Source: a virus. From it: a stretch of 56,907 bases of DNA. Below, one piece after another: positions 1 through 56,907 of this stretch; positions within the stretch are counted from its first letter, which is position 1; every line of letters begins with the position of its first letter. The notes beneath the pieces were generated by a model that saw only the letters and a list, made by a program, of their open reading frames with translations, was not told the origin of the DNA and did not search any database. The stretch covers positions 1 through 56,907 of the IMG/VR virus record IMGVR_UViG_3300021373_003004, one strand, 5' to 3'. The position numbers and the translations under genes were made by a program.

Positions 1-1420
1 CAGGTTGAAGTGCACGACTAGCATAGTATCCTGTTCCAGCAGGTGCTGGAAATAAAGTTGGGTGAGGACCCACATAAAGCTGCCCAAATCTTGTAATAGC
101 AAAGCTACGTTGTCCAGATATTGGGGCTCCTATATAGCTTTGATAAGCACTTGCGGAACCAGTAAAGTCCTCACCGTCAAAGTACTGCGTTACTGCTCTA
201 GTATAGTTAACAAGGACAGAAAAGTTTCGTACATAACCGGCATTGAAATATCCCACAAACCCCGTTAGACCTGGTCCGATATAATCAATATTTCTTGTGT
301 AGTTGCGTTGATAAGTTCTATCAAGGTTATAAGTTGGACCAGTATAGGTTGTTCTGTTATATGTAGACTGATAAGTTCCAGTATATGTTTCAGCTTGCTG
401 TCTTACATAATCATTTTGAAAAGTGATTGTGTAAGGTGTTTCAAATACACTTGTGTAAGCTTTACTATATGCTCCAGTATATGTATTCGTGTATTGAGCT
501 GTGTACGCACGAGTATAGGCTACAGATTCAAAAATGCGTGTGTAGGCACTAGCATAAGAATTTTGATAGTTACCGGTGTATATGTTTGTGTAAGATCTAG
601 TGTAATCAATTGCGTAATAAGCAGTAAACGGACTGGAAAAATTCTGCTGACTAGTAGTTTGTTTTGTATCAGTAGCAGCACCAGCTGAAATCCAAGTTCC
701 AGGATCGGTTGGTGCACCCTGAGAAGCGGTTCTTAATTGATAAGTACCAATCTTTGAAGCCGTGATTCTAGTTTTTGCTCTTTGCCCAAATGAATATTTT
801 ATTTGACGATCATTCATAGCTTGAATACCGTCAAATCCACCATTGTCTCTTACAAATAGTGGTCTTACTGTAGTCGGAGCAGAATAACTATCTCTTCTAT
901 AAATGTTATAAACTACAGACGTTCCATCTGTTCTGGTATCAGTAAACGCATTAGATATGTGAACAGAATAATCAACACCAGGTGAACTGCTTGCAAGTTT
1001 AAACACGCCAGGATAATCATTAGTAAAAATAGTAGAAAGATAACGATCAACCGCTGAGTTTAAATCACTATCTGGCATTTGTTTAAAACCAGTCTCACCA
1101 CCAATGTCTACCCATCTAATAGGAATTTCTACGTCTGAATCAGTTTCAGCAGCTGTACCATTTCCTTGATAAATTGTAGTGGTGGTTGAACCACTAGTGA
1201 TCGATGTTGAGGGATGGGTTCCGACAGGTTCATTAAAAAAGTTATTTACATAATTACCTACGCTGTCACCACCACTTAACTTATTTAGAGCTGCTTCATC
1301 ACTCGAATCACCTGCAGCTAGATGTAACCCAATTTGATAGGCAATATAATTCTCTTCGGCAGTTGTGAATTCTTTAATTTCATCACCACCAACATTATTA
1401 ATTTTTAAAGGAGTTGCCAT
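1..1420 (-). CDS. Tyrosine-rich repeat virion protein, 3' end cut by window edge
   Basis: An open frame starts at ATG 1418-1420 (MATPLKINNVGGDEIKEF) and runs without a stop to base 2, so at least 473 residues are present and the C-terminus lies outside the window. The N-terminal third is an ordinary mixed sequence. From about residue 250 the protein becomes a run of short tyrosine repeats of the type YTxxYTGxYxxxY, as seen in fibre-like proteins of marine T4-like phages. Two TATAAATA late-promoter boxes lie just upstream, and it is the last visible gene of the fibre cluster. I infer a tail-fibre or other surface structural protein. The repeats are seen; the role is inferred from composition and position. 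Confidence 0.75.
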   Translation of the reverse strand, partial: MATPLKINNVGGDEIKEFTTAEENYIAYQIGLHLAAGDSSDEAALNKLSGGDSVGNYVNNFFNEPVGTHPSTSITSGSTTTTIYQGNGTAAETDSDVEIPIRWVDIGGETGFKQMPDSDLNSAVDRYLSTIFTNDYPGVFKLASSSPGVDYSVHISNAFTDTRTDGTSVVYNIYRRDSYSAPTTVRPLFVRDNGGFDGIQAMNDRQIKYSFGQRAKTRITASKIGTYQLRTASQGAPTDPGTWISAGAATDTKQTTSQQNFSSPFTAYYAIDYTRSYTNIYTGNYQNSYASAYTRIFESVAYTRAYTAQYTNTYTGAYSKAYTSVFETPYTITFQNDYVRQQAETYTGTYQSTYNRTTYTGPTYNLDRTYQRNYTRNIDYIGPGLTGFVGYFNAGYVRNFSVLVNYTRAVTQYFDGEDFTGSASAYQSYIGAPISGQRSFAITRFGQLYVGPHPTLFPAPAGTGYYASRALQP

Positions 1421-1447
1421 TCAAATTACCTCAATTAACTTTTTATG

Positions 1448-1466
1448 TATTTATACATTATTTATA
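1448..1466 (-). promoter_or_regulatory. Tandem T4-type late promoter boxes
   Basis: On the minus strand two exact TATAAATA octamers occur at 1448-1455 and 1459-1466, 28 and 39 bases before the ATG at 1420. The nearer one overlaps the stop codon of the upstream gene. TATAAATA is the -10 element recognised in T4 by the gp55 sigma factor with gp33 and the sliding clamp. Confidence 0.7.
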
Positions 1467-2758
1467 AAGCCTGATTGCTTTGCTCCTGTAGCGCTATCAA
1501 ACACCAAAAATTCAAAAAGATCTGTTTCACCAGAGTCTGTTCTTGGTGAAGCTGAATCGTTTAACATAGATATTTTATCAGAATCCCACAATAGATTTGA
1601 TCTAGTAGCAGTAGAAATAGTTGGTGAATATCTAGCTATTAGATCTGCATCTTGATCACCCATGAAAAGGAAACCATCTGGGTTACCACTAGTATCTGGT
1701 GTAAATTCAGCATGCCTTATAATAGCATCTGCAATAGGATTGCCGGTATAATTAGGATTATATGTAGAGTAGCTACCGCTAATCGTAGAAACATCAAACG
1801 GCGTTGATAAAGTGTGTTCAAAAAACGCTCTGTCACCAATTGCCCATAGCCATATCTTATCACCATTATGATTTATTATTGCTCGAGCAAAATTAGAATT
1901 TCCAGTAGTAGGTGTAACAAACTTAGAATCGTAAATTGTGCTTGTATCATAAGCAGTACTTAGATAAAAAGCTAAAATTTGATTGCTAGGTGATGCACTG
2001 GTGTCAACACCAACTAAAACATGTCCATCAGCATAAAATTGTATACCTTCTATATCAGGACTAGTGTCACTACTGTAATCTGATACGGTTATAGTGTTTT
2101 CTAATGTTCTTGTAGAATTTAAATCATACGCAGAACTCAGTGAAAATTCATACACATAGTTACCACTTCCACCGTTATAAGCAAAATATATTTTAGTGCC
2201 ATCATTATTAAACTCCATAGCACCATTATTGCTTGGATAAGTGTATATAGGTATGGATATAAATCCAGTATCAAATCTGACACTTTGGTCATAGTCGTTA
2301 TTATAGTTTGTCCCATCGCTATCTAAATCAAAAGGGTCGTTTAATGATAACCTTCTTACATAATTACGTCCGCTAGCATTATTATAATAGAAAAGCTTTG
2401 TCCCATCATGTGAAAATGTAAAATTTGTATGCCAGTCACTGCCCTGAGGACCCCAAGTTGTAGCACTTCCCAAGCTACCAAATGTAGGGCTAGTTCGTAC
2501 TGCACCTCTGCCATTAAATAGCAGGGTTACTTTCTTACTTTCACCTGGATCAGGCCAACCACTCATTGATAACTTTTCTTTTAACCTAGCTTTATTGGTT
2601 CCTGGATTAGGAATCTCAAAAATACTTCCTGTACTTAGATCTAAGTTAAGATTTCCTTCACGGCCGTCTACTACTCCACCATCACTATCACTAGTGTCAG
2701 TGACGTTAAAAACACTATTATCCGATATAGCAATTTTGTTTCCTATTTTAAACGCCAT
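1451..2758 (-). CDS. Fibre/adhesin protein with beta-propeller-like repeats (MAFKI family)
   Basis: A 435-residue protein starting MAFKIGNKIAISDNSVF. The body carries about four repeats spaced roughly 50-60 residues apart, each containing a phrase like LSSAYDLNST, LSTAYDTSTI or LSTPFDVSTI, with DGTKLF/DGTKIY strands before it. This pattern suggests a beta-propeller-like or stacked beta-sheet adhesin. It lies in a row with two other genes sharing the same N-terminus (2761-4056, 4056-4520). The gap to the previous gene is 2 bases, so translation is probably coupled. A surface-exposed virion role is inferred from the neighbourhood. Confidence 0.75.
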   Translation of the reverse strand: MAFKIGNKIAISDNSVFNVTDTSDSDGGVVDGREGNLNLDLSTGSIFEIPNPGTNKARLKEKLSMSGWPDPGESKKVTLLFNGRGAVRTSPTFGSLGSATTWGPQGSDWHTNFTFSHDGTKLFYYNNASGRNYVRRLSLNDPFDLDSDGTNYNNDYDQSVRFDTGFISIPIYTYPSNNGAMEFNNDGTKIYFAYNGGSGNYVYEFSLSSAYDLNSTRTLENTITVSDYSSDTSPDIEGIQFYADGHVLVGVDTSASPSNQILAFYLSTAYDTSTIYDSKFVTPTTGNSNFARAIINHNGDKIWLWAIGDRAFFEHTLSTPFDVSTISGSYSTYNPNYTGNPIADAIIRHAEFTPDTSGNPDGFLFMGDQDADLIARYSPTISTATRSNLLWDSDKISMLNDSASPRTDSGETDLFEFLVFDSATGAKQSGFINNV

Positions 2759-2760
2759 GG

Positions 2761-4056
2761 CTATCCCTTATAAAGTTCTTTTGCATACCAGTTACTACCA
2801 CTATCTATACTAATAAACTCTAAGTATGATGTTTCACCAGTTCCAGGGAAATCTATATAACCATCTTCAAAGTGCACATTTGCTGGAAAGGCAAACGTTT
2901 GAGGAACTTGGTTTCCAGTACTATCTTCAATTCTAAATAAGTATAAAAAATCAGCACCAGGACCGCCGTTTTGCTCTAGTCCATAATAATAATGACCGCC
3001 TGGTCTTACAGCAAAACGACCTATACCTTGTTGACCAGTTTGAATTACTGGTCTAGCATCACCTGGGCCAGTACCTGGACCAAAAGATGTAGAATAAGTA
3101 GAGTCTAAATGCCATGGGGTTAACCACTCTGTTTTATATAATTCTGAGGTAAATATGCTCTCATCTTCACCTAAAATATAAGTGTTTTCGGATGCTACTC
3201 TTAAATCCTGTCCGGATCTGATTCCATAACCAACCCTTTTATTCAATACCATAGAGCTAGAGTCAATTGACCATGGTGTTTCTAAATCCCACAATCTACT
3301 GATGCTATAATCATCATTACTTTGTATTATTTTAGTGCCGTCTCTTTTAATATCCCATCTATTTATTTCATTTGCATCTGATGCTGCACTTGAGACAGGC
3401 CATCGTATATATTCACCTAAGCTTGCTGTTGATAAATCCCAAGCAGATGACATGTCATATCTGTATAAATGAGTGCGGGTACCTCTAAATAAATAATTTC
3501 CTTCTTCACTAATACGTAAGGTTTCTGTCCAAGCACCATCACCTCCGGAGCTATCAGCTCCGGCTCCTAATGTTAATTCATCATCTACACTACCTAAACT
3601 GTTATATGCCCAAGCCGAACTTGGAGTATAGTGTTTAATTTTATTAGCTAGATGGTCATAGAAATACCAATGTAAACCATCTCTACTGACTTCGAAAGAC
3701 TGCATTTCTGCACCAGTACCAAATGGACTTGTAACAGCTACTTGAGTACTTGTAAATCTTCCAAAACCACTTCGGTTTTCATTTCCTGTTAATTTCAAAA
3801 CAAATCTTCGAGGATTTTCACCATAAGTAGCTTCATCAAAGGAAAAATTTAATATGTTAGAAACACCAGTACTATAGTCTACATCAGGGGCTGTAAGTTC
3901 AACTAAACTTGTACCCCAACCAAAATTTTTAGTATGGCCGCTAGCAGTACTACTAAACCCACCAGAGTCTACACCAAATAAATTAGTGACATCAGTACCT
4001 TCAGCAAATTGTGAAGAATCATTAATGATTATGTCAGACGATATCTTAAATGCCAT
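2761..4056 (-). CDS. Fibre/adhesin protein, paralogue of the neighbouring MAFKI gene
   Basis: A 431-residue protein beginning MAFKISSDIIINDSSQF. It has the same N-terminal motif as the genes on either side and the same kind of internal phrase (YDMSSAWDLSTAS, LETPWSIDSS, LTPWHLDSTYS) repeated at intervals of roughly 50-60 residues, which suggests a repeated beta-sheet fold. The start overlaps the stop of the upstream gene by one base. No enzymatic motif is visible. It is probably a tail-fibre-tip or decoration protein; the repeats and shared start are seen, the role is inferred. Confidence 0.72.
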   Translation of the reverse strand: MAFKISSDIIINDSSQFAEGTDVTNLFGVDSGGFSSTASGHTKNFGWGTSLVELTAPDVDYSTGVSNILNFSFDEATYGENPRRFVLKLTGNENRSGFGRFTSTQVAVTSPFGTGAEMQSFEVSRDGLHWYFYDHLANKIKHYTPSSAWAYNSLGSVDDELTLGAGADSSGGDGAWTETLRISEEGNYLFRGTRTHLYRYDMSSAWDLSTASLGEYIRWPVSSAASDANEINRWDIKRDGTKIIQSNDDYSISRLWDLETPWSIDSSSMVLNKRVGYGIRSGQDLRVASENTYILGEDESIFTSELYKTEWLTPWHLDSTYSTSFGPGTGPGDARPVIQTGQQGIGRFAVRPGGHYYYGLEQNGGPGADFLYLFRIEDSTGNQVPQTFAFPANVHFEDGYIDFPGTGETSYLEFISIDSGSNWYAKELYKG

Positions 4057-4520
4057 TATCTACAATTCCTCATATAAACATTACCATAATATGAAGTACC
4101 AGTATCGTTTGTTACAAATTTAAAGATTTGAGTAAATGTATCACTTAAACCCGTGTTAGAGTTATTTAATGAGCCAACTGCATCCTTAAAATTTACAGTC
4201 TGATAATTATTAAATGTATTTGTAGTGTCATTATATACATCTTTGTAATTATGCCAAAACACATAAAATTCAAAATGTTTTATTGATGGATTTCCAAAAT
4301 CAAATCTTACATCTCCTGATACACCTGTGTAATCTGGCGTAAAATCAAAGTAATTACCTGTAGACTGATCTAGAGTTACAATTAAATTACCACTACTCAG
4401 AGCAGTTGAAACAACACCTTTTTTTCCTGATTGATTTCCCCTTGCTTCACCAGTATCTGTTATAACAGTACTAGATCCACCCTGATTTGTGTATAAACTA
4501 CTACCTATTTTGAAAGCCAT
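4056..4520 (-). CDS. Short MAFKI-family fibre-associated protein
   Basis: A 154-residue protein starting MAFKIGSSLYTNQGGSS, sharing the N-terminus of the two following genes but lacking their repeated propeller-like phrases. The rest is rich in N, T, G, F and Y, typical of small beta-structured virion proteins. It begins one base after the stop of the large S74-type fibre gene and ends on the start of the next gene. The common N-terminal segment in three adjacent genes suggests a shared docking peptide. Function otherwise unknown. Confidence 0.65.
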   Translation of the reverse strand: MAFKIGSSLYTNQGGSSTVITDTGEARGNQSGKKGVVSTALSSGNLIVTLDQSTGNYFDFTPDYTGVSGDVRFDFGNPSIKHFEFYVFWHNYKDVYNDTTNTFNNYQTVNFKDAVGSLNNSNTGLSDTFTQIFKFVTNDTGTSYYGNVYMRNCR

Positions 4521-4521
4521 A

Positions 4522-6186
4522 TTAGAGCCCTCTTTTTAGATCATCAATCTCGTGTTTTAGATCTTTAATAGCTTCTATCAATACACCAATCATCTTACTA
4601 TAGTCTACTGACTTCATACCACTGTCATCTGTCTTTACAACTTCAGGTAAAACAGTCTCAACTTCCTGGGCGATTACACCGACTTTACGATCAGTTTCAC
4701 CGATTTTATTATAATAAACGCCTCTAAGTGTATCTACTATCTCTAGTCCGTCAGTAATTGTTTCAACGTTCTCTTTAACACGCATATCAGATTGTGATGT
4801 GATATCACCTACAACGGTCATATCCTCACCACTCCATGTCGTGTTAGTAGTAGATGTTCCAGTTTTTAATATTACAGTACCAGAACCACCAGTTAAATCT
4901 ATCGTACCTCTATGCTCTGAAGCACCGTTGTCTCGTAGAAAAATTTGACCGCCATCAGCATCTAAGTAAATATCACCGCTAACATCAAATCTCAAATCAC
5001 CTGTTCTAGTATTTGTTTCCGGAAGTGCCGTAAACTGCCCACCAATTAGGTTAATTGTTCCATTAGAGTCAATAGTAGGAATCTCGATATTTCCACCCAA
5101 ACTTCCGGATACACCATTTACCGAGAATGTTGAGTTTGCTAGTTTAGCATTTGCAATCGAACCCGCTAGTTGATCGTTTGAAACACCACCTGTTTTAATG
5201 CTTACTTCACCACTAGATGTGCTAAATGACGCACTATTAAATGATGCAATACCTTTATTCGCTGTAGTTGCATCTTCACCTGCAATTTCACCAGCAGTAA
5301 TATCAATTCCCTCACCAGCTGAGAAGTGAGCTCTTACTTCAGATGCACTTGGTCCCGTGTATGTGAACACGCCTGTACCAGAAGCATAAGTTAGCGACCC
5401 ATCACCACCACCATCAGTAATACTTAAGCTACCTCTTGCTAGTTCGATGACCTCAGCTGAATCAACGATATCAACTGTAATATCATCACCCAAATTACCA
5501 GATACACCATTTACAGAGAATGTAGAATTTGTTATACTTGAATTAGGGATATTAGCTAGACTATATTTTACGGTAGCAGAATCGAACGTTATACCAGAAG
5601 CTGCATCTGCCTTTAATGTAGATTTAATCAAACCTACTGATGTTCCAGAGTCAGTAATATCAATAGTACCTGATGTGCCTAAAGCTATTTCAATACCGTT
5701 TACTGTTAGACTATTATTAGTTAGTTTACTATTTGCAATAGATCTATTAGCAATTGTAGCAATGACATTTGAGTCAGCAAAGTTGCTGTCAAACATAGCC
5801 TGAGCTTCAGCTGAATCTAAAGCAGATGCAATTGAAGCATTAATAGCGACTAAGTTACTATCGATCATAGATTGTGCTTCACCAGAATCCAACATAGAGT
5901 TGATTGCTGAAACAATATCTGAAGTTTCTGGTGTGTTCAGTAGTGCTAGATCACCTAAGCTACTGTCTAAACTGTTAATTGCGCTTACTAAATCGGTTTT
6001 TACATTTGTAGTAAGTGATGTTCTTGTACCTTGGTTACTGTCTACACTGTTAATGGCTGCTACAATATTTGTACTAGAGTCAGTATTCAATAGAGCAAGA
6101 TCACCAACAGAATCTACTAGTTTGTTAAAACTAGTTCTGAAAGTGTTAAAAGTCGAAGATAGATTAATTGGTGGAATCTTAGCCAT
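4522..6186 (-). CDS. Tail fibre with C-terminal S74 intramolecular chaperone
   Basis: A 554-residue protein. The N-terminal part contains repeated blocks (VGDLALLNT, DIVSAINSMLDS, LDSAEAQAMFDSN) and glycine/serine/asparagine-rich stretches typical of trimeric fibre shafts. The last ~89 residues fit the peptidase S74 endosialidase-chaperone domain: SDMRVKENVE at residue 466, the phrase KVGVIAQEVE, then VDYSKMIGVLIEAIKDL and a C-terminal coiled coil. In this family the domain helps the trimer fold and then cleaves itself off just before the conserved Ser. It overlaps the next upstream gene by 8 bases. I infer a host-recognition fibre. Confidence 0.85.
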   Translation of the reverse strand: MAKIPPINLSSTFNTFRTSFNKLVDSVGDLALLNTDSSTNIVAAINSVDSNQGTRTSLTTNVKTDLVSAINSLDSSLGDLALLNTPETSDIVSAINSMLDSGEAQSMIDSNLVAINASIASALDSAEAQAMFDSNFADSNVIATIANRSIANSKLTNNSLTVNGIEIALGTSGTIDITDSGTSVGLIKSTLKADAASGITFDSATVKYSLANIPNSSITNSTFSVNGVSGNLGDDITVDIVDSAEVIELARGSLSITDGGGDGSLTYASGTGVFTYTGPSASEVRAHFSAGEGIDITAGEIAGEDATTANKGIASFNSASFSTSSGEVSIKTGGVSNDQLAGSIANAKLANSTFSVNGVSGSLGGNIEIPTIDSNGTINLIGGQFTALPETNTRTGDLRFDVSGDIYLDADGGQIFLRDNGASEHRGTIDLTGGSGTVILKTGTSTTNTTWSGEDMTVVGDITSQSDMRVKENVETITDGLEIVDTLRGVYYNKIGETDRKVGVIAQEVETVLPEVVKTDDSGMKSVDYSKMIGVLIEAIKDLKHEIDDLKRGL

Positions 6187-6394
6187 TTGAATTCTTCTCT
6201 AATAGTTGTTGCAGCATGCCTTTAATATCATTAACATCACTTTTTAACTTATCTAGTTCTTCATCTTTTTCTTTTAGTTTTATTAACCGCTCGCGAGCTG
6301 CTTGTACTTTTCTACTATTTATGTTAATTAAAGCGCCAGTTTCACCGTCTCTTACTAAATCTGGATAACTTTCAACTTTCATATATTTCGCCAT
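6179..6394 (-). CDS. Small coiled-coil virion-cluster protein
   Basis: A 71-residue protein starting MAKYMKVESYPDLVRDGETG. Residues ~30-68 form a charged coiled coil (LIKLKEKDEELDKLKSDV). Small proteins of this shape (an LVRD-G-GA head and a coiled-coil tail) sit among fibre genes of marine T4-like phages. It overlaps the start of the S74 fibre gene by 8 bases and is separated from the upstream structural gene by 7. It may be a fibre assembly factor or minor virion part; no precise function can be read. Confidence 0.7.
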   Translation of the reverse strand: MAKYMKVESYPDLVRDGETGALININSRKVQAARERLIKLKEKDEELDKLKSDVNDIKGMLQQLLEKNSNG

Positions 6395-6401
6395 GCAACA
6401 C

Positions 6402-8066
6402 CTAAATTGTTGAAATAATTCTTAGGTTCTTAAATATAGGAACCTTAGTTGTAATTTCTGAATTCATGACAATTTTAACTTGGAACTGATCAAATTCAGG
6501 CAAATCAAACTGACTAAAGTAATATTCTTTAAATGTAAAGGTATCATTTGTAGCCATATCATCATAGTTTGATCTATTAGCTGTTGTTTGATTGGTGTTA
6601 AATTTTACCCAATTCTTATCACCAATTTGTGTTTGATCATTAGCTATTGCTGTTCTATACCATACAGTAAATGAAGATCTAGCTGGTCTATAAGCATCAA
6701 CAAAAACTTTCATAGACGAAGCTTTTTCTTTTAGTGTTACAACCTTCGTAATATGTCTAGCTAAAGATGACGCAGCAAATGGTGAGGTTTCTGGTACATA
6801 TGGAATAGTATGAACCATATTGAAACCACTTGCTCCATTACTATCATACCCATCGGCTCCAGCAAAAGCACCAGCAGAATCAGAGTTATCGATAAGGTGG
6901 TGTAAAGCTGTAATAGAGGTAGCGTTTGCGTTTATGTATGGAGCTGTATTTACATTTCCTGTATTTAAAATCACACCAACTTTTAATGATCCTTTTTGTA
7001 AACCTTTATCAGAGTCTTGGAACCTGTTTGCAATTACTGCAGGTCTCTCTGGTTCTTGCCACTTATTTAAATCAATATTACGTGAATGAATATTATAAGC
7101 GGCGTCTGTACCCCCGTAAGGTTTAAATGTTCTATACTGTATGTGTGATTTTATTCCTGTTGCAGTAGGAATAGAAACTGGCATATTTACTTTAAACTGA
7201 TCAAACACCTGTTGTCCTTCAGAAAACACTAAGTTTCCTCCAGATCTGATGTCAGAATCAGCCGCAGAGTCTGCGGTAATTGTATAACCAAACGGATCCC
7301 GGTTTTTTATAGTTCTTTTACCTAAGATACTGCTTCCATTCATACCAGCATAAGTAGTCGCTGAATCTAAGCCAGTGATTCTTACGGTATCACCATTCAT
7401 TAGACCATGATTAGGATGTAGTACCTTCACATCAGAATCAGTACTAGTAAAAAATAACGGATTAGTTTCTAAATTGTTTGTTGTAAGTTTTTCTGGTGCT
7501 GGAATAGCAGCACCAAATCTAGCTACACTATTTGTCTTTCTAAATGTAGCCTTATAAAGTTTAAATGTTAAATCCCGCTTTTGTTCAGCTGTCCACGTTG
7601 TGCCATTTGCTGAACTAAAGAACGAACCAACGTAAGGTTGATTGGTTACACGTTTTTCTGTAGTTCCGTAAACGAACTCACCCAATTCAGCTGTCCAAAC
7701 TTGATAATCACCAGGAGCAGCGTTTGTATGAATTACTAGTGCGACCTCAGTGTTATTAGGTACATATAACGGCGATTCAAATGTAAATTTCGTTTCTCCA
7801 GTGGTTGCATCAAACGCAGTGGATGCTGTTATGTCAGCTCTTGCTTTACTAGTAATTGTTCCAGGATAAACTTTAAGTCCAGAAGGATTACCGCCTTCTG
7901 TAACAGGCCTGATCTCTATATTTACTGGTAAGTTAGGAGAAGTTACAGCAGGTTTACTATAAAAATAAAGACCAACACCAGTCAAAACTACTCCACCAGG
8001 TTCTGTAATCCTAATGGTTTGAGCTACTGGGTTTGTAACTTGTGTTAGATTTAAGTATTGTGTCAT
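6402..8066 (-). CDS. Virion structural protein (baseplate/fibre region)
   Basis: A 554-residue protein beginning MTQYLNLTQVTNPVAQTI. Its N-terminal part has the phrase RITEPGGVVLTGVGLYFYSK followed by PVNIEIRPVTEGGNPSG, seen in large structural proteins of cyanophage-like T4 relatives. The rest is beta-rich with no transmembrane segment or catalytic motif. It lies between the DUF4815 protein and the S74 fibre, a position occupied in T4 by gp10-gp12 and fibre connectors. I call it a baseplate-periphery or fibre-attachment protein on position and composition only. Confidence 0.65.
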   Translation of the reverse strand: MTQYLNLTQVTNPVAQTIRITEPGGVVLTGVGLYFYSKPAVTSPNLPVNIEIRPVTEGGNPSGLKVYPGTITSKARADITASTAFDATTGETKFTFESPLYVPNNTEVALVIHTNAAPGDYQVWTAELGEFVYGTTEKRVTNQPYVGSFFSSANGTTWTAEQKRDLTFKLYKATFRKTNSVARFGAAIPAPEKLTTNNLETNPLFFTSTDSDVKVLHPNHGLMNGDTVRITGLDSATTYAGMNGSSILGKRTIKNRDPFGYTITADSAADSDIRSGGNLVFSEGQQVFDQFKVNMPVSIPTATGIKSHIQYRTFKPYGGTDAAYNIHSRNIDLNKWQEPERPAVIANRFQDSDKGLQKGSLKVGVILNTGNVNTAPYINANATSITALHHLIDNSDSAGAFAGADGYDSNGASGFNMVHTIPYVPETSPFAASSLARHITKVVTLKEKASSMKVFVDAYRPARSSFTVWYRTAIANDQTQIGDKNWVKFNTNQTTANRSNYDDMATNDTFTFKEYYFSQFDLPEFDQFQVKIVMNSEITTKVPIFKNLRIISTI

Positions 8067-8078
8067 TATTTTTTCCTA

Positions 8079-9323
8079 TTAAACTACTTCACCATTTTCT
8101 CTGATGAATTGTACTTCTCCGCCAACAGTATCAAAAACCTTCATCCAGAATTTTTCTACGGGTTTAAATATCCAACCATATTTATTTTCACCATAATACC
8201 ACTTGCCATAGCATACTAATGGATCAGCAAATGTTTTTGTTACTACCCACTTTGTAACTTTAGACTTGCGCATCATAGGAACTAAGACTTCAGCTACTTT
8301 ATAATAACCTCGTCTATTTCGTTCAGTCATTTTTTCATCACGGTATCTACGAACTACCTTGTCCATAGTTCCATTACCGTAACGTGCTTCTAACATAATA
8401 AAGCAACATACAGCAGCAAGAATGCCCACAACTGCACCGGCAATACCGCCACCAACAACTGAGGCACCAATCACAGCCGCCGCGGCAGCACCGACAATTG
8501 CACCCTTTGCTGCTTCGTCTGCTACAGAGCCGTTTTTGTTTCCTAATAAGCCATCATCAATCGGATCATCATCTGGAGGAGCACCAATGGTGTTGAAGTC
8601 ATCGTCGTCATCCGGGTCTACATTTGGCAATTTACATACTATTTCTGTCGGTGGGTTTTCAGTCGATTCTTTCGTATCAATAGTTTCTGTATCTTTATCA
8701 GTATCATCTACAACATCCGGTTCATCTTCAATCTCCGGCTCAACCCAAACATCAACCTCTTCTGTCCAAGTAACTGTTCTAGTACCTGTCCTAGCTACAG
8801 AATAATAATCAATTCTATAATTTTCAACACCACCGTCACTTGTAAACTCTTGCGTGGCTTGAGACGTGCTCTCATTTGGGCTGTATTTACTGATGTCTAA
8901 TACAGTAAAGTTCCTTGTGCCAGCAGGGAAAGATAGCGCATCATTACTTTGAAGATAAAACACACCCTCAATAGATCCTGTATCATCAGAATAAATTTCC
9001 GACGTTGGACCACCTAAAGCTGTAGGAAATCCAGTTTCTGCAACATATTTTTCCCCAGGATTTCTCCTTGCATCGTCTTTCGAAAGATTATAAAAGTCTT
9101 CAACAGTAACACTATCAGTACTTACATAGTTTGTCACATTAATATTGTCGAAGAAAAAGAAATGACGTTCATTGGGTCTTAGACCAGATACTCTAAAGTA
9201 AATAAATTTCGGTCTAGCAATAGTCACATCATCAAAACCAGTATAAACTGATCTAGATTTAGTAACATAATAAGTATAACTCTCTGTGCCCGATCTTGTT
9301 ACAGTGTTAGTTACATAAGGCAT
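8079..9323 (-). CDS. Virion protein with acidic linker and glycine-zipper hydrophobic segment
   Basis: A 414-residue protein in three parts. Residues 1-190 are beta-rich with the phrase GLRPNERHFFFFDNINVT, a motif found in marine phage structural proteins. Residues ~190-265 are very acidic (EPEIEDEPDVVDD, DPDDDDDF). Residues ~274-310 form a long Gly/Ala hydrophobic stretch with glycine-zipper spacing (VVGGGIAGAVVGILAAVCC). The last ~100 residues are basic and aromatic (KWYYGENKYGWIFKP). A membrane-compatible segment in the baseplate/fibre cluster is unusual and could insert into a host membrane at infection; this is inference. Confidence 0.65.
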   Translation of the reverse strand: MPYVTNTVTRSGTESYTYYVTKSRSVYTGFDDVTIARPKFIYFRVSGLRPNERHFFFFDNINVTNYVSTDSVTVEDFYNLSKDDARRNPGEKYVAETGFPTALGGPTSEIYSDDTGSIEGVFYLQSNDALSFPAGTRNFTVLDISKYSPNESTSQATQEFTSDGGVENYRIDYYSVARTGTRTVTWTEEVDVWVEPEIEDEPDVVDDTDKDTETIDTKESTENPPTEIVCKLPNVDPDDDDDFNTIGAPPDDDPIDDGLLGNKNGSVADEAAKGAIVGAAAAAVIGASVVGGGIAGAVVGILAAVCCFIMLEARYGNGTMDKVVRRYRDEKMTERNRRGYYKVAEVLVPMMRKSKVTKWVVTKTFADPLVCYGKWYYGENKYGWIFKPVEKFWMKVFDTVGGEVQFIRENGEVV

Positions 9324-9335
9324 TCTTTTCTCCTA

Positions 9336-12260
9336 TTAGTACTGAGTACTATTATCGTAATCTGATAGGTCGCCGTTAACAGCAACTTCTGATACAGATC
9401 CATTATTAACTGTTCTTCTTATATAGTAATTATCATGATCAGGAATCATTTCTAATGTACCTGTAAATCTAGCTAATTGTTGTCCATTAACAAAACTAGG
9501 AGATGAAGCTATCGCTTGATCAATTAAAACTTCTTCATCAAACTTAGGATAAATTAATGAGCCATATCTCTTTGTTCCGCTTGACATATCAGAATCATAA
9601 TATAAAGCAATATCCCTTTGAAGCGCTCTTGGAAGCATATAACCTTTACTTCTCTTTAGTGCAGCCTTATAATCTAAGTTAGGATTGACTAAAGACATTT
9701 TATGCGTTTCAAAGTTATCAGCAAAAAGTCCTGTTGATATACGCTCTAAACCATTTTCATCAATAACTGTTAAATTTGCAGTATTTAGTTCTGATAATGT
9801 TAGAGTTGAAATAATTTCTAAGTTATCTATTCTCTTTTCAAGAGAACGGATATCAGTCATTTTATATCCTCTGTTTACTATTTCTAATCTAGTAAAATCA
9901 TTTTTAGTTTTTGTATAAGGATTTAAAAATACATAATTTAATCCTAGATAACCATCAGGAATCTTTGGTGCTTTCAAAAATTCAACACCAGCCTGTGTTG
10001 CAATTCTTTCAATTCCTCCATTATCATTCATGACAAGTAGATCGATACGGCCAGTGTAGTAATCTACTTCACTGATTGATACAATATCTCTGTTTCTTGG
10101 AATGCGCAGTCTCTTATCGAAAGTTCCACCAGAATTTATTGTAGATCTAAAGTCAATTACGTTAGCTAAATTTTCGGATCTAGTAGAATTAGTTATAGTT
10201 AAATCAGGTATAGCACCATAATCAATACCATTATAAGAATTAACACTATAAAAATCTCCAGTACCATGTAAATAATAACTATATGAAACAGTTATGGTTG
10301 ATGCTGGAGTAGTATATCCTGTAATTAATTTGAGCGTTTCTGCGCCATAAAAACTAGCATTAGTTTTTGTATTTAAAGTAAATTTGTATGTAATATTTTC
10401 ACTAGTTGTGTCGTCAATTACACTAGTAATTGTACGAACATCAGTTTTAGACAGGGTCGCTATACCATTAACTACTGAAATAGATTCTGTATGAGTATCA
10501 TTCGTTTTAGGAATGCTTGTTCCTGTTGTATTCACATATGCTAAAAGAGATACATCTTTAGAAGCAGTTAGGCCAGAAATTTTAACCTCTGTTGTTCCAG
10601 CACCGCCACTATCAATTGTCAAAGAAGTTGTAACTTCTCCAGCACTGTCATAAGACAAAATCCACTCTGATTCATCAGCAAAATCTTCATCAGCAGCATT
10701 TGTTTGGAATACCGCCTCACCAGCTCCATTAGTAGTGGTTGTCAAAACATCAGCAACTGTCATACTAACAGTTCCTGTTATTTCTTTAGTAAATTTTTCA
10801 GGCAATCTAAATAACATAGAAGTCTGATCAGGATCAATAATTTGTGATCTATTATCAATCAAATCTATGTTTGCTTTGTTAGCTGCATCAGATCCAAAAC
10901 TTTTAGCTGTACCAATATCTCTAAGTACACCAGACCCATTTGAATCTACATTTATATCAAACATATGAACTCTAAAGTTCGTGCTATTTACTTTATCAAT
11001 GGATCTAATTCTAGCTGTGCCTAACGATGTACCTTGTAAATCAGCTGAATCGTAAATATTAACAGTAGTATAATCACCTACTTTTGATACTAGTCCAGTT
11101 AAATTTGCTGATGTTACTGGATAGTAATTACCGTAATTAGCAGCAACATTTTCTGTAGTTACAGTTTTTTTGTCAGATGTAGTTCTTGGTTTTGGAACTC
11201 TTATTGATGTGTTAGTACTTTTTTCTATTCTGTAACCATTAACAAATGCAACCCCTGGTTTTATAATGTATCGAAGATACGCATCGTCGCTGTCACTCAA
11301 TACTTCTAAACTTAATCTATCTTTTTCTTTTGATACAAAATCACCACTGATATCAGCAGTTCTTCTAGCTAGGGTATCACCCAAAGTATTCAGAATATTA
11401 TCGTTATATTGTAATGGTTCGACAGCACCATTTCTTAATCTTAATAATTTTATAAATGTTTCTGTGTCTTCATCGACATTACTCAATAAGTCTAGAGTTA
11501 ATTTAATTCTATAGCGGTCTGCACCTGGAGATGTTAAATTAGGAGTAGAACCGGCATTGTCATACAAAGCTAAATCATCTGACACAGTTACTATTTCTTC
11601 AGTAACTTTATAAACAATAGTATCATTGGGAGATTGTGAATACTTAGATAAAACCAATGATTGTTTTGGTACAAATACAAAATGACCTGATTGAAAAACT
11701 TCTGTGCTCGGAACATTAATTATTGAAGCTCTACCGGTAGCTGGGTTAGCAACCGTGTTGATTGATTGAACTGTTAGTGTTCCTAAATCAGTTGTTAGAT
11801 CTTGACCAGCGGCTAATCCTAAAATTGTTTCTGTATCGGCGGATCTAGATGTATCATTTGCATCAACTACAGAATACAATATAGTTGCTGGATCAGCACC
11901 AGTAGCTGGGATAACCTTTAAAATAGTAATTTTTACACTTAATGGATTTGTGGCATAAGTGTTTTCTAATTCAGTATAATTAGTAGGAAGAGCATTTGTA
12001 GACGTATCTAACTTAGCAAAAAATACAGAGAAATCTTTCAGCTGAGCTGTACCAAGATTTCCTGAAATTACGCTACTTTCTTTAAAGAGATAACGTCCCA
12101 GTCTTTCAATTTCTTTATTAATAATAGTTTGTAACTGAGTAAGCTCACGAGCTTGCAGTGCACGACCACTATTAAATACAATTCTATGATAGTTATCACT
12201 ATCACGAAAGTCATCTTTGTAGTTACTTAGAAACGTATTTTTTAAAACTGTAGTAGCCAT
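9336..12260 (-). CDS. Large DUF4815-type baseplate structural protein
   Basis: A 974-residue protein, the longest in the window. Its N-terminus contains NYHRIVFNSGRALQARELTQ followed by LQTIINKEIERLGRYLFKES, which matches my memory of the DUF4815 family of T4-like marine phages. The middle is beta-rich with many T/S/D residues. Near residues 790-830 a helical stretch (LEKRIDNLEIISTLTLSELN) looks like a trimerisation coiled coil. It sits directly downstream of gp8, where T4 has gp9-gp11, so a baseplate-wedge or fibre-connector role is inferred. The family assignment comes from motifs, not a search. Confidence 0.78.
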   Translation of the reverse strand: MATTVLKNTFLSNYKDDFRDSDNYHRIVFNSGRALQARELTQLQTIINKEIERLGRYLFKESSVISGNLGTAQLKDFSVFFAKLDTSTNALPTNYTELENTYATNPLSVKITILKVIPATGADPATILYSVVDANDTSRSADTETILGLAAGQDLTTDLGTLTVQSINTVANPATGRASIINVPSTEVFQSGHFVFVPKQSLVLSKYSQSPNDTIVYKVTEEIVTVSDDLALYDNAGSTPNLTSPGADRYRIKLTLDLLSNVDEDTETFIKLLRLRNGAVEPLQYNDNILNTLGDTLARRTADISGDFVSKEKDRLSLEVLSDSDDAYLRYIIKPGVAFVNGYRIEKSTNTSIRVPKPRTTSDKKTVTTENVAANYGNYYPVTSANLTGLVSKVGDYTTVNIYDSADLQGTSLGTARIRSIDKVNSTNFRVHMFDINVDSNGSGVLRDIGTAKSFGSDAANKANIDLIDNRSQIIDPDQTSMLFRLPEKFTKEITGTVSMTVADVLTTTTNGAGEAVFQTNAADEDFADESEWILSYDSAGEVTTSLTIDSGGAGTTEVKISGLTASKDVSLLAYVNTTGTSIPKTNDTHTESISVVNGIATLSKTDVRTITSVIDDTTSENITYKFTLNTKTNASFYGAETLKLITGYTTPASTITVSYSYYLHGTGDFYSVNSYNGIDYGAIPDLTITNSTRSENLANVIDFRSTINSGGTFDKRLRIPRNRDIVSISEVDYYTGRIDLLVMNDNGGIERIATQAGVEFLKAPKIPDGYLGLNYVFLNPYTKTKNDFTRLEIVNRGYKMTDIRSLEKRIDNLEIISTLTLSELNTANLTVIDENGLERISTGLFADNFETHKMSLVNPNLDYKAALKRSKGYMLPRALQRDIALYYDSDMSSGTKRYGSLIYPKFDEEVLIDQAIASSPSFVNGQQLARFTGTLEMIPDHDNYYIRRTVNNGSVSEVAVNGDLSDYDNSTQY

Positions 12261-12269
12261 GATCTACCC

Positions 12270-13613
12270 TTAAAGTTGAATAATAATTTTAACATCTTCA
12301 GTCTGATCAGCAGACCTAGTCACCGAAAGGTTTCTATTATCTATATAGTGCATTTCACCTGAATATACGTCAAAACCAGGTACAATATTTGCTGAATCAG
12401 CTGTTCTATTAGCTGTAGCAGTTGATGTTGTTACAATTTCACCATCGGTAAATGATTTAAATCCAGTTGTTTCAGTTTGGTGATACCAAATAGTTGTAGA
12501 ATCGTCATAAAAATCAATATAAGCTTGTGCAGCAGAAGATGCACCAGTAATTAATTGATCCGCTTGGAAATCATCAGTTGCTGATAATCTCATTTGTTTT
12601 AGTGCCAATGCTGTGTTACCTGTAAATGCAGCGGTAGAATCATATTGCAATGGATTTTTCAACAACGCTAATTGTCTGAAATCGTTACCAGTTACAAACA
12701 CACCTTCTTCAGTACCGTCAGCCAAAACATTAAAGTTGACTGCTCTTCCTCTTAAATCTCTTGTTGGATCAGCACCAATACCAGCAGGTGGAGCAAAAAC
12801 TGGAACTATTGTAGCACCAGTACCACCGCCACCACTTATTGTCACATTGGCGTAATCATAACCAGAACCAAATGGGAAACCACCAGCTGATTCATCAACT
12901 TCTATCGCGCCGATTGTATTAGAAGATGTTACAACAGCTCTAGCGTGAGCACCTTTACCATTACCTACGATAGTGATAGTAGGTGTACCTGTGTAACCAC
13001 TACCAGCAGCTGTTACTCTATAGCCAATAATTTGGCCTGCAGTCGCTGCTTGTTGAACTAAATACTGGTTATAGTAAGCATCGCCCGGAGCAGCTGAGTC
13101 AATTAATTGGACAGGCATAAAGTTAGCTGTTAAAAATCTTGTAGCGTCACCTGCAGAAATTGTATACAAATATTTCCAGATATACCCATCTGAAAGTTCT
13201 GTTAAAGTTGTAGCAGATGTGCTTGTAGGTTGTACAGTGGATGTAACAGCATTACCATTAGAGTCTTTACCCTGACGAATACAAACATAAACGTTATTCT
13301 CATCTGTTATAACATAATAACGTGAAGCTTGACCTACTGAGTTATCGTTATACTGTTGATATGTTGTACCTGATGACCAGTTGTATCTTGTAACAACGAG
13401 TGAAGTATCTAGTACAGCTTTAATAGACTGCATCTTATATCTAAACTGACGAATCTCGCGTTCAGTATTAGCAGGTGTTGGAGGAGTATCAGTACTATCC
13501 CACGCTTCTGATGCACCAAGTGCAATGTAATATCGATTAGAAGAATCCTCAAACTCTGTAAGAAGAGAATTTACTAATTGATTTTTAACTCTATCTGTAA
13601 TTATTGCTACCAT
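12270..13613 (-). CDS. 8: Baseplate wedge protein gp8
   Basis: A 447-residue protein that can be aligned by eye with T4 gp8 (334 aa). The N-terminus YYIALGASEAWDSTDTPPTP matches the T4 'FITFGRSEPWSS' region, YIWKYLYTI matches 'YVWEYLFEI', and the C-terminus GEMHYIDNRN...ADQTEDVKIIIQL matches the T4 end 'GEMIYMENR...DQTEEINILF'. Extra length comes mainly from an inserted beta segment near residues 200-280 with AAGSGYTGTPTITIVGNGKG, also seen in gp53 here. gp8 forms the baseplate wedge with gp6, gp7, gp10, gp25 and gp53. Confidence 0.88.
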   Translation of the reverse strand: MVAIITDRVKNQLVNSLLTEFEDSSNRYYIALGASEAWDSTDTPPTPANTEREIRQFRYKMQSIKAVLDTSLVVTRYNWSSGTTYQQYNDNSVGQASRYYVITDENNVYVCIRQGKDSNGNAVTSTVQPTSTSATTLTELSDGYIWKYLYTISAGDATRFLTANFMPVQLIDSAAPGDAYYNQYLVQQAATAGQIIGYRVTAAGSGYTGTPTITIVGNGKGAHARAVVTSSNTIGAIEVDESAGGFPFGSGYDYANVTISGGGGTGATIVPVFAPPAGIGADPTRDLRGRAVNFNVLADGTEEGVFVTGNDFRQLALLKNPLQYDSTAAFTGNTALALKQMRLSATDDFQADQLITGASSAAQAYIDFYDDSTTIWYHQTETTGFKSFTDGEIVTTSTATANRTADSANIVPGFDVYSGEMHYIDNRNLSVTRSADQTEDVKIIIQL

Positions 13614-13625
13614 GTTCTTATCTCA

Positions 13626-14645
13626 TTAAACTATTGCTATGCCGTTACCGGCTGAGTCTGTACCGATCATATGCCATTTATTCTCAACACTTTCATAAAT
13701 AAACTGTGACATGGCATTTGGAGCTAATCTAACGTTACCAGCTGCCATTAGAGCTCCAGCACCTGAATCTGCTTCAAGAGTTGCTGTTGCTGTGCCTCTA
13801 TTTAGAATAATCTTTAATTCACCACTAACACTACCATCTCTAATAATAAAGTTTTGTGCAGATGTTGGATTCAATACAATAAACGTATTTTTTTCCATAT
13901 CTCTATCGCCAGAGGAATCCATTTGCGCGCTGGCATAGGCTATCTTGCCAAGTCTAGTTACACCTGTACCTTTATTCTCTATATTAATACCTACATTTGT
14001 ATCAGTACCAGTTGCTGAAATTGTTGGCCTATTACCAGCAGCAGCATTAGCTAGTGTTAGTTCATTTGCTGCAGAAGCTGTAGCTGTAACCTTTAATAGT
14101 TCGGCACCATTCACGTCTTGAATAGCTGTACCAATTTTTGGTGATGTCAGCGTTTTATTTGTTAACGTCTGTGTCTGTGCATTAAAAGTTAATGTATCAC
14201 TATCAGCAAGTACCGGTAAGTTAATATTAATATTTTTTGATGTTAAATTACCAGGTTTTATGTTATAAGTGTGACTAGCATTTGTATCATTAATAACGAT
14301 ACCATCTAAAATAGGATTATTTAATGTAGCACTATCTAATGTTTTATTTGTCAGCGTTTGTGTTGCGGTGTTTATTGTTACTGTTCCAGCTGAATCAGGT
14401 AAAGTAAAGATAAGTTTTGAAGCCCCTTCAGTATGAGTAAGAATAGAATTATTTGTTACACCTATATACTCTAAACCACTGTCAACTAATCTAACGGCAG
14501 TTGTAAGAGATGTACCAGAGTCACCTCCACCCAATTGTGAATACAATTCAATAAAGTTTTCATTAATTTTAGTACCAGCTGTACGAAGTGTATCACCTGT
14601 TCCATCATTGGCAGTTGAGCCGGTATTAAGATTTTGCCTTGCCAT
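13626..14645 (-). CDS. Baseplate/fibre connector with gp9/gp10-like N-terminal domain
   Basis: A 339-residue protein. The first 40 residues (LNTGSTANDGTGDTLRTAGT then KINENFIELYSQLGGGD) closely resemble the N-terminus of T4 gp10 (NIGNVVDDGTGDYLR...KINENFDELYYELG) and more loosely gp9, the part that binds the wedge. The middle contains two TQTLTNKTL repeats typical of phage fibre shafts. The end (MSQFIYESVENKWHMIG) again looks like gp10-type domains. It lies between gp7 and gp8 with its own TATAAATA box upstream. A wedge-attached fibre connector is the likeliest role. Confidence 0.75.
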   Translation of the reverse strand: MARQNLNTGSTANDGTGDTLRTAGTKINENFIELYSQLGGGDSGTSLTTAVRLVDSGLEYIGVTNNSILTHTEGASKLIFTLPDSAGTVTINTATQTLTNKTLDSATLNNPILDGIVINDTNASHTYNIKPGNLTSKNININLPVLADSDTLTFNAQTQTLTNKTLTSPKIGTAIQDVNGAELLKVTATASAANELTLANAAAGNRPTISATGTDTNVGINIENKGTGVTRLGKIAYASAQMDSSGDRDMEKNTFIVLNPTSAQNFIIRDGSVSGELKIILNRGTATATLEADSGAGALMAAGNVRLAPNAMSQFIYESVENKWHMIGTDSAGNGIAIV

Positions 14646-14670
14646 AGGGTTTCCTCAATTTACTTAAGAG

Positions 14671-14678
14671 TATTTATA
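14671..14678 (-). promoter_or_regulatory. T4-type late promoter -10 box
   Basis: Exact TATAAATA on the minus strand, 26 bases before the ATG at 14645 and just past the stop of the gp7-like gene. It would start a late transcript for the connector, gp8 and the fibre genes. Confidence 0.7.
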
Positions 14679-14684
14679 ATAGTT

Positions 14685-15689
14685 TTAGTAGGTTCCAATT
14701 GAATCATACCAATCCTGATCTAAAGTTTGTTGTCTTCTTGTTGTATCCATTGTTACTGCTGTGCCATCAGAATCATTATCATCAAATGTTGGCAGTGACG
14801 GTGATAGAGCAGTAAGAATATTTGGATAGCTACTATCAAGTTCAGATAGTGTCTGATCAGAATCAAGTGGTAGTAGATCAACACGGTAAGTTGTGCTAGC
14901 ACTATCGATAAGACCAGTGAGATCTGCCGAAGGCTGGCTAGTAAGATCAAACAGAGCTTCACCAGTTGTAACAACATCTGTAGAAACAACCTTAGCAATT
15001 TCAGGCATCAGTGTGCTTACACCAGTTGTATTGACTGACGCAATTTGAACCTGCCCTCCCAAATACATTCCAGCAGGATGAACAAATAATTTATAGACCT
15101 CTCTCCAATTGTCAAGAGGAATGTCTGACTTAATCAGAATTGCTAAGGTTTGATATAACTTATCATCAGTTAAAAATCTTTGAGATTCAGCACCAATCTT
15201 CGAAGCACTTGATAATATTTGTTCTCCAGCTGCATTACTACTGTCTAGAGTGTAATCAACTAATGGTCCGACTTTAAACACCTGCTCTTTTGGGTATGAT
15301 ACTTCTGGATCTGTTCCAAAAAAAGCTCTAAAGAACTGTTGAATACTATATCGAGTACCTTTAGATCTGTATAGAATATTAGAAAACTTTGAAGCTTCAC
15401 GTTTGTTAATAAATCCACCAAAGTAAGCCTGTCCTAGTAGAATCTCATCTTCAATATATTGTAAGAGTTCAGTATCAACCTGTGTTAGATCACGTGAACG
15501 ATATAAATCTCTTACTTTTTGGTCTGGATTACCAGTCTCTTCCATCCATTCATAATAAGCTTCAAGTAGTGAAATTAAATTTGGATAGTCATCAATAAAA
15601 TGTTCAGGTAATACATTAGTAACTTCAGAACGCTGAAGGTTTAAATCACGCCTATTATTATCTCTGAGTGTTTTATCTAATTGTGTCAT
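14685..15689 (-). CDS. 7: Short baseplate wedge protein gp7 (C-terminal-half type)
   Basis: A 334-residue protein matching only the C-terminal region of T4 gp7 (1032 aa). The segment YPNLISLLEAYYEWMEE, then INKREASKFSNILYRSKGTR followed by YSIQQFFRAFFGT, parallels T4 'DKRDAVARFFESRSYDFYSTKGIEASYKFLF', and IPLDNWREVYKLFVHPAGMY parallels 'LPSSRWKSDVIRFVHPVGFG'. It follows gp6 directly (the stop of gp6 overlaps its start), as in T4. The missing N-terminal two thirds of T4 gp7 are not found nearby. In T4 this C-terminal part joins the gp6/gp53 wedge core. Confidence 0.82.
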   Translation of the reverse strand: MTQLDKTLRDNNRRDLNLQRSEVTNVLPEHFIDDYPNLISLLEAYYEWMEETGNPDQKVRDLYRSRDLTQVDTELLQYIEDEILLGQAYFGGFINKREASKFSNILYRSKGTRYSIQQFFRAFFGTDPEVSYPKEQVFKVGPLVDYTLDSSNAAGEQILSSASKIGAESQRFLTDDKLYQTLAILIKSDIPLDNWREVYKLFVHPAGMYLGGQVQIASVNTTGVSTLMPEIAKVVSTDVVTTGEALFDLTSQPSADLTGLIDSASTTYRVDLLPLDSDQTLSELDSSYPNILTALSPSLPTFDDNDSDGTAVTMDTTRRQQTLDQDWYDSIGTY

Positions 15690-17686
15690 TAATCATTCGC
15701 TGTTGTTATAATAGCATTAGCAGCTGAAACATCAGCATCATAAACAAGTATATTATTTCTCGTCGGAGCTATTGAACTTTGATTAGCTGGAGTAACAGAA
15801 AGTTTTATATAATTAACAGAACCTACAATTGACGTTGGTGTAAAATAAGTAAGTGTTACAACTCCAGATGCTGCAGCATAAGATCCTAAGTTATCGACAA
15901 TCACGTCGTTTGTGCCATTAGCAATAATTCTTAATGTGTTACTACTCAATGCGTTTTCTATTCTACATGAAACACCTTCATAAATGAATGATGAACTTGT
16001 AACACGAAGGTTTACATCATCTGGAGCAGCAATAGCTGTGGGGAATCTTAGAGTAAATGTATTCTCATTAGCTAATGAGCTAATAGATGTTCTGATCGAT
16101 GTATACGAACTAGTAGAATATTTTGCAATCAATGAAGCTGCTGTATTATAATTATTTTCATTTATTAAAGCTATAGCAGCGTTTAAATCAGAATTGGGTA
16201 TTGTAAAATTAGTTAGAGTTTGAATAGTACTAGAAATAGAAGGAGCAGTCGGTACAAACCGTTGTTGCATTTTTACTTCTGCTCTCGATGACAGAATAGC
16301 TGGATTAGACTCATCAATTAATGTTAATAGATTAGATCTTCTAAATGACTGATCAAAACCACCAGTATTATCGGTAAAGTATTGTGATATGATATCTAAA
16401 ACATTTGATTGTACAGCATTGACTGTTAGCGAAGTTAATTTTGGATTGAAGTCAAAGAAGTTTTGTACTTCGACGTATGTAGTCACAGGATCTGCGAATC
16501 TCAGCCTAAATGATATAACAGCTAAGTCGTCTGACAATTGTGTTATGCCCAACTTTGTATTAGCTTGCGTCAACGCCGTAACATCATCTTCGAATAAAAT
16601 AGAAACATAAACCGCACCAAACTCAGGATCTAAGTTATCCTCTCCGCCCCATGCTTTAATATCTTTGATGAGTGTAGAATAGTTACGAAGAATAAGAGAA
16701 GAATAATCAGCAGCTGTCACCATTCTGTTTTGTGTCGCATACTGAAATGGTGCGTTCTTACGAATTGATTCTATAGATTCTTTAGTGTCTCCACCAACAC
16801 TGTTTGTGATAGTTGTAACAGTTAAAGATGCACCACTAATACCGCCACCTGTATAAGTACTTGCTGGTGTAAATGTAGTTGCACCGTTAGCTGGATCACC
16901 TTTAGTAGAAAGATATAAAACCTCAATCTTAGCCCCAGCTTGTGGGGCAACACCAAATGTTTCACCGTCGCCAAATGAAAGTTCAAAGTAACCATTAGGT
17001 GCTTCTTTTAGGATGTAAATTGTCGACTGAGCATTAATAGTTGTGGCGTTGATAATGTTAGTATATACAGCAAACGTTGAACTAGTTGTGCTTTCGTAAA
17101 CACGAACAGTCACAGTATCAGCATCAATATTTGTATCAGGTATAACATAAGTAGGATTGTCTTCGTACTCACCAACTAGGAATGTCTTAGTCTTTTGAGT
17201 ACCCTCGTAAATAGGCAGCTCATTTGAACCATTAGCTGTTACAAACTCGTAGAATCCTGTCCCATCATCTGTAGCATAGTAGGTTTCAATTGTTTGAAAT
17301 GTATAGTTTACATCATCAACCGAAGTTGTAAATGTTGTTCTAGCTGGTAATGAAATAACAGCATCACGGCCAGCATCAGAGGATGATAGACTAATATTTA
17401 CTGTAGCCTGTGCTGCTGTGTCAGTATCAGGAATATAACCAATTCCCTCGGCAAGAGACACAACAGAACTTCTTAATTGTGCAGTACTCAGATAAGATTC
17501 GTTAAGTGCAAAGTTTGCAACCAACGAGTTGAAGTGCGTATTATAAGCTAACACATCAAGGATGTTAGAAAGACCAGAGGCTTCGAAGTTGTAGTCTCTA
17601 AACTCTTCTCTAGCAGCTAGGTAGGTCTTTAGATTATTTTTGATATTTGTAAAATCTAAAGCGGTTGAAGCTATTGTTGTTGCCAT
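15689..17686 (-). CDS. 6: Baseplate wedge protein gp6
   Basis: A 665-residue protein, almost the length of T4 gp6 (660 aa). The start (LDFTNIKNNLKTYLAAREEF, NILDVLAYNTHFNSLVANFA, LNESYLSTAQLRSSVVSLAE) is the signature of the family, which also relates to baseplate protein J. gp6 forms the iris-like ring that holds the six wedges together. It lies one base after gp25 and overlaps the gp7 start, the order expected for T4-like wedges. No oddity is visible. Confidence 0.92.
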   Translation of the reverse strand: MATTIASTALDFTNIKNNLKTYLAAREEFRDYNFEASGLSNILDVLAYNTHFNSLVANFALNESYLSTAQLRSSVVSLAEGIGYIPDTDTAAQATVNISLSSSDAGRDAVISLPARTTFTTSVDDVNYTFQTIETYYATDDGTGFYEFVTANGSNELPIYEGTQKTKTFLVGEYEDNPTYVIPDTNIDADTVTVRVYESTTSSTFAVYTNIINATTINAQSTIYILKEAPNGYFELSFGDGETFGVAPQAGAKIEVLYLSTKGDPANGATTFTPASTYTGGGISGASLTVTTITNSVGGDTKESIESIRKNAPFQYATQNRMVTAADYSSLILRNYSTLIKDIKAWGGEDNLDPEFGAVYVSILFEDDVTALTQANTKLGITQLSDDLAVISFRLRFADPVTTYVEVQNFFDFNPKLTSLTVNAVQSNVLDIISQYFTDNTGGFDQSFRRSNLLTLIDESNPAILSSRAEVKMQQRFVPTAPSISSTIQTLTNFTIPNSDLNAAIALINENNYNTAASLIAKYSTSSYTSIRTSISSLANENTFTLRFPTAIAAPDDVNLRVTSSSFIYEGVSCRIENALSSNTLRIIANGTNDVIVDNLGSYAAASGVVTLTYFTPTSIVGSVNYIKLSVTPANQSSIAPTRNNILVYDADVSAANAIITTAND

Positions 17687-17687
17687 G

Positions 17688-18134
17688 TTATCTTAACCTT
17701 GATATAACTGTTGTAAACACTACTATTTCTTTAGTGTTTATTACTTGAAATTCTAAGGTAACATCAAGACTGTTTTGATCTGGTCTTGTGTTTACTCCAA
17801 TTTTTAGAATCTTTGCTCTTGGTTCATACGTTTGAATAGCACGAATAATATTGTTCTTAATATCACCTTTGATATCATCATATGCTAATTCAAATAAAAA
17901 TTCTCTAATATTACCACCGAATTTAGGTAAAAACGGTTTTTCAAAATGATTAGTTTGAATAAGATTTTTAATAGCTTGTTTTACTGCTGCCGCATCTCTT
18001 TTCTTATAGATCTCGCCATTAGGCTTTGCAGTAAATGTCAAGTCAATGTCAGTATACAGCTTGCTTCTACTAGTAATAATACTACTAGTATTTAAACTTC
18101 CATCTTCTTTTGATAAGACTCTTGTTGTCGCCAT
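17688..18134 (-). CDS. 25: Baseplate wedge protein gp25 (GPW/gp25 family)
   Basis: A 148-residue protein (T4 gp25 is 132 aa). The core has KRDAAAVKQAIKNLIQTNHF, EKPFLPKFGGNIREFLFELA and IQTYEPRAKILKIGVNTRPD, characteristic of the GPW/gp25 family, which carries the EPR core motif here read as YEPRAKI. gp25 contacts gp6 and gp53 and sits near the point where sheath contraction starts. The start ATG at 18134 is 20 bases below a TATAAATA box. Confidence 0.92.
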   Translation of the reverse strand: MATTRVLSKEDGSLNTSSIITSRSKLYTDIDLTFTAKPNGEIYKKRDAAAVKQAIKNLIQTNHFEKPFLPKFGGNIREFLFELAYDDIKGDIKNNIIRAIQTYEPRAKILKIGVNTRPDQNSLDVTLEFQVINTKEIVVFTTVISRLR

Positions 18135-18153
18135 TTTACAATCTTTTTCTTTT

Positions 18154-18161
18154 TATTTATA
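18154..18161 (-). promoter_or_regulatory. T4-type late promoter -10 box before gp25
   Basis: Exact TATAAATA on the minus strand at 18154-18161, between the stop of the spike/peptidase gene (18164) and the gp25 ATG (18134). Confidence 0.7.
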
Positions 18162-18163
18162 TG

Positions 18164-20743
18164 CTAAGTTTCGATATAATCATTCCAATAAGCATCAAAT
18201 GAAAGGCCTGCAAATTTAGCATTACTATAGTTCCAAGCATCTCTATCACCAGCTCTCCCTGTTCTTCTACTTGCTGGTCTTACATCAAGGTGAATGATAT
18301 TATTACCTAGACCAATTCCAGTAAATCCAACCTTCAATGCAGCGTCTACCAGCTTTCTCCTCTTTTCATTATTAAAAGATGTAATATCAATATCGATAGC
18401 TCTACCATAAAAATGTTGTGATGAAGGAGGATTAGTACTTCTCCCTGTTCCTACTTTTGCTAAACCATCATTAATTGTGAGAGCTGCACCAAACTCTTTT
18501 TGTAACGCAGCATACTCATTGCTCAATAACCTTTGCATATTTTCCAATGCACCTGGCTGTAAATATGGCGATCCGCCGTTTGTTGAGTAAAGTAATGGTT
18601 TAAGAACTTTATTTGTTGTTACACCATATTTTCCACCTTGATCAGGCAATGGATCTACAGAAGTTGTTTCGGGTAATGTAGGTGATGTAATACACTCAAC
18701 TAATTCACCGTCTGCCATTTTCTTACCATTAAATTGAGTTTCAACGTTTCTGTTAAATACTCCTACCCAATCTTCGTCAATCTCAGGCATAATTATAATA
18801 ATCTGTGCATCTAATTCTTTATCTGGATCGTAAGTATCATATGACAAAATAAGTTTGTCAAAGTATAATGTGTCTTTCCAGTATTCAGCTAGGTCAAATA
18901 TTACTGCAGGGTCTGAGCGGCCTGATAAGTCTACTAGATCATATACAACAGCCTGACCAGATAATTTAAGAGCGTTAAGACCCGATGGAGTTTCTGATGG
19001 TCCAGGCCTATAAACACCTTCTTGTACTAGTAATCTATAATCTGCAAAGGTGCTTTTATTAGTAGCTACCGATCTCATTACCTCTGCATGTAAATATAAT
19101 TGTCTTGCAAGATCTTTGCGTTGTTGTGGATCTTTTATAAACTCTAAATTTGTTGCATGACCAGTAGATCCCAAGAACTTTGCCATAGTTACACCAGGTG
19201 CCAGTTTAGTTCCCGATGTGATAGCTAATTGAAAGTCAGGATTATAAACAGGATCTGGTATTAGATTGGCTTTTAATCTTCTTGGAAGGAAAGGATCTGA
19301 AGAAGAAGTTACCTTAACATTACCAAATTTCATTTGTCCAAATTTTGGAGTACTATCTCCGCTTACTACACGACCTATACCAGTAGGTGCTACTTTTACA
19401 TAATTAGGAGATAAAACACCTTCAGCGATTGCTCTAGAAGTAAAGTCTTCTACATTTAAATTGCTTTGATCTCTTAGTCTCGATCTAACAAGACCAGTTG
19501 TTAGATCTAAATTAGATAGTCCGCCGTAAATATTTGTCTTGTCAATATTATTTTTAATAAAGTCACCATCATCAATTGCGACAATTCTTACACCATTCTG
19601 TGATTTTGTTAAATATGTTTCAAGTAATTGTGCTGATGGCATAGCTGTCACTTTAGCATCAATTGCTGCTGGATCTGCAGCCGTGTTTGTAATAGATCCA
19701 GCAGAACCTGTACCACCTCCACCTACAGGGTCAGCATATGCTTGTGATTGTGCAACAGTAGCAGTTACTGCAACTCCGTTTAGGTCTCCGTGGAAAGTAT
19801 CAGCGTACATAGCGGTAGCTGTAACATTTTCCTCTGCCCACAATGATGTAGTTTCAAGTGTAAGAGTTCTAATGTTTTTCTGTGTGTACATGTTATAATT
19901 GTACATAATAATATTTTCACCACCTATTGTACCAACATCTCCAAATATTGATAAATTTGTCGCAGCAGCATTAAGATCTGGTGTTGAAATATTAATTTTA
20001 TCTTCTGATGTCAGTGTAGTTAAACCACTAGCTACATAGTTTGCTTCACCATCAACGTTGTTACTATAAACACCCTTGACGTTATTAGAAAACCCACCAA
20101 GAGAAGTATTTGTAACTTGACCGACTGATGTACGTGACGATCCACCACCAACAGTTTCACCTAAGTTACCACCAACTTTAGTTCTATGTGAGCTAGCTAC
20201 ATCCATGTTATAGCCACCATGGGATTTTACATTAAAGTTAGCGCACTCAACATTAAAGTCACCAGTTACTTTGAGATTTAGATTACCTTTATAGACTAGG
20301 TTACCTTCACCTTCAACAACAACTGTATGATCATCTGCTGTCAATTCTACTTTATTCTTAGTAGATGCAACAAGAACTGTACCATCACTACGCAGTTCTA
20401 CACCCGATCCCGATCTATGCTTAATTAAGATTCTTTCATTACCAGGAGTATCATCAACCTCAATTACATGTCCTGATAATGTTTCAGATACCTGGTTATA
20501 TGGATATTCTGATGCACCTTGTTCATTTAATCCAAGTGATAAACCCAGATCCCCACCACCTGTATATAATTCATTGCGGGCAGCTCCTGTGGCAGCATAG
20601 TTTAAGTTTGAGCTAAAGAAATACTCAGACTTTGGATACTGTCCTGTAGGTTCTTCATTACTATTATTGTTTACACCCTGAGACACTGTTGTGCCTTCAG
20701 ATACTGATACACTCTCTTCTAAGTTTTGGCTATTAGTAGTCAT
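18164..20743 (-). CDS. Central spike: gp5-type beta-helix with C-terminal M15 peptidase
   Basis: An 859-residue protein. Residues ~90-260 resemble the gp5/VgrG spike: GHVIEVDDTPGNERILIKHR followed by SGSGVELRSDGTVLV, then short strands such as NLNLKVTGDFNVE and YSNNVDGEANYV that suggest a triple beta-helix. Residues ~736-859 look like a peptidase M15 (D-Ala-D-Ala carboxypeptidase or L-Ala-D-Glu endopeptidase type): SSQHFYGRAIDID gives His777 and Asp784, and IIHLDVR gives His818, the three expected zinc ligands. It lies next to the amidase and lysozyme genes of the hub. I infer that the spike tip carries a peptide-cutting enzyme for cell-wall entry. Confidence 0.82.
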   Translation of the reverse strand: MTTNSQNLEESVSVSEGTTVSQGVNNNSNEEPTGQYPKSEYFFSSNLNYAATGAARNELYTGGGDLGLSLGLNEQGASEYPYNQVSETLSGHVIEVDDTPGNERILIKHRSGSGVELRSDGTVLVASTKNKVELTADDHTVVVEGEGNLVYKGNLNLKVTGDFNVECANFNVKSHGGYNMDVASSHRTKVGGNLGETVGGGSSRTSVGQVTNTSLGGFSNNVKGVYSNNVDGEANYVASGLTTLTSEDKINISTPDLNAAATNLSIFGDVGTIGGENIIMYNYNMYTQKNIRTLTLETTSLWAEENVTATAMYADTFHGDLNGVAVTATVAQSQAYADPVGGGGTGSAGSITNTAADPAAIDAKVTAMPSAQLLETYLTKSQNGVRIVAIDDGDFIKNNIDKTNIYGGLSNLDLTTGLVRSRLRDQSNLNVEDFTSRAIAEGVLSPNYVKVAPTGIGRVVSGDSTPKFGQMKFGNVKVTSSSDPFLPRRLKANLIPDPVYNPDFQLAITSGTKLAPGVTMAKFLGSTGHATNLEFIKDPQQRKDLARQLYLHAEVMRSVATNKSTFADYRLLVQEGVYRPGPSETPSGLNALKLSGQAVVYDLVDLSGRSDPAVIFDLAEYWKDTLYFDKLILSYDTYDPDKELDAQIIIIMPEIDEDWVGVFNRNVETQFNGKKMADGELVECITSPTLPETTSVDPLPDQGGKYGVTTNKVLKPLLYSTNGGSPYLQPGALENMQRLLSNEYAALQKEFGAALTINDGLAKVGTGRSTNPPSSQHFYGRAIDIDITSFNNEKRRKLVDAALKVGFTGIGLGNNIIHLDVRPASRRTGRAGDRDAWNYSNAKFAGLSFDAYWNDYIET

Positions 20744-20744
20744 A

Positions 20745-22292
20745 TCAAATCTTCACTTTAATTAGTTGTTTACGTGTATATGGTTGTTGCTCAGATGGGT
20801 TTTCATAAACGTTTTTCTTACCAAACAAATGCTCCATTTCGTTTATCACATCAAATCCCGGATCAATTTGACTTCTATCGATATCATTATGGCCCATAAT
20901 TTGAGCACCTGGCCAAGCTGAATAAGCTATAGCACAGAACTGTTGAAATGATGTTACTTGTTTTGGTGTAAATGAGTTAGCTGATAAGAATCTTTTATAA
21001 TCAGAGGTTCCTGTAGGAGCATTAATTCCACCGACAAATGCAATTTGGATTGAATATCTTTCATGATTATTATTTAGAGCCCCACCTTGGTAACTAACTG
21101 GTCTTCCACGCTGTATTGAACCATCTCTACGAATCAGATAGTGATAAGGTATTGAACTACCATTTCTACTTAATAGCGTTTGTATTTCTTCAGAACCCAC
21201 ATCTTGGTTATTGAAGTGCTCTGTCCAGTGTACAATAATTTCCGTTACTTCACGATTTATACTTTTTAGATCTACTTCTAATTCTTCAATAGAAGACACA
21301 TATGAGAAATTATGGCTACTAGGTGTATTTTCATAATCCCAAGTTTTTTCGCCTGTATCAATTTGTGTCGATGTTAATAATTCACCGGATTCAGTTAATA
21401 CATTACTACTAATTCTATTATCAATTCCACTTAATCTCTCGCGTATAACTCCACGTGGCAAATCAGAATATTTTTCCAAAAACGCTACAGCTTGATTAAT
21501 TTGCGTTTGTGTTTTAGCTGATGTCAGATTTAATACAAAAGCCATATCAGATTCTGGTAACTCAATTCTTATTCCATCTTTGATAGTGAGAGATCCTACA
21601 ATAGATCTGCCATTACCCGTTAACTGCTCAGATATATTTTCAACAATTGAACCAAATCCTTTGTTTATAGCATCATTAATTCCAATTACAGTTTTAGATA
21701 GTTGTCCTAACATATTAGCTCTAAAGTTATTAAAGCTAGCTAATACATTTGTGACTGCACCGACAATAGGATTGATCAATTCATTAAATGATGTTTCAAA
21801 TAGCTCGAAGGTTTTATCCTCTAGATTTTGCATTTCACCCAATACATTTCTAATCTGACCACTACTAGCACCTGTAGCCCTTTTAGTTTGATATGCTATG
21901 GCCTCTGGATCTGAAGATGTAATTCGTGTTTGTAAGAATCCATCTTGTACACTAGTTCCGGTCAAAGCCTCTAGATCTGTTCTATTATTACCAACCTCTA
22001 AAACTAATTTATTTTTTAGGCCTGGTACATTTTTTGTAAGTTGAGTAATTGCTAATGCAGCAATAAGTTGTTCGGGTCGCGAGCCTTGTACAGCCTCTAC
22101 TACATCGTCTGCTTGTTGAGTCAGGGCTTGAAATCCAGCTACAACACCTAAAAGTCGTGTGCCTAACTTACTAGTCTTAGAAACAACATTTTGTTCAAAT
22201 GAGCGGACAGCATTACTTACGGCGTTTTCTACACCAGCATTTCTTTCAATACGCTGTAATCTCTTTTCAACTTCAATAGGTTCAAATGGCAT
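20745..22292 (-). CDS. Tail-hub protein with C-terminal N-acetylmuramoyl-L-alanine amidase domain
   Basis: A 515-residue protein. The first ~330 residues are helical with a coiled-coil start (EPIEVEKRLQRIERNAGVEN) and no family I recognise. Residues ~350-490 look like an amidase_2/PGRP domain: TEIIVHWTEHF (His355), PYHYLIRRDGSIQRGRP, GGALNNNHERYSIQIAFVGG and MGHNDID...DPGFD (His468, Asp477). These are the expected zinc ligands, with Asp where T7 lysozyme has Cys. The family cuts the bond between MurNAc and L-Ala. It lies between the gp5-OB/lysozyme gene and the spike gene, so it is probably part of the hub rather than a free endolysin. Confidence 0.82.
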   Translation of the reverse strand: MPFEPIEVEKRLQRIERNAGVENAVSNAVRSFEQNVVSKTSKLGTRLLGVVAGFQALTQQADDVVEAVQGSRPEQLIAALAITQLTKNVPGLKNKLVLEVGNNRTDLEALTGTSVQDGFLQTRITSSDPEAIAYQTKRATGASSGQIRNVLGEMQNLEDKTFELFETSFNELINPIVGAVTNVLASFNNFRANMLGQLSKTVIGINDAINKGFGSIVENISEQLTGNGRSIVGSLTIKDGIRIELPESDMAFVLNLTSAKTQTQINQAVAFLEKYSDLPRGVIRERLSGIDNRISSNVLTESGELLTSTQIDTGEKTWDYENTPSSHNFSYVSSIEELEVDLKSINREVTEIIVHWTEHFNNQDVGSEEIQTLLSRNGSSIPYHYLIRRDGSIQRGRPVSYQGGALNNNHERYSIQIAFVGGINAPTGTSDYKRFLSANSFTPKQVTSFQQFCAIAYSAWPGAQIMGHNDIDRSQIDPGFDVINEMEHLFGKKNVYENPSEQQPYTRKQLIKVKI

Positions 22293-23254
22293 TACCCGGC
22301 CCCCGCACTAATGTTATTATTATATTGGTCATACGCAGTTTTAGCGAAGCCTTCTCTTTTTGTTATTTCTTTCGCAGTAATTTGAGGTCTTTCATAATAT
22401 TTCATAAAGATCCAGGTTGAGTTTTTATCATCCTTACCACCAGTAAACTTTGTACACTTTACTAACCGAGACTTACCAAAATAAGCATAGTTATTCAATT
22501 CATAGATTATGTATTGTAGCTGAACACTGAAGTTTCTCCAATCATAATTATTTCTACTAGCGAATAATTTTAACTCCTGAAGTCTTCCACCTGCTGGATT
22601 CCACTGCGCAAGTCCCTGTGATGACTCACCACTTACTGATGAAACAATAGTAGTATTAAATCCAGACTCAGCCTCTAAATTGCCAACTATTCCTGCTGCT
22701 TGAGCAGGCGTATAACCATTATCTACGAAGAAAATCATGCTAGCTAGTCTCTTTTGACCTGTAGTAGCTTCTGTTTGATTGCGTGGATCAAATACGTCAG
22801 AATAACTTGTTGGGTTATTAACATCTAAATTCTTAACAGAGTTACGTACAACTGAGCCATCAACCCCGCTATTTGCACCTTGATTTATATTCGGTGCTGT
22901 TTGATTTAAAGCTGCTCTTCTCTTTTGCTGTAATGTTGGATTCTCTATTTGATTTAAATGGCCTATAACAAGCGGTAATTGAGAAGTCCTACCATCTAAA
23001 AAAATACCGAATACAAGAGCACCAGGTAGAAGCTGAGGTATTTTACCAATTCCGGAAGTGCCACCTTCAGTGGTTGGTAAAACAGTGGAAGCCCAGGGTA
23101 ATGATGACTGTGGCACCTCCTCTTGTTTTGACGAATGAATACCACGAATATGAACTTGTACTCTACCTAATTTATCGGGATCTTTATTGTCAATAACTCT
23201 AGCAATGAACCATCTGATGTTATCACCATAAAAACTACTTTCTAATAGATTCAT
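22292..23254 (-). CDS. 5: gp5-type hub protein: OB fold plus tail lysozyme
   Basis: A 320-residue protein. Residues ~10-105 match the gp5 N-terminal OB fold (IRWFIARVIDNKDPDKLGRV then QVHIRGIH, and LPGALVFGIFLDGRTSQLPL then VIGHLNQIENP). Residues ~170-310 match the phage tail lysozyme family: YTPAQAAGIVGNLEAESGFN with candidate catalytic Glu194/Glu196, then SSQGLAQWNPAGGR and LQYIIYELN. T4 gp5 also has OB then lysozyme, but of another lysozyme family and followed by the beta-helix. Here the helix is in a separate gene (18164-20743). It overlaps the amidase gene and the gp27-like gene by one base each. Confidence 0.85.
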   Translation of the reverse strand: MNLLESSFYGDNIRWFIARVIDNKDPDKLGRVQVHIRGIHSSKQEEVPQSSLPWASTVLPTTEGGTSGIGKIPQLLPGALVFGIFLDGRTSQLPLVIGHLNQIENPTLQQKRRAALNQTAPNINQGANSGVDGSVVRNSVKNLDVNNPTSYSDVFDPRNQTEATTGQKRLASMIFFVDNGYTPAQAAGIVGNLEAESGFNTTIVSSVSGESSQGLAQWNPAGGRLQELKLFASRNNYDWRNFSVQLQYIIYELNNYAYFGKSRLVKCTKFTGGKDDKNSTWIFMKYYERPQITAKEITKREGFAKTAYDQYNNNISAGAG

Positions 23255-24642
23255 TATGTAATCCTTCTATTAGATATTCTAGAACACGATAAAGAAACAG
23301 TGTGTTTCTGGTCTGTTATATTAAATATATGACGTTTAGTATTAATTATAAATGAACCTGATCTCTTATAATCAGACCGGTCTACTTGGGTATCAACCAT
23401 CTCATTTTTAAATATTACTATTTCTATTTGGTTACCGACAGATGTTGTTATATCACCTGTTAAGAACTTTAAACCTGGTACATGAATTTCCATATTATTC
23501 TTTAATAATAACTGTTGTATCGCAAACTTGAACATTTTTAATTTATATGCCGATGGGTCATTTTCATAAGTCCAATTTGATACATTCTCATTATAAGGAA
23601 ATGTTCTTCCACCCCCAACTTGATTAAAATTAACTGTATCAAAATCGCCAAGTCTAGAAGTATTAACGCCGTTTGGATCAGCTACAAATGAATTATCTAA
23701 TAACACATTATCTTGGCTTGTCCTTATAACAGACGCACCTAATAATTGCTGATATACAGAATTTACGTTATGGTTATAACTAATCTCTTCCCCTGTTGTC
23801 ATATCAGTTGTTGTAAAATTAGAACCTAAAGCACCAAGCTCTGATAACATCAATGTGTCTTCTTGATTATTTGTTTCTACATTGTATATAGATCTTGCTT
23901 GTAAAAGAACAGATCCTGATTTTAAAGGAGAATTATCCACATCCCCCATACCATTCGCCATTCCTTGATCATACTGAAATGGCTCACTGGCGTTAAAAGA
24001 GTTTCTTGTCATTATAGTGTCTAAATCGGCAAGAACTAAATTATCAGAGTTTATGGTAGAATATAAAAAATATGGACTGCCATTTTCGGTTGTCATCTTA
24101 TCTAAAACCATACCAATAGCCTGAAATGGATTGAGGTAAGGTACTAATAGTCTAAAGCTACTTTGGTATGAAGCTTTATATGTTTTAAACTTGTTAAATA
24201 AGGATTTACCTAGTTTATCATTCAATATTTTAGCAATAATTTCTTCACCCTTACCATCATATGATTTGCTAAAATTTTGTACATTATTATAGAATCCAAT
24301 ATCCTCTATTAGATTAAACAATAACATAGAAGTATTATCATTAGACTTATTAATTTTTTCAAGTCTGTTCATTATAAATGTTTTAGATATAGTTTGAGCA
24401 CCATTGACAGGAAGTGATAGATCTATTTCTAATCTTTCGGTACCTTGAAAATCAGCAGCTGTAAATAAGCCATTATCATCGAGAATCAATATAGATCCCG
24501 TAAGATAAGGCATATTAATATTTTCGAATATATTGACTTCAATTGTGACTTGTTTTATATCAATAAATTCTCTGAATCTTTCAGAGGTGATACGTATCCG
24601 GTCTATAGAAAAGTCTTCTGCTGACTGTACTTCTTTAACCAT
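23254..24642 (-). CDS. 27: Baseplate hub protein, gp27-like
   Basis: A 462-residue protein starting MVKEVQSAEDFSIDRIRITS. The N-terminus has VTIEVNIFENINMPYLTGSI then LILDDNGLF, a pattern seen in the hub protein of cyanophage-like T4 relatives. The middle (SFRLLVPYLNPFQAIGMVLD then KMTTENGSPYFLYSTI) is consistent with the gp27/VgrG hub fold. It is directly upstream of the gp5-OB gene, the partner to which gp27 binds as a trimer in T4. Alignment with T4 gp27 by eye is weak, so the assignment rests on position and fold-like pattern. Confidence 0.7.
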   Translation of the reverse strand: MVKEVQSAEDFSIDRIRITSERFREFIDIKQVTIEVNIFENINMPYLTGSILILDDNGLFTAADFQGTERLEIDLSLPVNGAQTISKTFIMNRLEKINKSNDNTSMLLFNLIEDIGFYNNVQNFSKSYDGKGEEIIAKILNDKLGKSLFNKFKTYKASYQSSFRLLVPYLNPFQAIGMVLDKMTTENGSPYFLYSTINSDNLVLADLDTIMTRNSFNASEPFQYDQGMANGMGDVDNSPLKSGSVLLQARSIYNVETNNQEDTLMLSELGALGSNFTTTDMTTGEEISYNHNVNSVYQQLLGASVIRTSQDNVLLDNSFVADPNGVNTSRLGDFDTVNFNQVGGGRTFPYNENVSNWTYENDPSAYKLKMFKFAIQQLLLKNNMEIHVPGLKFLTGDITTSVGNQIEIVIFKNEMVDTQVDRSDYKRSGSFIINTKRHIFNITDQKHTVSLSCSRISNRRIT

Positions 24643-25942
24643 TCTGTTCTCTTAATAATTTTTGGAACTCATTAAATACTTGAGCTGCAACTCCTGGTTT
24701 TAAAACATTTATGCTTTTTAATTCGTCATTTTGTCTTTCTAATCTATCGTAGTAACTAACAGCGCTTAAAGCTCCAACTGACCTATCAAAGGGATCAATA
24801 TCTACCCATTCACCATCAGAGTTTTCATAATGATGCACAGCATCGTATTGATTAGCTACTCCATCTACAGTTAAATATTTTAAATCACCTGCATCAAAAT
24901 CGCGCCAGTTAGCAATGTTAGGAACAGAAATTAATTGACTTGTGGAAAATGTTGAGCTAGATAAAACAGCAGTAGCTGTAGCTGTAGTACCTGTATTACC
25001 GTATGGCACCCAGTCAGGATAAGTAGTGTAGTTTTCTAAAATATTTTGTCTTAGTGCAGTTCTAATTCTAGCTCTTGTATCAACATCAACGCTATTAACA
25101 TTATTATTAAAATCTCTGATTAGTTGTGAATCAGCTATTGTTAAAGATCCATTTCTATTAACATCGCCTCTTTTATATCCATTAAATGTTTCATTTAAAA
25201 AGTCATAATATACTCCAGTAGTCAGCGTGCCGGCAATTATTGCATCAAGCTTAGTTGCCACGTCTTCATAATCTACTATACTTGGTTCTGTAATGGAAAC
25301 AGTTGGGGCGTGTTCATAACCAGAACCACCACTAATGATTGTGAAGCCATTAACCTCACCACCTGATATTTGTGCCGAAGCAAGAGCCTGAACTATAGCT
25401 TCTTCATGCCTTTCCCCATGTTCATCTGTAATTGTTACAGTGGGTATTTGCGTATAACCTGCACCGCCATCTGTTACAGTTATACTTCTAACTTCGACTA
25501 TTGGTTTAACTATCAAATGTCCTAAGTCTAAATTTTTTTCTAAAATAACACCTATAGAAGAAGGATTAGAGATAGAACCTTGAATAACAATATCACCCCT
25601 GTACATTCTGTCATGCATAGCATCAGATGTGGTAATCACTTTATTAGGATAATATTCTTTAGATTTTGTTTGTAACTCTTGAAATGTTAGTGGCCAACCT
25701 TGTCTACGAATTTTTTCATTTAAAAGGTAAAACATCCAATAATAATCAGTCGTACCATACAGTCTAAATGAAAGAGCATCAGGTCTCTCGCCATCTTTAA
25801 TCTCATATTTTTCATAAAAACTTGCATCATCAGCAATCTGATCTATCAGATCAATATATGCTGTTAAATTTTGAAATTGAGCTGGATCAATCTCATTACC
25901 GAAATAATATGGAATAATGGGGAAGTTTCTAAAATAAGCCAT
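24635..25942 (-). CDS. 53: Baseplate wedge protein gp53 with dockerin-like insert
   Basis: A 435-residue protein, more than twice T4 gp53 (196 aa). Both ends match T4: residues ~43-75 (YEIKDGERPDALSFRLYGTT then DYYWMFYLLNE) parallel 'YYIKGSPRPEELANAIYGNPQLYWVLLMCN', and the C-terminus (ERQNDELKSINVLKPGVAAQ then VFNEFQKLLRE) parallels the T4 end. Between them is a large insert. It holds a GGAGYTQIPTVTI / GGSGYEHAPTVSI beta repeat pair (~158-220) and a dockerin-like calcium loop GDVNRNGSLTIADSQLI (~259-275). It overlaps the hub gene by 8 bases. Confidence 0.85.
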   Translation of the reverse strand: MAYFRNFPIIPYYFGNEIDPAQFQNLTAYIDLIDQIADDASFYEKYEIKDGERPDALSFRLYGTTDYYWMFYLLNEKIRRQGWPLTFQELQTKSKEYYPNKVITTSDAMHDRMYRGDIVIQGSISNPSSIGVILEKNLDLGHLIVKPIVEVRSITVTDGGAGYTQIPTVTITDEHGERHEEAIVQALASAQISGGEVNGFTIISGGSGYEHAPTVSITEPSIVDYEDVATKLDAIIAGTLTTGVYYDFLNETFNGYKRGDVNRNGSLTIADSQLIRDFNNNVNSVDVDTRARIRTALRQNILENYTTYPDWVPYGNTGTTATATAVLSSSTFSTSQLISVPNIANWRDFDAGDLKYLTVDGVANQYDAVHHYENSDGEWVDIDPFDRSVGALSAVSYYDRLERQNDELKSINVLKPGVAAQVFNEFQKLLREQNG

Positions 25943-26943
25943 TAGTAACCTTTCACAATGTCTTGTCTTCTGAGTGCTCTTTCTTCAGTAAATGTTAGTG
26001 TAATATCAATTTCTGGAAACTCACCATCTTTATGGAAAGACATACTATTTGGGTTATAGTTTGTATCAAAACCTTGTAAGAAACATGGAAGAATTTTAGA
26101 TGCTACAGGTTCGCCGTCATATGCCATTTCAATTAAGAACTTGTTTGGATATCTGTAGCCAATAGAGAAACCTGTATTATTTTCTAGTAGATCTTCGGGG
26201 TACATGTTTTTTCTAAAGAATCTGATAATATTCTTAATCTCTTCAGCTTCTTTTTGATCATTTGGAATTAGTTTAAATGTAAAACCAAATGTTCGTTGAA
26301 CTACACCGCGTAGTAATGATCTACGATTAGGGTTTAATGTTATACCTTGTGTTACTTCTAAAGCACCAGCAATAGGTTCAGAAAATTTTCCAATTGCTCT
26401 TTGAGCATATAGAGCGGTTGTTTCGTCTGTAATTGTACCTTTAAATGCATCAACAACTGATTCAATACTTTCAAACACTTGTTTCCCTGCCGCGGCAGCA
26501 GCGCCTGCTATGTCTTGAGGATTTTTTCTTAATATTTGTTCAGCTGCTGTACCCACCGCACCAAATGCAACGTTTTGATAATCAATACCATCTCTGAATG
26601 ATAGAGATGTAGGTAGATGCATAGTGACTGATCCGACAGGATCATGGTCAACACCGTTATATTCTAAAGTTCTAAAGTTACCACCAAGTAAAGCCTCTAG
26701 ATCATTAAAAAAGTCCAAAAATTCATCAAGTTCATTTAATAGATTACCCAAGGGATTTGTTGATCCTGACACATTAGCATTGCCAATGATACTTGAACCA
26801 ATAGTTTGATAATCAGCTTTAAGGGCTGTAAACTTCACTGTTCCCTTATATTCTGATTGATGGCTTAGTGGATATCTAAACTTTGGATTACCTACGTCTT
26901 CTAACTCATCCAGAAAATCAGATATTGTATCTATTACATCCAT
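25942..26943 (-). CDS. Baseplate tail-tube cap/initiator, gp48/gp54-like
   Basis: A 333-residue protein from ATG 26941-26943 (MDVIDTISDFLDELEDVGNP), preceded by TTAGGA at a good distance; an upstream in-frame ATG at 27027 lacks a ribosome site and would lie inside gp4. The C-terminal third (FTFKLIPNDQKEAEEIKNII, RYPNKFLIEMAYDG, FHKDGEFPEIDITLTFTEER) is typical of the tail-tube-fold proteins that sit on the hub and start the tube. T4 has two, gp48 and gp54; I cannot separate them here. It heads the long minus-strand late operon, with TATAAATA at 26979-26986. Confidence 0.75.
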   Translation of the reverse strand: MDVIDTISDFLDELEDVGNPKFRYPLSHQSEYKGTVKFTALKADYQTIGSSIIGNANVSGSTNPLGNLLNELDEFLDFFNDLEALLGGNFRTLEYNGVDHDPVGSVTMHLPTSLSFRDGIDYQNVAFGAVGTAAEQILRKNPQDIAGAAAAAGKQVFESIESVVDAFKGTITDETTALYAQRAIGKFSEPIAGALEVTQGITLNPNRRSLLRGVVQRTFGFTFKLIPNDQKEAEEIKNIIRFFRKNMYPEDLLENNTGFSIGYRYPNKFLIEMAYDGEPVASKILPCFLQGFDTNYNPNSMSFHKDGEFPEIDITLTFTEERALRRQDIVKGY

Positions 26944-26953
26944 TTTTTGTCCT

Positions 26954-26961
26954 AATAAATA
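26954..26961 (+). promoter_or_regulatory. Probable late promoter box (AATAAATA variant) before gp4
   Basis: AATAAATA on the plus strand, 33 bases before the gp4 ATG at 26995. The same variant precedes the other plus-strand unit at 36826. It is one base off the T4 late consensus. Confidence 0.45.
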
Positions 26962-26978
26962 TAGAAAAATCTTAAGAT

Positions 26979-26986
26979 TATTTATA
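26979..26986 (-). promoter_or_regulatory. T4-type late promoter box for the hub/baseplate operon
   Basis: Exact TATAAATA on the minus strand, 35 bases before the ATG at 26943, in the short divergent gap between the tube-cap gene and gp4. Confidence 0.72.
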
Positions 26987-26994
26987 AGGTATTT

Positions 26995-27483
26995 ATGGCT
27001 TATTCTGGCAAATACAAAGTCAAACATCGTAGTAAGTATAAAGGTGATGTAGACAATGTAGTGTATCGATCAATGTGGGAAAGAAACGCGTTTAAATGGT
27101 GCGATAACAATTCTAACATAAAGTATTGGTCGTCAGAAGAAGTCGTCATACCATATTTATGGGAGATAGATAAAAAGTATCATAGATATTTTATGGATCT
27201 CAAGATTACATACAAAGATGGAAGAACAATTCTTGTAGAGATAAAGCCTGACAAAGAGACTAAACCTCCAAAGAAACCCGATAAGTCGAAGCGTTATATC
27301 AGCGAGGCTATGACTTATGTGAAGAATCAAAACAAATGGAAAGCTGCACAGTCATATGCTAAGGATAGGGGCTGGGACTTCCAGATCTGGACAGAACATA
27401 CTCTTGAAAAAATGGGCATAAATCCAAAGCAAATTAAACCATTGAAACCACTTAAACCTTATAAGAAGAAAACTAGAAAATGA
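26995..27483 (+). CDS. 4: Head completion protein gp4 (gp50/gp4)
   Basis: A 162-residue protein (T4 gp4 is 150 aa) that aligns along its length. MAYSGKYKVKHRSKYKGDVD matches T4 'MAYSGKWVPKNISKYRGDP', VYRSMWERNAFKWCDNN matches 'TYRSNWEKFFFEWLDKN', RYFMDL and VEIKPDKETKPPKKP match 'RYFMDI' and 'IEIKPKKETQPPVKP', and NKWKAAQSYAKDRGWDFQIW matches 'DKWKAAQSLAEKRGIKFRIL'. The family joins filled heads to tails and has a TnsA-like nuclease fold, with candidate residues D, E and K in FMDL...VEIK. Its stop overlaps the start of the sulfotransferase gene (ATGA). Confidence 0.93.
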   Translation: MAYSGKYKVKHRSKYKGDVDNVVYRSMWERNAFKWCDNNSNIKYWSSEEVVIPYLWEIDKKYHRYFMDLKITYKDGRTILVEIKPDKETKPPKKPDKSKRYISEAMTYVKNQNKWKAAQSYAKDRGWDFQIWTEHTLEKMGINPKQIKPLKPLKPYKKKTRK

Positions 27484-28076
27484 CAGTGATTACTACAAAA
27501 CCTACAGGTACATTTATTCATATTCCTAAAAATGCTGGTGTTGCTATTAGTCAATGGCTAACACATAACGTTCATGGATCATATCTTTTTAAACAACAAC
27601 ATGGCGGTAAGCATGCACATCAAAAAAGAATTAAAAAGTGGATGGATGCAGACCAACGCCAAATGGATATGGGATTTACTTTTTGTGTAGTAAGAAATCC
27701 ATGGGCAAGAGTTGTAAGTGCATATCATTATTATGTACGTAGAAATCAAACAAGCGGTGGTCAATACGGAATTGATCCACTTAAAACATCATGGGAAGAA
27801 TTTGCAAACCGTGAATGGGAACATGGTAAGTGGGGTTGTGTACATAAACAACAAGTAACATATTATGATAAAGTAGATTATATCTTGAGATTTGAGAACT
27901 TAGACAAAGACTTTCTAAAGATTCAGGACATGTACAATTGCTATAAACCATTGTTCCCTGCTAATCAATCAAAACACAAGGACTATCGTAAATACTACAC
28001 AAATCCACGCTGGATTGATGATGTAGCAGAACACTATAAAGACGACATTAAGGAGTTCGGATATTCCTTTGAATAG
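27480..28076 (+). CDS. Sulfotransferase-family protein (Sulfotransfer_2 type)
   Basis: A 198-residue protein. The start FIHIPKNAGVAISQWL is the 5'-phosphosulfate (PAPS) binding loop of the Sulfotransfer_2 family (consensus IPKxAG), and FCVVRNPWARVVSAYHYY is the second PAPS motif (RNPxxRxxSxY). Such enzymes move sulfate from PAPS to sugar hydroxyls. The gene is inserted between gp4 and a conserved virion-cluster gene and overlaps the gp4 stop by 4 bases, so it is made late with structural proteins. A second copy type lies at 47571-48281. The substrate cannot be read; a glycan is likely. Confidence 0.82.
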   Translation: MTVITTKPTGTFIHIPKNAGVAISQWLTHNVHGSYLFKQQHGGKHAHQKRIKKWMDADQRQMDMGFTFCVVRNPWARVVSAYHYYVRRNQTSGGQYGIDPLKTSWEEFANREWEHGKWGCVHKQQVTYYDKVDYILRFENLDKDFLKIQDMYNCYKPLFPANQSKHKDYRKYYTNPRWIDDVAEHYKDDIKEFGYSFE

Positions 28077-28077
28077 T

Positions 28078-28085
28078 TATAAATA
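28078..28085 (+). promoter_or_regulatory. T4-type late promoter box directly before a start codon
   Basis: Exact TATAAATA on the plus strand at 28078-28085, with only GTGTC between it and the ATG at 28091. A late transcript starting at the usual distance would begin at or next to the ATG. Confidence 0.6.
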
Positions 28086-28090
28086 GTGTC

Positions 28091-28675
28091 ATGAGTAACT
28101 TATTTAACAACTTAGAATTAGAAGCATTCAGGGCCGGTATTACGCCTAGAACACGGGAATCACGTGAGTGGTTTCGTCGTCGTGTTTCTAGTATGCGTGG
28201 TATAAATCGTAATGCTCTGATGAGAGAAGAACCGGTCGAACTTGATAATGATAGCGTTGTAGGTAACATGTATATGTTCTTCTACGATCCTAAACTAAAG
28301 AAAGAACTACCATACTATGATAGCTTCCCATTAGTTATTGTAATTGGTCCAGCAGAGGGTGGTTTTCTTGGTTTAAATTTACACTATCTACCACCGTTAC
28401 TTCGCGCTAAGTTTTTAGATGCATTATTAGATTATACAAATAATAAGAGATATGATAAATCGACTAGATTTCGTTTATCATATAACTTGCTCAAAAGAGC
28501 TGCAAAGATGAAGTACTTTAAACCATGTGTCAAACATTATTTAAATGAACATGTAAGAAGTAGATTCGCAAAGGTTCCGGCACCAGAATGGGAAATCGCT
28601 ACATTCCTGCCGACTGCTGACTTCCAGAAATCTAGCAGAAATAAAGTTTATAGCGATTCTAGGAGAATGATCTAA
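28091..28675 (+). CDS. Conserved T4-like phage protein of unknown function
   Basis: A 194-residue protein starting MSNLFNNLELEAFRAGITPR. A basic N-terminus (RTRESREWFRRRVSSM) is followed by YMFFYDPKLKKELPYYDSFP and GFLGLNLHYLPPLLRAKFLD, a pattern I recall from T4-like phages without a secure function. It lies between gp4/sulfotransferase and a tail-tube-fold gene, and its stop overlaps that gene's start (TAATG). By position it could be a DNA-end or tail-assembly factor. No membrane or catalytic motif is visible. Confidence 0.65.
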   Translation: MSNLFNNLELEAFRAGITPRTRESREWFRRRVSSMRGINRNALMREEPVELDNDSVVGNMYMFFYDPKLKKELPYYDSFPLVIVIGPAEGGFLGLNLHYLPPLLRAKFLDALLDYTNNKRYDKSTRFRLSYNLLKRAAKMKYFKPCVKHYLNEHVRSRFAKVPAPEWEIATFLPTADFQKSSRNKVYSDSRRMI

Positions 28676-29280
28676 TGCTTGGTGTTGATGATTTTAAGAG
28701 TTTAGTATCAAATAAAGGTGGAATAGCCAGAGCAAATTTATTCTCTGTCTCTTTACCTGGACTACCTGGGATCGCTACTAATGAAGAGATGAATCTTTTG
28801 TGCAAAGACGTCTCTTTACCTGGAAGACAGGTAACTACACGTGAGAGAACTATTGGACTTACTACTCGTAAAATGGCTTATGGTTATTTAATTGATGATG
28901 TGTCCATGACATTCCATGTGTTAAATGACTATGGCGTCAAAGAATATTTTGAAACTTGGCAAAATCTAGCTGTTGATCAGAATACATATGAGATTGGCTA
29001 CAAAAAAGACTATTCATTTGATGTAAAAATTAATCAAATAAAGAAAGGCACCGGTCAGGGTGTGACTTCTACAAATCAGCTTTCGTCAGATGAGATAATT
29101 TATTCTTGTGTTCTTGAAGAAGCATTTCCAACGACTATGAATTCTATTCAATTAAATAACGAGCTAGATGGAATTTTAGAGCTAAATGTTCAGTTATCAT
29201 ACACTAACTGGAGATCAGCTGTCACAAGTCAAGAAACAATTAACACAATCAATGGAAGTCTTATATCACTATTTTTATAA
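28675..29280 (+). CDS. Tail-tube-fold protein (gp19/gp54-like)
   Basis: A 201-residue protein. GGIARANLFSVSLPGLPG matches the start of T4 gp19 ('DFARPNLFQVEI'). The middle has CKDVSLPGRQ parallel to 'CKATALPAG', then MTFHVLNDYGVKEYFETWQN parallel to 'VTVMNDEAHDARQKFVDWQ', and the end ELNVQLSYTNW parallels 'FEFTVAYDYW'. It therefore has the tail-tube fold. Its place beside gp26 and the tape measure suggests a tube initiator or hub-proximal tube protein rather than the main gp19, which normally sits beside the sheath gene. Confidence 0.78.
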   Translation: MLGVDDFKSLVSNKGGIARANLFSVSLPGLPGIATNEEMNLLCKDVSLPGRQVTTRERTIGLTTRKMAYGYLIDDVSMTFHVLNDYGVKEYFETWQNLAVDQNTYEIGYKKDYSFDVKINQIKKGTGQGVTSTNQLSSDEIIYSCVLEEAFPTTMNSIQLNNELDGILELNVQLSYTNWRSAVTSQETINTINGSLISLFL

Positions 29281-29296
29281 TTAAGGATGAAATGAA

Positions 29297-30007
29297 ATGG
29301 CATTACCTAAGCTAAATGATAAACCAAAGTACGAAGTTGTTATACCTTCTACACAAAAAAATGTTAGATTTAGACCTTATCTCGTAAAAGAAGAGAAAGT
29401 TCTAATGATGGCAATGGAAAGTAAAAACCAAAAGCAAATGTTAGAAGCTGTAGTAGACACTATTACTGCGTGCATTGATGAACCTGTTCAAAAAAATAGT
29501 CTAACTATATTTGACGTTGAATATTTGTTTACTCAAATTAGATCTAAATCAGTAGGTGAAACCGCGACAGTTGGATTAAAGTGTAATAAATGTGAGCACA
29601 CAAATGAGGTGCAAATTAAATTAGATAATATTAAAGTCGATATGAAAAAAACAAATGACGTTATTGATTTAGGCAGTAATGTAAAACTAAAAATGCAATA
29701 TCCAAAATATCATAATGTTATAAACACAGAATCATTACAAGAAGACACATCGACTACAAAACAAACGTTTGATATGATTGTGCAGTGTATTGATAGTGTA
29801 CAAACAGAGGAAGATAATATTAAGATCAGTGATGAACCTTATGAAGATGTCATGGCGTTTATTGAGTCATTGAATACTAAGCAATTTACAAAGATTAGAG
29901 AATTTGTTGAAAATATGCCAAAGTTAAAACATGAAGTCAATTATACATGTGAAAAATGTAACCATAAAAATGATGTTGTGTTGGAAGGTATGAACGATTT
30001 TTTCTAG
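29297..30007 (+). CDS. 26: Baseplate hub/tail assembly chaperone gp26, zero-frame product
   Basis: A 236-residue protein of the T4 gp26 family (T4 gp26 is 208 aa): LPKLNDKPKYEVVIPSTQKN, VRFRPYLVKEEKVLMMAMES, then VVDTITACIDEP and VEYLFTQIRSKSVGE. Two Cys pairs (CNKCEHTN near residue 98 and CEKCNHKN near 221) could bind one zinc. The last codons are GAT TTT TTC TAG, forming the slippery heptamer T TTT TTC right before the stop. A -1 shift there continues into a 64-residue tail-assembly extension. The gene directly precedes the tape measure, the layout of lambda G/GT/H. A ribosome site AAGGATGAAATGAA precedes the ATG. Confidence 0.88.
   Translation: MALPKLNDKPKYEVVIPSTQKNVRFRPYLVKEEKVLMMAMESKNQKQMLEAVVDTITACIDEPVQKNSLTIFDVEYLFTQIRSKSVGETATVGLKCNKCEHTNEVQIKLDNIKVDMKKTNDVIDLGSNVKLKMQYPKYHNVINTESLQEDTSTTKQTFDMIVQCIDSVQTEEDNIKISDEPYEDVMAFIESLNTKQFTKIREFVENMPKLKHEVNYTCEKCNHKNDVVLEGMNDFF
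29998..30004 (+). promoter_or_regulatory. Slippery heptamer for -1 ribosomal frameshifting
   Basis: T TTT TTC (29998-30004) fits X XXY YYZ in the gp26 reading frame and is followed at once by the zero-frame stop TAG (30005-30007). Slipping back one base reads TTT TTT CTA GTA and continues open for 62 further codons. Confidence 0.75.
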
Positions 30008-30195
30008 TAGCTCTATCTCATGATAGCTTAGTGAATTATTATAGAACGAACTTTCAGTTAATGCAACACCATCACTATTCGTTACATGAGATAGAGCAAA
30101 TGATACCTTGGGAAAGGGAAATCTATATTGTTATGTTGATGGAATATATTAAAGAAGAAAACCAAAAAGCAGAACAGCAAAGGCTTGCAAGATGA
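30001..30195 (+). CDS. -1 frame extension of gp26 (tail assembly chaperone, T-like part)
   Basis: Read one base back from the gp26 frame, the sequence gives LVALSHDSLVNYYRTNFQLM then QHHHYSLHEIEQMIPWEREI and YIVMLMEYIKEENQKAEQQR before TGA at 30193-30195. The phrase 'HEIEQMIPWEREIYI' is typical of proteins found between gp26 and the tape measure in related phages. There is no ATG with a ribosome site at its beginning (only GTG at 30031 and ATG at 30061), so a -1 shift is the likely route, giving a ~299-residue fusion. Its end overlaps the tape-measure start by 4 bases. Confidence 0.72.
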   Translation, partial: FLVALSHDSLVNYYRTNFQLMQHHHYSLHEIEQMIPWEREIYIVMLMEYIKEENQKAEQQRLAR

Positions 30196-31826
30196 CTACA
30201 TTAACTGAAGTTACTGAACAGTTAGAAGAGAATAAAGAAGCTACAGAAGATACAACTGATGCTGTCAGTCGACTAAGTAATTCTATAGACAAATTTATTC
30301 TCAATATCGATAGATCCCAATTCGACAAGCTGGAGGGTATCAGCGAAAGTAGTGGTGGACTGCAGTCAACTACACAATCAGGGGCAGGTACTAGTGCTGA
30401 TGAGAAGACTGGTGGAGGCATATTTGGAGGCTTGTTGAAGGCATTAGGGATAACTGGTATCTTTCAGGGGATAACAAGAGCTTTAGCGCCAATACTAGCT
30501 CCTATAGCAGCATTATATACTTTATTAAAGGGACCAAAGTTACTAAAGACACTTGGTATTTTTGGCTTAATGTATGAAATATTTAAAGATATAGGTGAGA
30601 ACGAAGCATTACAAAATACATTACAAAAGATCACTGATCTATGGAATAACAGCATGTTGCCCTCGTTAAGGGCAATAGGTGATAGCGTTTTAAATTTTGT
30701 TAATTCAATTGATGCTACTACAGAATTTAAAAGCCTTTCAGAGTGGTGGCAGAATATTAGAACTACACTACAAGATTTTGTAGCTTTTACTTTAGAGGAT
30801 ATAGCTATAGCTATTGATGGTGTTTTGACGGGTATAAAAACTACACTAGATGGTGATTGGAAAAATGGTATAGCAAAAATAATCAATAGTGTGTTGATTG
30901 GAATTCAAGATATAGCGGATAATGCTATTACAGCCGTTCTCAACTTATTTGGTGTAGATTTTGGAGAGGATGGTACGTTTTTAGGTTATTTAGACAGAAA
31001 GTGGGCTGAACTAAAAACTTCTATTCAAACAAAATGGGATGCAGGGGTAACTGCTATAACAAATGGTTGGAATGCCACTATTGACGCTGTCACTAATACA
31101 TGGACAAGTGTTACAACAGCCATAACAAATGGTTGGCAATCTATTGTAGATTTTTTTACTATCTCAATACCAGCTAAATTTAAAGGCATTAAATTACAAA
31201 TTATAGCTATAGCCGAAGGGATTGTTACATCTGTAGTTGATGCAGCTACTAGTATGATTGAAGTTATTACAGTAGATATACCCAATAAAATAGGTGAAGC
31301 AAAAGATGCCATCATAGAAAAGGCAGCTGGCTTATATGATGCTGTGTTAACAAAAGTTAATTCTCTCATTGCATCTATTGTTGATTTAATACCATCTGGT
31401 GCAGATATAAAAAATGGTATAATTAATGCTATTAAAGCATTACCTGGTGGCGAAGCTTTACTAGATATGATAGGTCTTAGCTATGAGCCCGCACCTAAAA
31501 AAATGAATACGGACGCCGATTTCTTTGAACAAGAAATAAAAACAAATAAGGGTATGTCAATAAACCCCAGGGGTTATACGGGAGCTCAATCATTTGGTAC
31601 GGCTTACACTTCCAATCCTGGACAAAGGTTTAGTGAATTAATGTCATTTAGACAACCAGCTGGAACTAGTTCTGCGCCAGTTATTGTACAAGATAACAGT
31701 GTAAAACAAGGTGGTAGTAGTACTCAAGTTATTAACCAGATGTCGCAACCTGTGAGCTCTATGGATCTTTCTGCTATGATGAGAAATCAGGGTGTTAGAT
31801 TTGGTCATGGACCATATGGTTATTAA
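30192..31826 (+). CDS. 29: Tail tape-measure protein (gp29-like)
   Basis: A 544-residue protein (T4 gp29 is 590 aa). It has a polar helical N-terminus, a Gly-rich hinge, hydrophobic helices (GGLLKALGITGIFQGITRAL, LAPILAPIAALYTLLKGPKL), then a long helical body with tryptophan-containing repeats (KWDAGVTAITNGWNATIDAV, TNTWTSVTTAITNGWQSIVD). These features are typical of tape measures, which set tail length and may form a channel in the inner membrane. It follows the frameshifting chaperone gene with a 4-base overlap and ends just before a strong terminator. Confidence 0.85.
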   Translation: MTTLTEVTEQLEENKEATEDTTDAVSRLSNSIDKFILNIDRSQFDKLEGISESSGGLQSTTQSGAGTSADEKTGGGIFGGLLKALGITGIFQGITRALAPILAPIAALYTLLKGPKLLKTLGIFGLMYEIFKDIGENEALQNTLQKITDLWNNSMLPSLRAIGDSVLNFVNSIDATTEFKSLSEWWQNIRTTLQDFVAFTLEDIAIAIDGVLTGIKTTLDGDWKNGIAKIINSVLIGIQDIADNAITAVLNLFGVDFGEDGTFLGYLDRKWAELKTSIQTKWDAGVTAITNGWNATIDAVTNTWTSVTTAITNGWQSIVDFFTISIPAKFKGIKLQIIAIAEGIVTSVVDAATSMIEVITVDIPNKIGEAKDAIIEKAAGLYDAVLTKVNSLIASIVDLIPSGADIKNGIINAIKALPGGEALLDMIGLSYEPAPKKMNTDADFFEQEIKTNKGMSINPRGYTGAQSFGTAYTSNPGQRFSELMSFRQPAGTSSAPVIVQDNSVKQGGSSTQVINQMSQPVSSMDLSAMMRNQGVRFGHGPYGY

Positions 31827-31830
31827 ATCA

Positions 31831-31860
31831 AAAGGGAGGCCTTCCTAGGTGCCTCCCTTT
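31831..31860. terminator. Bidirectional hairpin terminator
   Basis: AAAGGGAGGC / GCCTCCCTTT form a perfect 10-bp stem around a 10-base loop. A run of A on one side and T on the other lets it end transcripts from both directions: the plus-strand tape-measure unit and the minus-strand gp32 unit. Confidence 0.85.
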
Positions 31861-31948
31861 CTATCTCCCAGTACATCGGAAGACCATGCATCATTGCGAG
31901 CTGATGGTCACTCACCATTCCAAGAGCTGCAGACTCTTAGGTGGATTT
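31861..31948. other. Short convergent gap between terminator and gp32 end
   Basis: 88 bases follow the terminator before the gp32 stop codon. I see no credible gene or second strong hairpin in them. Confidence 0.5.
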
Positions 31949-32875
31949 TCAGTCTTCCGCTGCAAGCTTAGCGAAATAACTCATCGTATCATCCTCATCA
32001 TCCATAGACGATTCGGCTGTTGTCATAGTAGGTGCAGGAGCTGCAGTCGCAGTTGGAGCGGGAGATGATGGAAAGTCTGGAATCTCATCATCTAATTCCT
32101 CTACTACCTTACGAGCTGTTGCTGAACCTGACTCACCTAGAACTACTGCAAGACGAGCTTTCAACTCATCGTATGTCTTATAGCTCTTAGGATCTGTCCA
32201 CTCTGACATATCATGCTGTTGGTTATACACCTTTTCCTTAGCTTCATCATCACCAGCAAATAGTTCTGATTGACCTTTGAATGATGATGCATCATAGTTA
32301 GGATAGCCTTCAACCTTACGAATCTTCAACGTAAAGTCTGCACCTTCCCACATGTCAAATGGATTGACTGGTGCCTCATCAGGAAATTGTGGTTGCATAG
32401 AATCCATGATCTTGTCAAAGATCTTTTTACCAAAGCGATATAGCTTTACCTGACCTTCATTCTCAGGATTCGATGGATCAGAGATAATAAGCACATTGGC
32501 TACATAACGTAGATTACGCTTGCGTTCACGTACTGTACGCTTTGCCTCATCACTACCATCTTCATTCCAAAGACGACTATTTGACTCTGCTAATGGATCC
32601 TGTTGACCGATAGATGTCAATGATTTTTCTACATACCATTGACCTGTTGGTCCTTTAAAGAAGTGATCCCAATACCGAACCCAAGGTGTTGGTGCTTCTG
32701 CGTCTCCTGGTAGGAAACGAATTACAGCGTAACCGTTACCAGCTTTGTCGCGAGTAGGAACCCAAAAGCGAGTATCCTCTGATTGACGTTGGGTATTCTC
32801 ACCAGTACCTGCTTGTGCTTGTTGTACCAATGATTGTAGATCTGTACGATTACGTTTTAGTGCTGCAAAACTCAT
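31949..32875 (-). CDS. 32: Single-stranded DNA-binding protein gp32
   Basis: A 308-residue protein (T4 gp32 is 301 aa). It has a basic N-terminus for self-binding (MSFAALKRNRTDLQSL), a core with NGYAVIRFLPGDAEAPTPWV, RYWDHFFKGPTGQWYVEKS and NVLIISDPSNPENEGQVKLY, and an acidic C-tail (MDDEDDTMSYFAKLAAED) of the sort that recruits replication proteins. The whole protein has no cysteine, so the T4 zinc site (His and three Cys) is absent. The ATG is preceded by GGAGAAC. A TGTACA/TATAAT promoter lies at 32923-32951, partly inside the upstream oxygenase gene. Confidence 0.93.
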   Translation of the reverse strand: MSFAALKRNRTDLQSLVQQAQAGTGENTQRQSEDTRFWVPTRDKAGNGYAVIRFLPGDAEAPTPWVRYWDHFFKGPTGQWYVEKSLTSIGQQDPLAESNSRLWNEDGSDEAKRTVRERKRNLRYVANVLIISDPSNPENEGQVKLYRFGKKIFDKIMDSMQPQFPDEAPVNPFDMWEGADFTLKIRKVEGYPNYDASSFKGQSELFAGDDEAKEKVYNQQHDMSEWTDPKSYKTYDELKARLAVVLGESGSATARKVVEELDDEIPDFPSSPAPTATAAPAPTMTTAESSMDDEDDTMSYFAKLAAED

Positions 32876-32922
32876 TTTATGTTCTCCGTATGTTTAATGT
32901 GTTCTAATTGTCCACTGTATGC

Positions 32923-32951
32923 ATTATATTAAATTTTTCCGAGAATGTACA
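32923..32951 (-). promoter_or_regulatory. Early/middle-type promoter for gp32 (TGTACA-17-TATAAT)
   Basis: -35 TGTACA at 32946-32951, a 17-bp spacer, and -10 TATAAT at 32923-32928, read on the minus strand. It is the best match to the shared promoter pattern of this window and lies 48 bases before the gp32 ATG. Confidence 0.65.
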
Positions 32952-33502
32952 TCGTGTTTTAGATAAATCCATGCGACTAAAACCTCACGTGTACCTCTCT
33001 TTACAGGATTGACTTGATGCCAACATTGACCAGCATCAAACATTATAGTCTCACCAACCTGTAATTTTGTATTTATAGCTTTCTCACCATCAAAAACTAT
33101 AAGTTCACCACCTTCAAAGTCATCAGATTGACTGATTAAAGTTGAAGTAGATATCAATCTAGGTGGTCCTCCATCTCTTCTTGGAACCTGATCTCGGTGT
33201 TTCTTAAAAAAGTCACCTTCATTGTATATTAAATAATTAAATTCATCTACACTATAACGTTCTTTTATAAATTTAGGCCTGAACATAGGTATTAATTCTA
33301 ATAAAGACTTACATATTTCAGGATATAAAGCTGGTTTTATGTACTTTTTTACTTTAGTAGATCTATAACTTTTGTCTACTTCAGGATTAGGACTATCTTT
33401 ACTAGATACTAAAGCTTCTACCAACTCACCGTCATTATCCTCTTTCATGTCTAAAAGAGAATTATAATTTACGATTTTTTGTTTAATAAATAAGTTTGAC
33501 AT
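32924..33502 (-). CDS. 2-oxoglutarate/Fe(II)-dependent oxygenase (prolyl-hydroxylase-like)
   Basis: A 192-residue protein. The segment EFNYLIYNEGDFFKKHRDQV supplies the HxD iron ligands (His-Arg-Asp), followed by FEGGELIVFDGEKAINTKLQ, then VGETIMFDAGQCWHQVNPVK and RGTREVLVAWIYL, which give the distal His and the Arg that binds 2-oxoglutarate. The order matches prolyl-4-hydroxylase-like enzymes often carried by marine T4-like phages. The substrate is unknown. Its end holds the gp32 promoter and its start abuts gp33. Confidence 0.85.
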   Translation of the reverse strand: MSNLFIKQKIVNYNSLLDMKEDNDGELVEALVSSKDSPNPEVDKSYRSTKVKKYIKPALYPEICKSLLELIPMFRPKFIKERYSVDEFNYLIYNEGDFFKKHRDQVPRRDGGPPRLISTSTLISQSDDFEGGELIVFDGEKAINTKLQVGETIMFDAGQCWHQVNPVKRGTREVLVAWIYLKHDVHSRKNLI

Positions 33503-33732
33503 TAATCAAAAGGTAACGTATTTTGACGAGGCAAAAAATTTAGGCTCATAGCTTCTGCCTCTAGTTTATCTTTAATAATAGGAGCCACATATTTTTTCAC
33601 ATCTTCTAGATCTAAATCTACGTCTTGACAAACATGAATGATTGCATCCATGTAGCTTGACTTATGCTCTTTTACGACGCTTTCTACTAGTTTTGTGAAC
33701 CTTGCTTTTGTTAGGAACTGCTCTTCCTGCAT
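33502..33732 (-). CDS. 33: Late-transcription coactivator gp33
   Basis: A 76-residue protein from ATG at 33730-33732 (MQEEQFLTKARFTKLVESVV). It aligns with the C-terminal two thirds of T4 gp33 (112 aa): SSYMDAIIHVCQD parallels 'MSYLEATTAFLEE', IIKDKLEAEAMSLNFL parallels 'IIEKIQSEAIDENLL', and the end RQNTLPFD parallels the clamp-binding tail 'KTNTLDFLL'. gp33 bridges RNA polymerase and the sliding clamp at late promoters, matching the TATAAATA boxes here. An upstream in-frame ATG at 33822 would lengthen it to 106 aa but lacks a ribosome site. It overlaps the previous gene by 71 bases in another frame. Confidence 0.78.
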   Translation of the reverse strand: MQEEQFLTKARFTKLVESVVKEHKSSYMDAIIHVCQDVDLDLEDVKKYVAPIIKDKLEAEAMSLNFLPRQNTLPFD

Positions 33733-34198
33733 AGTACTCACTGTCCATTTCTTGTGTCCATTCTTGTCCAATGTCTGGGTAGAATACACCGACGGTTCTT
33801 TTAACCATTCCATCTTTGTCATAAGCTAGTGCTACACTCCTATATCTAATTAGCTTTTCACGGTCTGCACCAAAGCGTGAGTCTTGATAGACACCACTTC
33901 TTAAATAGTTCTGAAGATTGTTAAGGTATGTCTCCTCAACAAAATATGCTCCACGCTCTTTACGATCAGCAGAATTCTTCATAGACTTCATTGACCGCAA
34001 CTTGAGCTGTTGCTCTCTAATCCATGCCTTTACCTTCTTAGGTGCTAATGCATGATCATCTGGCAAGTCACGAATAGACTCATGAACTGACAGATTCTTT
34101 GATGGACCACGGGCTGCACGTGCCTTAGCTAGTCTTTCGGCTGCTGCAGCACGTTGCTCTTCAGTCATTTTACGCTTACGCTTGATTGGTTTCACCAT
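33662..34198 (-). CDS. Conserved basic protein of unknown function upstream of gp33
   Basis: A 178-residue protein starting MVKPIKRKRKMTEEQRAAAA. It is strongly basic at both ends (VHKTSRKRRKRA at the C-terminus) with a helical middle (APKKVKAWIREQQLKLRSMK). GAYFVEETYLNNLQNYLRSG and ALAYDKDGMVKRTVGVFYPD follow. A GAAGGAG ribosome site and a TGTACT/TAGAAT promoter precede it. The charge and the gp32/gp33 neighbourhood suggest a nucleic-acid-binding or replication accessory role, but no family is recognised. Confidence 0.72.
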   Translation of the reverse strand: MVKPIKRKRKMTEEQRAAAAERLAKARAARGPSKNLSVHESIRDLPDDHALAPKKVKAWIREQQLKLRSMKSMKNSADRKERGAYFVEETYLNNLQNYLRSGVYQDSRFGADREKLIRYRSVALAYDKDGMVKRTVGVFYPDIGQEWTQEMDSEYYAGRAVPNKSKVHKTSRKRRKRA

Positions 34199-34219
34199 AA
34201 CTTTTCTCCTTCATAATGT

Positions 34220-34248
34220 ATTCTATCACAGTTTAAAAGAAAAGTACA
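34220..34248 (-). promoter_or_regulatory. Early/middle-type promoter (TGTACT-17-TAGAAT)
   Basis: -35 TGTACT at 34243-34248 and -10 TAGAAT at 34220-34225 on the minus strand with a 17-bp spacer, 22 bases before the ATG at 34198. The flanking AACTGTGTAC is shared with other sites. Confidence 0.65.
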
Positions 34249-34251
34249 CAG

Positions 34252-34452
34252 TTATTTTTCGTCTAGTTCAAGAATTTCCCATTCACCATCGACTTTTTTG
34301 GCATTAATCATATTATTGTCAATAAGCCATAATAGTGTGTGCTCAATAACTTCTTCTTTTTTGTTATTGCTATAACTTAGCCCTATCATGAAAGCTGCAA
34401 AGGATGCAGCTGCCAAGAGTAACCAACTAATTATAATGGGATCTATGAACAT
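34252..34452 (-). CDS. Small single-span membrane protein
   Basis: A 66-residue protein starting MFIDPIIISWLLLAAASFAA, with one clear transmembrane helix at residues ~5-27 and a charged cytoplasmic-type tail (SNNKKEEVIEHTLLWLIDNN). GAGGAGATACGT provides a strong ribosome site, and an exact TATAAATA late box lies 25 bases upstream. The late control and shape would fit a holin-like or other membrane-acting protein, but nothing proves it. Confidence 0.7.
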   Translation of the reverse strand: MFIDPIIISWLLLAAASFAAFMIGLSYSNNKKEEVIEHTLLWLIDNNMINAKKVDGEWEILELDEK

Positions 34453-34476
34453 ACGTATCTCCTCTATTGGTAATTC

Positions 34477-34484
34477 TATTTATA
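34477..34484 (-). promoter_or_regulatory. T4-type late promoter box before a small membrane protein
   Basis: Exact TATAAATA on the minus strand at 34477-34484, between the stop of the DUF2693-like gene and the ATG at 34452. Confidence 0.6.
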
Positions 34485-34730
34485 CTAGCTAAAAGAGACT
34501 ACACTGTCTACACGAAACGCTCTCCACTCACCTTTATTAACATCAATAACACGAATGGCTGTGTCTGAATAACCATTCAACTCTTTATTAGTATTGTTAT
34601 CAGTAGTTGATGCAGGAATTGCATCCTCACGAAGAGTACAAATCATATCGCGCTCTTCACCATTTGCCTTCTTAAAAATTACACGACAGTCACGTTTACG
34701 CAACTCAGCAATCATTTCATCACGATTCAT
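34485..34730 (-). CDS. DUF2693-like SH3-type small protein
   Basis: An 81-residue protein from ATG 34728-34730 (MNRDEMIAELRKRDCRVIFK), preceded by GGAGGAAC at ideal distance; the longer frame from 34799 has no ribosome site. The pattern VIFKKANGEERDMICTL, then IPAS and DTAIRVIDVNKGEWRAFRVD fits small phage proteins I know as DUF2693, thought to have an SH3-like barrel. Its function is unknown. It is one of a row of small early-type genes. Confidence 0.75.
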   Translation of the reverse strand: MNRDEMIAELRKRDCRVIFKKANGEERDMICTLREDAIPASTTDNNTNKELNGYSDTAIRVIDVNKGEWRAFRVDSVVSFS

Positions 34731-34795
34731 TAGTAGTTCCTCCGTATCATAAAATATTCCAGTCATTACAGCTGGTCTCCTCACATGTGGTATGC

Positions 34796-34927
34796 TCATC
34801 CTTGTACCATCAGACGTTCACATAAGTTGTCAACAATTGCCTTAAGGCGTTCGATTTCATGATTAAGCTTGCCGATTTTTTCGTTTTGCTCATGAATTTT
34901 CATTTCTAATTGACTAGTCCCAGTCAT
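34796..34927 (-). CDS. Very small coiled-coil protein
   Basis: A 43-residue protein from ATG 34925-34927 (MTGTSQLEMKIHEQNEKIGK), almost all one coiled-coil helix (LNHEIERLKAIVDNLCERLM). A GAGG ribosome site lies 7 bases before the ATG. It overlaps the end of the upstream gene by 14 bases. Unknown function. Confidence 0.6.
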   Translation of the reverse strand: MTGTSQLEMKIHEQNEKIGKLNHEIERLKAIVDNLCERLMVQG

Positions 34928-35114
34928 TATCAAACCTCGTTGTTTCACGATACACCTCACCATAATATTTTTCAGCGTACTTAGGTGCATCTGTATAATA
35001 GAAGTCTTCCTTACGAAGTGGTGATAGCTCTGTACGACGAGCCTTACGCTGTTTAGTTTGCTTCTTCATGAAGTCATTGTGTTGTTTTTTTAATTCAGCT
35101 ACGAACGAATTCAT
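34914..35114 (-). CDS. Small basic protein of unknown function
   Basis: A 66-residue protein beginning MNSFVAELKKQHNDFMKKQT. It is rich in Lys and Arg (KQRKARRTELSPLRKEDF) and ends with an acidic/aromatic segment (YYGEVYRETTRFDNDWD). AAGGAG lies 10 bases upstream of this ATG and almost touches an earlier in-frame ATG at 35123, so the former start is preferred. It overlaps both neighbours slightly, as is usual for this small-gene block. Confidence 0.6.
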   Translation of the reverse strand: MNSFVAELKKQHNDFMKKQTKQRKARRTELSPLRKEDFYYTDAPKYAEKYYGEVYRETTRFDNDWD

Positions 35115-35286
35115 ACCAGTCATTCTCCTTCAAGAGTTGTTCAAAGTTTTTCTTATCTTGTGGTGTCATATCAATCTCAGTACGCTTGGCACCATTATTG
35201 TATTCACGCAACACAAAACCACCATTAAAGCGGTTGACGATTTGATAGTACTTGTCGTCTCCCCATTTTTCATTTTTGTAAATCAT
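35095..35286 (-). CDS. Small conserved-type protein, possible leaderless start
   Basis: A 63-residue protein starting MIYKNEKWGDDKYYQIVNRF, then GGFVLREYNNGAKRTEIDMT and a charged helix. No domain is recognised. The -10 box TAGGAT of a shared-type promoter lies only 6 bases before the ATG, so the transcript may begin at the start codon. Confidence 0.65.
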   Translation of the reverse strand: MIYKNEKWGDDKYYQIVNRFNGGFVLREYNNGAKRTEIDMTPQDKKNFEQLLKENDWYEFVRS

Positions 35287-35292
35287 AAAAGC

Positions 35293-35321
35293 ATCCTACA
35301 CTATTTGAAAAGGAATGTACA
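35293..35321 (-). promoter_or_regulatory. Early/middle-type promoter (TGTACA-17-TAGGAT)
   Basis: -35 TGTACA at 35316-35321 within TTAACTGTGTACATT, and -10 TAGGAT at 35293-35298, on the minus strand. The spacer is 17 bp. Confidence 0.65.
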
Positions 35322-35324
35322 CAG

Positions 35325-35921
35325 TTAATTTTGCATAATTGTACAAATTTCATAAATTTCTTTCCAACCTTTCACGACCGGAATGTCAGGATGTGCAAAG
35401 TCCATATTGTGACCATGCTCTATAACAATAGACTCAAGACCTAAGTTCCAACCAACGACAGCATTCTCAGGCTTATCTTCAATCCACATAAGACCAGAGT
35501 CAGCATAAGGTGCAAGAGCTTCGTCTTTATCAGCACCAGTATCAATGCAAAGAACTCGAGTAAATGCAGTCTCACCAAAAAGTTTTTTTAAATTCTCTTC
35601 ACGCAATTTAGCTGCATGAGGATCTAGTGACAAAGATGTAATAGCATGGAATGTGTATCCAAGCTTACGATGTAATAGATCTACATAATACATTGCATCA
35701 CGCAAAGGTGGTAAGAAACCAATAGCAGCTGATTCGTTAAATGTACGAACAAGACGTTTGCCTTCTTCTTTTGTTACACCATAACGATAACGGATATCAT
35801 AGTCTGTGGTATCAGGATTAAACTCATAACCACGCATTTCCATCCAGACTTTGAAAGCGTATTCCCAATTGAGAAGTACACCATCAACGTCAGTTAAGAT
35901 TACTTTATTTAAATTATTCAT
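35325..35921 (-). CDS. HAD-superfamily hydrolase (nucleotidase-like)
   Basis: A 198-residue protein. ILTDVDGVLLNWEYAF is HAD motif I (DxDG), AITSLSLD near residue 93 can serve as motif II, and DTGADKDEAL...WIEDKPENAVVGW provides the Lys and acidic motif IV. Length and cap pattern resemble 5'(3')-deoxyribonucleotidase-type phage HAD proteins, which would fit nucleotide recycling, but other phosphatases are possible. The start overlaps the upstream stop (ATGA). Confidence 0.78.
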   Translation of the reverse strand: MNNLNKVILTDVDGVLLNWEYAFKVWMEMRGYEFNPDTTDYDIRYRYGVTKEEGKRLVRTFNESAAIGFLPPLRDAMYYVDLLHRKLGYTFHAITSLSLDPHAAKLREENLKKLFGETAFTRVLCIDTGADKDEALAPYADSGLMWIEDKPENAVVGWNLGLESIVIEHGHNMDFAHPDIPVVKGWKEIYEICTIMQN

Positions 35922-36154
35922 AATTCCTCCTTCATAACTAAATCATACGTCCCCTCTGGTAGCTTCCACGCCTTCATAATTTTAAGATACATTTCAGGTT
36001 TCATTGTAATTACATCGAATCTGTTTAACTTTTCATTATATTGACGAATATGGACATAGTCGTCGTAAATTAATACGCCAACATCCTCACACTCACCAGT
36101 ATTGTCCATAATAGTGATGAGTGTTTCGTCCATATCAAATTCAATTGTAATCAT
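35918..36154 (-). CDS. Small protein of unknown function
   Basis: A 78-residue protein starting MITIEFDMDETLITIMDNTG at ATG 36152-36154, whose A is shared with the TAA of the upstream gene. FDMDETLIT looks superficially like a HAD motif I, but the protein is far too short and the rest (GVLIYDDYVHIRQYNEKLNR) shows no HAD pattern. Tight coupling suggests co-expression with the HAD hydrolase downstream. Confidence 0.6.
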   Translation of the reverse strand: MITIEFDMDETLITIMDNTGECEDVGVLIYDDYVHIRQYNEKLNRFDVITMKPEMYLKIMKAWKLPEGTYDLVMKEEL

Positions 36155-36381
36155 TACCACTCTTTCTTGTATCCACTCTCTTCATTCTCTTCATAACCAG
36201 CATAGTAGGCTTCAATCTCATCAGCGGTCATGCCTTCGCGACCTATACGCTGAGAAGTCCCAGTTCCCCCAAGGAAATAATGAGGGTTAATGCCACGGCC
36301 GTAGTAGCTATCAGCGCCTCCCCGATCGAAAGGCCCGCCGTGACGTCTATTATAAACTTTATCATTTGTAACAACCCCCAT
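36154..36381 (-). CDS. Small Gly/Tyr-rich conserved phage protein
   Basis: A 75-residue protein with NRRHGGPFDRGGADSYYGRG then INPHYF and a Tyr/Glu-rich C-terminus (EIEAYYAGYEENEESGYKK). I recall proteins with the RRHGGPxDRGxADxYY phrase in T4-like cyanophages, with no known function. Its TAA overlaps the next gene's ATG. Confidence 0.68.
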   Translation of the reverse strand: MGVVTNDKVYNRRHGGPFDRGGADSYYGRGINPHYFLGGTGTSQRIGREGMTADEIEAYYAGYEENEESGYKKEW

Positions 36382-36692
36382 TACACTACCTCCTTGAAGC
36401 CAACCATGCTGACTTCATACATTTTTCCATCTACTTCCATACGGTCAAACATTGATGTAGAGCGAAGACCCAGACCGTCTGCCCGATGATCTAACACTGT
36501 CACATCATCATTAGCATCCTCACCGATCTTGTTTGACCAGCTACCAACAACGTTGTTTGTCCAACGGAAAGCATACTCCAACCAATCAGTTGTGTTATGT
36601 CCATCTGGTACATTGACCTCAGCAACTGGCTTATAAGCACGAATGTCGCCTGAGATTTCGTTGCGGATTGCGTGTAGATCAGTGATTTTCAT
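36381..36692 (-). CDS. Protein of unknown function in the early-type block
   Basis: A 103-residue protein taken from ATG 36690-36692 (MKITDLHAIRNEISGDIRAY), 8 bases after GGAG; ATG codons at 36698 and 36719 are alternatives but fit the ribosome site less well. It contains TDWLEYAFRWTNNVVGSWSN and DHRADGLGLRSTSMFDRMEV. No family is recognised. A shared-type promoter lies just upstream (36718-36746). Confidence 0.65.
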   Translation of the reverse strand: MKITDLHAIRNEISGDIRAYKPVAEVNVPDGHNTTDWLEYAFRWTNNVVGSWSNKIGEDANDDVTVLDHRADGLGLRSTSMFDRMEVDGKMYEVSMVGFKEVV

Positions 36693-36717
36693 ATTCATAT
36701 CTCCTTCTGATATAACC

Positions 36718-36746
36718 AATCTACACTATTTGAAAGGCAATGTACA
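36718..36746 (-). promoter_or_regulatory. Early/middle-type promoter (TGTACA-17-TAGATT)
   Basis: -35 TGTACA at 36741-36746 within TTAACTGTGTACATT, and -10 TAGATT at 36718-36723, minus strand, 17-bp spacer. Almost the same sequence as at 35293-35321. Confidence 0.65.
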
Positions 36747-36797
36747 CAGTTAATTGCGGTTCAAGCGCATTTTTGTTTCGTTTAAAATCAATAACTT

Positions 36798-36805
36798 AAT
36801 AAATA
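36798..36805 (+). promoter_or_regulatory. Probable late promoter box (AATAAATA variant)
   Basis: AATAAATA on the plus strand, 20 bases before the ATG at 36826, followed by GAAGGGAAGA as ribosome site. It is the same variant as before gp4. Confidence 0.45.
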
Positions 36806-36825
36806 GTGCTGAAGGGAAGATAAGC

Positions 36826-37308
36826 ATGATAGATCCAATTAGCGCTATTGGTATGGCTACTGCTGCCTATAATGGTATCAAGAACGCCGTAAGTACCGGT
36901 AAAGAACTACATGATATGGCTGGTACACTTCAGAAGTGGGCTACATCTATGTCTGATTTAGATTTCGCTCATAAACAAGCACAAAATCCACCAATGTTTA
37001 AAAGACTATTTGGTGCTAGTGATGTAGAACAAAATGCGTTAGAGGTATGGGGACATAAACAAAAAGCAAAGGAGATGCGCGAGGAAATGCGCAAGCATAT
37101 TAGCTTTTACTACGGTCCATCAGCGTGGGATGAGATAGTGGCTATTGAAGCTAAAATGCGGAAAGAGCGAAGAGAAGCTGTATATGCTGCTGAGGAGAGA
37201 AAACAATTGATACTAGAATGGATTGCCGGCATTGCTTTAGCTGGTGTTGCAGCTATTGTTATTGGATTTCTAATCTGGTATATTGGCGGTACACAAGGAA
37301 AATGGTAA
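36826..37308 (+). CDS. Membrane-anchored conserved phage protein
   Basis: A 160-residue protein from ATG 36826 (MIDPISAIGMATAAYNGIKN), preceded by GAAGGGAAG; a longer frame from 36754 has no ribosome site. It has a helical N-terminal part, a long charged helix (KQKAKEMREEMRKHISFYYG, KMRKERREAVYAAEERKQLI) and one C-terminal transmembrane helix (~residues 133-154, IALAGVAAIVIGFLIWYIGG). Similar proteins occur in marine T4-like phages without a known role. It abuts the next gene, so the two probably work together. A virion or membrane-complex role is possible. Confidence 0.72.
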   Translation: MIDPISAIGMATAAYNGIKNAVSTGKELHDMAGTLQKWATSMSDLDFAHKQAQNPPMFKRLFGASDVEQNALEVWGHKQKAKEMREEMRKHISFYYGPSAWDEIVAIEAKMRKERREAVYAAEERKQLILEWIAGIALAGVAAIVIGFLIWYIGGTQGKW

Positions 37309-37566
37309 ATGAGTGATATATTTGATTTTGGCTTTACGGCTGTCGATGAACAAGAATTAGAAGCCGTACAGAAAGCTAGTGCTACTGCTACAGAAACAGC
37401 TCAAACAGCAGAGCAGTTACAAGAGAAGTTAGATAAGCTATATAACGCTATAACACCACTGCTTAATAATTTAAAAAAGAATCCTGAAAAGGAATATATA
37501 CTATGGCCAAATAGATTAGCTAAAGTTGAAGAGTTCGAAACACATCTACAAAAGATTTATAGTTAA
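37309..37566 (+). CDS. Small helical partner of the membrane protein
   Basis: An 85-residue, mainly helical protein (MSDIFDFGFTAVDEQELEAV, then TATETAQTAEQLQEKLDKLY) ending with a conserved-looking patch EYILWPNRLAKVEEFETHLQ. Proteins with the YILWPNR phrase commonly follow the membrane protein seen here in related phages. It starts directly after the upstream stop. No catalytic motif. Confidence 0.7.
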   Translation: MSDIFDFGFTAVDEQELEAVQKASATATETAQTAEQLQEKLDKLYNAITPLLNNLKKNPEKEYILWPNRLAKVEEFETHLQKIYS

Positions 37567-37577
37567 AAGAGGATATA

Positions 37578-38225
37578 ATGGAATTTAAAACAAGAATGAT
37601 TAGAATTAAGGGTAATGATGTATCCGAAAAATACGCAAAATATTGTAACCGTTCTTGGGTTGGATTCGACCTTAGATATTATGATGCCGTAACTCCAGAA
37701 ACTTTACATGAACAATCAGGCTTAACATTTGGAACTAGAGGTAATGGAAGAGAATTAACAGACACCGAAAAGGCTTGTTTTTATAGTCAATATAATTTAT
37801 GGAAAAAATGTGCTATAGAAAGAGTTCCAATCTTAGTACTAGAACATGACGCTTATTTAAGGAAACCTTCAGCTATTAAATATAATCCTCATTTGTTAGT
37901 TCAATTTTTTGGACAGCACTCTATGGAAGCAGTGATGTATCATCCTAATATGTGCGCTAGACTACTAAAGTACTGTGCAAATAATGAGGTGACTGGTCCA
38001 ATGAATTTAGTAGATAAATTATTAGGATATTTTAGAATAGGTCAGCAAAGTAGGTATGGATTGCCTCACGCAAGATATCAAGGTAGATTCGCGCCTGTAA
38101 GGTCAGTAATTGATCCAGATTTAGGAACGACAGTAGATCATGATGGTTCTACACTAGATAGATTAGCTAAAGGCGATGGGGATTTATTTGATATAATAAA
38201 GTTTTATGATGATGGGGATTCTTAG
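37578..38225 (+). CDS. GT25-like glycosyltransferase
   Basis: A 215-residue protein. It shares with four other genes in the window the order: N-terminal Rossmann-like start, D-A-V-T-P, then a helix with S-Q-Y-x-L-W (YSQYNLWKKCA), then ILVLEHDAYLRKP. Glycosyltransferase family 25 has this LEHD acidic motif, which takes the place of DxD for binding metal and nucleotide sugar. It is the only copy on the plus strand and belongs to a late-type unit with the two genes before it. AAGAGGATATA is the ribosome site. Acceptor unknown. Confidence 0.7.
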   Translation: MEFKTRMIRIKGNDVSEKYAKYCNRSWVGFDLRYYDAVTPETLHEQSGLTFGTRGNGRELTDTEKACFYSQYNLWKKCAIERVPILVLEHDAYLRKPSAIKYNPHLLVQFFGQHSMEAVMYHPNMCARLLKYCANNEVTGPMNLVDKLLGYFRIGQQSRYGLPHARYQGRFAPVRSVIDPDLGTTVDHDGSTLDRLAKGDGDLFDIIKFYDDGDS

Positions 38226-38822
38226 TCACCAATGACTGCCAATCACTGTAAATCTTTTATATTTTCCCATATCAGCATAACCTTCAAATAAAATATGAGT
38301 CAGATTATATTGTTTTTTTAACTCTTTCGTAGAGTCAACGCAGTTTATATGCTCTTCAATTGTTCTGTAATTATTAGATTGCAAAGCATATAATGGACCA
38401 TGAATAGTAGGTAATGGTTTCATATGCTCGCAACTAGTATTAATAATTAAATCATATTTTTCAAAATCAGAATATTCTGTTGCATCAGCTACAATCGAAT
38501 CATAATTTTTACGTATATTATTATAGTCAAAATATAAATCTCGATGTTGATGAACAACCGGATCAATATCTAAAAAATGAAACCATCCTACTTTGCATTC
38601 CTTTTGCATTAATTCCCATAATAAAATAGAATTCCAACTGCCAATAACTAACACATTGTCATACGCTGTGTTAGTATTAGCTATTTCTTCAACCAAAAAT
38701 TCTTTTGATTTTATTTGAGATCCTTTAAAGCTTTCTATGTAATTAGATACACCCGCAATATTTTTATCTTGCATATAATAAAGTGTATCAGCCACCCTAC
38801 CTAAAACTTTAAAAGCATTCAT
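38226..38822 (-). CDS. SAM-methyltransferase-like protein
   Basis: A 198-residue protein. DNVLVIGSWNSILLWELMQK is a degenerate motif I of class I SAM methyltransferases, followed by FHFLDIDP (motif II acidic loop), DSIVADATEY and DLIINTSCEHM (motif IV). The glycine pattern of motif I is weak, so catalytic activity is uncertain. Its last codon directly abuts the last codon of the convergent glycosyltransferase gene, with no spacer. Confidence 0.65.
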   Translation of the reverse strand: MNAFKVLGRVADTLYYMQDKNIAGVSNYIESFKGSQIKSKEFLVEEIANTNTAYDNVLVIGSWNSILLWELMQKECKVGWFHFLDIDPVVHQHRDLYFDYNNIRKNYDSIVADATEYSDFEKYDLIINTSCEHMKPLPTIHGPLYALQSNNYRTIEEHINCVDSTKELKKQYNLTHILFEGYADMGKYKRFTVIGSHW

Positions 38823-38837
38823 GGAATTACCAATTCT

Positions 38838-39086
38838 TTATTTGTCATTAAATACTTCTAGCGCATCTAGAACGCCGTCGATTTTTTCCATATTAGAATC
38901 GATCTTTGCATGATGCGTATCATGATCTAATTTATGTTGAGCATACAATGCTGAATGTGCTCCACTCAATTTTAAAAAGTCATTATTTACATCTACAATT
39001 TGAGCTTGTAAGTCATCCATACGAGCATCGTTTTCTTTGATGCCTTCTGCTAATGTATAGATGATAACTGCTGCGATAATTTCCAT
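38838..39086 (-). CDS. Small protein with N-terminal hydrophobic helix and coiled coil
   Basis: An 82-residue protein beginning MEIIAAVIIYTLAEGIKEND. A short hydrophobic segment at residues 2-13 is followed by two amphipathic helices (DDLQAQIVDVNNDFLKLSGA, HHAKIDSNMEKIDGVLDALE). This could be an inner-membrane-anchored coiled coil of the spanin type, but no lysis genes are recognised around it. Confidence 0.62.
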   Translation of the reverse strand: MEIIAAVIIYTLAEGIKENDARMDDLQAQIVDVNNDFLKLSGAHSALYAQHKLDHDTHHAKIDSNMEKIDGVLDALEVFNDK

Positions 39087-39089
39087 GAT

Positions 39090-39278
39090 TTACTCCTTTA
39101 CTTCAATTTTCATACAAATCGCTTGCATATTAGCAGGAAAATAGCCATTAAATCCCCCTACCTCTGAACTTAGCTGCTCTCTAGCAGCAAAGCATTCCAA
39201 ATGTGTCTCAAAGACACCGTTTCCAACAGTCATGATCTGACCATCCCAATATGTCATAAACACTAATAACCAAGCCAT
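39090..39278 (-). CDS. Small protein of unknown function
   Basis: A 62-residue protein (MAWLLVFMTYWDGQIMTVGN, HLECFAAREQLSSEVG, QAICMKIEVKE) with two cysteines that might form a disulfide and a hydrophobic start that might act as a signal. Its ATG overlaps the stop of the upstream methyltransferase. No family recognised. Confidence 0.6.
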   Translation of the reverse strand: MAWLLVFMTYWDGQIMTVGNGVFETHLECFAAREQLSSEVGGFNGYFPANMQAICMKIEVKE

Positions 39279-39985
39279 TATAAAATCTTATCCTCAAATA
39301 TCATTAACTCACGTCCTGGATATTCCATACCTTCGACCACAATCGGATAGTGAACAATTTTAGAACCAGCAAATCTTTTCTTCAAATTCAATCTAATTAA
39401 ATCTTTATGCGGGGAAATACAACGATAGCGTATTTTAGGATTATCAGGTTCAGTATAGCTCCATGCTATACCATCAAACTGAAAATTTCCATCCATTGGT
39501 TCTGGCATCATCCATGGAATGTTATCAAATAGCTTGCCATGATTATGCACAGAGATAATCATAGTACCACCTAACTGAACCATTTCAGCCATTTTATAAA
39601 TGAATCGCATCACATCCGCTAAGGTGTCTTGATGAGTATATCCTAACCAAAAGTTTGTCATCATATCATATTTTTCTGTGACCGGCAATTCTAAAAAATC
39701 AGCTTCTAAAAAACGTATAGCTTTATTATTCTTTTCAGCATTTTCTCTTGCATATGTTAACATTTTGCGCGATTTATCAATACCACAGCGTGAATAGTTG
39801 CCCTTAGCAGTTCTAAGGTGATATCCAGTACCGCATGCGACATCACACCAATTTTGATAATTGCGTTCAGCCATAAATTTTTCGACTGTTGATATTTCTG
39901 TTTTTATATCATTAGATACAACATCATGATGAATATAACGTTCTTCATAAATATCGACTAATTCTTGATTGTCATATGGATCCAT
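39278..39985 (-). CDS. Class I SAM-dependent methyltransferase
   Basis: A 235-residue protein. WCDVACGTGYHLRTA is motif I (E/DxACGTGxxL), RCGIDKSRKMLTYARENA is motif II, IRFLEADFLELPVTEKYDMM is motif III/IV. GGTMIISVHNHGKLF follows as post-II strand. It most resembles ubiE/Methyltransf_11-like small-molecule or sugar methyltransferases. AGAGGTGAT is the ribosome site; the start lies 17 bases from the tRNA 3' end. Substrate unknown. Confidence 0.85.
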   Translation of the reverse strand: MDPYDNQELVDIYEERYIHHDVVSNDIKTEISTVEKFMAERNYQNWCDVACGTGYHLRTAKGNYSRCGIDKSRKMLTYARENAEKNNKAIRFLEADFLELPVTEKYDMMTNFWLGYTHQDTLADVMRFIYKMAEMVQLGGTMIISVHNHGKLFDNIPWMMPEPMDGNFQFDGIAWSYTEPDNPKIRYRCISPHKDLIRLNLKKRFAGSKIVHYPIVVEGMEYPGRELMIFEDKIL

Positions 39986-40001
39986 ATCACCTCTCTAATA
40001 T

Positions 40002-40078
40002 TGGCGACCCCTGTAGGATTCGAACCCACGACCTAGTGCTTAGAAGGCACTTGCTCTATCCAGCTGAGCTAAGGAGTC
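40002..40078 (-). tRNA. trnR-UCU: tRNA-Arg (anticodon UCU)
   Basis: The minus strand folds into a full cloverleaf: acceptor GACTCCT/AGGGGTC (one G-T pair), D arm GCTCAGCTGGATAGAGC, anticodon stem AGTGC/GCACT around loop CTTCTAA with anticodon TCT, and T arm GTGGG/CCTAC with loop TTCGAAT. The CCA end is encoded (77 nt total). It decodes AGA and AGG, which suits the AT-rich late genes. It lies between two protein genes of the same operon and must be cut from their transcript or made from a local promoter I do not see. Confidence 0.97.
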
Positions 40079-40086
40079 ATTATTAT

Positions 40087-40548
40087 CTATTTCACAAAAG
40101 TACCACTATATTCTTTACCATCTACTGTCCAAGTAATAATAGAATAATCGTACACTTTCTTATTTACATCTTTATATTCAGTAATATTTTCACATTGACG
40201 TTCAGTCTTATAACCTGTGATTACAGTCTCTGTACGTGGTTTGTTTGCTTTATCAGCAGCAATGATGCCACCAAGGACAGCACCCGCTGCAGCACCATCA
40301 TCTTTACCAGTTACACCTTTACCGAGTAGACCACCAAGGATCATACCACCGAGAACATCACCACCTGATGCACCGCCACCTTGACGTGTAACCGTTCCAT
40401 AGATTGGAACCTCTACGTTTTGACATACTTGACGAGTATATGGAGTGCGTTCAACTACTGTGGCAAATACGTCCTCAATAGTTGCTTTTGTTGTTTCTGC
40501 CACAGCAGGAGTTGCAACAATCGCTGTTGCTAATAGAATACGTATCAT
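40087..40548 (-). CDS. Exported glycine-zipper protein
   Basis: A 153-residue protein with a classical signal peptide (MIRILLATAIVATPAVA, cleavage before ETT). Residues ~57-100 form a glycine-zipper pair (GGDVLGGMILGGLLGKGVTG, GAAAGAVLGGIIAADKA) as in bacterial 17-kDa-antigen/SlyB-like envelope proteins. Flanking phrases with single Cys (TRQVCQNVEVPIYG, TERQCENITEYKD) could form a disulfide in the periplasm. Similar genes occur in marine T4-like phages and bacteria, so host origin is possible. A role in the host envelope (lysis, superinfection exclusion) is inference. Confidence 0.78.
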   Translation of the reverse strand: MIRILLATAIVATPAVAETTKATIEDVFATVVERTPYTRQVCQNVEVPIYGTVTRQGGGASGGDVLGGMILGGLLGKGVTGKDDGAAAGAVLGGIIAADKANKPRTETVITGYKTERQCENITEYKDVNKKVYDYSIITWTVDGKEYSGTFVK

Positions 40549-40682
40549 TTTTTATCGTAAGCCTCTTTCCAGATTTCGGTTGCGTCTTTAGCGCCTTTAT
40601 TAGCACCTACCATCCATCCCATTAAGAATGATAAAAAGCACATGCACAAGACTTCAATTACCAAGAATGTTTCATAAGACAT
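40545..40682 (-). CDS. Tiny membrane protein
   Basis: A 45-residue protein from ATG 40680-40682 (MSYETFLVIEVLCMCFLSFL) with one transmembrane helix (~residues 7-26, ending GWMVGANKG). AGGAGAATATATT gives a good ribosome site, and its TGA overlaps the ATG of the exported protein (ATGA), so the two are probably translated together. Function unknown. Confidence 0.68.
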   Translation of the reverse strand: MSYETFLVIEVLCMCFLSFLMGWMVGANKGAKDATEIWKEAYDKK

Positions 40683-40693
40683 AATATATTCTC

Positions 40694-40921
40694 CTATTTG
40701 GATTTAGTTTCACTATATTCTTCTACTAGTTCATTAACTAGCATGTATATAATATCCACATCCTCTTCATTGAGAGGAGGGATCTCTTTATTATACAAGC
40801 CTTTTACGATCTCATCTTCGATGTTATCACGGTTTGCTTTGCCCTCTACGAGAGGACAATGGTATCCTTGTTGCAGGATATGAAAAACCATTTGACCTTG
40901 TTGCTCAGCTGTCAGTAGCAT
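40694..40921 (-). CDS. Small acidic protein of unknown function
   Basis: A 75-residue protein (MLLTAEQQGQMVFHILQQGY, then ENVDIIY-type helix DVDIIYMLVNELVEEYSETK). GGAGG lies 8 bases before the ATG. It appears helical and acidic. No family recognised. Confidence 0.62.
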   Translation of the reverse strand: MLLTAEQQGQMVFHILQQGYHCPLVEGKANRDNIEDEIVKGLYNKEIPPLNEEDVDIIYMLVNELVEEYSETKSK

Positions 40922-41042
40922 TTTTTTCCTCCACTAGAAAACGAACTGTCATTAGATTACCTTCTTCACGCTTGACATAATATTCTAGACCATGATCACG
41001 AACTAATTTAGATAAAACTTTTCTTAGTTCTTCGGCAGTCAT
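40905..41042 (-). CDS. Very small protein of unknown function
   Basis: A 45-residue protein from ATG 41040-41042 (MTAEELRKVLSKLVRDHGLE), ending VRFLVEEKNATDS. Its start shares bases with the TAA of the upstream gene (TAATG), and its end overlaps the next gene by 17 bases and carries that gene's GGAGG ribosome site. The coupling supports it being real. Confidence 0.58.
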   Translation of the reverse strand: MTAEELRKVLSKLVRDHGLEYYVKREEGNLMTVRFLVEEKNATDS

Positions 41043-41314
41043 TAGACTGCCTCCAAAGCACGAGTATCTACATTATTCACGATACGATCGAACATTTTCT
41101 TAGCATCGTCATCGTTAGTAAAGCCATACTCAGAAGCAAAGTCCATATCTGATGAAAAATAAGTACCAGCATCAGAGAAGCCATAACGCTCAATCCAATA
41201 TACACCATCTGCAATATCATCTGCACGACGTTTGATTTCACCCTCAGCAGTTTCGATTGTGAAAACTAGACCAGCTGAACAAGCGTTGACATATTTGATA
41301 CCAAGATTTTTCAT
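41042..41314 (-). CDS. Protein of unknown function, first gene after a promoter
   Basis: A 90-residue protein from ATG 41312-41314 (MKNLGIKYVNACSAGLVFTI), 7 bases after GGAG; an earlier in-frame ATG at 41329 lacks spacing. It contains EGEIKRRADDIADGVYWIER and a charged C-terminus. No domain recognised. A shared-type promoter lies at 41341-41369 and would drive this gene and those to the left. Confidence 0.65.
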   Translation of the reverse strand: MKNLGIKYVNACSAGLVFTIETAEGEIKRRADDIADGVYWIERYGFSDAGTYFSSDMDFASEYGFTNDDDAKKMFDRIVNNVDTRALEAV

Positions 41315-41340
41315 AGTGTTCTCCATCATGTTATATGTAT

Positions 41341-41369
41341 ATACTATACTATTTAAAAGGTAATGTACA
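41341..41369 (-). promoter_or_regulatory. Early/middle-type promoter (TGTACA-17-TAGTAT)
   Basis: -35 TGTACA at 41364-41369 within GTGTACATT, and -10 TAGTAT at 41341-41346, minus strand, with a 17-bp spacer and a 26-base leader to the ATG at 41314. Confidence 0.65.
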
Positions 41370-41408
41370 CACTTTTGTTTTCAATGAAATCAATCACTTA
41401 GAATTTTT

Positions 41409-41840
41409 TTATGGAGTAATAGTAATCTCTTTTACTTTATGAGGTTGATTAACTATCCAATCAATAACAGACACACAATAATTTATAGACATTTTATGTC
41501 CTTTATATTGCTCAACTCTTGGTGAATCAAACCACCCAAACTTAATATTTGTAGTATTTATGCCACTGTAAAATAATTGTTCATTTGCTTTATCTAACGC
41601 AGCTTTTTCTACTGCATAGATATGTGGTCGGGTTTTAAAACCATCACTAGAATTAGACCCGATATTAATTATCCGTTTCCCTTGACCTGCAGCTTTATAC
41701 AAGAGTCTAACTTGATCAAATCCATCATGTTTACAGTTTATGAATATATCACAGTCCTCTAGATTGCCGACATTACCATACTTTTCTTCTAGAGCTTTAC
41801 CGAGTCCTCTACGAGTTCCTGTGATATAAAATTTAGTCAT
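41409..41840 (-). CDS. Short SDR-like (Rossmann) oxidoreductase
   Basis: A 143-residue protein from ATG 41838-41840. FYITGTRRGLGKALEEKYG is the NAD(P)-binding loop of short-chain dehydrogenases (TGxxxGxG, with Arg residues that favour NADP), INIGSNSSDG supplies the serine strand and YAVEKAALD supplies the YxxxK catalytic pair. Normal SDRs have about 250 residues; this one lacks the usual middle helices and the C-terminal substrate region. It could be a compact active enzyme or a relic. Confidence 0.72.
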   Translation of the reverse strand: MTKFYITGTRRGLGKALEEKYGNVGNLEDCDIFINCKHDGFDQVRLLYKAAGQGKRIINIGSNSSDGFKTRPHIYAVEKAALDKANEQLFYSGINTTNIKFGWFDSPRVEQYKGHKMSINYCVSVIDWIVNQPHKVKEITITP

Positions 41841-41955
41841 TCTTTGTAACTGTCTCAACCATTATCAAAGCGTATCCAAGAGTCCGGATATCGATCTCTT
41901 GAATCCCCTCCCAATCCTTCTCCATTATCCTCTTTGCGCATTCTACTACTGTCAT
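41833..41955 (-). CDS. Possible very small protein overlapping the SDR start
   Basis: A 40-residue frame from ATG 41953-41955 (MTVVECAKRIMEKDWEGIQE, then IDIRTLGYALIMVETVTKND) whose stop overlaps the SDR ATG by 8 bases, as coupled genes do. The ribosome site is weak. A second frame (41855-42013) covers most of the same bases; at most one may be real. Confidence 0.35.
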   Translation of the reverse strand: MTVVECAKRIMEKDWEGIQEIDIRTLGYALIMVETVTKND

Positions 41956-42013
41956 AACGAATCCATCCATCTAAGTCTTTTAAGTCAATGTTATCAAACG
42001 GGGTCTGCTGCAT
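41855..42013 (-). CDS. Possible small Trp/Asp-rich protein
   Basis: A 52-residue frame from ATG 42011-42013 (MQQTPFDNIDLKDLDGWIRY), ending DRYPDSWIRFDNG. The repeated aspartate/tryptophan phrases DGWIRYDSS and DSWIRFDN look like real coding sequence. It overlaps the end of the previous gene by 20 bases but has no clear ribosome site. It competes with the frame at 41833-41955. Confidence 0.45.
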   Translation of the reverse strand: MQQTPFDNIDLKDLDGWIRYDSSRMRKEDNGEGLGGDSRDRYPDSWIRFDNG

Positions 42014-42299
42014 AGCTGAGTCTGACACTTTGCAAAGCTCCTTTTATCTGTGGAGGATATTCTCCAATATAAGTTCCTGCTACTAACATGTCTTTTGTCA
42101 GATATTCTTTGTGTCTGTGATTTATTTCATCCCAATATTCTAAGATTCTCTTAGCTATTGTGTCAAAAGTGTGATCCTCTAAAATTGGATCATCCTCAAC
42201 ATAATAGGCATATGCTGCCATTATGTACCATGGAACGTACATATTGATAGAGTCATCACATACATCCATGCATGCCTTCTCAATATCGTTTAGTGCCAT
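41994..42299 (-). CDS. Small protein resembling the NAD-ligase Ia domain
   Basis: A 101-residue protein starting MALNDIEKACMDVCDDSINM. The phrase YAYYVEDDPILEDHTFDTIA resembles the LigA Ia signature (YYxxDxPxxxDxxYDxL), which binds the NMN half of NAD. No adenylation domain is present. It could be an NAD-binding or purely structural fragment. It overlaps the SprT-like gene by 20 bases. Confidence 0.55.
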   Translation of the reverse strand: MALNDIEKACMDVCDDSINMYVPWYIMAAYAYYVEDDPILEDHTFDTIAKRILEYWDEINHRHKEYLTKDMLVAGTYIGEYPPQIKGALQSVRLSYAADPV

Positions 42300-42714
42300 C
42301 CCACAACTCCTTTAGTTGTTTCTCCATACGATGCGCTTCGATTTCCCAAGGTCGATCGTCATACGGCATATCACTACTATATACAGCTTTGTTAAACTTC
42401 ACTTCGTGTACCCAATTCTGCACCATACGTCGTGAAACGTATTGCCATACGTGGACCATCTCGTGTAAGACAGTTTCTATCATTTGTTCTAGGGGAAGTG
42501 ATACATCGATGCGGATCGTAAACTCACGATCACCTTCATCCATACAGTCGCCGTAAACTCCTTGCTTTTCCGCTAACTTGCGTATCGTTCTAATATTTAT
42601 ATAAACTGGTTTACGAATACGAGGCATTAGCGATTGAGAAGCAAAATAAACTGCTTCATCAATAGCTTTACGGCGATACTTAGCGCATTTTGTTTCATAA
42701 TCAATAACAATCAT
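42280..42714 (-). CDS. SprT-like zinc metallopeptidase
   Basis: A 144-residue protein. TVLHEMVHVWQY contains the HExxH zinc motif with its catalytic Glu, and PWEIEAHRME ~35 residues later supplies the third ligand. The size and layout fit SprT-like phage proteins. No C-terminal zinc ribbon is visible. The first codon lies only 6 bases after a TAGAAT -10 box, so its mRNA may be leaderless. Possible targets are DNA-bound or host proteins; this is inference. Confidence 0.8.
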   Translation of the reverse strand: MIVIDYETKCAKYRRKAIDEAVYFASQSLMPRIRKPVYINIRTIRKLAEKQGVYGDCMDEGDREFTIRIDVSLPLEQMIETVLHEMVHVWQYVSRRMVQNWVHEVKFNKAVYSSDMPYDDRPWEIEAHRMEKQLKELWDGTKRY

Positions 42715-42720
42715 AAAAAC

Positions 42721-42749
42721 ATTCTACACTGTAATTTTGTGATTGTACA
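42721..42749 (-). promoter_or_regulatory. Early/middle-type promoter (TGTACA-17-TAGAAT)
   Basis: -35 TGTACA at 42744-42749 within GTGTACAAT, and -10 TAGAAT at 42721-42726, minus strand. The spacer is 17 bp. It lies between the end of the glycan-modification run and the SprT-like gene. Confidence 0.65.
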
Positions 42750-43352
42750 CTACTTTTTTGTGTAAATTTCTACATTCTCTGGAACATCAAACTTGATCTT
42801 GTCATGTTTATGGTGTAGTACAAACTTTGTCTGATGACTAAACTCTTCAAAGATACCTTTCCAGATAGGTCTCCAATTGTCATTGAGTCTTACATTATTT
42901 GTAGCACCTCTGTCAGAGTTGAGGTAAAAGTCAGTACAACTACGTAAGTTCATGTCGAATAGACTATCAAATCCATATAGGTGCATTTCGTCAGGTTTGA
43001 AAGATGTGGCTGCATAGTGGGCTGCAAAGTGCCCACAGTTAAAGTCTGTATAATTGCGTACATATTTAGGTAGAGTGAGATAGAACTGTCTAATCTTTTG
43101 AGCATGTTTCATATAGAACTGAGGTCTCATCTCACACCATTTCTTAGGCCTATAACCTACCACCCAAGGTCCTGGTACCTCTACGCTACCTTCATTGATA
43201 GCAGCCATCATTTTAAAGTCTACAATACATGTAGCATATGCATCTTGTACTGGAAATGGTGGAAGATTACACGTAAGCTTGACTCCTTTTGAGCCTTGTT
43301 TGTACATAGTGGCGTTATCACCATTACCAATCAAATGAAGTACTTTAGTCAT
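42750..43352 (-). CDS. Unknown protein of the glycan cluster, possibly Rossmann-type sugar enzyme
   Basis: A 200-residue protein starting MTKVLHLIGNGDNATMYKQG. The glycine-rich start (LIGNGDNA) and the phrase NCGHFAAHYAATSFKPDEMH then LYGFDSLFD recall the DUF115/sialyltransferase-like fold (a GHxxA helix and an LxGxD strand), but I cannot confirm it. It is the last gene of the glycosyltransferase run, its ATG overlapping the previous stop. Probably a glycan-related enzyme by company. Confidence 0.55.
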   Translation of the reverse strand: MTKVLHLIGNGDNATMYKQGSKGVKLTCNLPPFPVQDAYATCIVDFKMMAAINEGSVEVPGPWVVGYRPKKWCEMRPQFYMKHAQKIRQFYLTLPKYVRNYTDFNCGHFAAHYAATSFKPDEMHLYGFDSLFDMNLRSCTDFYLNSDRGATNNVRLNDNWRPIWKGIFEEFSHQTKFVLHHKHDKIKFDVPENVEIYTKK

Positions 43353-43993
43353 AATTTACCTGCTATTTTATCCTTAATTCTATCCTTACCCTTTTTACCG
43401 GTCCAATGCATAACAAGTTTATCTTTGCTATCCTCGTTATCATTCTCTAACTGCACTCTTAACCAGTTGTACTTATTCGGAATCTCTGTTATGTTTATCA
43501 TTTTATCAAGTGGTGTAGGAAGCATAGCATGTAGTGTTTCTTGATCCCCACGTTTTGGATTATGCTGAACCTCATTCATCCATTTCCGTAATATTTCAGG
43601 TTTTCCTTTTACACCTACGACGCCAGAGTTATGCCACTCTTCTCCACTACGTTTAGACCATGGTCTGTCAATAGCCATAGCAATTTTACCAGGTTCGATA
43701 TAGTCAAAAACACCACTAATATCACCAAGCACTTCACAATCAGTATCGATCCATACGGTTGTTGGTGATGGACTATGATACAACGCATATGGTTTCAAGA
43801 ACCAGCCACCAACTTTAGTGTCTTTAATTTGTAAGAATAAGTCAAAGCACTTGGTGTGCTGCATCCAAGCAATAGTTGCTTGGTCTACACCAAAGTCACA
43901 GAAACAAATTGGTGTGTCATTATGTTTTCTATAGTTTTCAATAAACCATGGTAACATCCAAACTTGGCTTTGGTCACAGCCAGTCATGAACAT
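43349..43993 (-). CDS. GT8-like glycosyltransferase
   Basis: A 214-residue protein. MFMTGCDQSQVWMLPWFIEN followed by TTVWIDTDCEVLGD gives a DxD motif for metal and nucleotide sugar, and EEWHNSGVVGVKG and MHWTGKKGKDR match the acceptor and C-terminal pieces of GT-A enzymes of the GT8 kind. ATG 43991-43993 is chosen because it follows the upstream stop directly; in-frame ATGs at 44026 and 44083 would overlap that gene. Substrate unknown. Confidence 0.72.
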   Translation of the reverse strand: MFMTGCDQSQVWMLPWFIENYRKHNDTPICFCDFGVDQATIAWMQHTKCFDLFLQIKDTKVGGWFLKPYALYHSPSPTTVWIDTDCEVLGDISGVFDYIEPGKIAMAIDRPWSKRSGEEWHNSGVVGVKGKPEILRKWMNEVQHNPKRGDQETLHAMLPTPLDKMINITEIPNKYNWLRVQLENDNEDSKDKLVMHWTGKKGKDRIKDKIAGKL

Positions 43994-43994
43994 T

Positions 43995-44648
43995 TTAGTG
44001 TGCTTCTTCGATCCTGTAGGTTTCATTATAACTGTGCTTAGCGAAGCACCCTTCCTTTTTTTGAATAGTAGTGAAGTTATCACGGGCTTCTACAGGCCAA
44101 GGATAATACTCTTGTAGGCCTGGAAATGTATGAATGTTTAGAAATACATCTGTTGGTTTAGCAGCTTTCTTTGCTTGATAGATGAGCTGCTCTGCTCCTT
44201 TGGGTGATACACGGTATGCGTGCGCACCGGGAAAATAAGGTTTAGATACTAAAGGTCCAACACCTAATCGTGTTGGAGTGTTAAATTTACCATATGATGG
44301 TTTACCAAAACTAATACACTGATTAAACGGTACATCAGGTATTTGGTCAACTATCACAGCGTCATGTTCAAATATGGTTATTGTATCACTGGTGTCAACG
44401 GCGCGCTTCCATAAGCTATAATGAGAGAGAAAAGCAGCAACACAATTAGATAAGCGAGAATATTTTTCTTTGAATCCATCAAAATCAATTCCTTCATTTT
44501 TCATCATTCTATTAAGATCTGTGTTATGTGGTGTAATGGCTTCAAAAAACTTGATATCCATTCCATATTTAGCGCCAGATCTGATTGTACGTTCAGCTAC
44601 ATTTACTGAACGTGGATTATTCACTATTGTTATAACATAATTTTTCAT
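43995..44648 (-). CDS. GT25-like glycosyltransferase
   Basis: A 217-residue protein from ATG 44646-44648 (MKNYVITIVNNPRSVNVAER), overlapping the upstream stop as ATGA. It shows the family order: FFEAITPHNTD, then AAFLSHYSLWKRAVD, then ITIFEHDAVIVDQ (the acidic GT25-type motif, with Phe for Leu), then GAHAYRVSPKGAEQLIY near the C-terminus. It is one of five relatives in the window. The acceptor is unknown. Confidence 0.75.
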   Translation of the reverse strand: MKNYVITIVNNPRSVNVAERTIRSGAKYGMDIKFFEAITPHNTDLNRMMKNEGIDFDGFKEKYSRLSNCVAAFLSHYSLWKRAVDTSDTITIFEHDAVIVDQIPDVPFNQCISFGKPSYGKFNTPTRLGVGPLVSKPYFPGAHAYRVSPKGAEQLIYQAKKAAKPTDVFLNIHTFPGLQEYYPWPVEARDNFTTIQKKEGCFAKHSYNETYRIEEAH

Positions 44649-45415
44649 GATGTAGTTGTTGACGGTGTCCCTTGTAATGTTGTATAATAAGGATAGGCTT
44701 GTTCTAACCATGGAAAAAACTGCTTACACATTAAAGCATCATTTGGCCACAAACCTACGGTTGATAGTTGATATAACAAATGTTGGGCTGCTTCTGGTTT
44801 AATTATGTATGCTGAATTACCAGCGATACCTTGAGGAATAGACTCGTCATCTATCCATGGAGCAGGTGCGATACCATTTAGTGCTGTCTCAACAACGCGT
44901 TCATGATATAAAGCTGATTTTCTAGTTGCACCTCTTGGATCATTCAATCCTAATACTCCACCATCAAACCCTCGTTCACCACGTAAGATATTCATAATAT
45001 CAAATGTTCTAGTGAATAAAGCATCATGTTCTAGTACGACAATCGCTTCTTTAATTTCTACACAAAATCTCCAAGCTCTCATATGTGATACTAAACAGGC
45101 TGCAACTTTAGTGTAATCTGTAGCTCTATAACCTGTCAATTTCATACCGCTTGAATGCAATACAGTTTCAGCTGGAGATTTTGGATATGACCAATCTAAT
45201 AAATTAAAACCGAAAGTGTCTAAATCTCTAACTAAAGTAGATGGTGTAGTCGCATCCATTAAAAGCGGCGTTAAAAAAGATTCAGTATTCTTAATAGATT
45301 GTATACATCTACGCGCGCCAACTGTTGAAGCATGGTCATTAATCATTGTAATAATAAGCGCTTTGGGTTGTCTCCTATAAAGCGCCTTTTGTGTTAATGC
45401 AGGAATATCACTCAT
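44645..45415 (-). CDS. GT25-like glycosyltransferase
   Basis: A 256-residue protein. PKALIITMINDHASTVGARR starts the fold, MDATTPST is the family's A-x-T-P element, AACLVSHMRAWRFCVEIKEA precedes IVVLEHDALFTRTF, and NSAYIIKPEAAQHLLYQL forms the C-terminal helix. All elements match the other GT25-like genes in order and spacing. It overlaps both neighbours by 4 bases. Confidence 0.75.
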   Translation of the reverse strand: MSDIPALTQKALYRRQPKALIITMINDHASTVGARRCIQSIKNTESFLTPLLMDATTPSTLVRDLDTFGFNLLDWSYPKSPAETVLHSSGMKLTGYRATDYTKVAACLVSHMRAWRFCVEIKEAIVVLEHDALFTRTFDIMNILRGERGFDGGVLGLNDPRGATRKSALYHERVVETALNGIAPAPWIDDESIPQGIAGNSAYIIKPEAAQHLLYQLSTVGLWPNDALMCKQFFPWLEQAYPYYTTLQGTPSTTTS

Positions 45416-45690
45416 ATCCTGTTCCTCCGGTCTGATAGCTTCTGTCTGATCACTTCCTCACGCTCTTTCTCCCACCAACCAGCATCATAATTATTTTTAT
45501 ATTGCCTTAGTTTAGCGTCCATCTTTTTAGCCATTTGATATGCTTCATCTAGTTTAGCTGTTAAATCGGCATAATGAGGATTCAATCTCAAGTTGTTATA
45601 CATTATGTCATACATTTCTCTGTGTACTTCACAAATAGTTCGGCCGAACTTGTCTTTGTAGACTTCATTAAAAACAGTTTTATCGTTCAT
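45412..45690 (-). CDS. Small charged protein inside the glycosyltransferase run
   Basis: A 92-residue protein (MNDKTVFNEVYKDKFGRTIC, then DLTAKLDEAYQMAKKMDAKL), helical and highly charged, ending with KEREEVIRQKLSDRRNRI. It overlaps its neighbours by 4 bases on both sides. A chance TATAAATA box at 45773-45780 lies inside the upstream gene. Function unknown; it could be an accessory subunit. Confidence 0.62.
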   Translation of the reverse strand: MNDKTVFNEVYKDKFGRTICEVHREMYDIMYNNLRLNPHYADLTAKLDEAYQMAKKMDAKLRQYKNNYDAGWWEKEREEVIRQKLSDRRNRI

Positions 45691-46382
45691 TTGAATCCCT
45701 TGCTTGTACTCATATTTGGACCAGAAAAATTGAAATATTGCGGGTCTGCATATTCTATATTTACATTTTTACTATTTATAAAGAAATCACTCTGATCCCA
45801 TCCGTTTGCCCACATTGAATCTAAAAGTCTGCTAGCCCCCTTTGGTGTAATAGCATATGCTGCAGTACCTGGAATCAAATAACCATTTTTAAAATCATTA
45901 TCTTTCCAGTATTTTAAAGAGGATACTAAAGGTCTAACTGTTGTCTGCTCATCTTTATATATGTATGAATAAGCATGCTTCTTCCAAAGGTTCTTATTGT
46001 GCCTAAATGCAGCGTCTAAATTTAAGACAAGAACCTCATCAAATTCAGGATAATCATATTCTCTTACACATATAGCGTCATGCTCTAGAAACGTCATAGG
46101 TTCATTAGCAGCTGCAACCCTTTCCCAAAATAATACGTGGTTAAAGAAGCATGACTTCTTTGTGTGGTACATAGGTTGCTGTTCAGTTTCATATGCATAA
46201 GCTCTACTATTTGGTACAGGTTTAATAGGATATAGATCCTCAATATAACTTAAGCTTGCAGGTGTAATGCCACCCACAAGTTCTGCATCCATTATACCAA
46301 ACTTTTCACAGCTTTGTAAACAGTTTTTTGCAGCCTCACGCGATTTAGCATGAGATTCTATGTAGATAATGTTTGCTTTCAT
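45687..46382 (-). CDS. GT25-like glycosyltransferase
   Basis: A 231-residue protein. IIYIESHAKSREAAKNCLQS, ELVGGITPASL, CFFNHVLFWERVAAAN, PMTFLEHDAICVREYD and GTAAYAITPKGASRLLDSM follow the same order as in the other GT25-like genes. The helix before the acidic motif reads N-H-x-x-F-W instead of S-H-x-x-L-W. It overlaps the methyltransferase gene upstream (ATGA). Confidence 0.75.
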   Translation of the reverse strand: MKANIIYIESHAKSREAAKNCLQSCEKFGIMDAELVGGITPASLSYIEDLYPIKPVPNSRAYAYETEQQPMYHTKKSCFFNHVLFWERVAAANEPMTFLEHDAICVREYDYPEFDEVLVLNLDAAFRHNKNLWKKHAYSYIYKDEQTTVRPLVSSLKYWKDNDFKNGYLIPGTAAYAITPKGASRLLDSMWANGWDQSDFFINSKNVNIEYADPQYFNFSGPNMSTSKGFK

Positions 46383-46954
46383 TTTCTCATAATAACAGTT
46401 GAGATAAGATAGTATAAATCTTTTTTTCTTTTAAATTTTTTAGCTAATGAAATAAACTTAGGACTACGTCTATCATCTGGATTATCTATCATATGTTTAA
46501 TCATTAAATCGTTACCAGCTTTATGAGTCCATACTCTTTCATTATAACCAGCAGATTCAGCCATTGATATTAGTCCATCAATAGTAAATCTAAAATAATC
46601 ACCAGGCCAATCATGAACCTGATAAATAAATGGTGCAGAAAATATAGCAATGCCACCTGGTTTTAAAACACGATAAGTTTCTTCAACACAGAGCCAAGGT
46701 CTTTTAGTATGCTCTAATACTTGAAACATAACTACACAATCATATGTGTTGTCTTCATATGGTAAGTCTTCACAATCAATTTCAGGAAACGTAGTTGAGG
46801 TACAATTACTAAAATGTTTTTGAATAACTTCGGTATTACCACTAATCTCTAATAGTTTATTCCTTTCAAAACTCGTATTAGTTTTAAAGAACCTTTCTAG
46901 TGCAGCAGTATATTCTATTCTTGTTGCTTTAGGCTTGTATTTCCTTTCGCTCAT
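46379..46954 (-). CDS. Class I SAM methyltransferase (Methyltransf_11 type)
   Basis: A 191-residue protein from ATG 46952-46954, which overlaps the upstream stop. Motifs seen: LEISGNTEVIQKHF (weak motif I), DLPYEDNTYDCVVMFQVLEH (motif IV, the typical FDxVxxxxVLEH), VLKPGGIAIFSAPFIYQVHD (post-motif strand). The pattern is that of small methyltransferases acting on sugars or small molecules. It lies between a GT25-like gene and a second methyltransferase. Confidence 0.8.
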   Translation of the reverse strand: MSERKYKPKATRIEYTAALERFFKTNTSFERNKLLEISGNTEVIQKHFSNCTSTTFPEIDCEDLPYEDNTYDCVVMFQVLEHTKRPWLCVEETYRVLKPGGIAIFSAPFIYQVHDWPGDYFRFTIDGLISMAESAGYNERVWTHKAGNDLMIKHMIDNPDDRRSPKFISLAKKFKRKKDLYYLISTVIMRK

Positions 46955-47574
46955 GGAAGCTTGATACTCCATTGAACATTTCCATGAGCGCTTAAATTTA
47001 AGCTGCGCTGTGATACAAATTCATTCACAGCCTTTTTAACACCACCCTTATCTGCAGTCAAACTATTCCATTTATAATCATCACCAATAATGTAACCACC
47101 AGGATTTACAACTTCAATAGCGTTGTTTAAATCATTCTTTACACCAGTATATGAATGATCTCCATCAATATAAATCCAATCTAGTTTTTCACCGGTTTTC
47201 TTAAACTCTTTAAACCATTCAGTCGCGGTTTGTCTGCAGATGACAGCCTCTTCAAACTTTGAAAACTTTTTAACAACACCGTTATAAATTTTATCATAGT
47301 AATCTGCAAAGTCAGCTGGATGTTTAGAACCAACAATTTTTTGATACTTGTTGTAAATATTTGTTAAGCTAATAGTAGGATCATTTACTTGAAAAGCTTC
47401 ATCGTATCCAGACAAAGACCATGCATCTACCATATAGAATTTGCTGAGTCCTTTTTTTAAAAACTTTTCTGAAGAACTTCCTTTCCACACGCCAATTTCA
47501 GCTCCAACAGTTCCAGATTTAATTAGATGTAAAATTTTATCTGAGTCTTTATTGACTCCTGCATTTGCCATCAT
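46951..47574 (-). CDS. SAM methyltransferase (Methyltransf_24 type)
   Basis: A 207-residue protein from ATG 47572-47574 (MMANAGVNKDSDKI), with its A overlapping the sulfotransferase stop. GTVGAEIGVWKGSSSEKFL is motif I, FYMVDAWSLSGYDE is motif II, DWIYIDGDHSYTGVKNDLNN with VNPGGYIIGDDY is the IDGDHSY signature of the Methyltransf_24 family. These often methylate sugar hydroxyls or sugar-linked groups; a metal may be bound by the two Asp. Substrate unknown. Confidence 0.82.
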   Translation of the reverse strand: MMANAGVNKDSDKILHLIKSGTVGAEIGVWKGSSSEKFLKKGLSKFYMVDAWSLSGYDEAFQVNDPTISLTNIYNKYQKIVGSKHPADFADYYDKIYNGVVKKFSKFEEAVICRQTATEWFKEFKKTGEKLDWIYIDGDHSYTGVKNDLNNAIEVVNPGGYIIGDDYKWNSLTADKGGVKKAVNEFVSQRSLNLSAHGNVQWSIKLP

Positions 47575-48281
47575 ATCGCTGTTCTCCACGCATTTTCTGA
47601 CCAATAGTTTTTAGTAGCACCTGTATCAAAATCAAAACCCCAGGTTTCAATATCTTTCTTATACCAGTCAGCTACAATCTGAATAGTCTTTTCGTTATAT
47701 AGATCCTTGTAAGATCCTTTATTTAATCCTGTTACATTACGTGCACGTGTCATTGATGGAAGTTTAAAGTACATACAAAGATCTTGATTTAGATTTTCGA
47801 ATCTCATAATATCACATTTGATGTTACCGTTCTTATCTGTGACATAATCGTAAGCTGGATACCAACCACGAATAGCACGATGCCACATGTATTCCATATT
47901 ACCCCATTGTTCTCGCTCTTCTAGGAAATGTTCAAATGAGTCTAGCTTATACTTACCAATTGGCGCATCAGCTTTCTTTTCAACAAACGTAGTCTTTCGA
48001 GCAAAGAAGTAGCGTGACACGACACGATCCCATGGATTACGAACAATAGCAAATGCGTCATAGGCATTAGTTAGTTTTGGTGATAAGTCACACCATCTTG
48101 CGTGTTCAAAACCATGATGGTCACCGATTAGATCCATATGCTTCTTAACAGCCATTGTATATTCTTTTGACTTATGAGCCTTAGGTCCTGCAGGAATAAT
48201 CCTTTCACGTAACAAATCACTATTACGAACAGTCATACCCGCATTCTTTGGGATGTGTATAAAAATTTTAGGTAGAAACAT
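47571..48281 (-). CDS. Sulfotransferase-family protein (Sulfotransfer_2 type)
   Basis: A 236-residue protein. KIFIHIPKNAGMTVRNSDLL is the PAPS-binding loop and AFAIVRNPWDRVVSRYFFAR the second PAPS motif. A catalytic His may be in DHHGFEHARW. The C-terminal region (CDIMRFENLNQDL, then IQIVADWYKKDIETWGFDF) matches the other copy at 27480-28076 (ILRFENLDKDF, VAEHYKDDIKEFGYSF), so the two are related. It sits among glycosyltransferases and methyltransferases, so a glycan acceptor is likely. Confidence 0.82.
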   Translation of the reverse strand: MFLPKIFIHIPKNAGMTVRNSDLLRERIIPAGPKAHKSKEYTMAVKKHMDLIGDHHGFEHARWCDLSPKLTNAYDAFAIVRNPWDRVVSRYFFARKTTFVEKKADAPIGKYKLDSFEHFLEEREQWGNMEYMWHRAIRGWYPAYDYVTDKNGNIKCDIMRFENLNQDLCMYFKLPSMTRARNVTGLNKGSYKDLYNEKTIQIVADWYKKDIETWGFDFDTGATKNYWSENAWRTAI

Positions 48282-48786
48282 TTTCTTCTTTCTTCTTCAA
48301 TAAAACCATTGTATGTTCAGATGCAACTACATCATAAAATTCAAGCACTCTATCATACCGCGGTCTTTTATTCTTTCCATAGTCATGGATAAACACAAAG
48401 CTATCATCTCTAATATTATCTAGTATGGACTCAGCAACCCATTGTCTGGCTCTTCCGTCAATCAATACCACATCAAAGATAGTATCCTGTGTCTTTGGCC
48501 AATTGATATAATCAACAAACCATTCATATTTAGCAGGTTTTAATTTTTCCTTTTTTGGAATGACATTAGGTGGAACATGAAAGTACTTAATATTAGGTAG
48601 ATGTTTAATATCATTACTTACTTTATTATACCACTTTGCATCATGCTCAACTGAATAAAGAGTTCGTACATGACCAGATATAATTGATGTACTACGTCCT
48701 GAACCATATTCTAACATAATTTGGTCCTTATGTAAATAGGATTGTAAGAACTCCCATTCATTTGGTTTCATTAATGGTATAATCAT
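48268..48786 (-). CDS. SAM-methyltransferase-fold protein
   Basis: A 172-residue protein. QIMLEYGSGRSTSIISG is a motif I-like loop (ExGSGxST), LYSVEHDAKWYNKVS is motif II, and FDVVLIDGRARQWVAESILD with SFVFIHDYGKNK fits motif IV and the following strand. Similar short proteins are encoded in polysaccharide loci and may be methyltransferases or their relatives. It overlaps the upstream glycosyltransferase by 4 bases and the sulfotransferase by 14. Confidence 0.7.
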   Translation of the reverse strand: MIIPLMKPNEWEFLQSYLHKDQIMLEYGSGRSTSIISGHVRTLYSVEHDAKWYNKVSNDIKHLPNIKYFHVPPNVIPKKEKLKPAKYEWFVDYINWPKTQDTIFDVVLIDGRARQWVAESILDNIRDDSFVFIHDYGKNKRPRYDRVLEFYDVVASEHTMVLLKKKEENVST

Positions 48787-49571
48787 ATTTTTTCCATAAG
48801 CTCCCTGACGTTCTCTCCACCATCGGGTAGATGGTCCTTTAAGAAGAAGTGGACAAAGTGTGCTTCAGGAATTTTATCATCATGGACTGCCGTGTACAAT
48901 GCATTCCATTTCCAATCCAGTCGTTGTACTGGTATCTTCTTTTTCTTAAACCAATAGTTGAGTGTAATTTGATCTGACTGCCATTTAAACGGACCTTTAC
49001 CGTTAATAAGATCCATAAGCATAGGTTGCTGTAAAAACTCTTTTGGAGACATTCCATTGAGAGCTGCTAACATTAATTTACTATTATATAACATGACACC
49101 AGAGTTAAAGAAACCAAAGCCAGTTCTCATATTATAGTCATCCCACTCAATCGGTAGGGCTGATACCATACGAGAATACGCTGATATTTTTTTAGCGTAT
49201 GCGTCATTGATTGGTAGGTCAGCTTCATACACACTAGCAACCGCTCTGTCAAATGCTAAGTCATCAAAAATATCAGGGGCATCAGGTCTAATATAAATGT
49301 CTGCATCAATTACACAACATGCATCATAGTCGTTGAAATAGTTAAAGACATTTTCTTTTTCAAAGATTGGCATATAGCCAAGTCTTTTCCAACCACCAGT
49401 CTTACCCTCACGCTCATTCATAAATGGATCAGGTGCTAAACGAATAATAGGACCAATTTGTAATTTATAGTCAGCACCAATGCGTTTAGCATATGCCTCA
49501 ACAGATGAAGTACAGTGCTCGTATAGTTTACTTTGTTGACCGATAGCTACTTGGTAAATTAACTTTTTCAT
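48783..49571 (-). CDS. GT-A glycosyltransferase, tandem copy A
   Basis: A 262-residue protein. KKLIYQVAIGQQSKLYEHCT, then PIFEKENVFNYFNDYDACCV and IDADIYIRPDAPDIFDD give a DAD metal/nucleotide motif; GFFNSGVMLYNSKLM and WQSDQITLNYWF are the acceptor-side pieces seen in GT8/GT34-like enzymes. It is clearly a duplicate of the next gene upstream (49568-50359), sharing start, DxD region and end (HFFLKDHLPDGGENVRELM). Acceptor and donor unknown. Confidence 0.75.
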   Translation of the reverse strand: MKKLIYQVAIGQQSKLYEHCTSSVEAYAKRIGADYKLQIGPIIRLAPDPFMNEREGKTGGWKRLGYMPIFEKENVFNYFNDYDACCVIDADIYIRPDAPDIFDDLAFDRAVASVYEADLPINDAYAKKISAYSRMVSALPIEWDDYNMRTGFGFFNSGVMLYNSKLMLAALNGMSPKEFLQQPMLMDLINGKGPFKWQSDQITLNYWFKKKKIPVQRLDWKWNALYTAVHDDKIPEAHFVHFFLKDHLPDGGENVRELMEKI

Positions 49572-50359
49572 ATCAGCCCCATTAATTGTTGTACATTCTC
49601 ACCTGAATTTGGCAATTTTTGTTTTAAAAAGAAATGAACAAAGTTACACTCTTTAATTTTGGTATTGGCAGTAAACAAACCATTCCACTTCCAATGAAGA
49701 TCGTGAACTTTCATGTTTTCTTCTTTAATCCAAACATTAAGTAGAGTCTGGTCAGTAGACCATTTCCAATTACCTAATCCATCAATGAACGGTTTAAATC
49801 TTGGTCTAGACAAAAACTGATGAGGTGTTTCACCATTGAGATAATTTTCTAATGATTTGTTAAGCATCATTACACCCATATTACGGAACTCAGCACCACA
49901 ACCACTCGGATGTTTCCAGTCAAATAGCTTGTTGATGGGGGACATGCCATACTGCTCTCGAGAGTAGTTCGAAATCTTTTTCTTATATTGTGGGGTTATT
50001 GGCATGTCACGTTCAATAGATGCAGCAAAGTCTACTTTAGTTCCTACTTCTTCAAATATAGAATCGTTACACTCCGGACGAATATAAACGTCAGCATCAA
50101 TAACAGCTACCTGATCGTATGTACGCAAATACGTAAATGCATTTTCCTTCTCAAAGATTGGAAGGAATCCACCATACTGCTCCCATGCTCTGGGGTTTCT
50201 ATTTGTTTGAAAAACATCAGGTTTAATCATGAGAATAGGCTGTCGCTGTTGGATATATTCCGCGCCTATTCTTTCTGCATATTCTGCTACACTATAAGTA
50301 CAATGATCGTATAGTTTAGATCTCTTGCCCGTGTATACCTGGTATATCAATCTTTTCAT
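49568..50359 (-). CDS. GT-A glycosyltransferase, tandem copy B
   Basis: A 263-residue protein that parallels the neighbouring gene throughout: KRLIYQVYTGKRSKLYDHCT, PIFEKENAFTYLRTYDQVAV, IDADVYIRPECNDS (DxD), FRNMGVMMLNKSLENYL, WSTDQTLLNVWI and the end HFFLKQKLPNSGENVQQLM. The Asn of the copy A motif FFNSGVM becomes RNMGVM here, a possible change in acceptor choice. It overlaps its neighbours by 4 and 44 bases. Confidence 0.75.
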   Translation of the reverse strand: MKRLIYQVYTGKRSKLYDHCTYSVAEYAERIGAEYIQQRQPILMIKPDVFQTNRNPRAWEQYGGFLPIFEKENAFTYLRTYDQVAVIDADVYIRPECNDSIFEEVGTKVDFAASIERDMPITPQYKKKISNYSREQYGMSPINKLFDWKHPSGCGAEFRNMGVMMLNKSLENYLNGETPHQFLSRPRFKPFIDGLGNWKWSTDQTLLNVWIKEENMKVHDLHWKWNGLFTANTKIKECNFVHFFLKQKLPNSGENVQQLMGLI

Positions 50360-50981
50360 AATCTAGTCCTACATAATTTCTATATGGAGATTTATGGTCT
50401 ATCGTATTTAATCCATCAATATTTATTTGCTCTATATAATGATAATCATTATTTTGTAGTTGTTTAGCAATATTTAAAAGAGCTCCCAAGTGTCCATCGC
50501 TATTTTGTTTTATTTCTTTACTTACTGCATGGGCTATTAATCTTTGAGCTACTAAAGGAGTAATATAATAACCAGAACCAGGAGCTAAATGCACACCTTG
50601 AGATTTTTTATCTCCGTAGTCTCTGTTAATAAATGATAAAAATTTATGTCCTTCTTTCGATAAATCAGGTAATGGTTTAATTAGTTTTGAATCATGTTCT
50701 AAAATCAAAATAGGACGTCTGGTTGTAAGACAACGGCACCATAATTCAAAGTGACTATACCATACAGATTTTTCTGTTGCTGTAAAATCCCGATCACCTT
50801 TTTTTCCAAATTCTAATTTATGTTTTTTGTATAAATCTTTTGGAGTTATAGCTTTAAATTTTTTAATGTTATGATTATGTTTTCTCCAACTATTATACAC
50901 CATCCTAGAATACATTAAAGAAACAGGATGATCTTCCATTAATATTTGGTATATGTCATAATTTTGTTGTATATTTTTCAT
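50316..50981 (-). CDS. GT25-like glycosyltransferase
   Basis: A 221-residue protein. KKFKAITPKDLYKKHKLEFG, VWYSHFELWCRCLTTRRP and ILILEHDSKLIKPLPDL match the other GT25-like genes (Ser replaces Ala after LEHD), and GSGYYITPLVAQRLIAHAV forms the C-terminal helix. It is most like the plus-strand copy at 37578 (both have L-x-F-G-x-x-G after the TP element). The end overlaps copy B of the tandem pair by 44 bases and the start overlaps the gene upstream by 26. Confidence 0.75.
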   Translation of the reverse strand: MKNIQQNYDIYQILMEDHPVSLMYSRMVYNSWRKHNHNIKKFKAITPKDLYKKHKLEFGKKGDRDFTATEKSVWYSHFELWCRCLTTRRPILILEHDSKLIKPLPDLSKEGHKFLSFINRDYGDKKSQGVHLAPGSGYYITPLVAQRLIAHAVSKEIKQNSDGHLGALLNIAKQLQNNDYHYIEQINIDGLNTIDHKSPYRNYVGLDYEKIDIPGIHGQEI

Positions 50982-51597
50982 CAGTACTAAACATTATGTC
51001 AAAATTAGTTGTCAAATTCGGTATTACTCCGTTATTATAAAACTCTTTATAAACGTTTTCTGCTTTGCCCCAATGATGAATTACTTTGTTTAAATCTAAG
51101 TTATGGCCAGCCAGAATATATCTAGCACGTTCTATACTTGTATTCCAAAAACTTGGACTGGCTAACATGCCATTTCTCATATCTGGATAACTTTCATGAA
51201 TCTTAAAAACATTTACATCATAATTCAAAAAATCTGCTGGGATATCTTTTTGTATAACTGTGTCAAATGGAATAAATATCGAATGGCTTCTCAATCTTCT
51301 AAGCTTTCTAGCTAAAGTCCAAAAGTCTATAAAAAACCTCATGGCTTGAGTTTTATATTTAGCAGAGTTTCCCTCTATTTCTTTAAAATTATCATCAACT
51401 ATCAGTCCAATTCTCAATTCTTCTTTAAGAAGCGTTCTTATGCGGGTGGATCTGTTATATGATTCTTGAAATTTAAAATTAGTAAAACCATATCTTTCCC
51501 ATTCAGCTTTATTTTTAATCGCTATTTCTTTTTCATAGTCATCAGCGTGATTAACGGTACAGTATATAGGAATATCTCTTGGTATAAATTCTGTCAT
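50956..51597 (-). CDS. Unknown protein of the glycan cluster
   Basis: A 213-residue protein (MTEFIPRDIPIYCTVNHADD) with KYKTQAMRFFIDFWTLARKL, HSIFIPFDTVIQKDIPADFL and a C-terminal part FDIMFSTDEKYTTKL. The strand IFIPFDTVIQKD resembles the acidic strand of GT-A glycosyltransferases but lacks a clear DxD. Its ATG overlaps the radical SAM stop. It may be a divergent glycosyltransferase; low certainty. Confidence 0.55.
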   Translation of the reverse strand: MTEFIPRDIPIYCTVNHADDYEKEIAIKNKAEWERYGFTNFKFQESYNRSTRIRTLLKEELRIGLIVDDNFKEIEGNSAKYKTQAMRFFIDFWTLARKLRRLRSHSIFIPFDTVIQKDIPADFLNYDVNVFKIHESYPDMRNGMLASPSFWNTSIERARYILAGHNLDLNKVIHHWGKAENVYKEFYNNGVIPNLTTNFDIMFSTDEKYTTKL

Positions 51598-52553
51598 CTG
51601 TAGTCATCCAAGTTAAAGTTTGTGCCATGCATTTTATAAAGATCTCTTTCATGGTTTGTATAAACTAATACTTCAGGATCATCAATTAAGAAGTCACAAT
51701 CATTACAATAAGCCGGCCAGTTGCCCATCTCATGATCTTTACGTAGCTGATTGTATTTATCACCGTACCAAATTTCTTCTAGTGTATTCTTAGACAAATG
51801 TCCGAGGACTGCTTCGTCATCACGTCCGAGCACTTGACAGCATGGGTGAACAGCACCCAAGTTACCGTCAATACCGCCAGCGCGTATAACGACATCAGGG
51901 GAAAAAGGACGACCACAGGTTTTTCTAGCACCTTGTCTTTCATAGTTAGCATCATATACTCCACTCCAATTGTGCATCTTCCAAATCTCAGTCTTAACCC
52001 CTGCACCATCAACAATCTTACGATATTGTTCTACCTCATAATCAATATTGTCATTGTCAAGAATCAAATGATATGTGGCCACCACACAATCTGATAGTGT
52101 AGCATAAGCATACGCCGCAGTTTCTTCAAGATTAGACTTAACTGTGTTGAATGAACTATTATTCATCCATTTACGATAAGTCTCTTCGTTATAACCAATC
52201 ATTGAGAACCGGATAAAATCAGCACCAGCATCAATAACATCATGCATGAACTGACCTGACATGCGATTACCATTTGTAAACATAAATGCCTTAGCACCAT
52301 ACTTCTTTACAATTGCTACATATTCAGGTAAGTTACTATTTAAGGTTGGTTCGCCAGATCCCTCTAGATTTACAACATTTAATCCAGCCTCTGCACATTG
52401 AGCTACATAGTCTTCAAACACGTCTAGGGGCATCTTCTTCAACCAATTTTTACCACGTGCACCCGTAGTACCGTCAGGATTTGTCTGAGGACACATCTGA
52501 CACGTATAGTTACAGCCGCCATTAATTTCTATTACTGCGCGATCAATATGCAT
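51594..52553 (-). CDS. Radical SAM/SPASM enzyme
   Basis: A 319-residue protein. GGCNYTCQMCPQTNP holds the CxxxCxxC cluster (Cys14, 18, 21), NLEGSGEPTLNSN is the GGEP-type SAM-binding motif, and ADFIRFSMIGYNEETYRKWM is a barrel strand. The C-terminal region has Cys at TCGRPF, HPCCQVLG and YCNDCDF, typical of a SPASM domain with extra iron-sulfur clusters. Such enzymes modify peptides, sugars or cofactors by radical chemistry. It lies in the glycan cluster, so a sugar or peptide target is possible. A second, damaged relative may be at 56472-56907. Confidence 0.85.
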   Translation of the reverse strand: MHIDRAVIEINGGCNYTCQMCPQTNPDGTTGARGKNWLKKMPLDVFEDYVAQCAEAGLNVVNLEGSGEPTLNSNLPEYVAIVKKYGAKAFMFTNGNRMSGQFMHDVIDAGADFIRFSMIGYNEETYRKWMNNSSFNTVKSNLEETAAYAYATLSDCVVATYHLILDNDNIDYEVEQYRKIVDGAGVKTEIWKMHNWSGVYDANYERQGARKTCGRPFSPDVVIRAGGIDGNLGAVHPCCQVLGRDDEAVLGHLSKNTLEEIWYGDKYNQLRKDHEMGNWPAYCNDCDFLIDDPEVLVYTNHERDLYKMHGTNFNLDDYR

Positions 52554-53375
52554 TTACCATCCATTCACAAATTTATTAAAGATTTTTTTATACGCGTAAG
52601 CTTTTTCTTGAGCTGCTTCAATTGTATAGTATATTTTACTTAAATCCCTATCTATGAAAAAATCTCCATCTTTTATCCACACTGCTGCCGGGGTGTGCCA
52701 TTTAGTTATACTACTATCACTAAAGACGACGTGTGGTTTAAAAAAATTCTTAGCTATATAATGCCACATTCCTTCATAAGATATACAGCACTCACATGTT
52801 CTTATGTGATACATAGCATCACTTACCGGAGTTCTATAACATAATTCCGTAACTTCATAGCCAAAATCTTTTAATCTATCTATTATCCTTTGCCATTCAT
52901 GATCTAGCATAGGTAGTTTGTAACCAGATAATTGTTGTTTAGCATTGAAGGTTGGTCTCCATATTACTATTTTATTTGGTATGGTTTTTACCTGAATAGT
53001 AGGATCAAATGACCAATATCTATATAATTCAGACTTTGGTTTTCTTGTAATTCCTTCATAAAACTTTTTATACAAAGCTGTGTCAGTACTATTAAATATC
53101 GGTTCAACATGAACCATGTCTGGCCACATATATCTTTTTCTTACATATTCAAATCTATCATAGACAGATTCAGGATCTTCATAATGATAATTTAAATCTT
53201 TGTCATGGAAAAAATGTATTTGAAACTTTGTAGGTTTTTGATTAACAAACGCCCGCATGAAAGCGATGTTTAAACCATACATTGAATCACCGATACCTGG
53301 TGTGGTTTTCCATCTTATAGTGTCTAAACCATAATTATCTTTCCAGTTTGCTACCCAGTGGTTCCATAAGTCCAT
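52554..53375 (-). CDS. GT-B (GT9/heptosyltransferase-like) protein
   Basis: A 273-residue protein from ATG 53373-53375; the longer reading would need a TTG start. TTPGIGDSMYGLNIAFMRAF starts a Rossmann-like half (GxGDxxYxxP-like), NKIVIWRPTFNAK begins the second half, GYEVTELCYRTPVSDAMYHI and SYEGMWHYIAKNFFKPHVVF resemble the heptosyltransferase C-terminal site (a gap-free signature 'GMxHxAxxxxxPxVxxF'). GT9 enzymes add sugars in LPS core. It overlaps the small upstream gene by 41 bases. Confidence 0.65.
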   Translation of the reverse strand: MDLWNHWVANWKDNYGLDTIRWKTTPGIGDSMYGLNIAFMRAFVNQKPTKFQIHFFHDKDLNYHYEDPESVYDRFEYVRKRYMWPDMVHVEPIFNSTDTALYKKFYEGITRKPKSELYRYWSFDPTIQVKTIPNKIVIWRPTFNAKQQLSGYKLPMLDHEWQRIIDRLKDFGYEVTELCYRTPVSDAMYHIRTCECCISYEGMWHYIAKNFFKPHVVFSDSSITKWHTPAAVWIKDGDFFIDRDLSKIYYTIEAAQEKAYAYKKIFNKFVNGW

Positions 53376-53562
53376 AATGATATACAATCGTTTCTGCTAA
53401 ACTATGAGCTTCTTTAAAGTTGTTTCTAAAACGATTACCTTTAGCACCGTCTCTTATAAAAGATTCTAAATTATCTATAGTACCATTAAAGTCATTCAAT
53501 TTGTAATCACGAACAATTTCTTCCCATTGATATCTTAGCGACAAAATTCTAAAAATCGTCAT
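53335..53562 (-). CDS. Small protein of unknown function in the glycan cluster
   Basis: A 75-residue protein (MTIFRILSLRYQWEEIVRDY, then NFKEAHSLAETIVYHYGLME), mostly helical. It overlaps the methyltransferase-like gene upstream by 14 bases and the GT9-like gene downstream by 41. No domain recognised. Confidence 0.58.
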   Translation of the reverse strand: MTIFRILSLRYQWEEIVRDYKLNDFNGTIDNLESFIRDGAKGNRFRNNFKEAHSLAETIVYHYGLMEPLGSKLER

Positions 53563-54157
53563 ATAGACCTTCCATTTTAAATAAGCCCATAATGCCTGGG
53601 GTATTTGCCGTGTATTTCTGCTCTGAACTATATTTTATATTGCTATAAAACCAATATTTTTGATTATATTTAACATCATAAAGAGCAAAATCACGTTTAA
53701 CAGCTCCTCTTACATCCGGCATCTCTAAATTATCAATAACTAAATAACGTGGTTTAATTTTAAAACATGACTCTAAATCCCTTTTAGGAGCATCACCTAA
53801 ATGATAACCATCTACAAATATTAAATCAATGTTTGTGTGTCTATGTTCGTCACCCCATATAGGTCTTTTATGATGAGTATGTTGTGGCCAAAACTTTTTA
53901 ATTTGCCTTGCGTTTTGTTCTGATACTACATGAGGATCATAACTGACTAATGATTCTAAATTTTTAAATACAGTCATCATAACTAAAGTTGCATGGCCCG
54001 CCCACATACCAATTTCTATAACTTTAGTAGGATTTACTATTTCCTGAATTTCAATCCAGGGATTCACCATATCAGGATTATTTAAATCAGTGCCACCCCA
54101 CTGATCTTTTGGATAACGTAGATAATGGTCATCAATTCCTAAAATATTCTTTACCAT
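53549..54157 (-). CDS. SAM methyltransferase-like protein (Methyltransf_24 type)
   Basis: A 202-residue protein from ATG 54155-54157; a TTG at 54166 is the alternative. PTKVIEIGMWAGHATLVMMT is motif I (ExGxxxG), SLVSYDPHVVSEQNAR motif II, and NIDLIFVDGYHLGDAPKRDL followed by KPRYLVIDNLEM is the family's D-G-x-H signature. It overlaps the oxygenase gene upstream by 26 bases. The substrate is unknown; sugar methylation would fit the cluster. Confidence 0.75.
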   Translation of the reverse strand: MVKNILGIDDHYLRYPKDQWGGTDLNNPDMVNPWIEIQEIVNPTKVIEIGMWAGHATLVMMTVFKNLESLVSYDPHVVSEQNARQIKKFWPQHTHHKRPIWGDEHRHTNIDLIFVDGYHLGDAPKRDLESCFKIKPRYLVIDNLEMPDVRGAVKRDFALYDVKYNQKYWFYSNIKYSSEQKYTANTPGIMGLFKMEGLYDDF

Positions 54158-54716
54158 ATTTTTCAATCATTTCTCTATCAACACTAAATTGAATATTTCC
54201 TGCTACAATTGTTTTTCTCAAATTACTTTTAATTTCTGGTGATCGATGAATTAAAAAGGTAGGAAAAAATATTACATCTCCTTCCTTTAAATTGAAATCA
54301 CCATTTAAAAAATTTAGAAATTCCGTAGCCTCGTTCATTTCTGGAAGTTCTACATAATAAATAAAGGCCCAATGGCCAGCATGTTCGTGCCATCCAAAAT
54401 CAGATCCTTGTATATATTGTTGGAACCACCATTTTTGACTTCTAAGTTCAGAACGTTTAAAACCATGTTTGTGTCGTATATCTTCTACAAAATCTAAAAT
54501 AATGTTGTTTATAATTTCAACATAGGGTCTAGGAGCGTTTGGAATATTAAAGTCATAATAATAACCCTTCTCATTAAGTTTTATATTATTAATTTCCTTT
54601 GCTCTTTCAATAGAATTTAATACTATTGGTTTCCAATAGTCATGATCTTCTACCGTAAATTTATAAACAAAATCGGGAAGATTATCCGTGTAATTGCTGA
54701 TTGTCGAGCTCATCAT
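54132..54716 (-). CDS. Putative 2OG-Fe(II) oxygenase (2OG-FeII_Oxy_5-like)
   Basis: A 194-residue protein taken from ATG 54714-54716 among several neighbouring ATGs (54713 to 54734), none with a good ribosome site. KWWFQQYIQGSDFGWHEHAG then HWAFIYYVELPE and EGDVIFFPTFLIHRSPEI match the phage-type oxygenase: H-x-H in place of HxD, then the distal His and a later Arg (SNLRKTIVAGNI). Such enzymes hydroxylate proteins or metabolites. It ends the glycan run, overlapping both neighbours. Confidence 0.72.
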   Translation of the reverse strand: MMSSTISNYTDNLPDFVYKFTVEDHDYWKPIVLNSIERAKEINNIKLNEKGYYYDFNIPNAPRPYVEIINNIILDFVEDIRHKHGFKRSELRSQKWWFQQYIQGSDFGWHEHAGHWAFIYYVELPEMNEATEFLNFLNGDFNLKEGDVIFFPTFLIHRSPEIKSNLRKTIVAGNIQFSVDREMIEKYGKEYFRN

Positions 54717-54867
54717 AGTCATAGGCATCATCATACATTACTTCATTTAGCATACGTTTAGATTCATAATCTTGTACTTCACGAATACGTAAATCTTTTT
54801 CAAGTGATTCACTTTTGTGCTTACCACGTTTTTTATTGCGGGGGTCAAACCTAGAATATTTTGCCAT
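54682..54867 (-). CDS. Small conserved phage protein before the oxygenase
   Basis: A 61-residue protein: MAKYSRFDPRNKKRGKHKSE, a basic start, then an acidic, Tyr-rich end (NEVMYDDAYDYDELDNQQ). I recall proteins with the MAKYSRFDPRNKK start next to phoH in T4-like marine phages. GAGGAGAAA is the ribosome site. No function known. Confidence 0.7.
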   Translation of the reverse strand: MAKYSRFDPRNKKRGKHKSESLEKDLRIREVQDYESKRMLNEVMYDDAYDYDELDNQQLHG

Positions 54868-54876
54868 TTTCTCCTC

Positions 54877-55575
54877 TTAATATCCTAACATTTCTTTTGT
54901 CATAATATAATCTCTTACAAAGTCTGATCGGACAATATCCTCCCAACCAAAATTTATAACTGTAAAATTCTTTAGTTGTTCTACAATCTGTAAAAACTGA
55001 ATAATTCCTTGTTTCTCATCATCGTATTTAAAGTCACTCTGTTTATAGTCACCACTAAAAATAATCTTTGTGTGTCTACCTACACGTGTGATAACAGAAT
55101 CAAGTTCATGAAAGTTTAAGTTCTGCATTTCATCAACAACAATAATTGCATTATCAAATGTAGTACCACGAATAAATGACGTTGACTCAAACTGAATCTG
55201 TCCTGCTGTTATCATTTTATTGTAGGATGTTTTATCACCAAACAACTCGTGACATATATTTTTGTATGGTGTAGTGAATGCCTCTTCTTTCTCGGCCTTT
55301 GTTCCTGGTAAGAATCCCATATCCCTTGTCGGTACCATAGATCTTAAAATCACTAGTCTATCATATTCCGTCTCTTTATCGAGTACATCCTCTAATGCGA
55401 GATAGAGAGCGTTGAATGTTTTGCCTGTACCTGCAGTTCCTGTTAATACGAGATTATATCCCTCATCCCAAGCCTCATAGCACTTTTCTTGATTGAGAGT
55501 AATTGGCTCAAACTGCAGCAAATCGTCTAAACGTACAGACATCGAATTATTCACTGTTTTAATTCTTTTTTTCAT
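54877..55575 (-). CDS. phoH: PhoH-like ATPase
   Basis: A 232-residue protein. LVLTGTAGTGKTFNALYLAL is Walker A (GTAGTGKT, residues 46-53), NAIIVVDEMQNLNFHELDSV is Walker B, and IIFSGDYKQSD is the third conserved helicase-type motif (GDxxQ). This is the PhoH family, common in marine T4-like phages. Its cellular role is not settled; an RNA-related or phosphate-stress role has been proposed. Its ATG overlaps the upstream stop (TAATG). Confidence 0.93.
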   Translation of the reverse strand: MKKRIKTVNNSMSVRLDDLLQFEPITLNQEKCYEAWDEGYNLVLTGTAGTGKTFNALYLALEDVLDKETEYDRLVILRSMVPTRDMGFLPGTKAEKEEAFTTPYKNICHELFGDKTSYNKMITAGQIQFESTSFIRGTTFDNAIIVVDEMQNLNFHELDSVITRVGRHTKIIFSGDYKQSDFKYDDEKQGIIQFLQIVEQLKNFTVINFGWEDIVRSDFVRDYIMTKEMLGY

Positions 55576-55808
55576 TATGTCTCTATTGTGTTACCACGAC
55601 CAGATTTTTTCTTAATACCTTTTAATAGATCATTCCATTCGGAACCTGCAGCTTTACGTGCTGTGTCACCGACTCCTGATATGAATTTTGCTGTGGAAAG
55701 TTTTTGTTTGTACTTGCCTTCTGCAAGCAATGCTTCTCGTTCTGATAAAGAAAGAATCATCTCTGACTCTTCACCAGTCTCGACGTTTATCATTGTGTAA
55801 CTTGGCAT
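55575..55808 (-). CDS. Small FmdB-like conserved phage protein
   Basis: A 77-residue protein: MPSYTMINVETGEESEMILS, then SEREALLAEGKYKQKLSTAK and GSEWNDLLKGIKKKSGRGNT. The start resembles FmdB-type zinc-ribbon proteins (MPxYxFxxxETGE), but there is no Cys, so no zinc ribbon remains. Versions of this protein sit next to phoH in T4-like marine phages. A promoter lies just upstream (55834-55862). Confidence 0.72.
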   Translation of the reverse strand: MPSYTMINVETGEESEMILSLSEREALLAEGKYKQKLSTAKFISGVGDTARKAAGSEWNDLLKGIKKKSGRGNTIET

Positions 55809-55833
55809 TTTTAATCCTATGTCAGCTGATTAT

Positions 55834-55862
55834 ATTATATCATGAAAAATAACCAGCTGACA
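55834..55862 (-). promoter_or_regulatory. Early/middle-type promoter (TGTCAG-17-TATAAT)
   Basis: -10 TATAAT at 55834-55839 and -35 TGTCAG at 55857-55862 within AACTGTGTCAG, minus strand, 17-bp spacer. It precedes the FmdB-like gene and phoH, and perhaps the whole glycan run, since I see no other promoter down to 42750. Confidence 0.6.
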
Positions 55863-55876
55863 CAGTTATTTTCCTA

Positions 55877-56029
55877 CTATGAGGCTTCAGCTATACGCGT
55901 TGATAAAAACTCGTATTTACGTTTGAGTTTCGACACTAGGTCTTTATTACCCTTCTTTTTAACCTTGTTTATATATTGTTCTAATTCTGTTAAATCGTTA
56001 CGTAATCTATCAAGCTGAATTTTACTCAT
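55877..56029 (-). CDS. Very small basic coiled-coil protein
   Basis: A 50-residue protein from ATG 56027-56029 (MSKIQLDRLRNDLTELEQYI), all helical and basic (NKVKKKGNKDLVSKLKRKYE). GGGAG lies 6 bases before the ATG. It ends just before the promoter of the next unit. Function unknown. Confidence 0.65.
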   Translation of the reverse strand: MSKIQLDRLRNDLTELEQYINKVKKKGNKDLVSKLKRKYEFLSTRIAEAS

Positions 56030-56047
56030 TGTTTCTCCCTGAGTTAG

Positions 56048-56482
56048 TTACTTTAGAATTAAATTTGGAAATGCCTCCTGTACTAGTTTCTTGGTAATAC
56101 CTTTTGCTGGCTGTCTTTTGTCAATCATATTGCACAGCAGCTCAGCATCCTTTGGATGAATAGTCTCTAACACATCGATAAAGAGCTTCTCACGACGAAA
56201 CGCAGGCATCTTCTCACCTGGTCCGCCCTTCACCCAATTCGCGAATTTCTTATTGTGTTTGAGTAGGTTTGATGGGACACTAGATTCATCAGCAGGTTCA
56301 TATGGTGGTTTACCCTCTGGTAAAAGCCACTGGACTGTATCGTCAAATGTTCCACGTAAAACATCTTTTAATGCCCAGTTATTATCATGTTCCTGGAGAA
56401 TCTTAATCTTCTCTGCTTTTGTTTTTGCAGCAGAGGCCTTCTCTATAATTTCATGTACACGCCATGTAACTTTATTTACCAT
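56048..56482 (-). CDS. DUF6433-type conserved phage protein
   Basis: A 144-residue protein: HEIIEKASAAKTKAEKIKIL, QEHDNNWALKDVLRGTFDDT, VQWLLPEGKPPYEPADESSV and FRREKLFIDVLETIHPKDAE. This is the layout of the DUF6433 family of T4-like phages, whose function is unknown. It overlaps the damaged radical SAM gene upstream by 11 bases. Confidence 0.8.
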   Translation of the reverse strand: MVNKVTWRVHEIIEKASAAKTKAEKIKILQEHDNNWALKDVLRGTFDDTVQWLLPEGKPPYEPADESSVPSNLLKHNKKFANWVKGGPGEKMPAFRREKLFIDVLETIHPKDAELLCNMIDKRQPAKGITKKLVQEAFPNLILK

Positions 56483-56907
56483 AATCTTCTCTTATTCTAT
56501 CCCGAATAGGATTTCTTTCATTATTACTACACATTTTTTTACAAGTATCTAATCTATTGTCATTTATATCTATAAGATAAAAAAACTCTAACCACTCTTC
56601 TGAATACTCAATGTTATCTATATTATCATTACAGTCTATATGAAGTTTTTCTTTAAATAGTTTTTTGTATACTACATGATCTCTATTAAAATTAGTGTCT
56701 AACCAACAGCAAGGTAAAATAAAACCATCTGCAGCAAACGCTCGAGTTCTTCTGTTACTACGACATTTTGGATTTAACAAAGTCACCTCTTGTAGGTTTA
56801 AAGGGGTCGTAAGGTTTTTCCCATCTGCTAGAAAGATTTAGTTCAAAAATTATATTATTATCTAATGCCATCTGTTTAGCTTTATCTATGTTCTCTTCAT
56901 TATATTT
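56472..56907 (-). pseudogene. Radical SAM/SPASM-like gene, apparently frameshifted, 5' end outside
   Basis: Two frames together look like one protein. From the window edge, one frame reads KYNEENIDKAKQMALDNNII then FELNLSSRWEKPYDPFKPTR and stops at TAG 56758-56760. One base over, a second frame (open from 56837) reads LLNPKCRSNRRTRAFAADGF then ILPCCWLDTNFNRDHVVYKK and ends at 56472; the first possible start in it is a GTG at 56786. The KC...DGFILPCC phrase with a later CKKMC is SPASM-like. A +1 shift between 56758 and 56837 would join them. It may be a broken gene, programmed shifting or a sequencing error. Confidence 0.6.

What the first reader, a model, noticed from the sequence alone, without database searches (positions are those of the whole stretch)
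29998..30195. Programmed -1 frameshift in gp26 producing a tail-assembly chaperone fusion
The gp26 frame ends GAT TTT TTC TAG. T TTT TTC is a canonical slippery heptamer directly before the stop, and the -1 frame stays open for a 64-residue tail ending with a 4-base overlap onto the tape measure. This mirrors lambda G/GT before H. T4 gp26 is not usually described as frameshifted, so this would link T4-like hub genes to the general chaperone strategy.
Basis: partly seen in the sequence, partly recalled or inferred. Interest (0 to 1): 0.75.

Follow-up and report, generated by a model that had tools for sequence, protein, structure and literature searches.

The report
Frameshifted tail-assembly chaperone of T4-like phage
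A marine T4-like virus very probably makes a short and a long version of its tail-assembly helper protein from one gene, by having some ribosomes slip back one base at a run of six Ts; the signal is real and deeply conserved, but this kind of system is already published for T4-like phages.

Summary
The gp26 homologue (29297-30007) ends GAT TTT TTC TAG. The slippery heptamer T TTT TTC (29998-30004) is in phase, and the -1 frame is open for 63 residues to 30195, overlapping the tape-measure start by four bases (ATGA). In all 76 IMG/VR relatives that include the gp26 end, and in 15 reference phages, T TTT TTN sits 0-2 codons before the stop with a 56-69 residue -1 extension. The extension is the homologue of T4 gp51's C-terminal part (phrog_634, E=1.5e-26) and is under purifying selection even upstream of any possible start codon. 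T4 gp51 is itself a gp26-like domain with that extension fused in frame. T4, Aeromonas phage 25 and Serratia X20 carry two gp26-family genes and no heptamer; every heptamer phage examined carries one. So gp26 and the fusion match lambda G/GT. The window also has a perfect 13-bp stem five bases after the heptamer, a plausible stimulator confined to a few lineages. The idea is not new: Vladimirov, Gautam & Davidson (2022) identified the T4-like tail assembly chaperone genes, and a 2025 paper credits them with polyT slippery sites. New member of a known kind; frameshifting is inferred, not measured.

The parts
29297..30007 (+). gp26 homologue, short chaperone form (TAC-N / lambda G-like), 236 aa
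   Evidence: PF12322 E=9.4e-64; phrog_150 E=7.2e-67; hhalign with T4 gp26 98.2% probability, E=4.5e-14
29998..30004 (+). slippery heptamer T TTT TTC in zero-frame phase
   Evidence: Sequence; T TTT TTN in all 86 analysed loci, 45 of them below 80% nt identity to one another
30005..30007 (+). zero-frame TAG stop directly after the heptamer
   Evidence: a stop 0-2 codons after the heptamer in relatives
30004..30195 (+). -1-frame extension, 63 aa plus stop (TAC-C / lambda T-like; gp51 C-terminal homologue); first -1 codon CTA at 30004-30006
   Evidence: phrog_634 'baseplate hub assembly catalyst' E=1.5e-26; pN/pS about 0.27
30010..30022 (+). 5' arm of a perfect 13-bp RNA stem starting 5 nt after the heptamer; putative frameshift stimulator
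   Evidence: MFE -30.0 kcal/mol, z -5.4; same helix with two compensated pairs in L023/L058
30085..30097 (+). 3' arm of the 13-bp stem
30192..31826 (+). downstream gene, probable tape-measure protein, overlapping the extension stop by ATGA
   Evidence: several tape-measure PHROGs, best E=1.9e-13
28675..29280 (+). upstream tail tube gene (context)
   Evidence: phrog_45 E=5.6e-36

Best explanation
One gene encodes two tail-assembly chaperones. Most ribosomes stop at TAG 30005-30007 and make the 236-residue gp26-like short form. A minority slip back one base on T TTT TTC, helped by a stem five bases downstream, and continue for 63 residues to make a gp26-gp51C fusion of 299 residues. By analogy with lambda G and GT, the two forms together would coat the tape-measure protein encoded immediately downstream and help assemble the tail. 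In T4 itself the same two products appear to come from two paralogous genes, 26 (short) and 51 (long). Shown here: the sequence elements, their conservation, the homologies and the copy-number pattern. Inferred: that slipping occurs, its efficiency, the stem's role, and the chaperone function.
For: In-phase T TTT TTN in 86 of 86 loci, 45 of them below 80% nt identity; no other T TTT TTN among 10,547 codon positions of their gp26 genes; preceding codon always ends in T and P-site Phe is always TTT although about 62% and 64% would be expected. -1 extension open for 60-69 codons in every IMG/VR locus whose contig continues. Also present in Kyanoviridae, Emdodecavirus, Pootjesviridae, Menderavirus, Mylasvirus and Ceceduovirus, Desulfovibrio 7757 and Pseudoalteromonas XG4. 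The extension is protein-like: pN/pS 0.27 over codons 1-17, and 0.27 in the ten representatives that have no ATG/GTG/TTG from the preceding -1 stop to codon 16. Extension hits the gp51 family. T4 gp51 hits PF12322 over residues 1-201 (E=3.9e-52) and phrog_634 over 147-246. Two family copies in T4, Aeromonas 25 and Serratia X20; one in each of the other 22 records. Stem.
Against: No protein or reporter data. The stem is absent from most relatives, so it is not a general part of the system. Structural similarity to a solved chaperone is weak: HK97 2ob9 has the highest Foldseek probability of the listed matches (0.38) but E=2.1. The 86 loci are phylogenetically related, so the joint codon probability (2.7e-21) overstates independence. 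Some relatives have a start codon early in the -1 frame.
Confidence: 0.93

Rival explanations
1. The C-terminal part is a separate small gene (gp51) started from its own codon, as GenBank records annotate it; the heptamer is incidental.
For: Many records annotate a separate 'baseplate hub assembly catalyst' ORF. In nt-1, D482, P10VF and Ps15 an ATG lies two codons after the slip site. The window has a GTG at 30031.
Against: Protein-level conservation starts directly at the slip site, before any start codon, including in ten representatives with no upstream start. First starts fall at unrelated positions (codons 0 to 32). The window GTG has no Shine-Dalgarno-like sequence before it and would drop the conserved LSHD segment. 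The rival does not explain the invariant heptamer.
Confidence: 0.04
2. The extra frame is reached by RNA-polymerase slippage on the T run rather than by ribosomal slipping.
For: In some relatives the heptamer TTTTTTT is followed by TAG/TAA, giving an 8-T run.
Against: In the window and in 23 of 45 representatives the run is only six Ts, ended by C, G or A. Phase is fixed relative to the codons, and the window has a stem at the usual -1 frameshift spacing. Six-base runs are short for transcriptional slippage (general knowledge).
Confidence: 0.02
3. The short form is the only functional product and the extension is a decaying remnant of a once-fused gene.
For: T4 gp51 shows that a fused ancestor is possible.
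Against: The -1 frame is open in every relative whose contig continues and is under comparable purifying selection in both halves of the extension.
Confidence: 0.01

Closest known systems
T4-like phage tail assembly chaperones (Vladimirov, Gautam & Davidson, Virology 2022;566:9-15, pmid 34826709)
   Same: [quoted passage not shown] PRFect (PMC10885494) cites it for some T4-like phages having one short and one long fused gene instead of frameshifting. PMC12846349 cites it for polyT -1 slippery sites in T4-like short-form genes.
   Different: The paper is not held here, so I could not check whether it covers this uncultured lineage. The downstream stem and the pattern in Ackermannviridae reported here may or may not be in it.
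Lambda gpG/gpGT and the conserved dsDNA-phage tail chaperone frameshift (Xu, Hendrix & Duda 2004)
   Same: Short form plus a -1 frameshifted long form, just upstream of the tape measure.
   Different: No sequence relation was tested or shown; the heptamer and the proteins differ (lambda details from general knowledge).
T4 genes 26 and 51
   Same: Homologous short protein (gp26) and long protein (gp51 = gp26-like domain plus the same C-terminal extension).
   Different: Two separate divergently transcribed genes, no heptamer, long form fused in frame.
Vandenendeviridae/Andersonviridae chaperone locus (phage Adele, PMC12846349)
   Same: -1 frameshift with a conserved T-rich motif (GTTTTT) and an always-open -1 frame, argued by the same logic.
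   Different: A different phage family and a different motif.

Membership tests
Frameshifted tail assembly chaperone (G/GT type) | Gene directly upstream of the tape-measure gene | tested here: met
   30192-31826 matches several tape-measure PHROGs, best E=1.9e-13
[quoted passage not shown]
   T TTT TTC at 29998-30004; 86/86 loci
Frameshifted tail assembly chaperone (G/GT type) | Conserved open extension in the shifted frame | tested here: met
   63 codons; pN/pS 0.25-0.27
Frameshifted tail assembly chaperone (G/GT type) | Fold similar to solved tail chaperones | tested here: inconclusive
   AlphaFold2 model pLDDT 89.4; HK97 chaperone 2ob9 prob 0.38, E=2.1
Frameshifted tail assembly chaperone (G/GT type) | Both protein forms made at a set ratio | not testable with these tools
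   needs proteomics or a reporter
Frameshifted tail assembly chaperone (G/GT type) | Binds the tape-measure protein and is absent from virions | not testable with these tools
   needs biochemistry
T4 gp26 family (PF12322) | Score over the Pfam gathering cut-off | tested here: met
   215.5 bits against a cut-off of 24.5
T4 gp51 C-terminal family (phrog_634) | Extension matches the profile | tested here: met
   E=1.5e-26, profile positions 58-116 of 121
Two-gene (T4-type) chaperone arrangement | Second gp26-family gene in the genome | tested here: not met
   One match in the 56.9-kb record, which may be a fragment

The most novel reading that the evidence does not exclude
Across T4-like phages the short and long chaperones are produced in three exchangeable ways: one gene with a slippery heptamer and, in some lineages, a separately gained stimulatory stem; gene duplication with an in-frame long copy (T4 group); and, in Ackermannviridae-like phages that have one copy and no heptamer, some other route such as restart at the TAATG stop-start overlap, making the C-part a separate protein.
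Probability: 0.3. Interest if true: 0.45.

Novelty: new member of a known kind. Interest (0 to 1): 0.33.

Why it matters
It supports reading the long-puzzling T4 hub proteins gp26 and gp51 ('assembly catalyst') as the short and long tail chaperones. It also shows that in this survey most T4-like phages outside the T4 group carry the signals to make the long form by frameshifting, while the database records examined here annotate the C-part as a separate gene or leave it out. The published work already made the central link, so the added value is a wider sequence test and a better annotation rule.

Tried and rejected
RNAalifold on 90 nt downstream of the heptamer in 25 marine loci predicted no pairs; that stretch also cut off the end of the window's 3' arm. 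The stem is not conserved: the window's pairing is met at 49% of cells in the other marine representatives, within the range of slid controls. An upstream Shine-Dalgarno-like stimulator (GAAGG, 9 nt before the heptamer) was considered, but it coincides with a glycine codon conserved in all 45 representatives and its codon choice shows no clear preference (GGT 17, GGA 15, GGG 8, GGC 5), so it is undecided. A sequence search of solved structures with the gp26 alignment found nothing. The Vladimirov paper itself is not in the library. No held paper combines 'cyanophage', 'baseplate hub' and 'ribosomal frameshift'.

Full report
Observation. The window's gp26 homologue spans 29297-30007 and ends GAT TTT TTC TAG. 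The heptamer T TTT TTC (29998-30004) lies in the zero-frame phase needed for tandem -1 slippage. The -1 frame runs 63 residues beyond it to TGA at 30193-30195, overlapping the next ATG as ATGA. The window holds 28 TTTTTTC, close to chance. Yet among 57 ORFs of at least 120 aa, this is the only one with an in-phase heptamer within ten codons of the stop followed by a long -1 extension.

Identity of the parts. The short protein belongs to PF12322 / phrog_150, the T4 gp26 family. The extension matches phrog_634, 'baseplate hub assembly catalyst' (gp51), E=1.5e-26, and more weakly the end of phrog_150. The upstream genes are head closure, a sulfotransferase, DNA end protector and tail tube. The downstream gene resembles tape-measure proteins.

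Conservation. Of 80 IMG/VR loci, all 76 examined that contain the gp26 end carry T TTT TTN followed by a stop at once or after one serine codon. The -1 frame is open for 60-69 codons wherever the contig continues. Fifteen reference phages with a heptamer (cyanophages, a pelagiphage, a methylophilales phage, and Sinorhizobium, Rhizobium, Stenotrophomonas, Aeromonas AP1 and Vibrio phages) show the same with 56-66 codons. Two distant phages without annotation do too. In 86 loci combined, 45 below 80% nt identity, the codon before is always NNT and the P-site Phe always TTT. Elsewhere in those genes T-ending synonyms make up about 62% and TTT about 64%, and no second T TTT TTN occurs in 10,547 positions. 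The loci are related, so the joint figure of 2.7e-21 is only an indication.

Own start codon? pN/pS in the -1 frame is 0.27 for codons 1-17 and 0.25 for codons 18-45. Ten representatives have no ATG, GTG or TTG from the preceding -1 stop up to codon 16, and the value there is again 0.27. Selection on protein sequence upstream of any start requires entry from gp26. In the window the first start is GTG 30031, nine codons in.

T4 itself. T4 genes 26 (minus strand) and 51 (plus strand) diverge. gp51 matches PF12322 over residues 1-201 (E=3.9e-52) and phrog_634 over 147-246 (E=1.2e-23), so it is a gp26-like domain with the extension fused in frame; gp26 is the short form. Direct comparison of gp51 with gp26 gives 20% identity, E=2e-6; the marine gp26 profile aligns with both. 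Aeromonas 25 and Serratia X20 have the same arrangement. Counting PF12322 genes in 25 records: those three have two copies and the other 22 have one. All of the 22 carry the heptamer except Limestone1, MK-13 and Vibrio K448, where the C-part begins at a TAATG overlap.

Stimulator. Five bases after the heptamer the window has a perfect 13-bp stem (30010-30022 with 30085-30097), -30.0 kcal/mol, z -5.4. Only 4 of 2285 windows of similar G+C in the record fold as well. Loci L023 and L058, in another part of the gp26 tree, have a 12-bp helix in the same register with two compensated pairs (C-G to G-C, T-A to C-G). Most relatives lack it. It is therefore a lineage-specific helper at most.

Structure. 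AlphaFold2 gives a confident gp26 model (pLDDT 89.4). Against the PDB nothing is significant; the HK97 tail assembly chaperone 2ob9 has the highest Foldseek probability of the listed matches (0.38), over 62 columns. This is suggestive only.

Prior work. [quoted passage not shown] I could not read it. PRFect reports from it that some T4-like phages carry a short and a long fused gene instead of frameshifting. The phage Adele paper cites it for polyT slippery signals in T4-like short-form genes. From memory, its abstract states that frameshifting is conserved in several T4-like groups and that T4 uses genes 26 and 51. The finding is thus a well-supported new member of a known kind. What remains open is direct proof of frameshifting, the role of the lineage-specific stem, and the arrangement in Ackermannviridae.

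Noticed in passing
L095:1620-1800, L096:1611-1791, L094:1588-1800 (Dickeya Limestone1, Shigella MK-13, Vibrio K448): One gp26-family gene but no slippery heptamer; the C-part starts at a TAATG stop-start overlap, so another way of making it is likely.
   Followed up: partly
27480-28076: A sulfotransferase-like gene (PF03567 E=1.3e-8) sits between the head-closure and DNA end-protector genes.
   Followed up: no
- strand, heptamer at about 42759: An in-phase AAAAAAG directly before the stop of the ORF at 42750-43352; the -1 frame extends only 9 codons.
   Followed up: no
43349-54166, - strand: A long run of ORFs in a T4-like phage; by eye several look like glycosyltransferases, methyltransferases, a second sulfotransferase and a radical-SAM-like protein. 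No family search was run on them.
   Followed up: no
L083, L085, L100 and other reference records: None of the records examined annotates the fusion: the C-part is either a separate ORF with an internal start or not annotated at all.
   Followed up: partly
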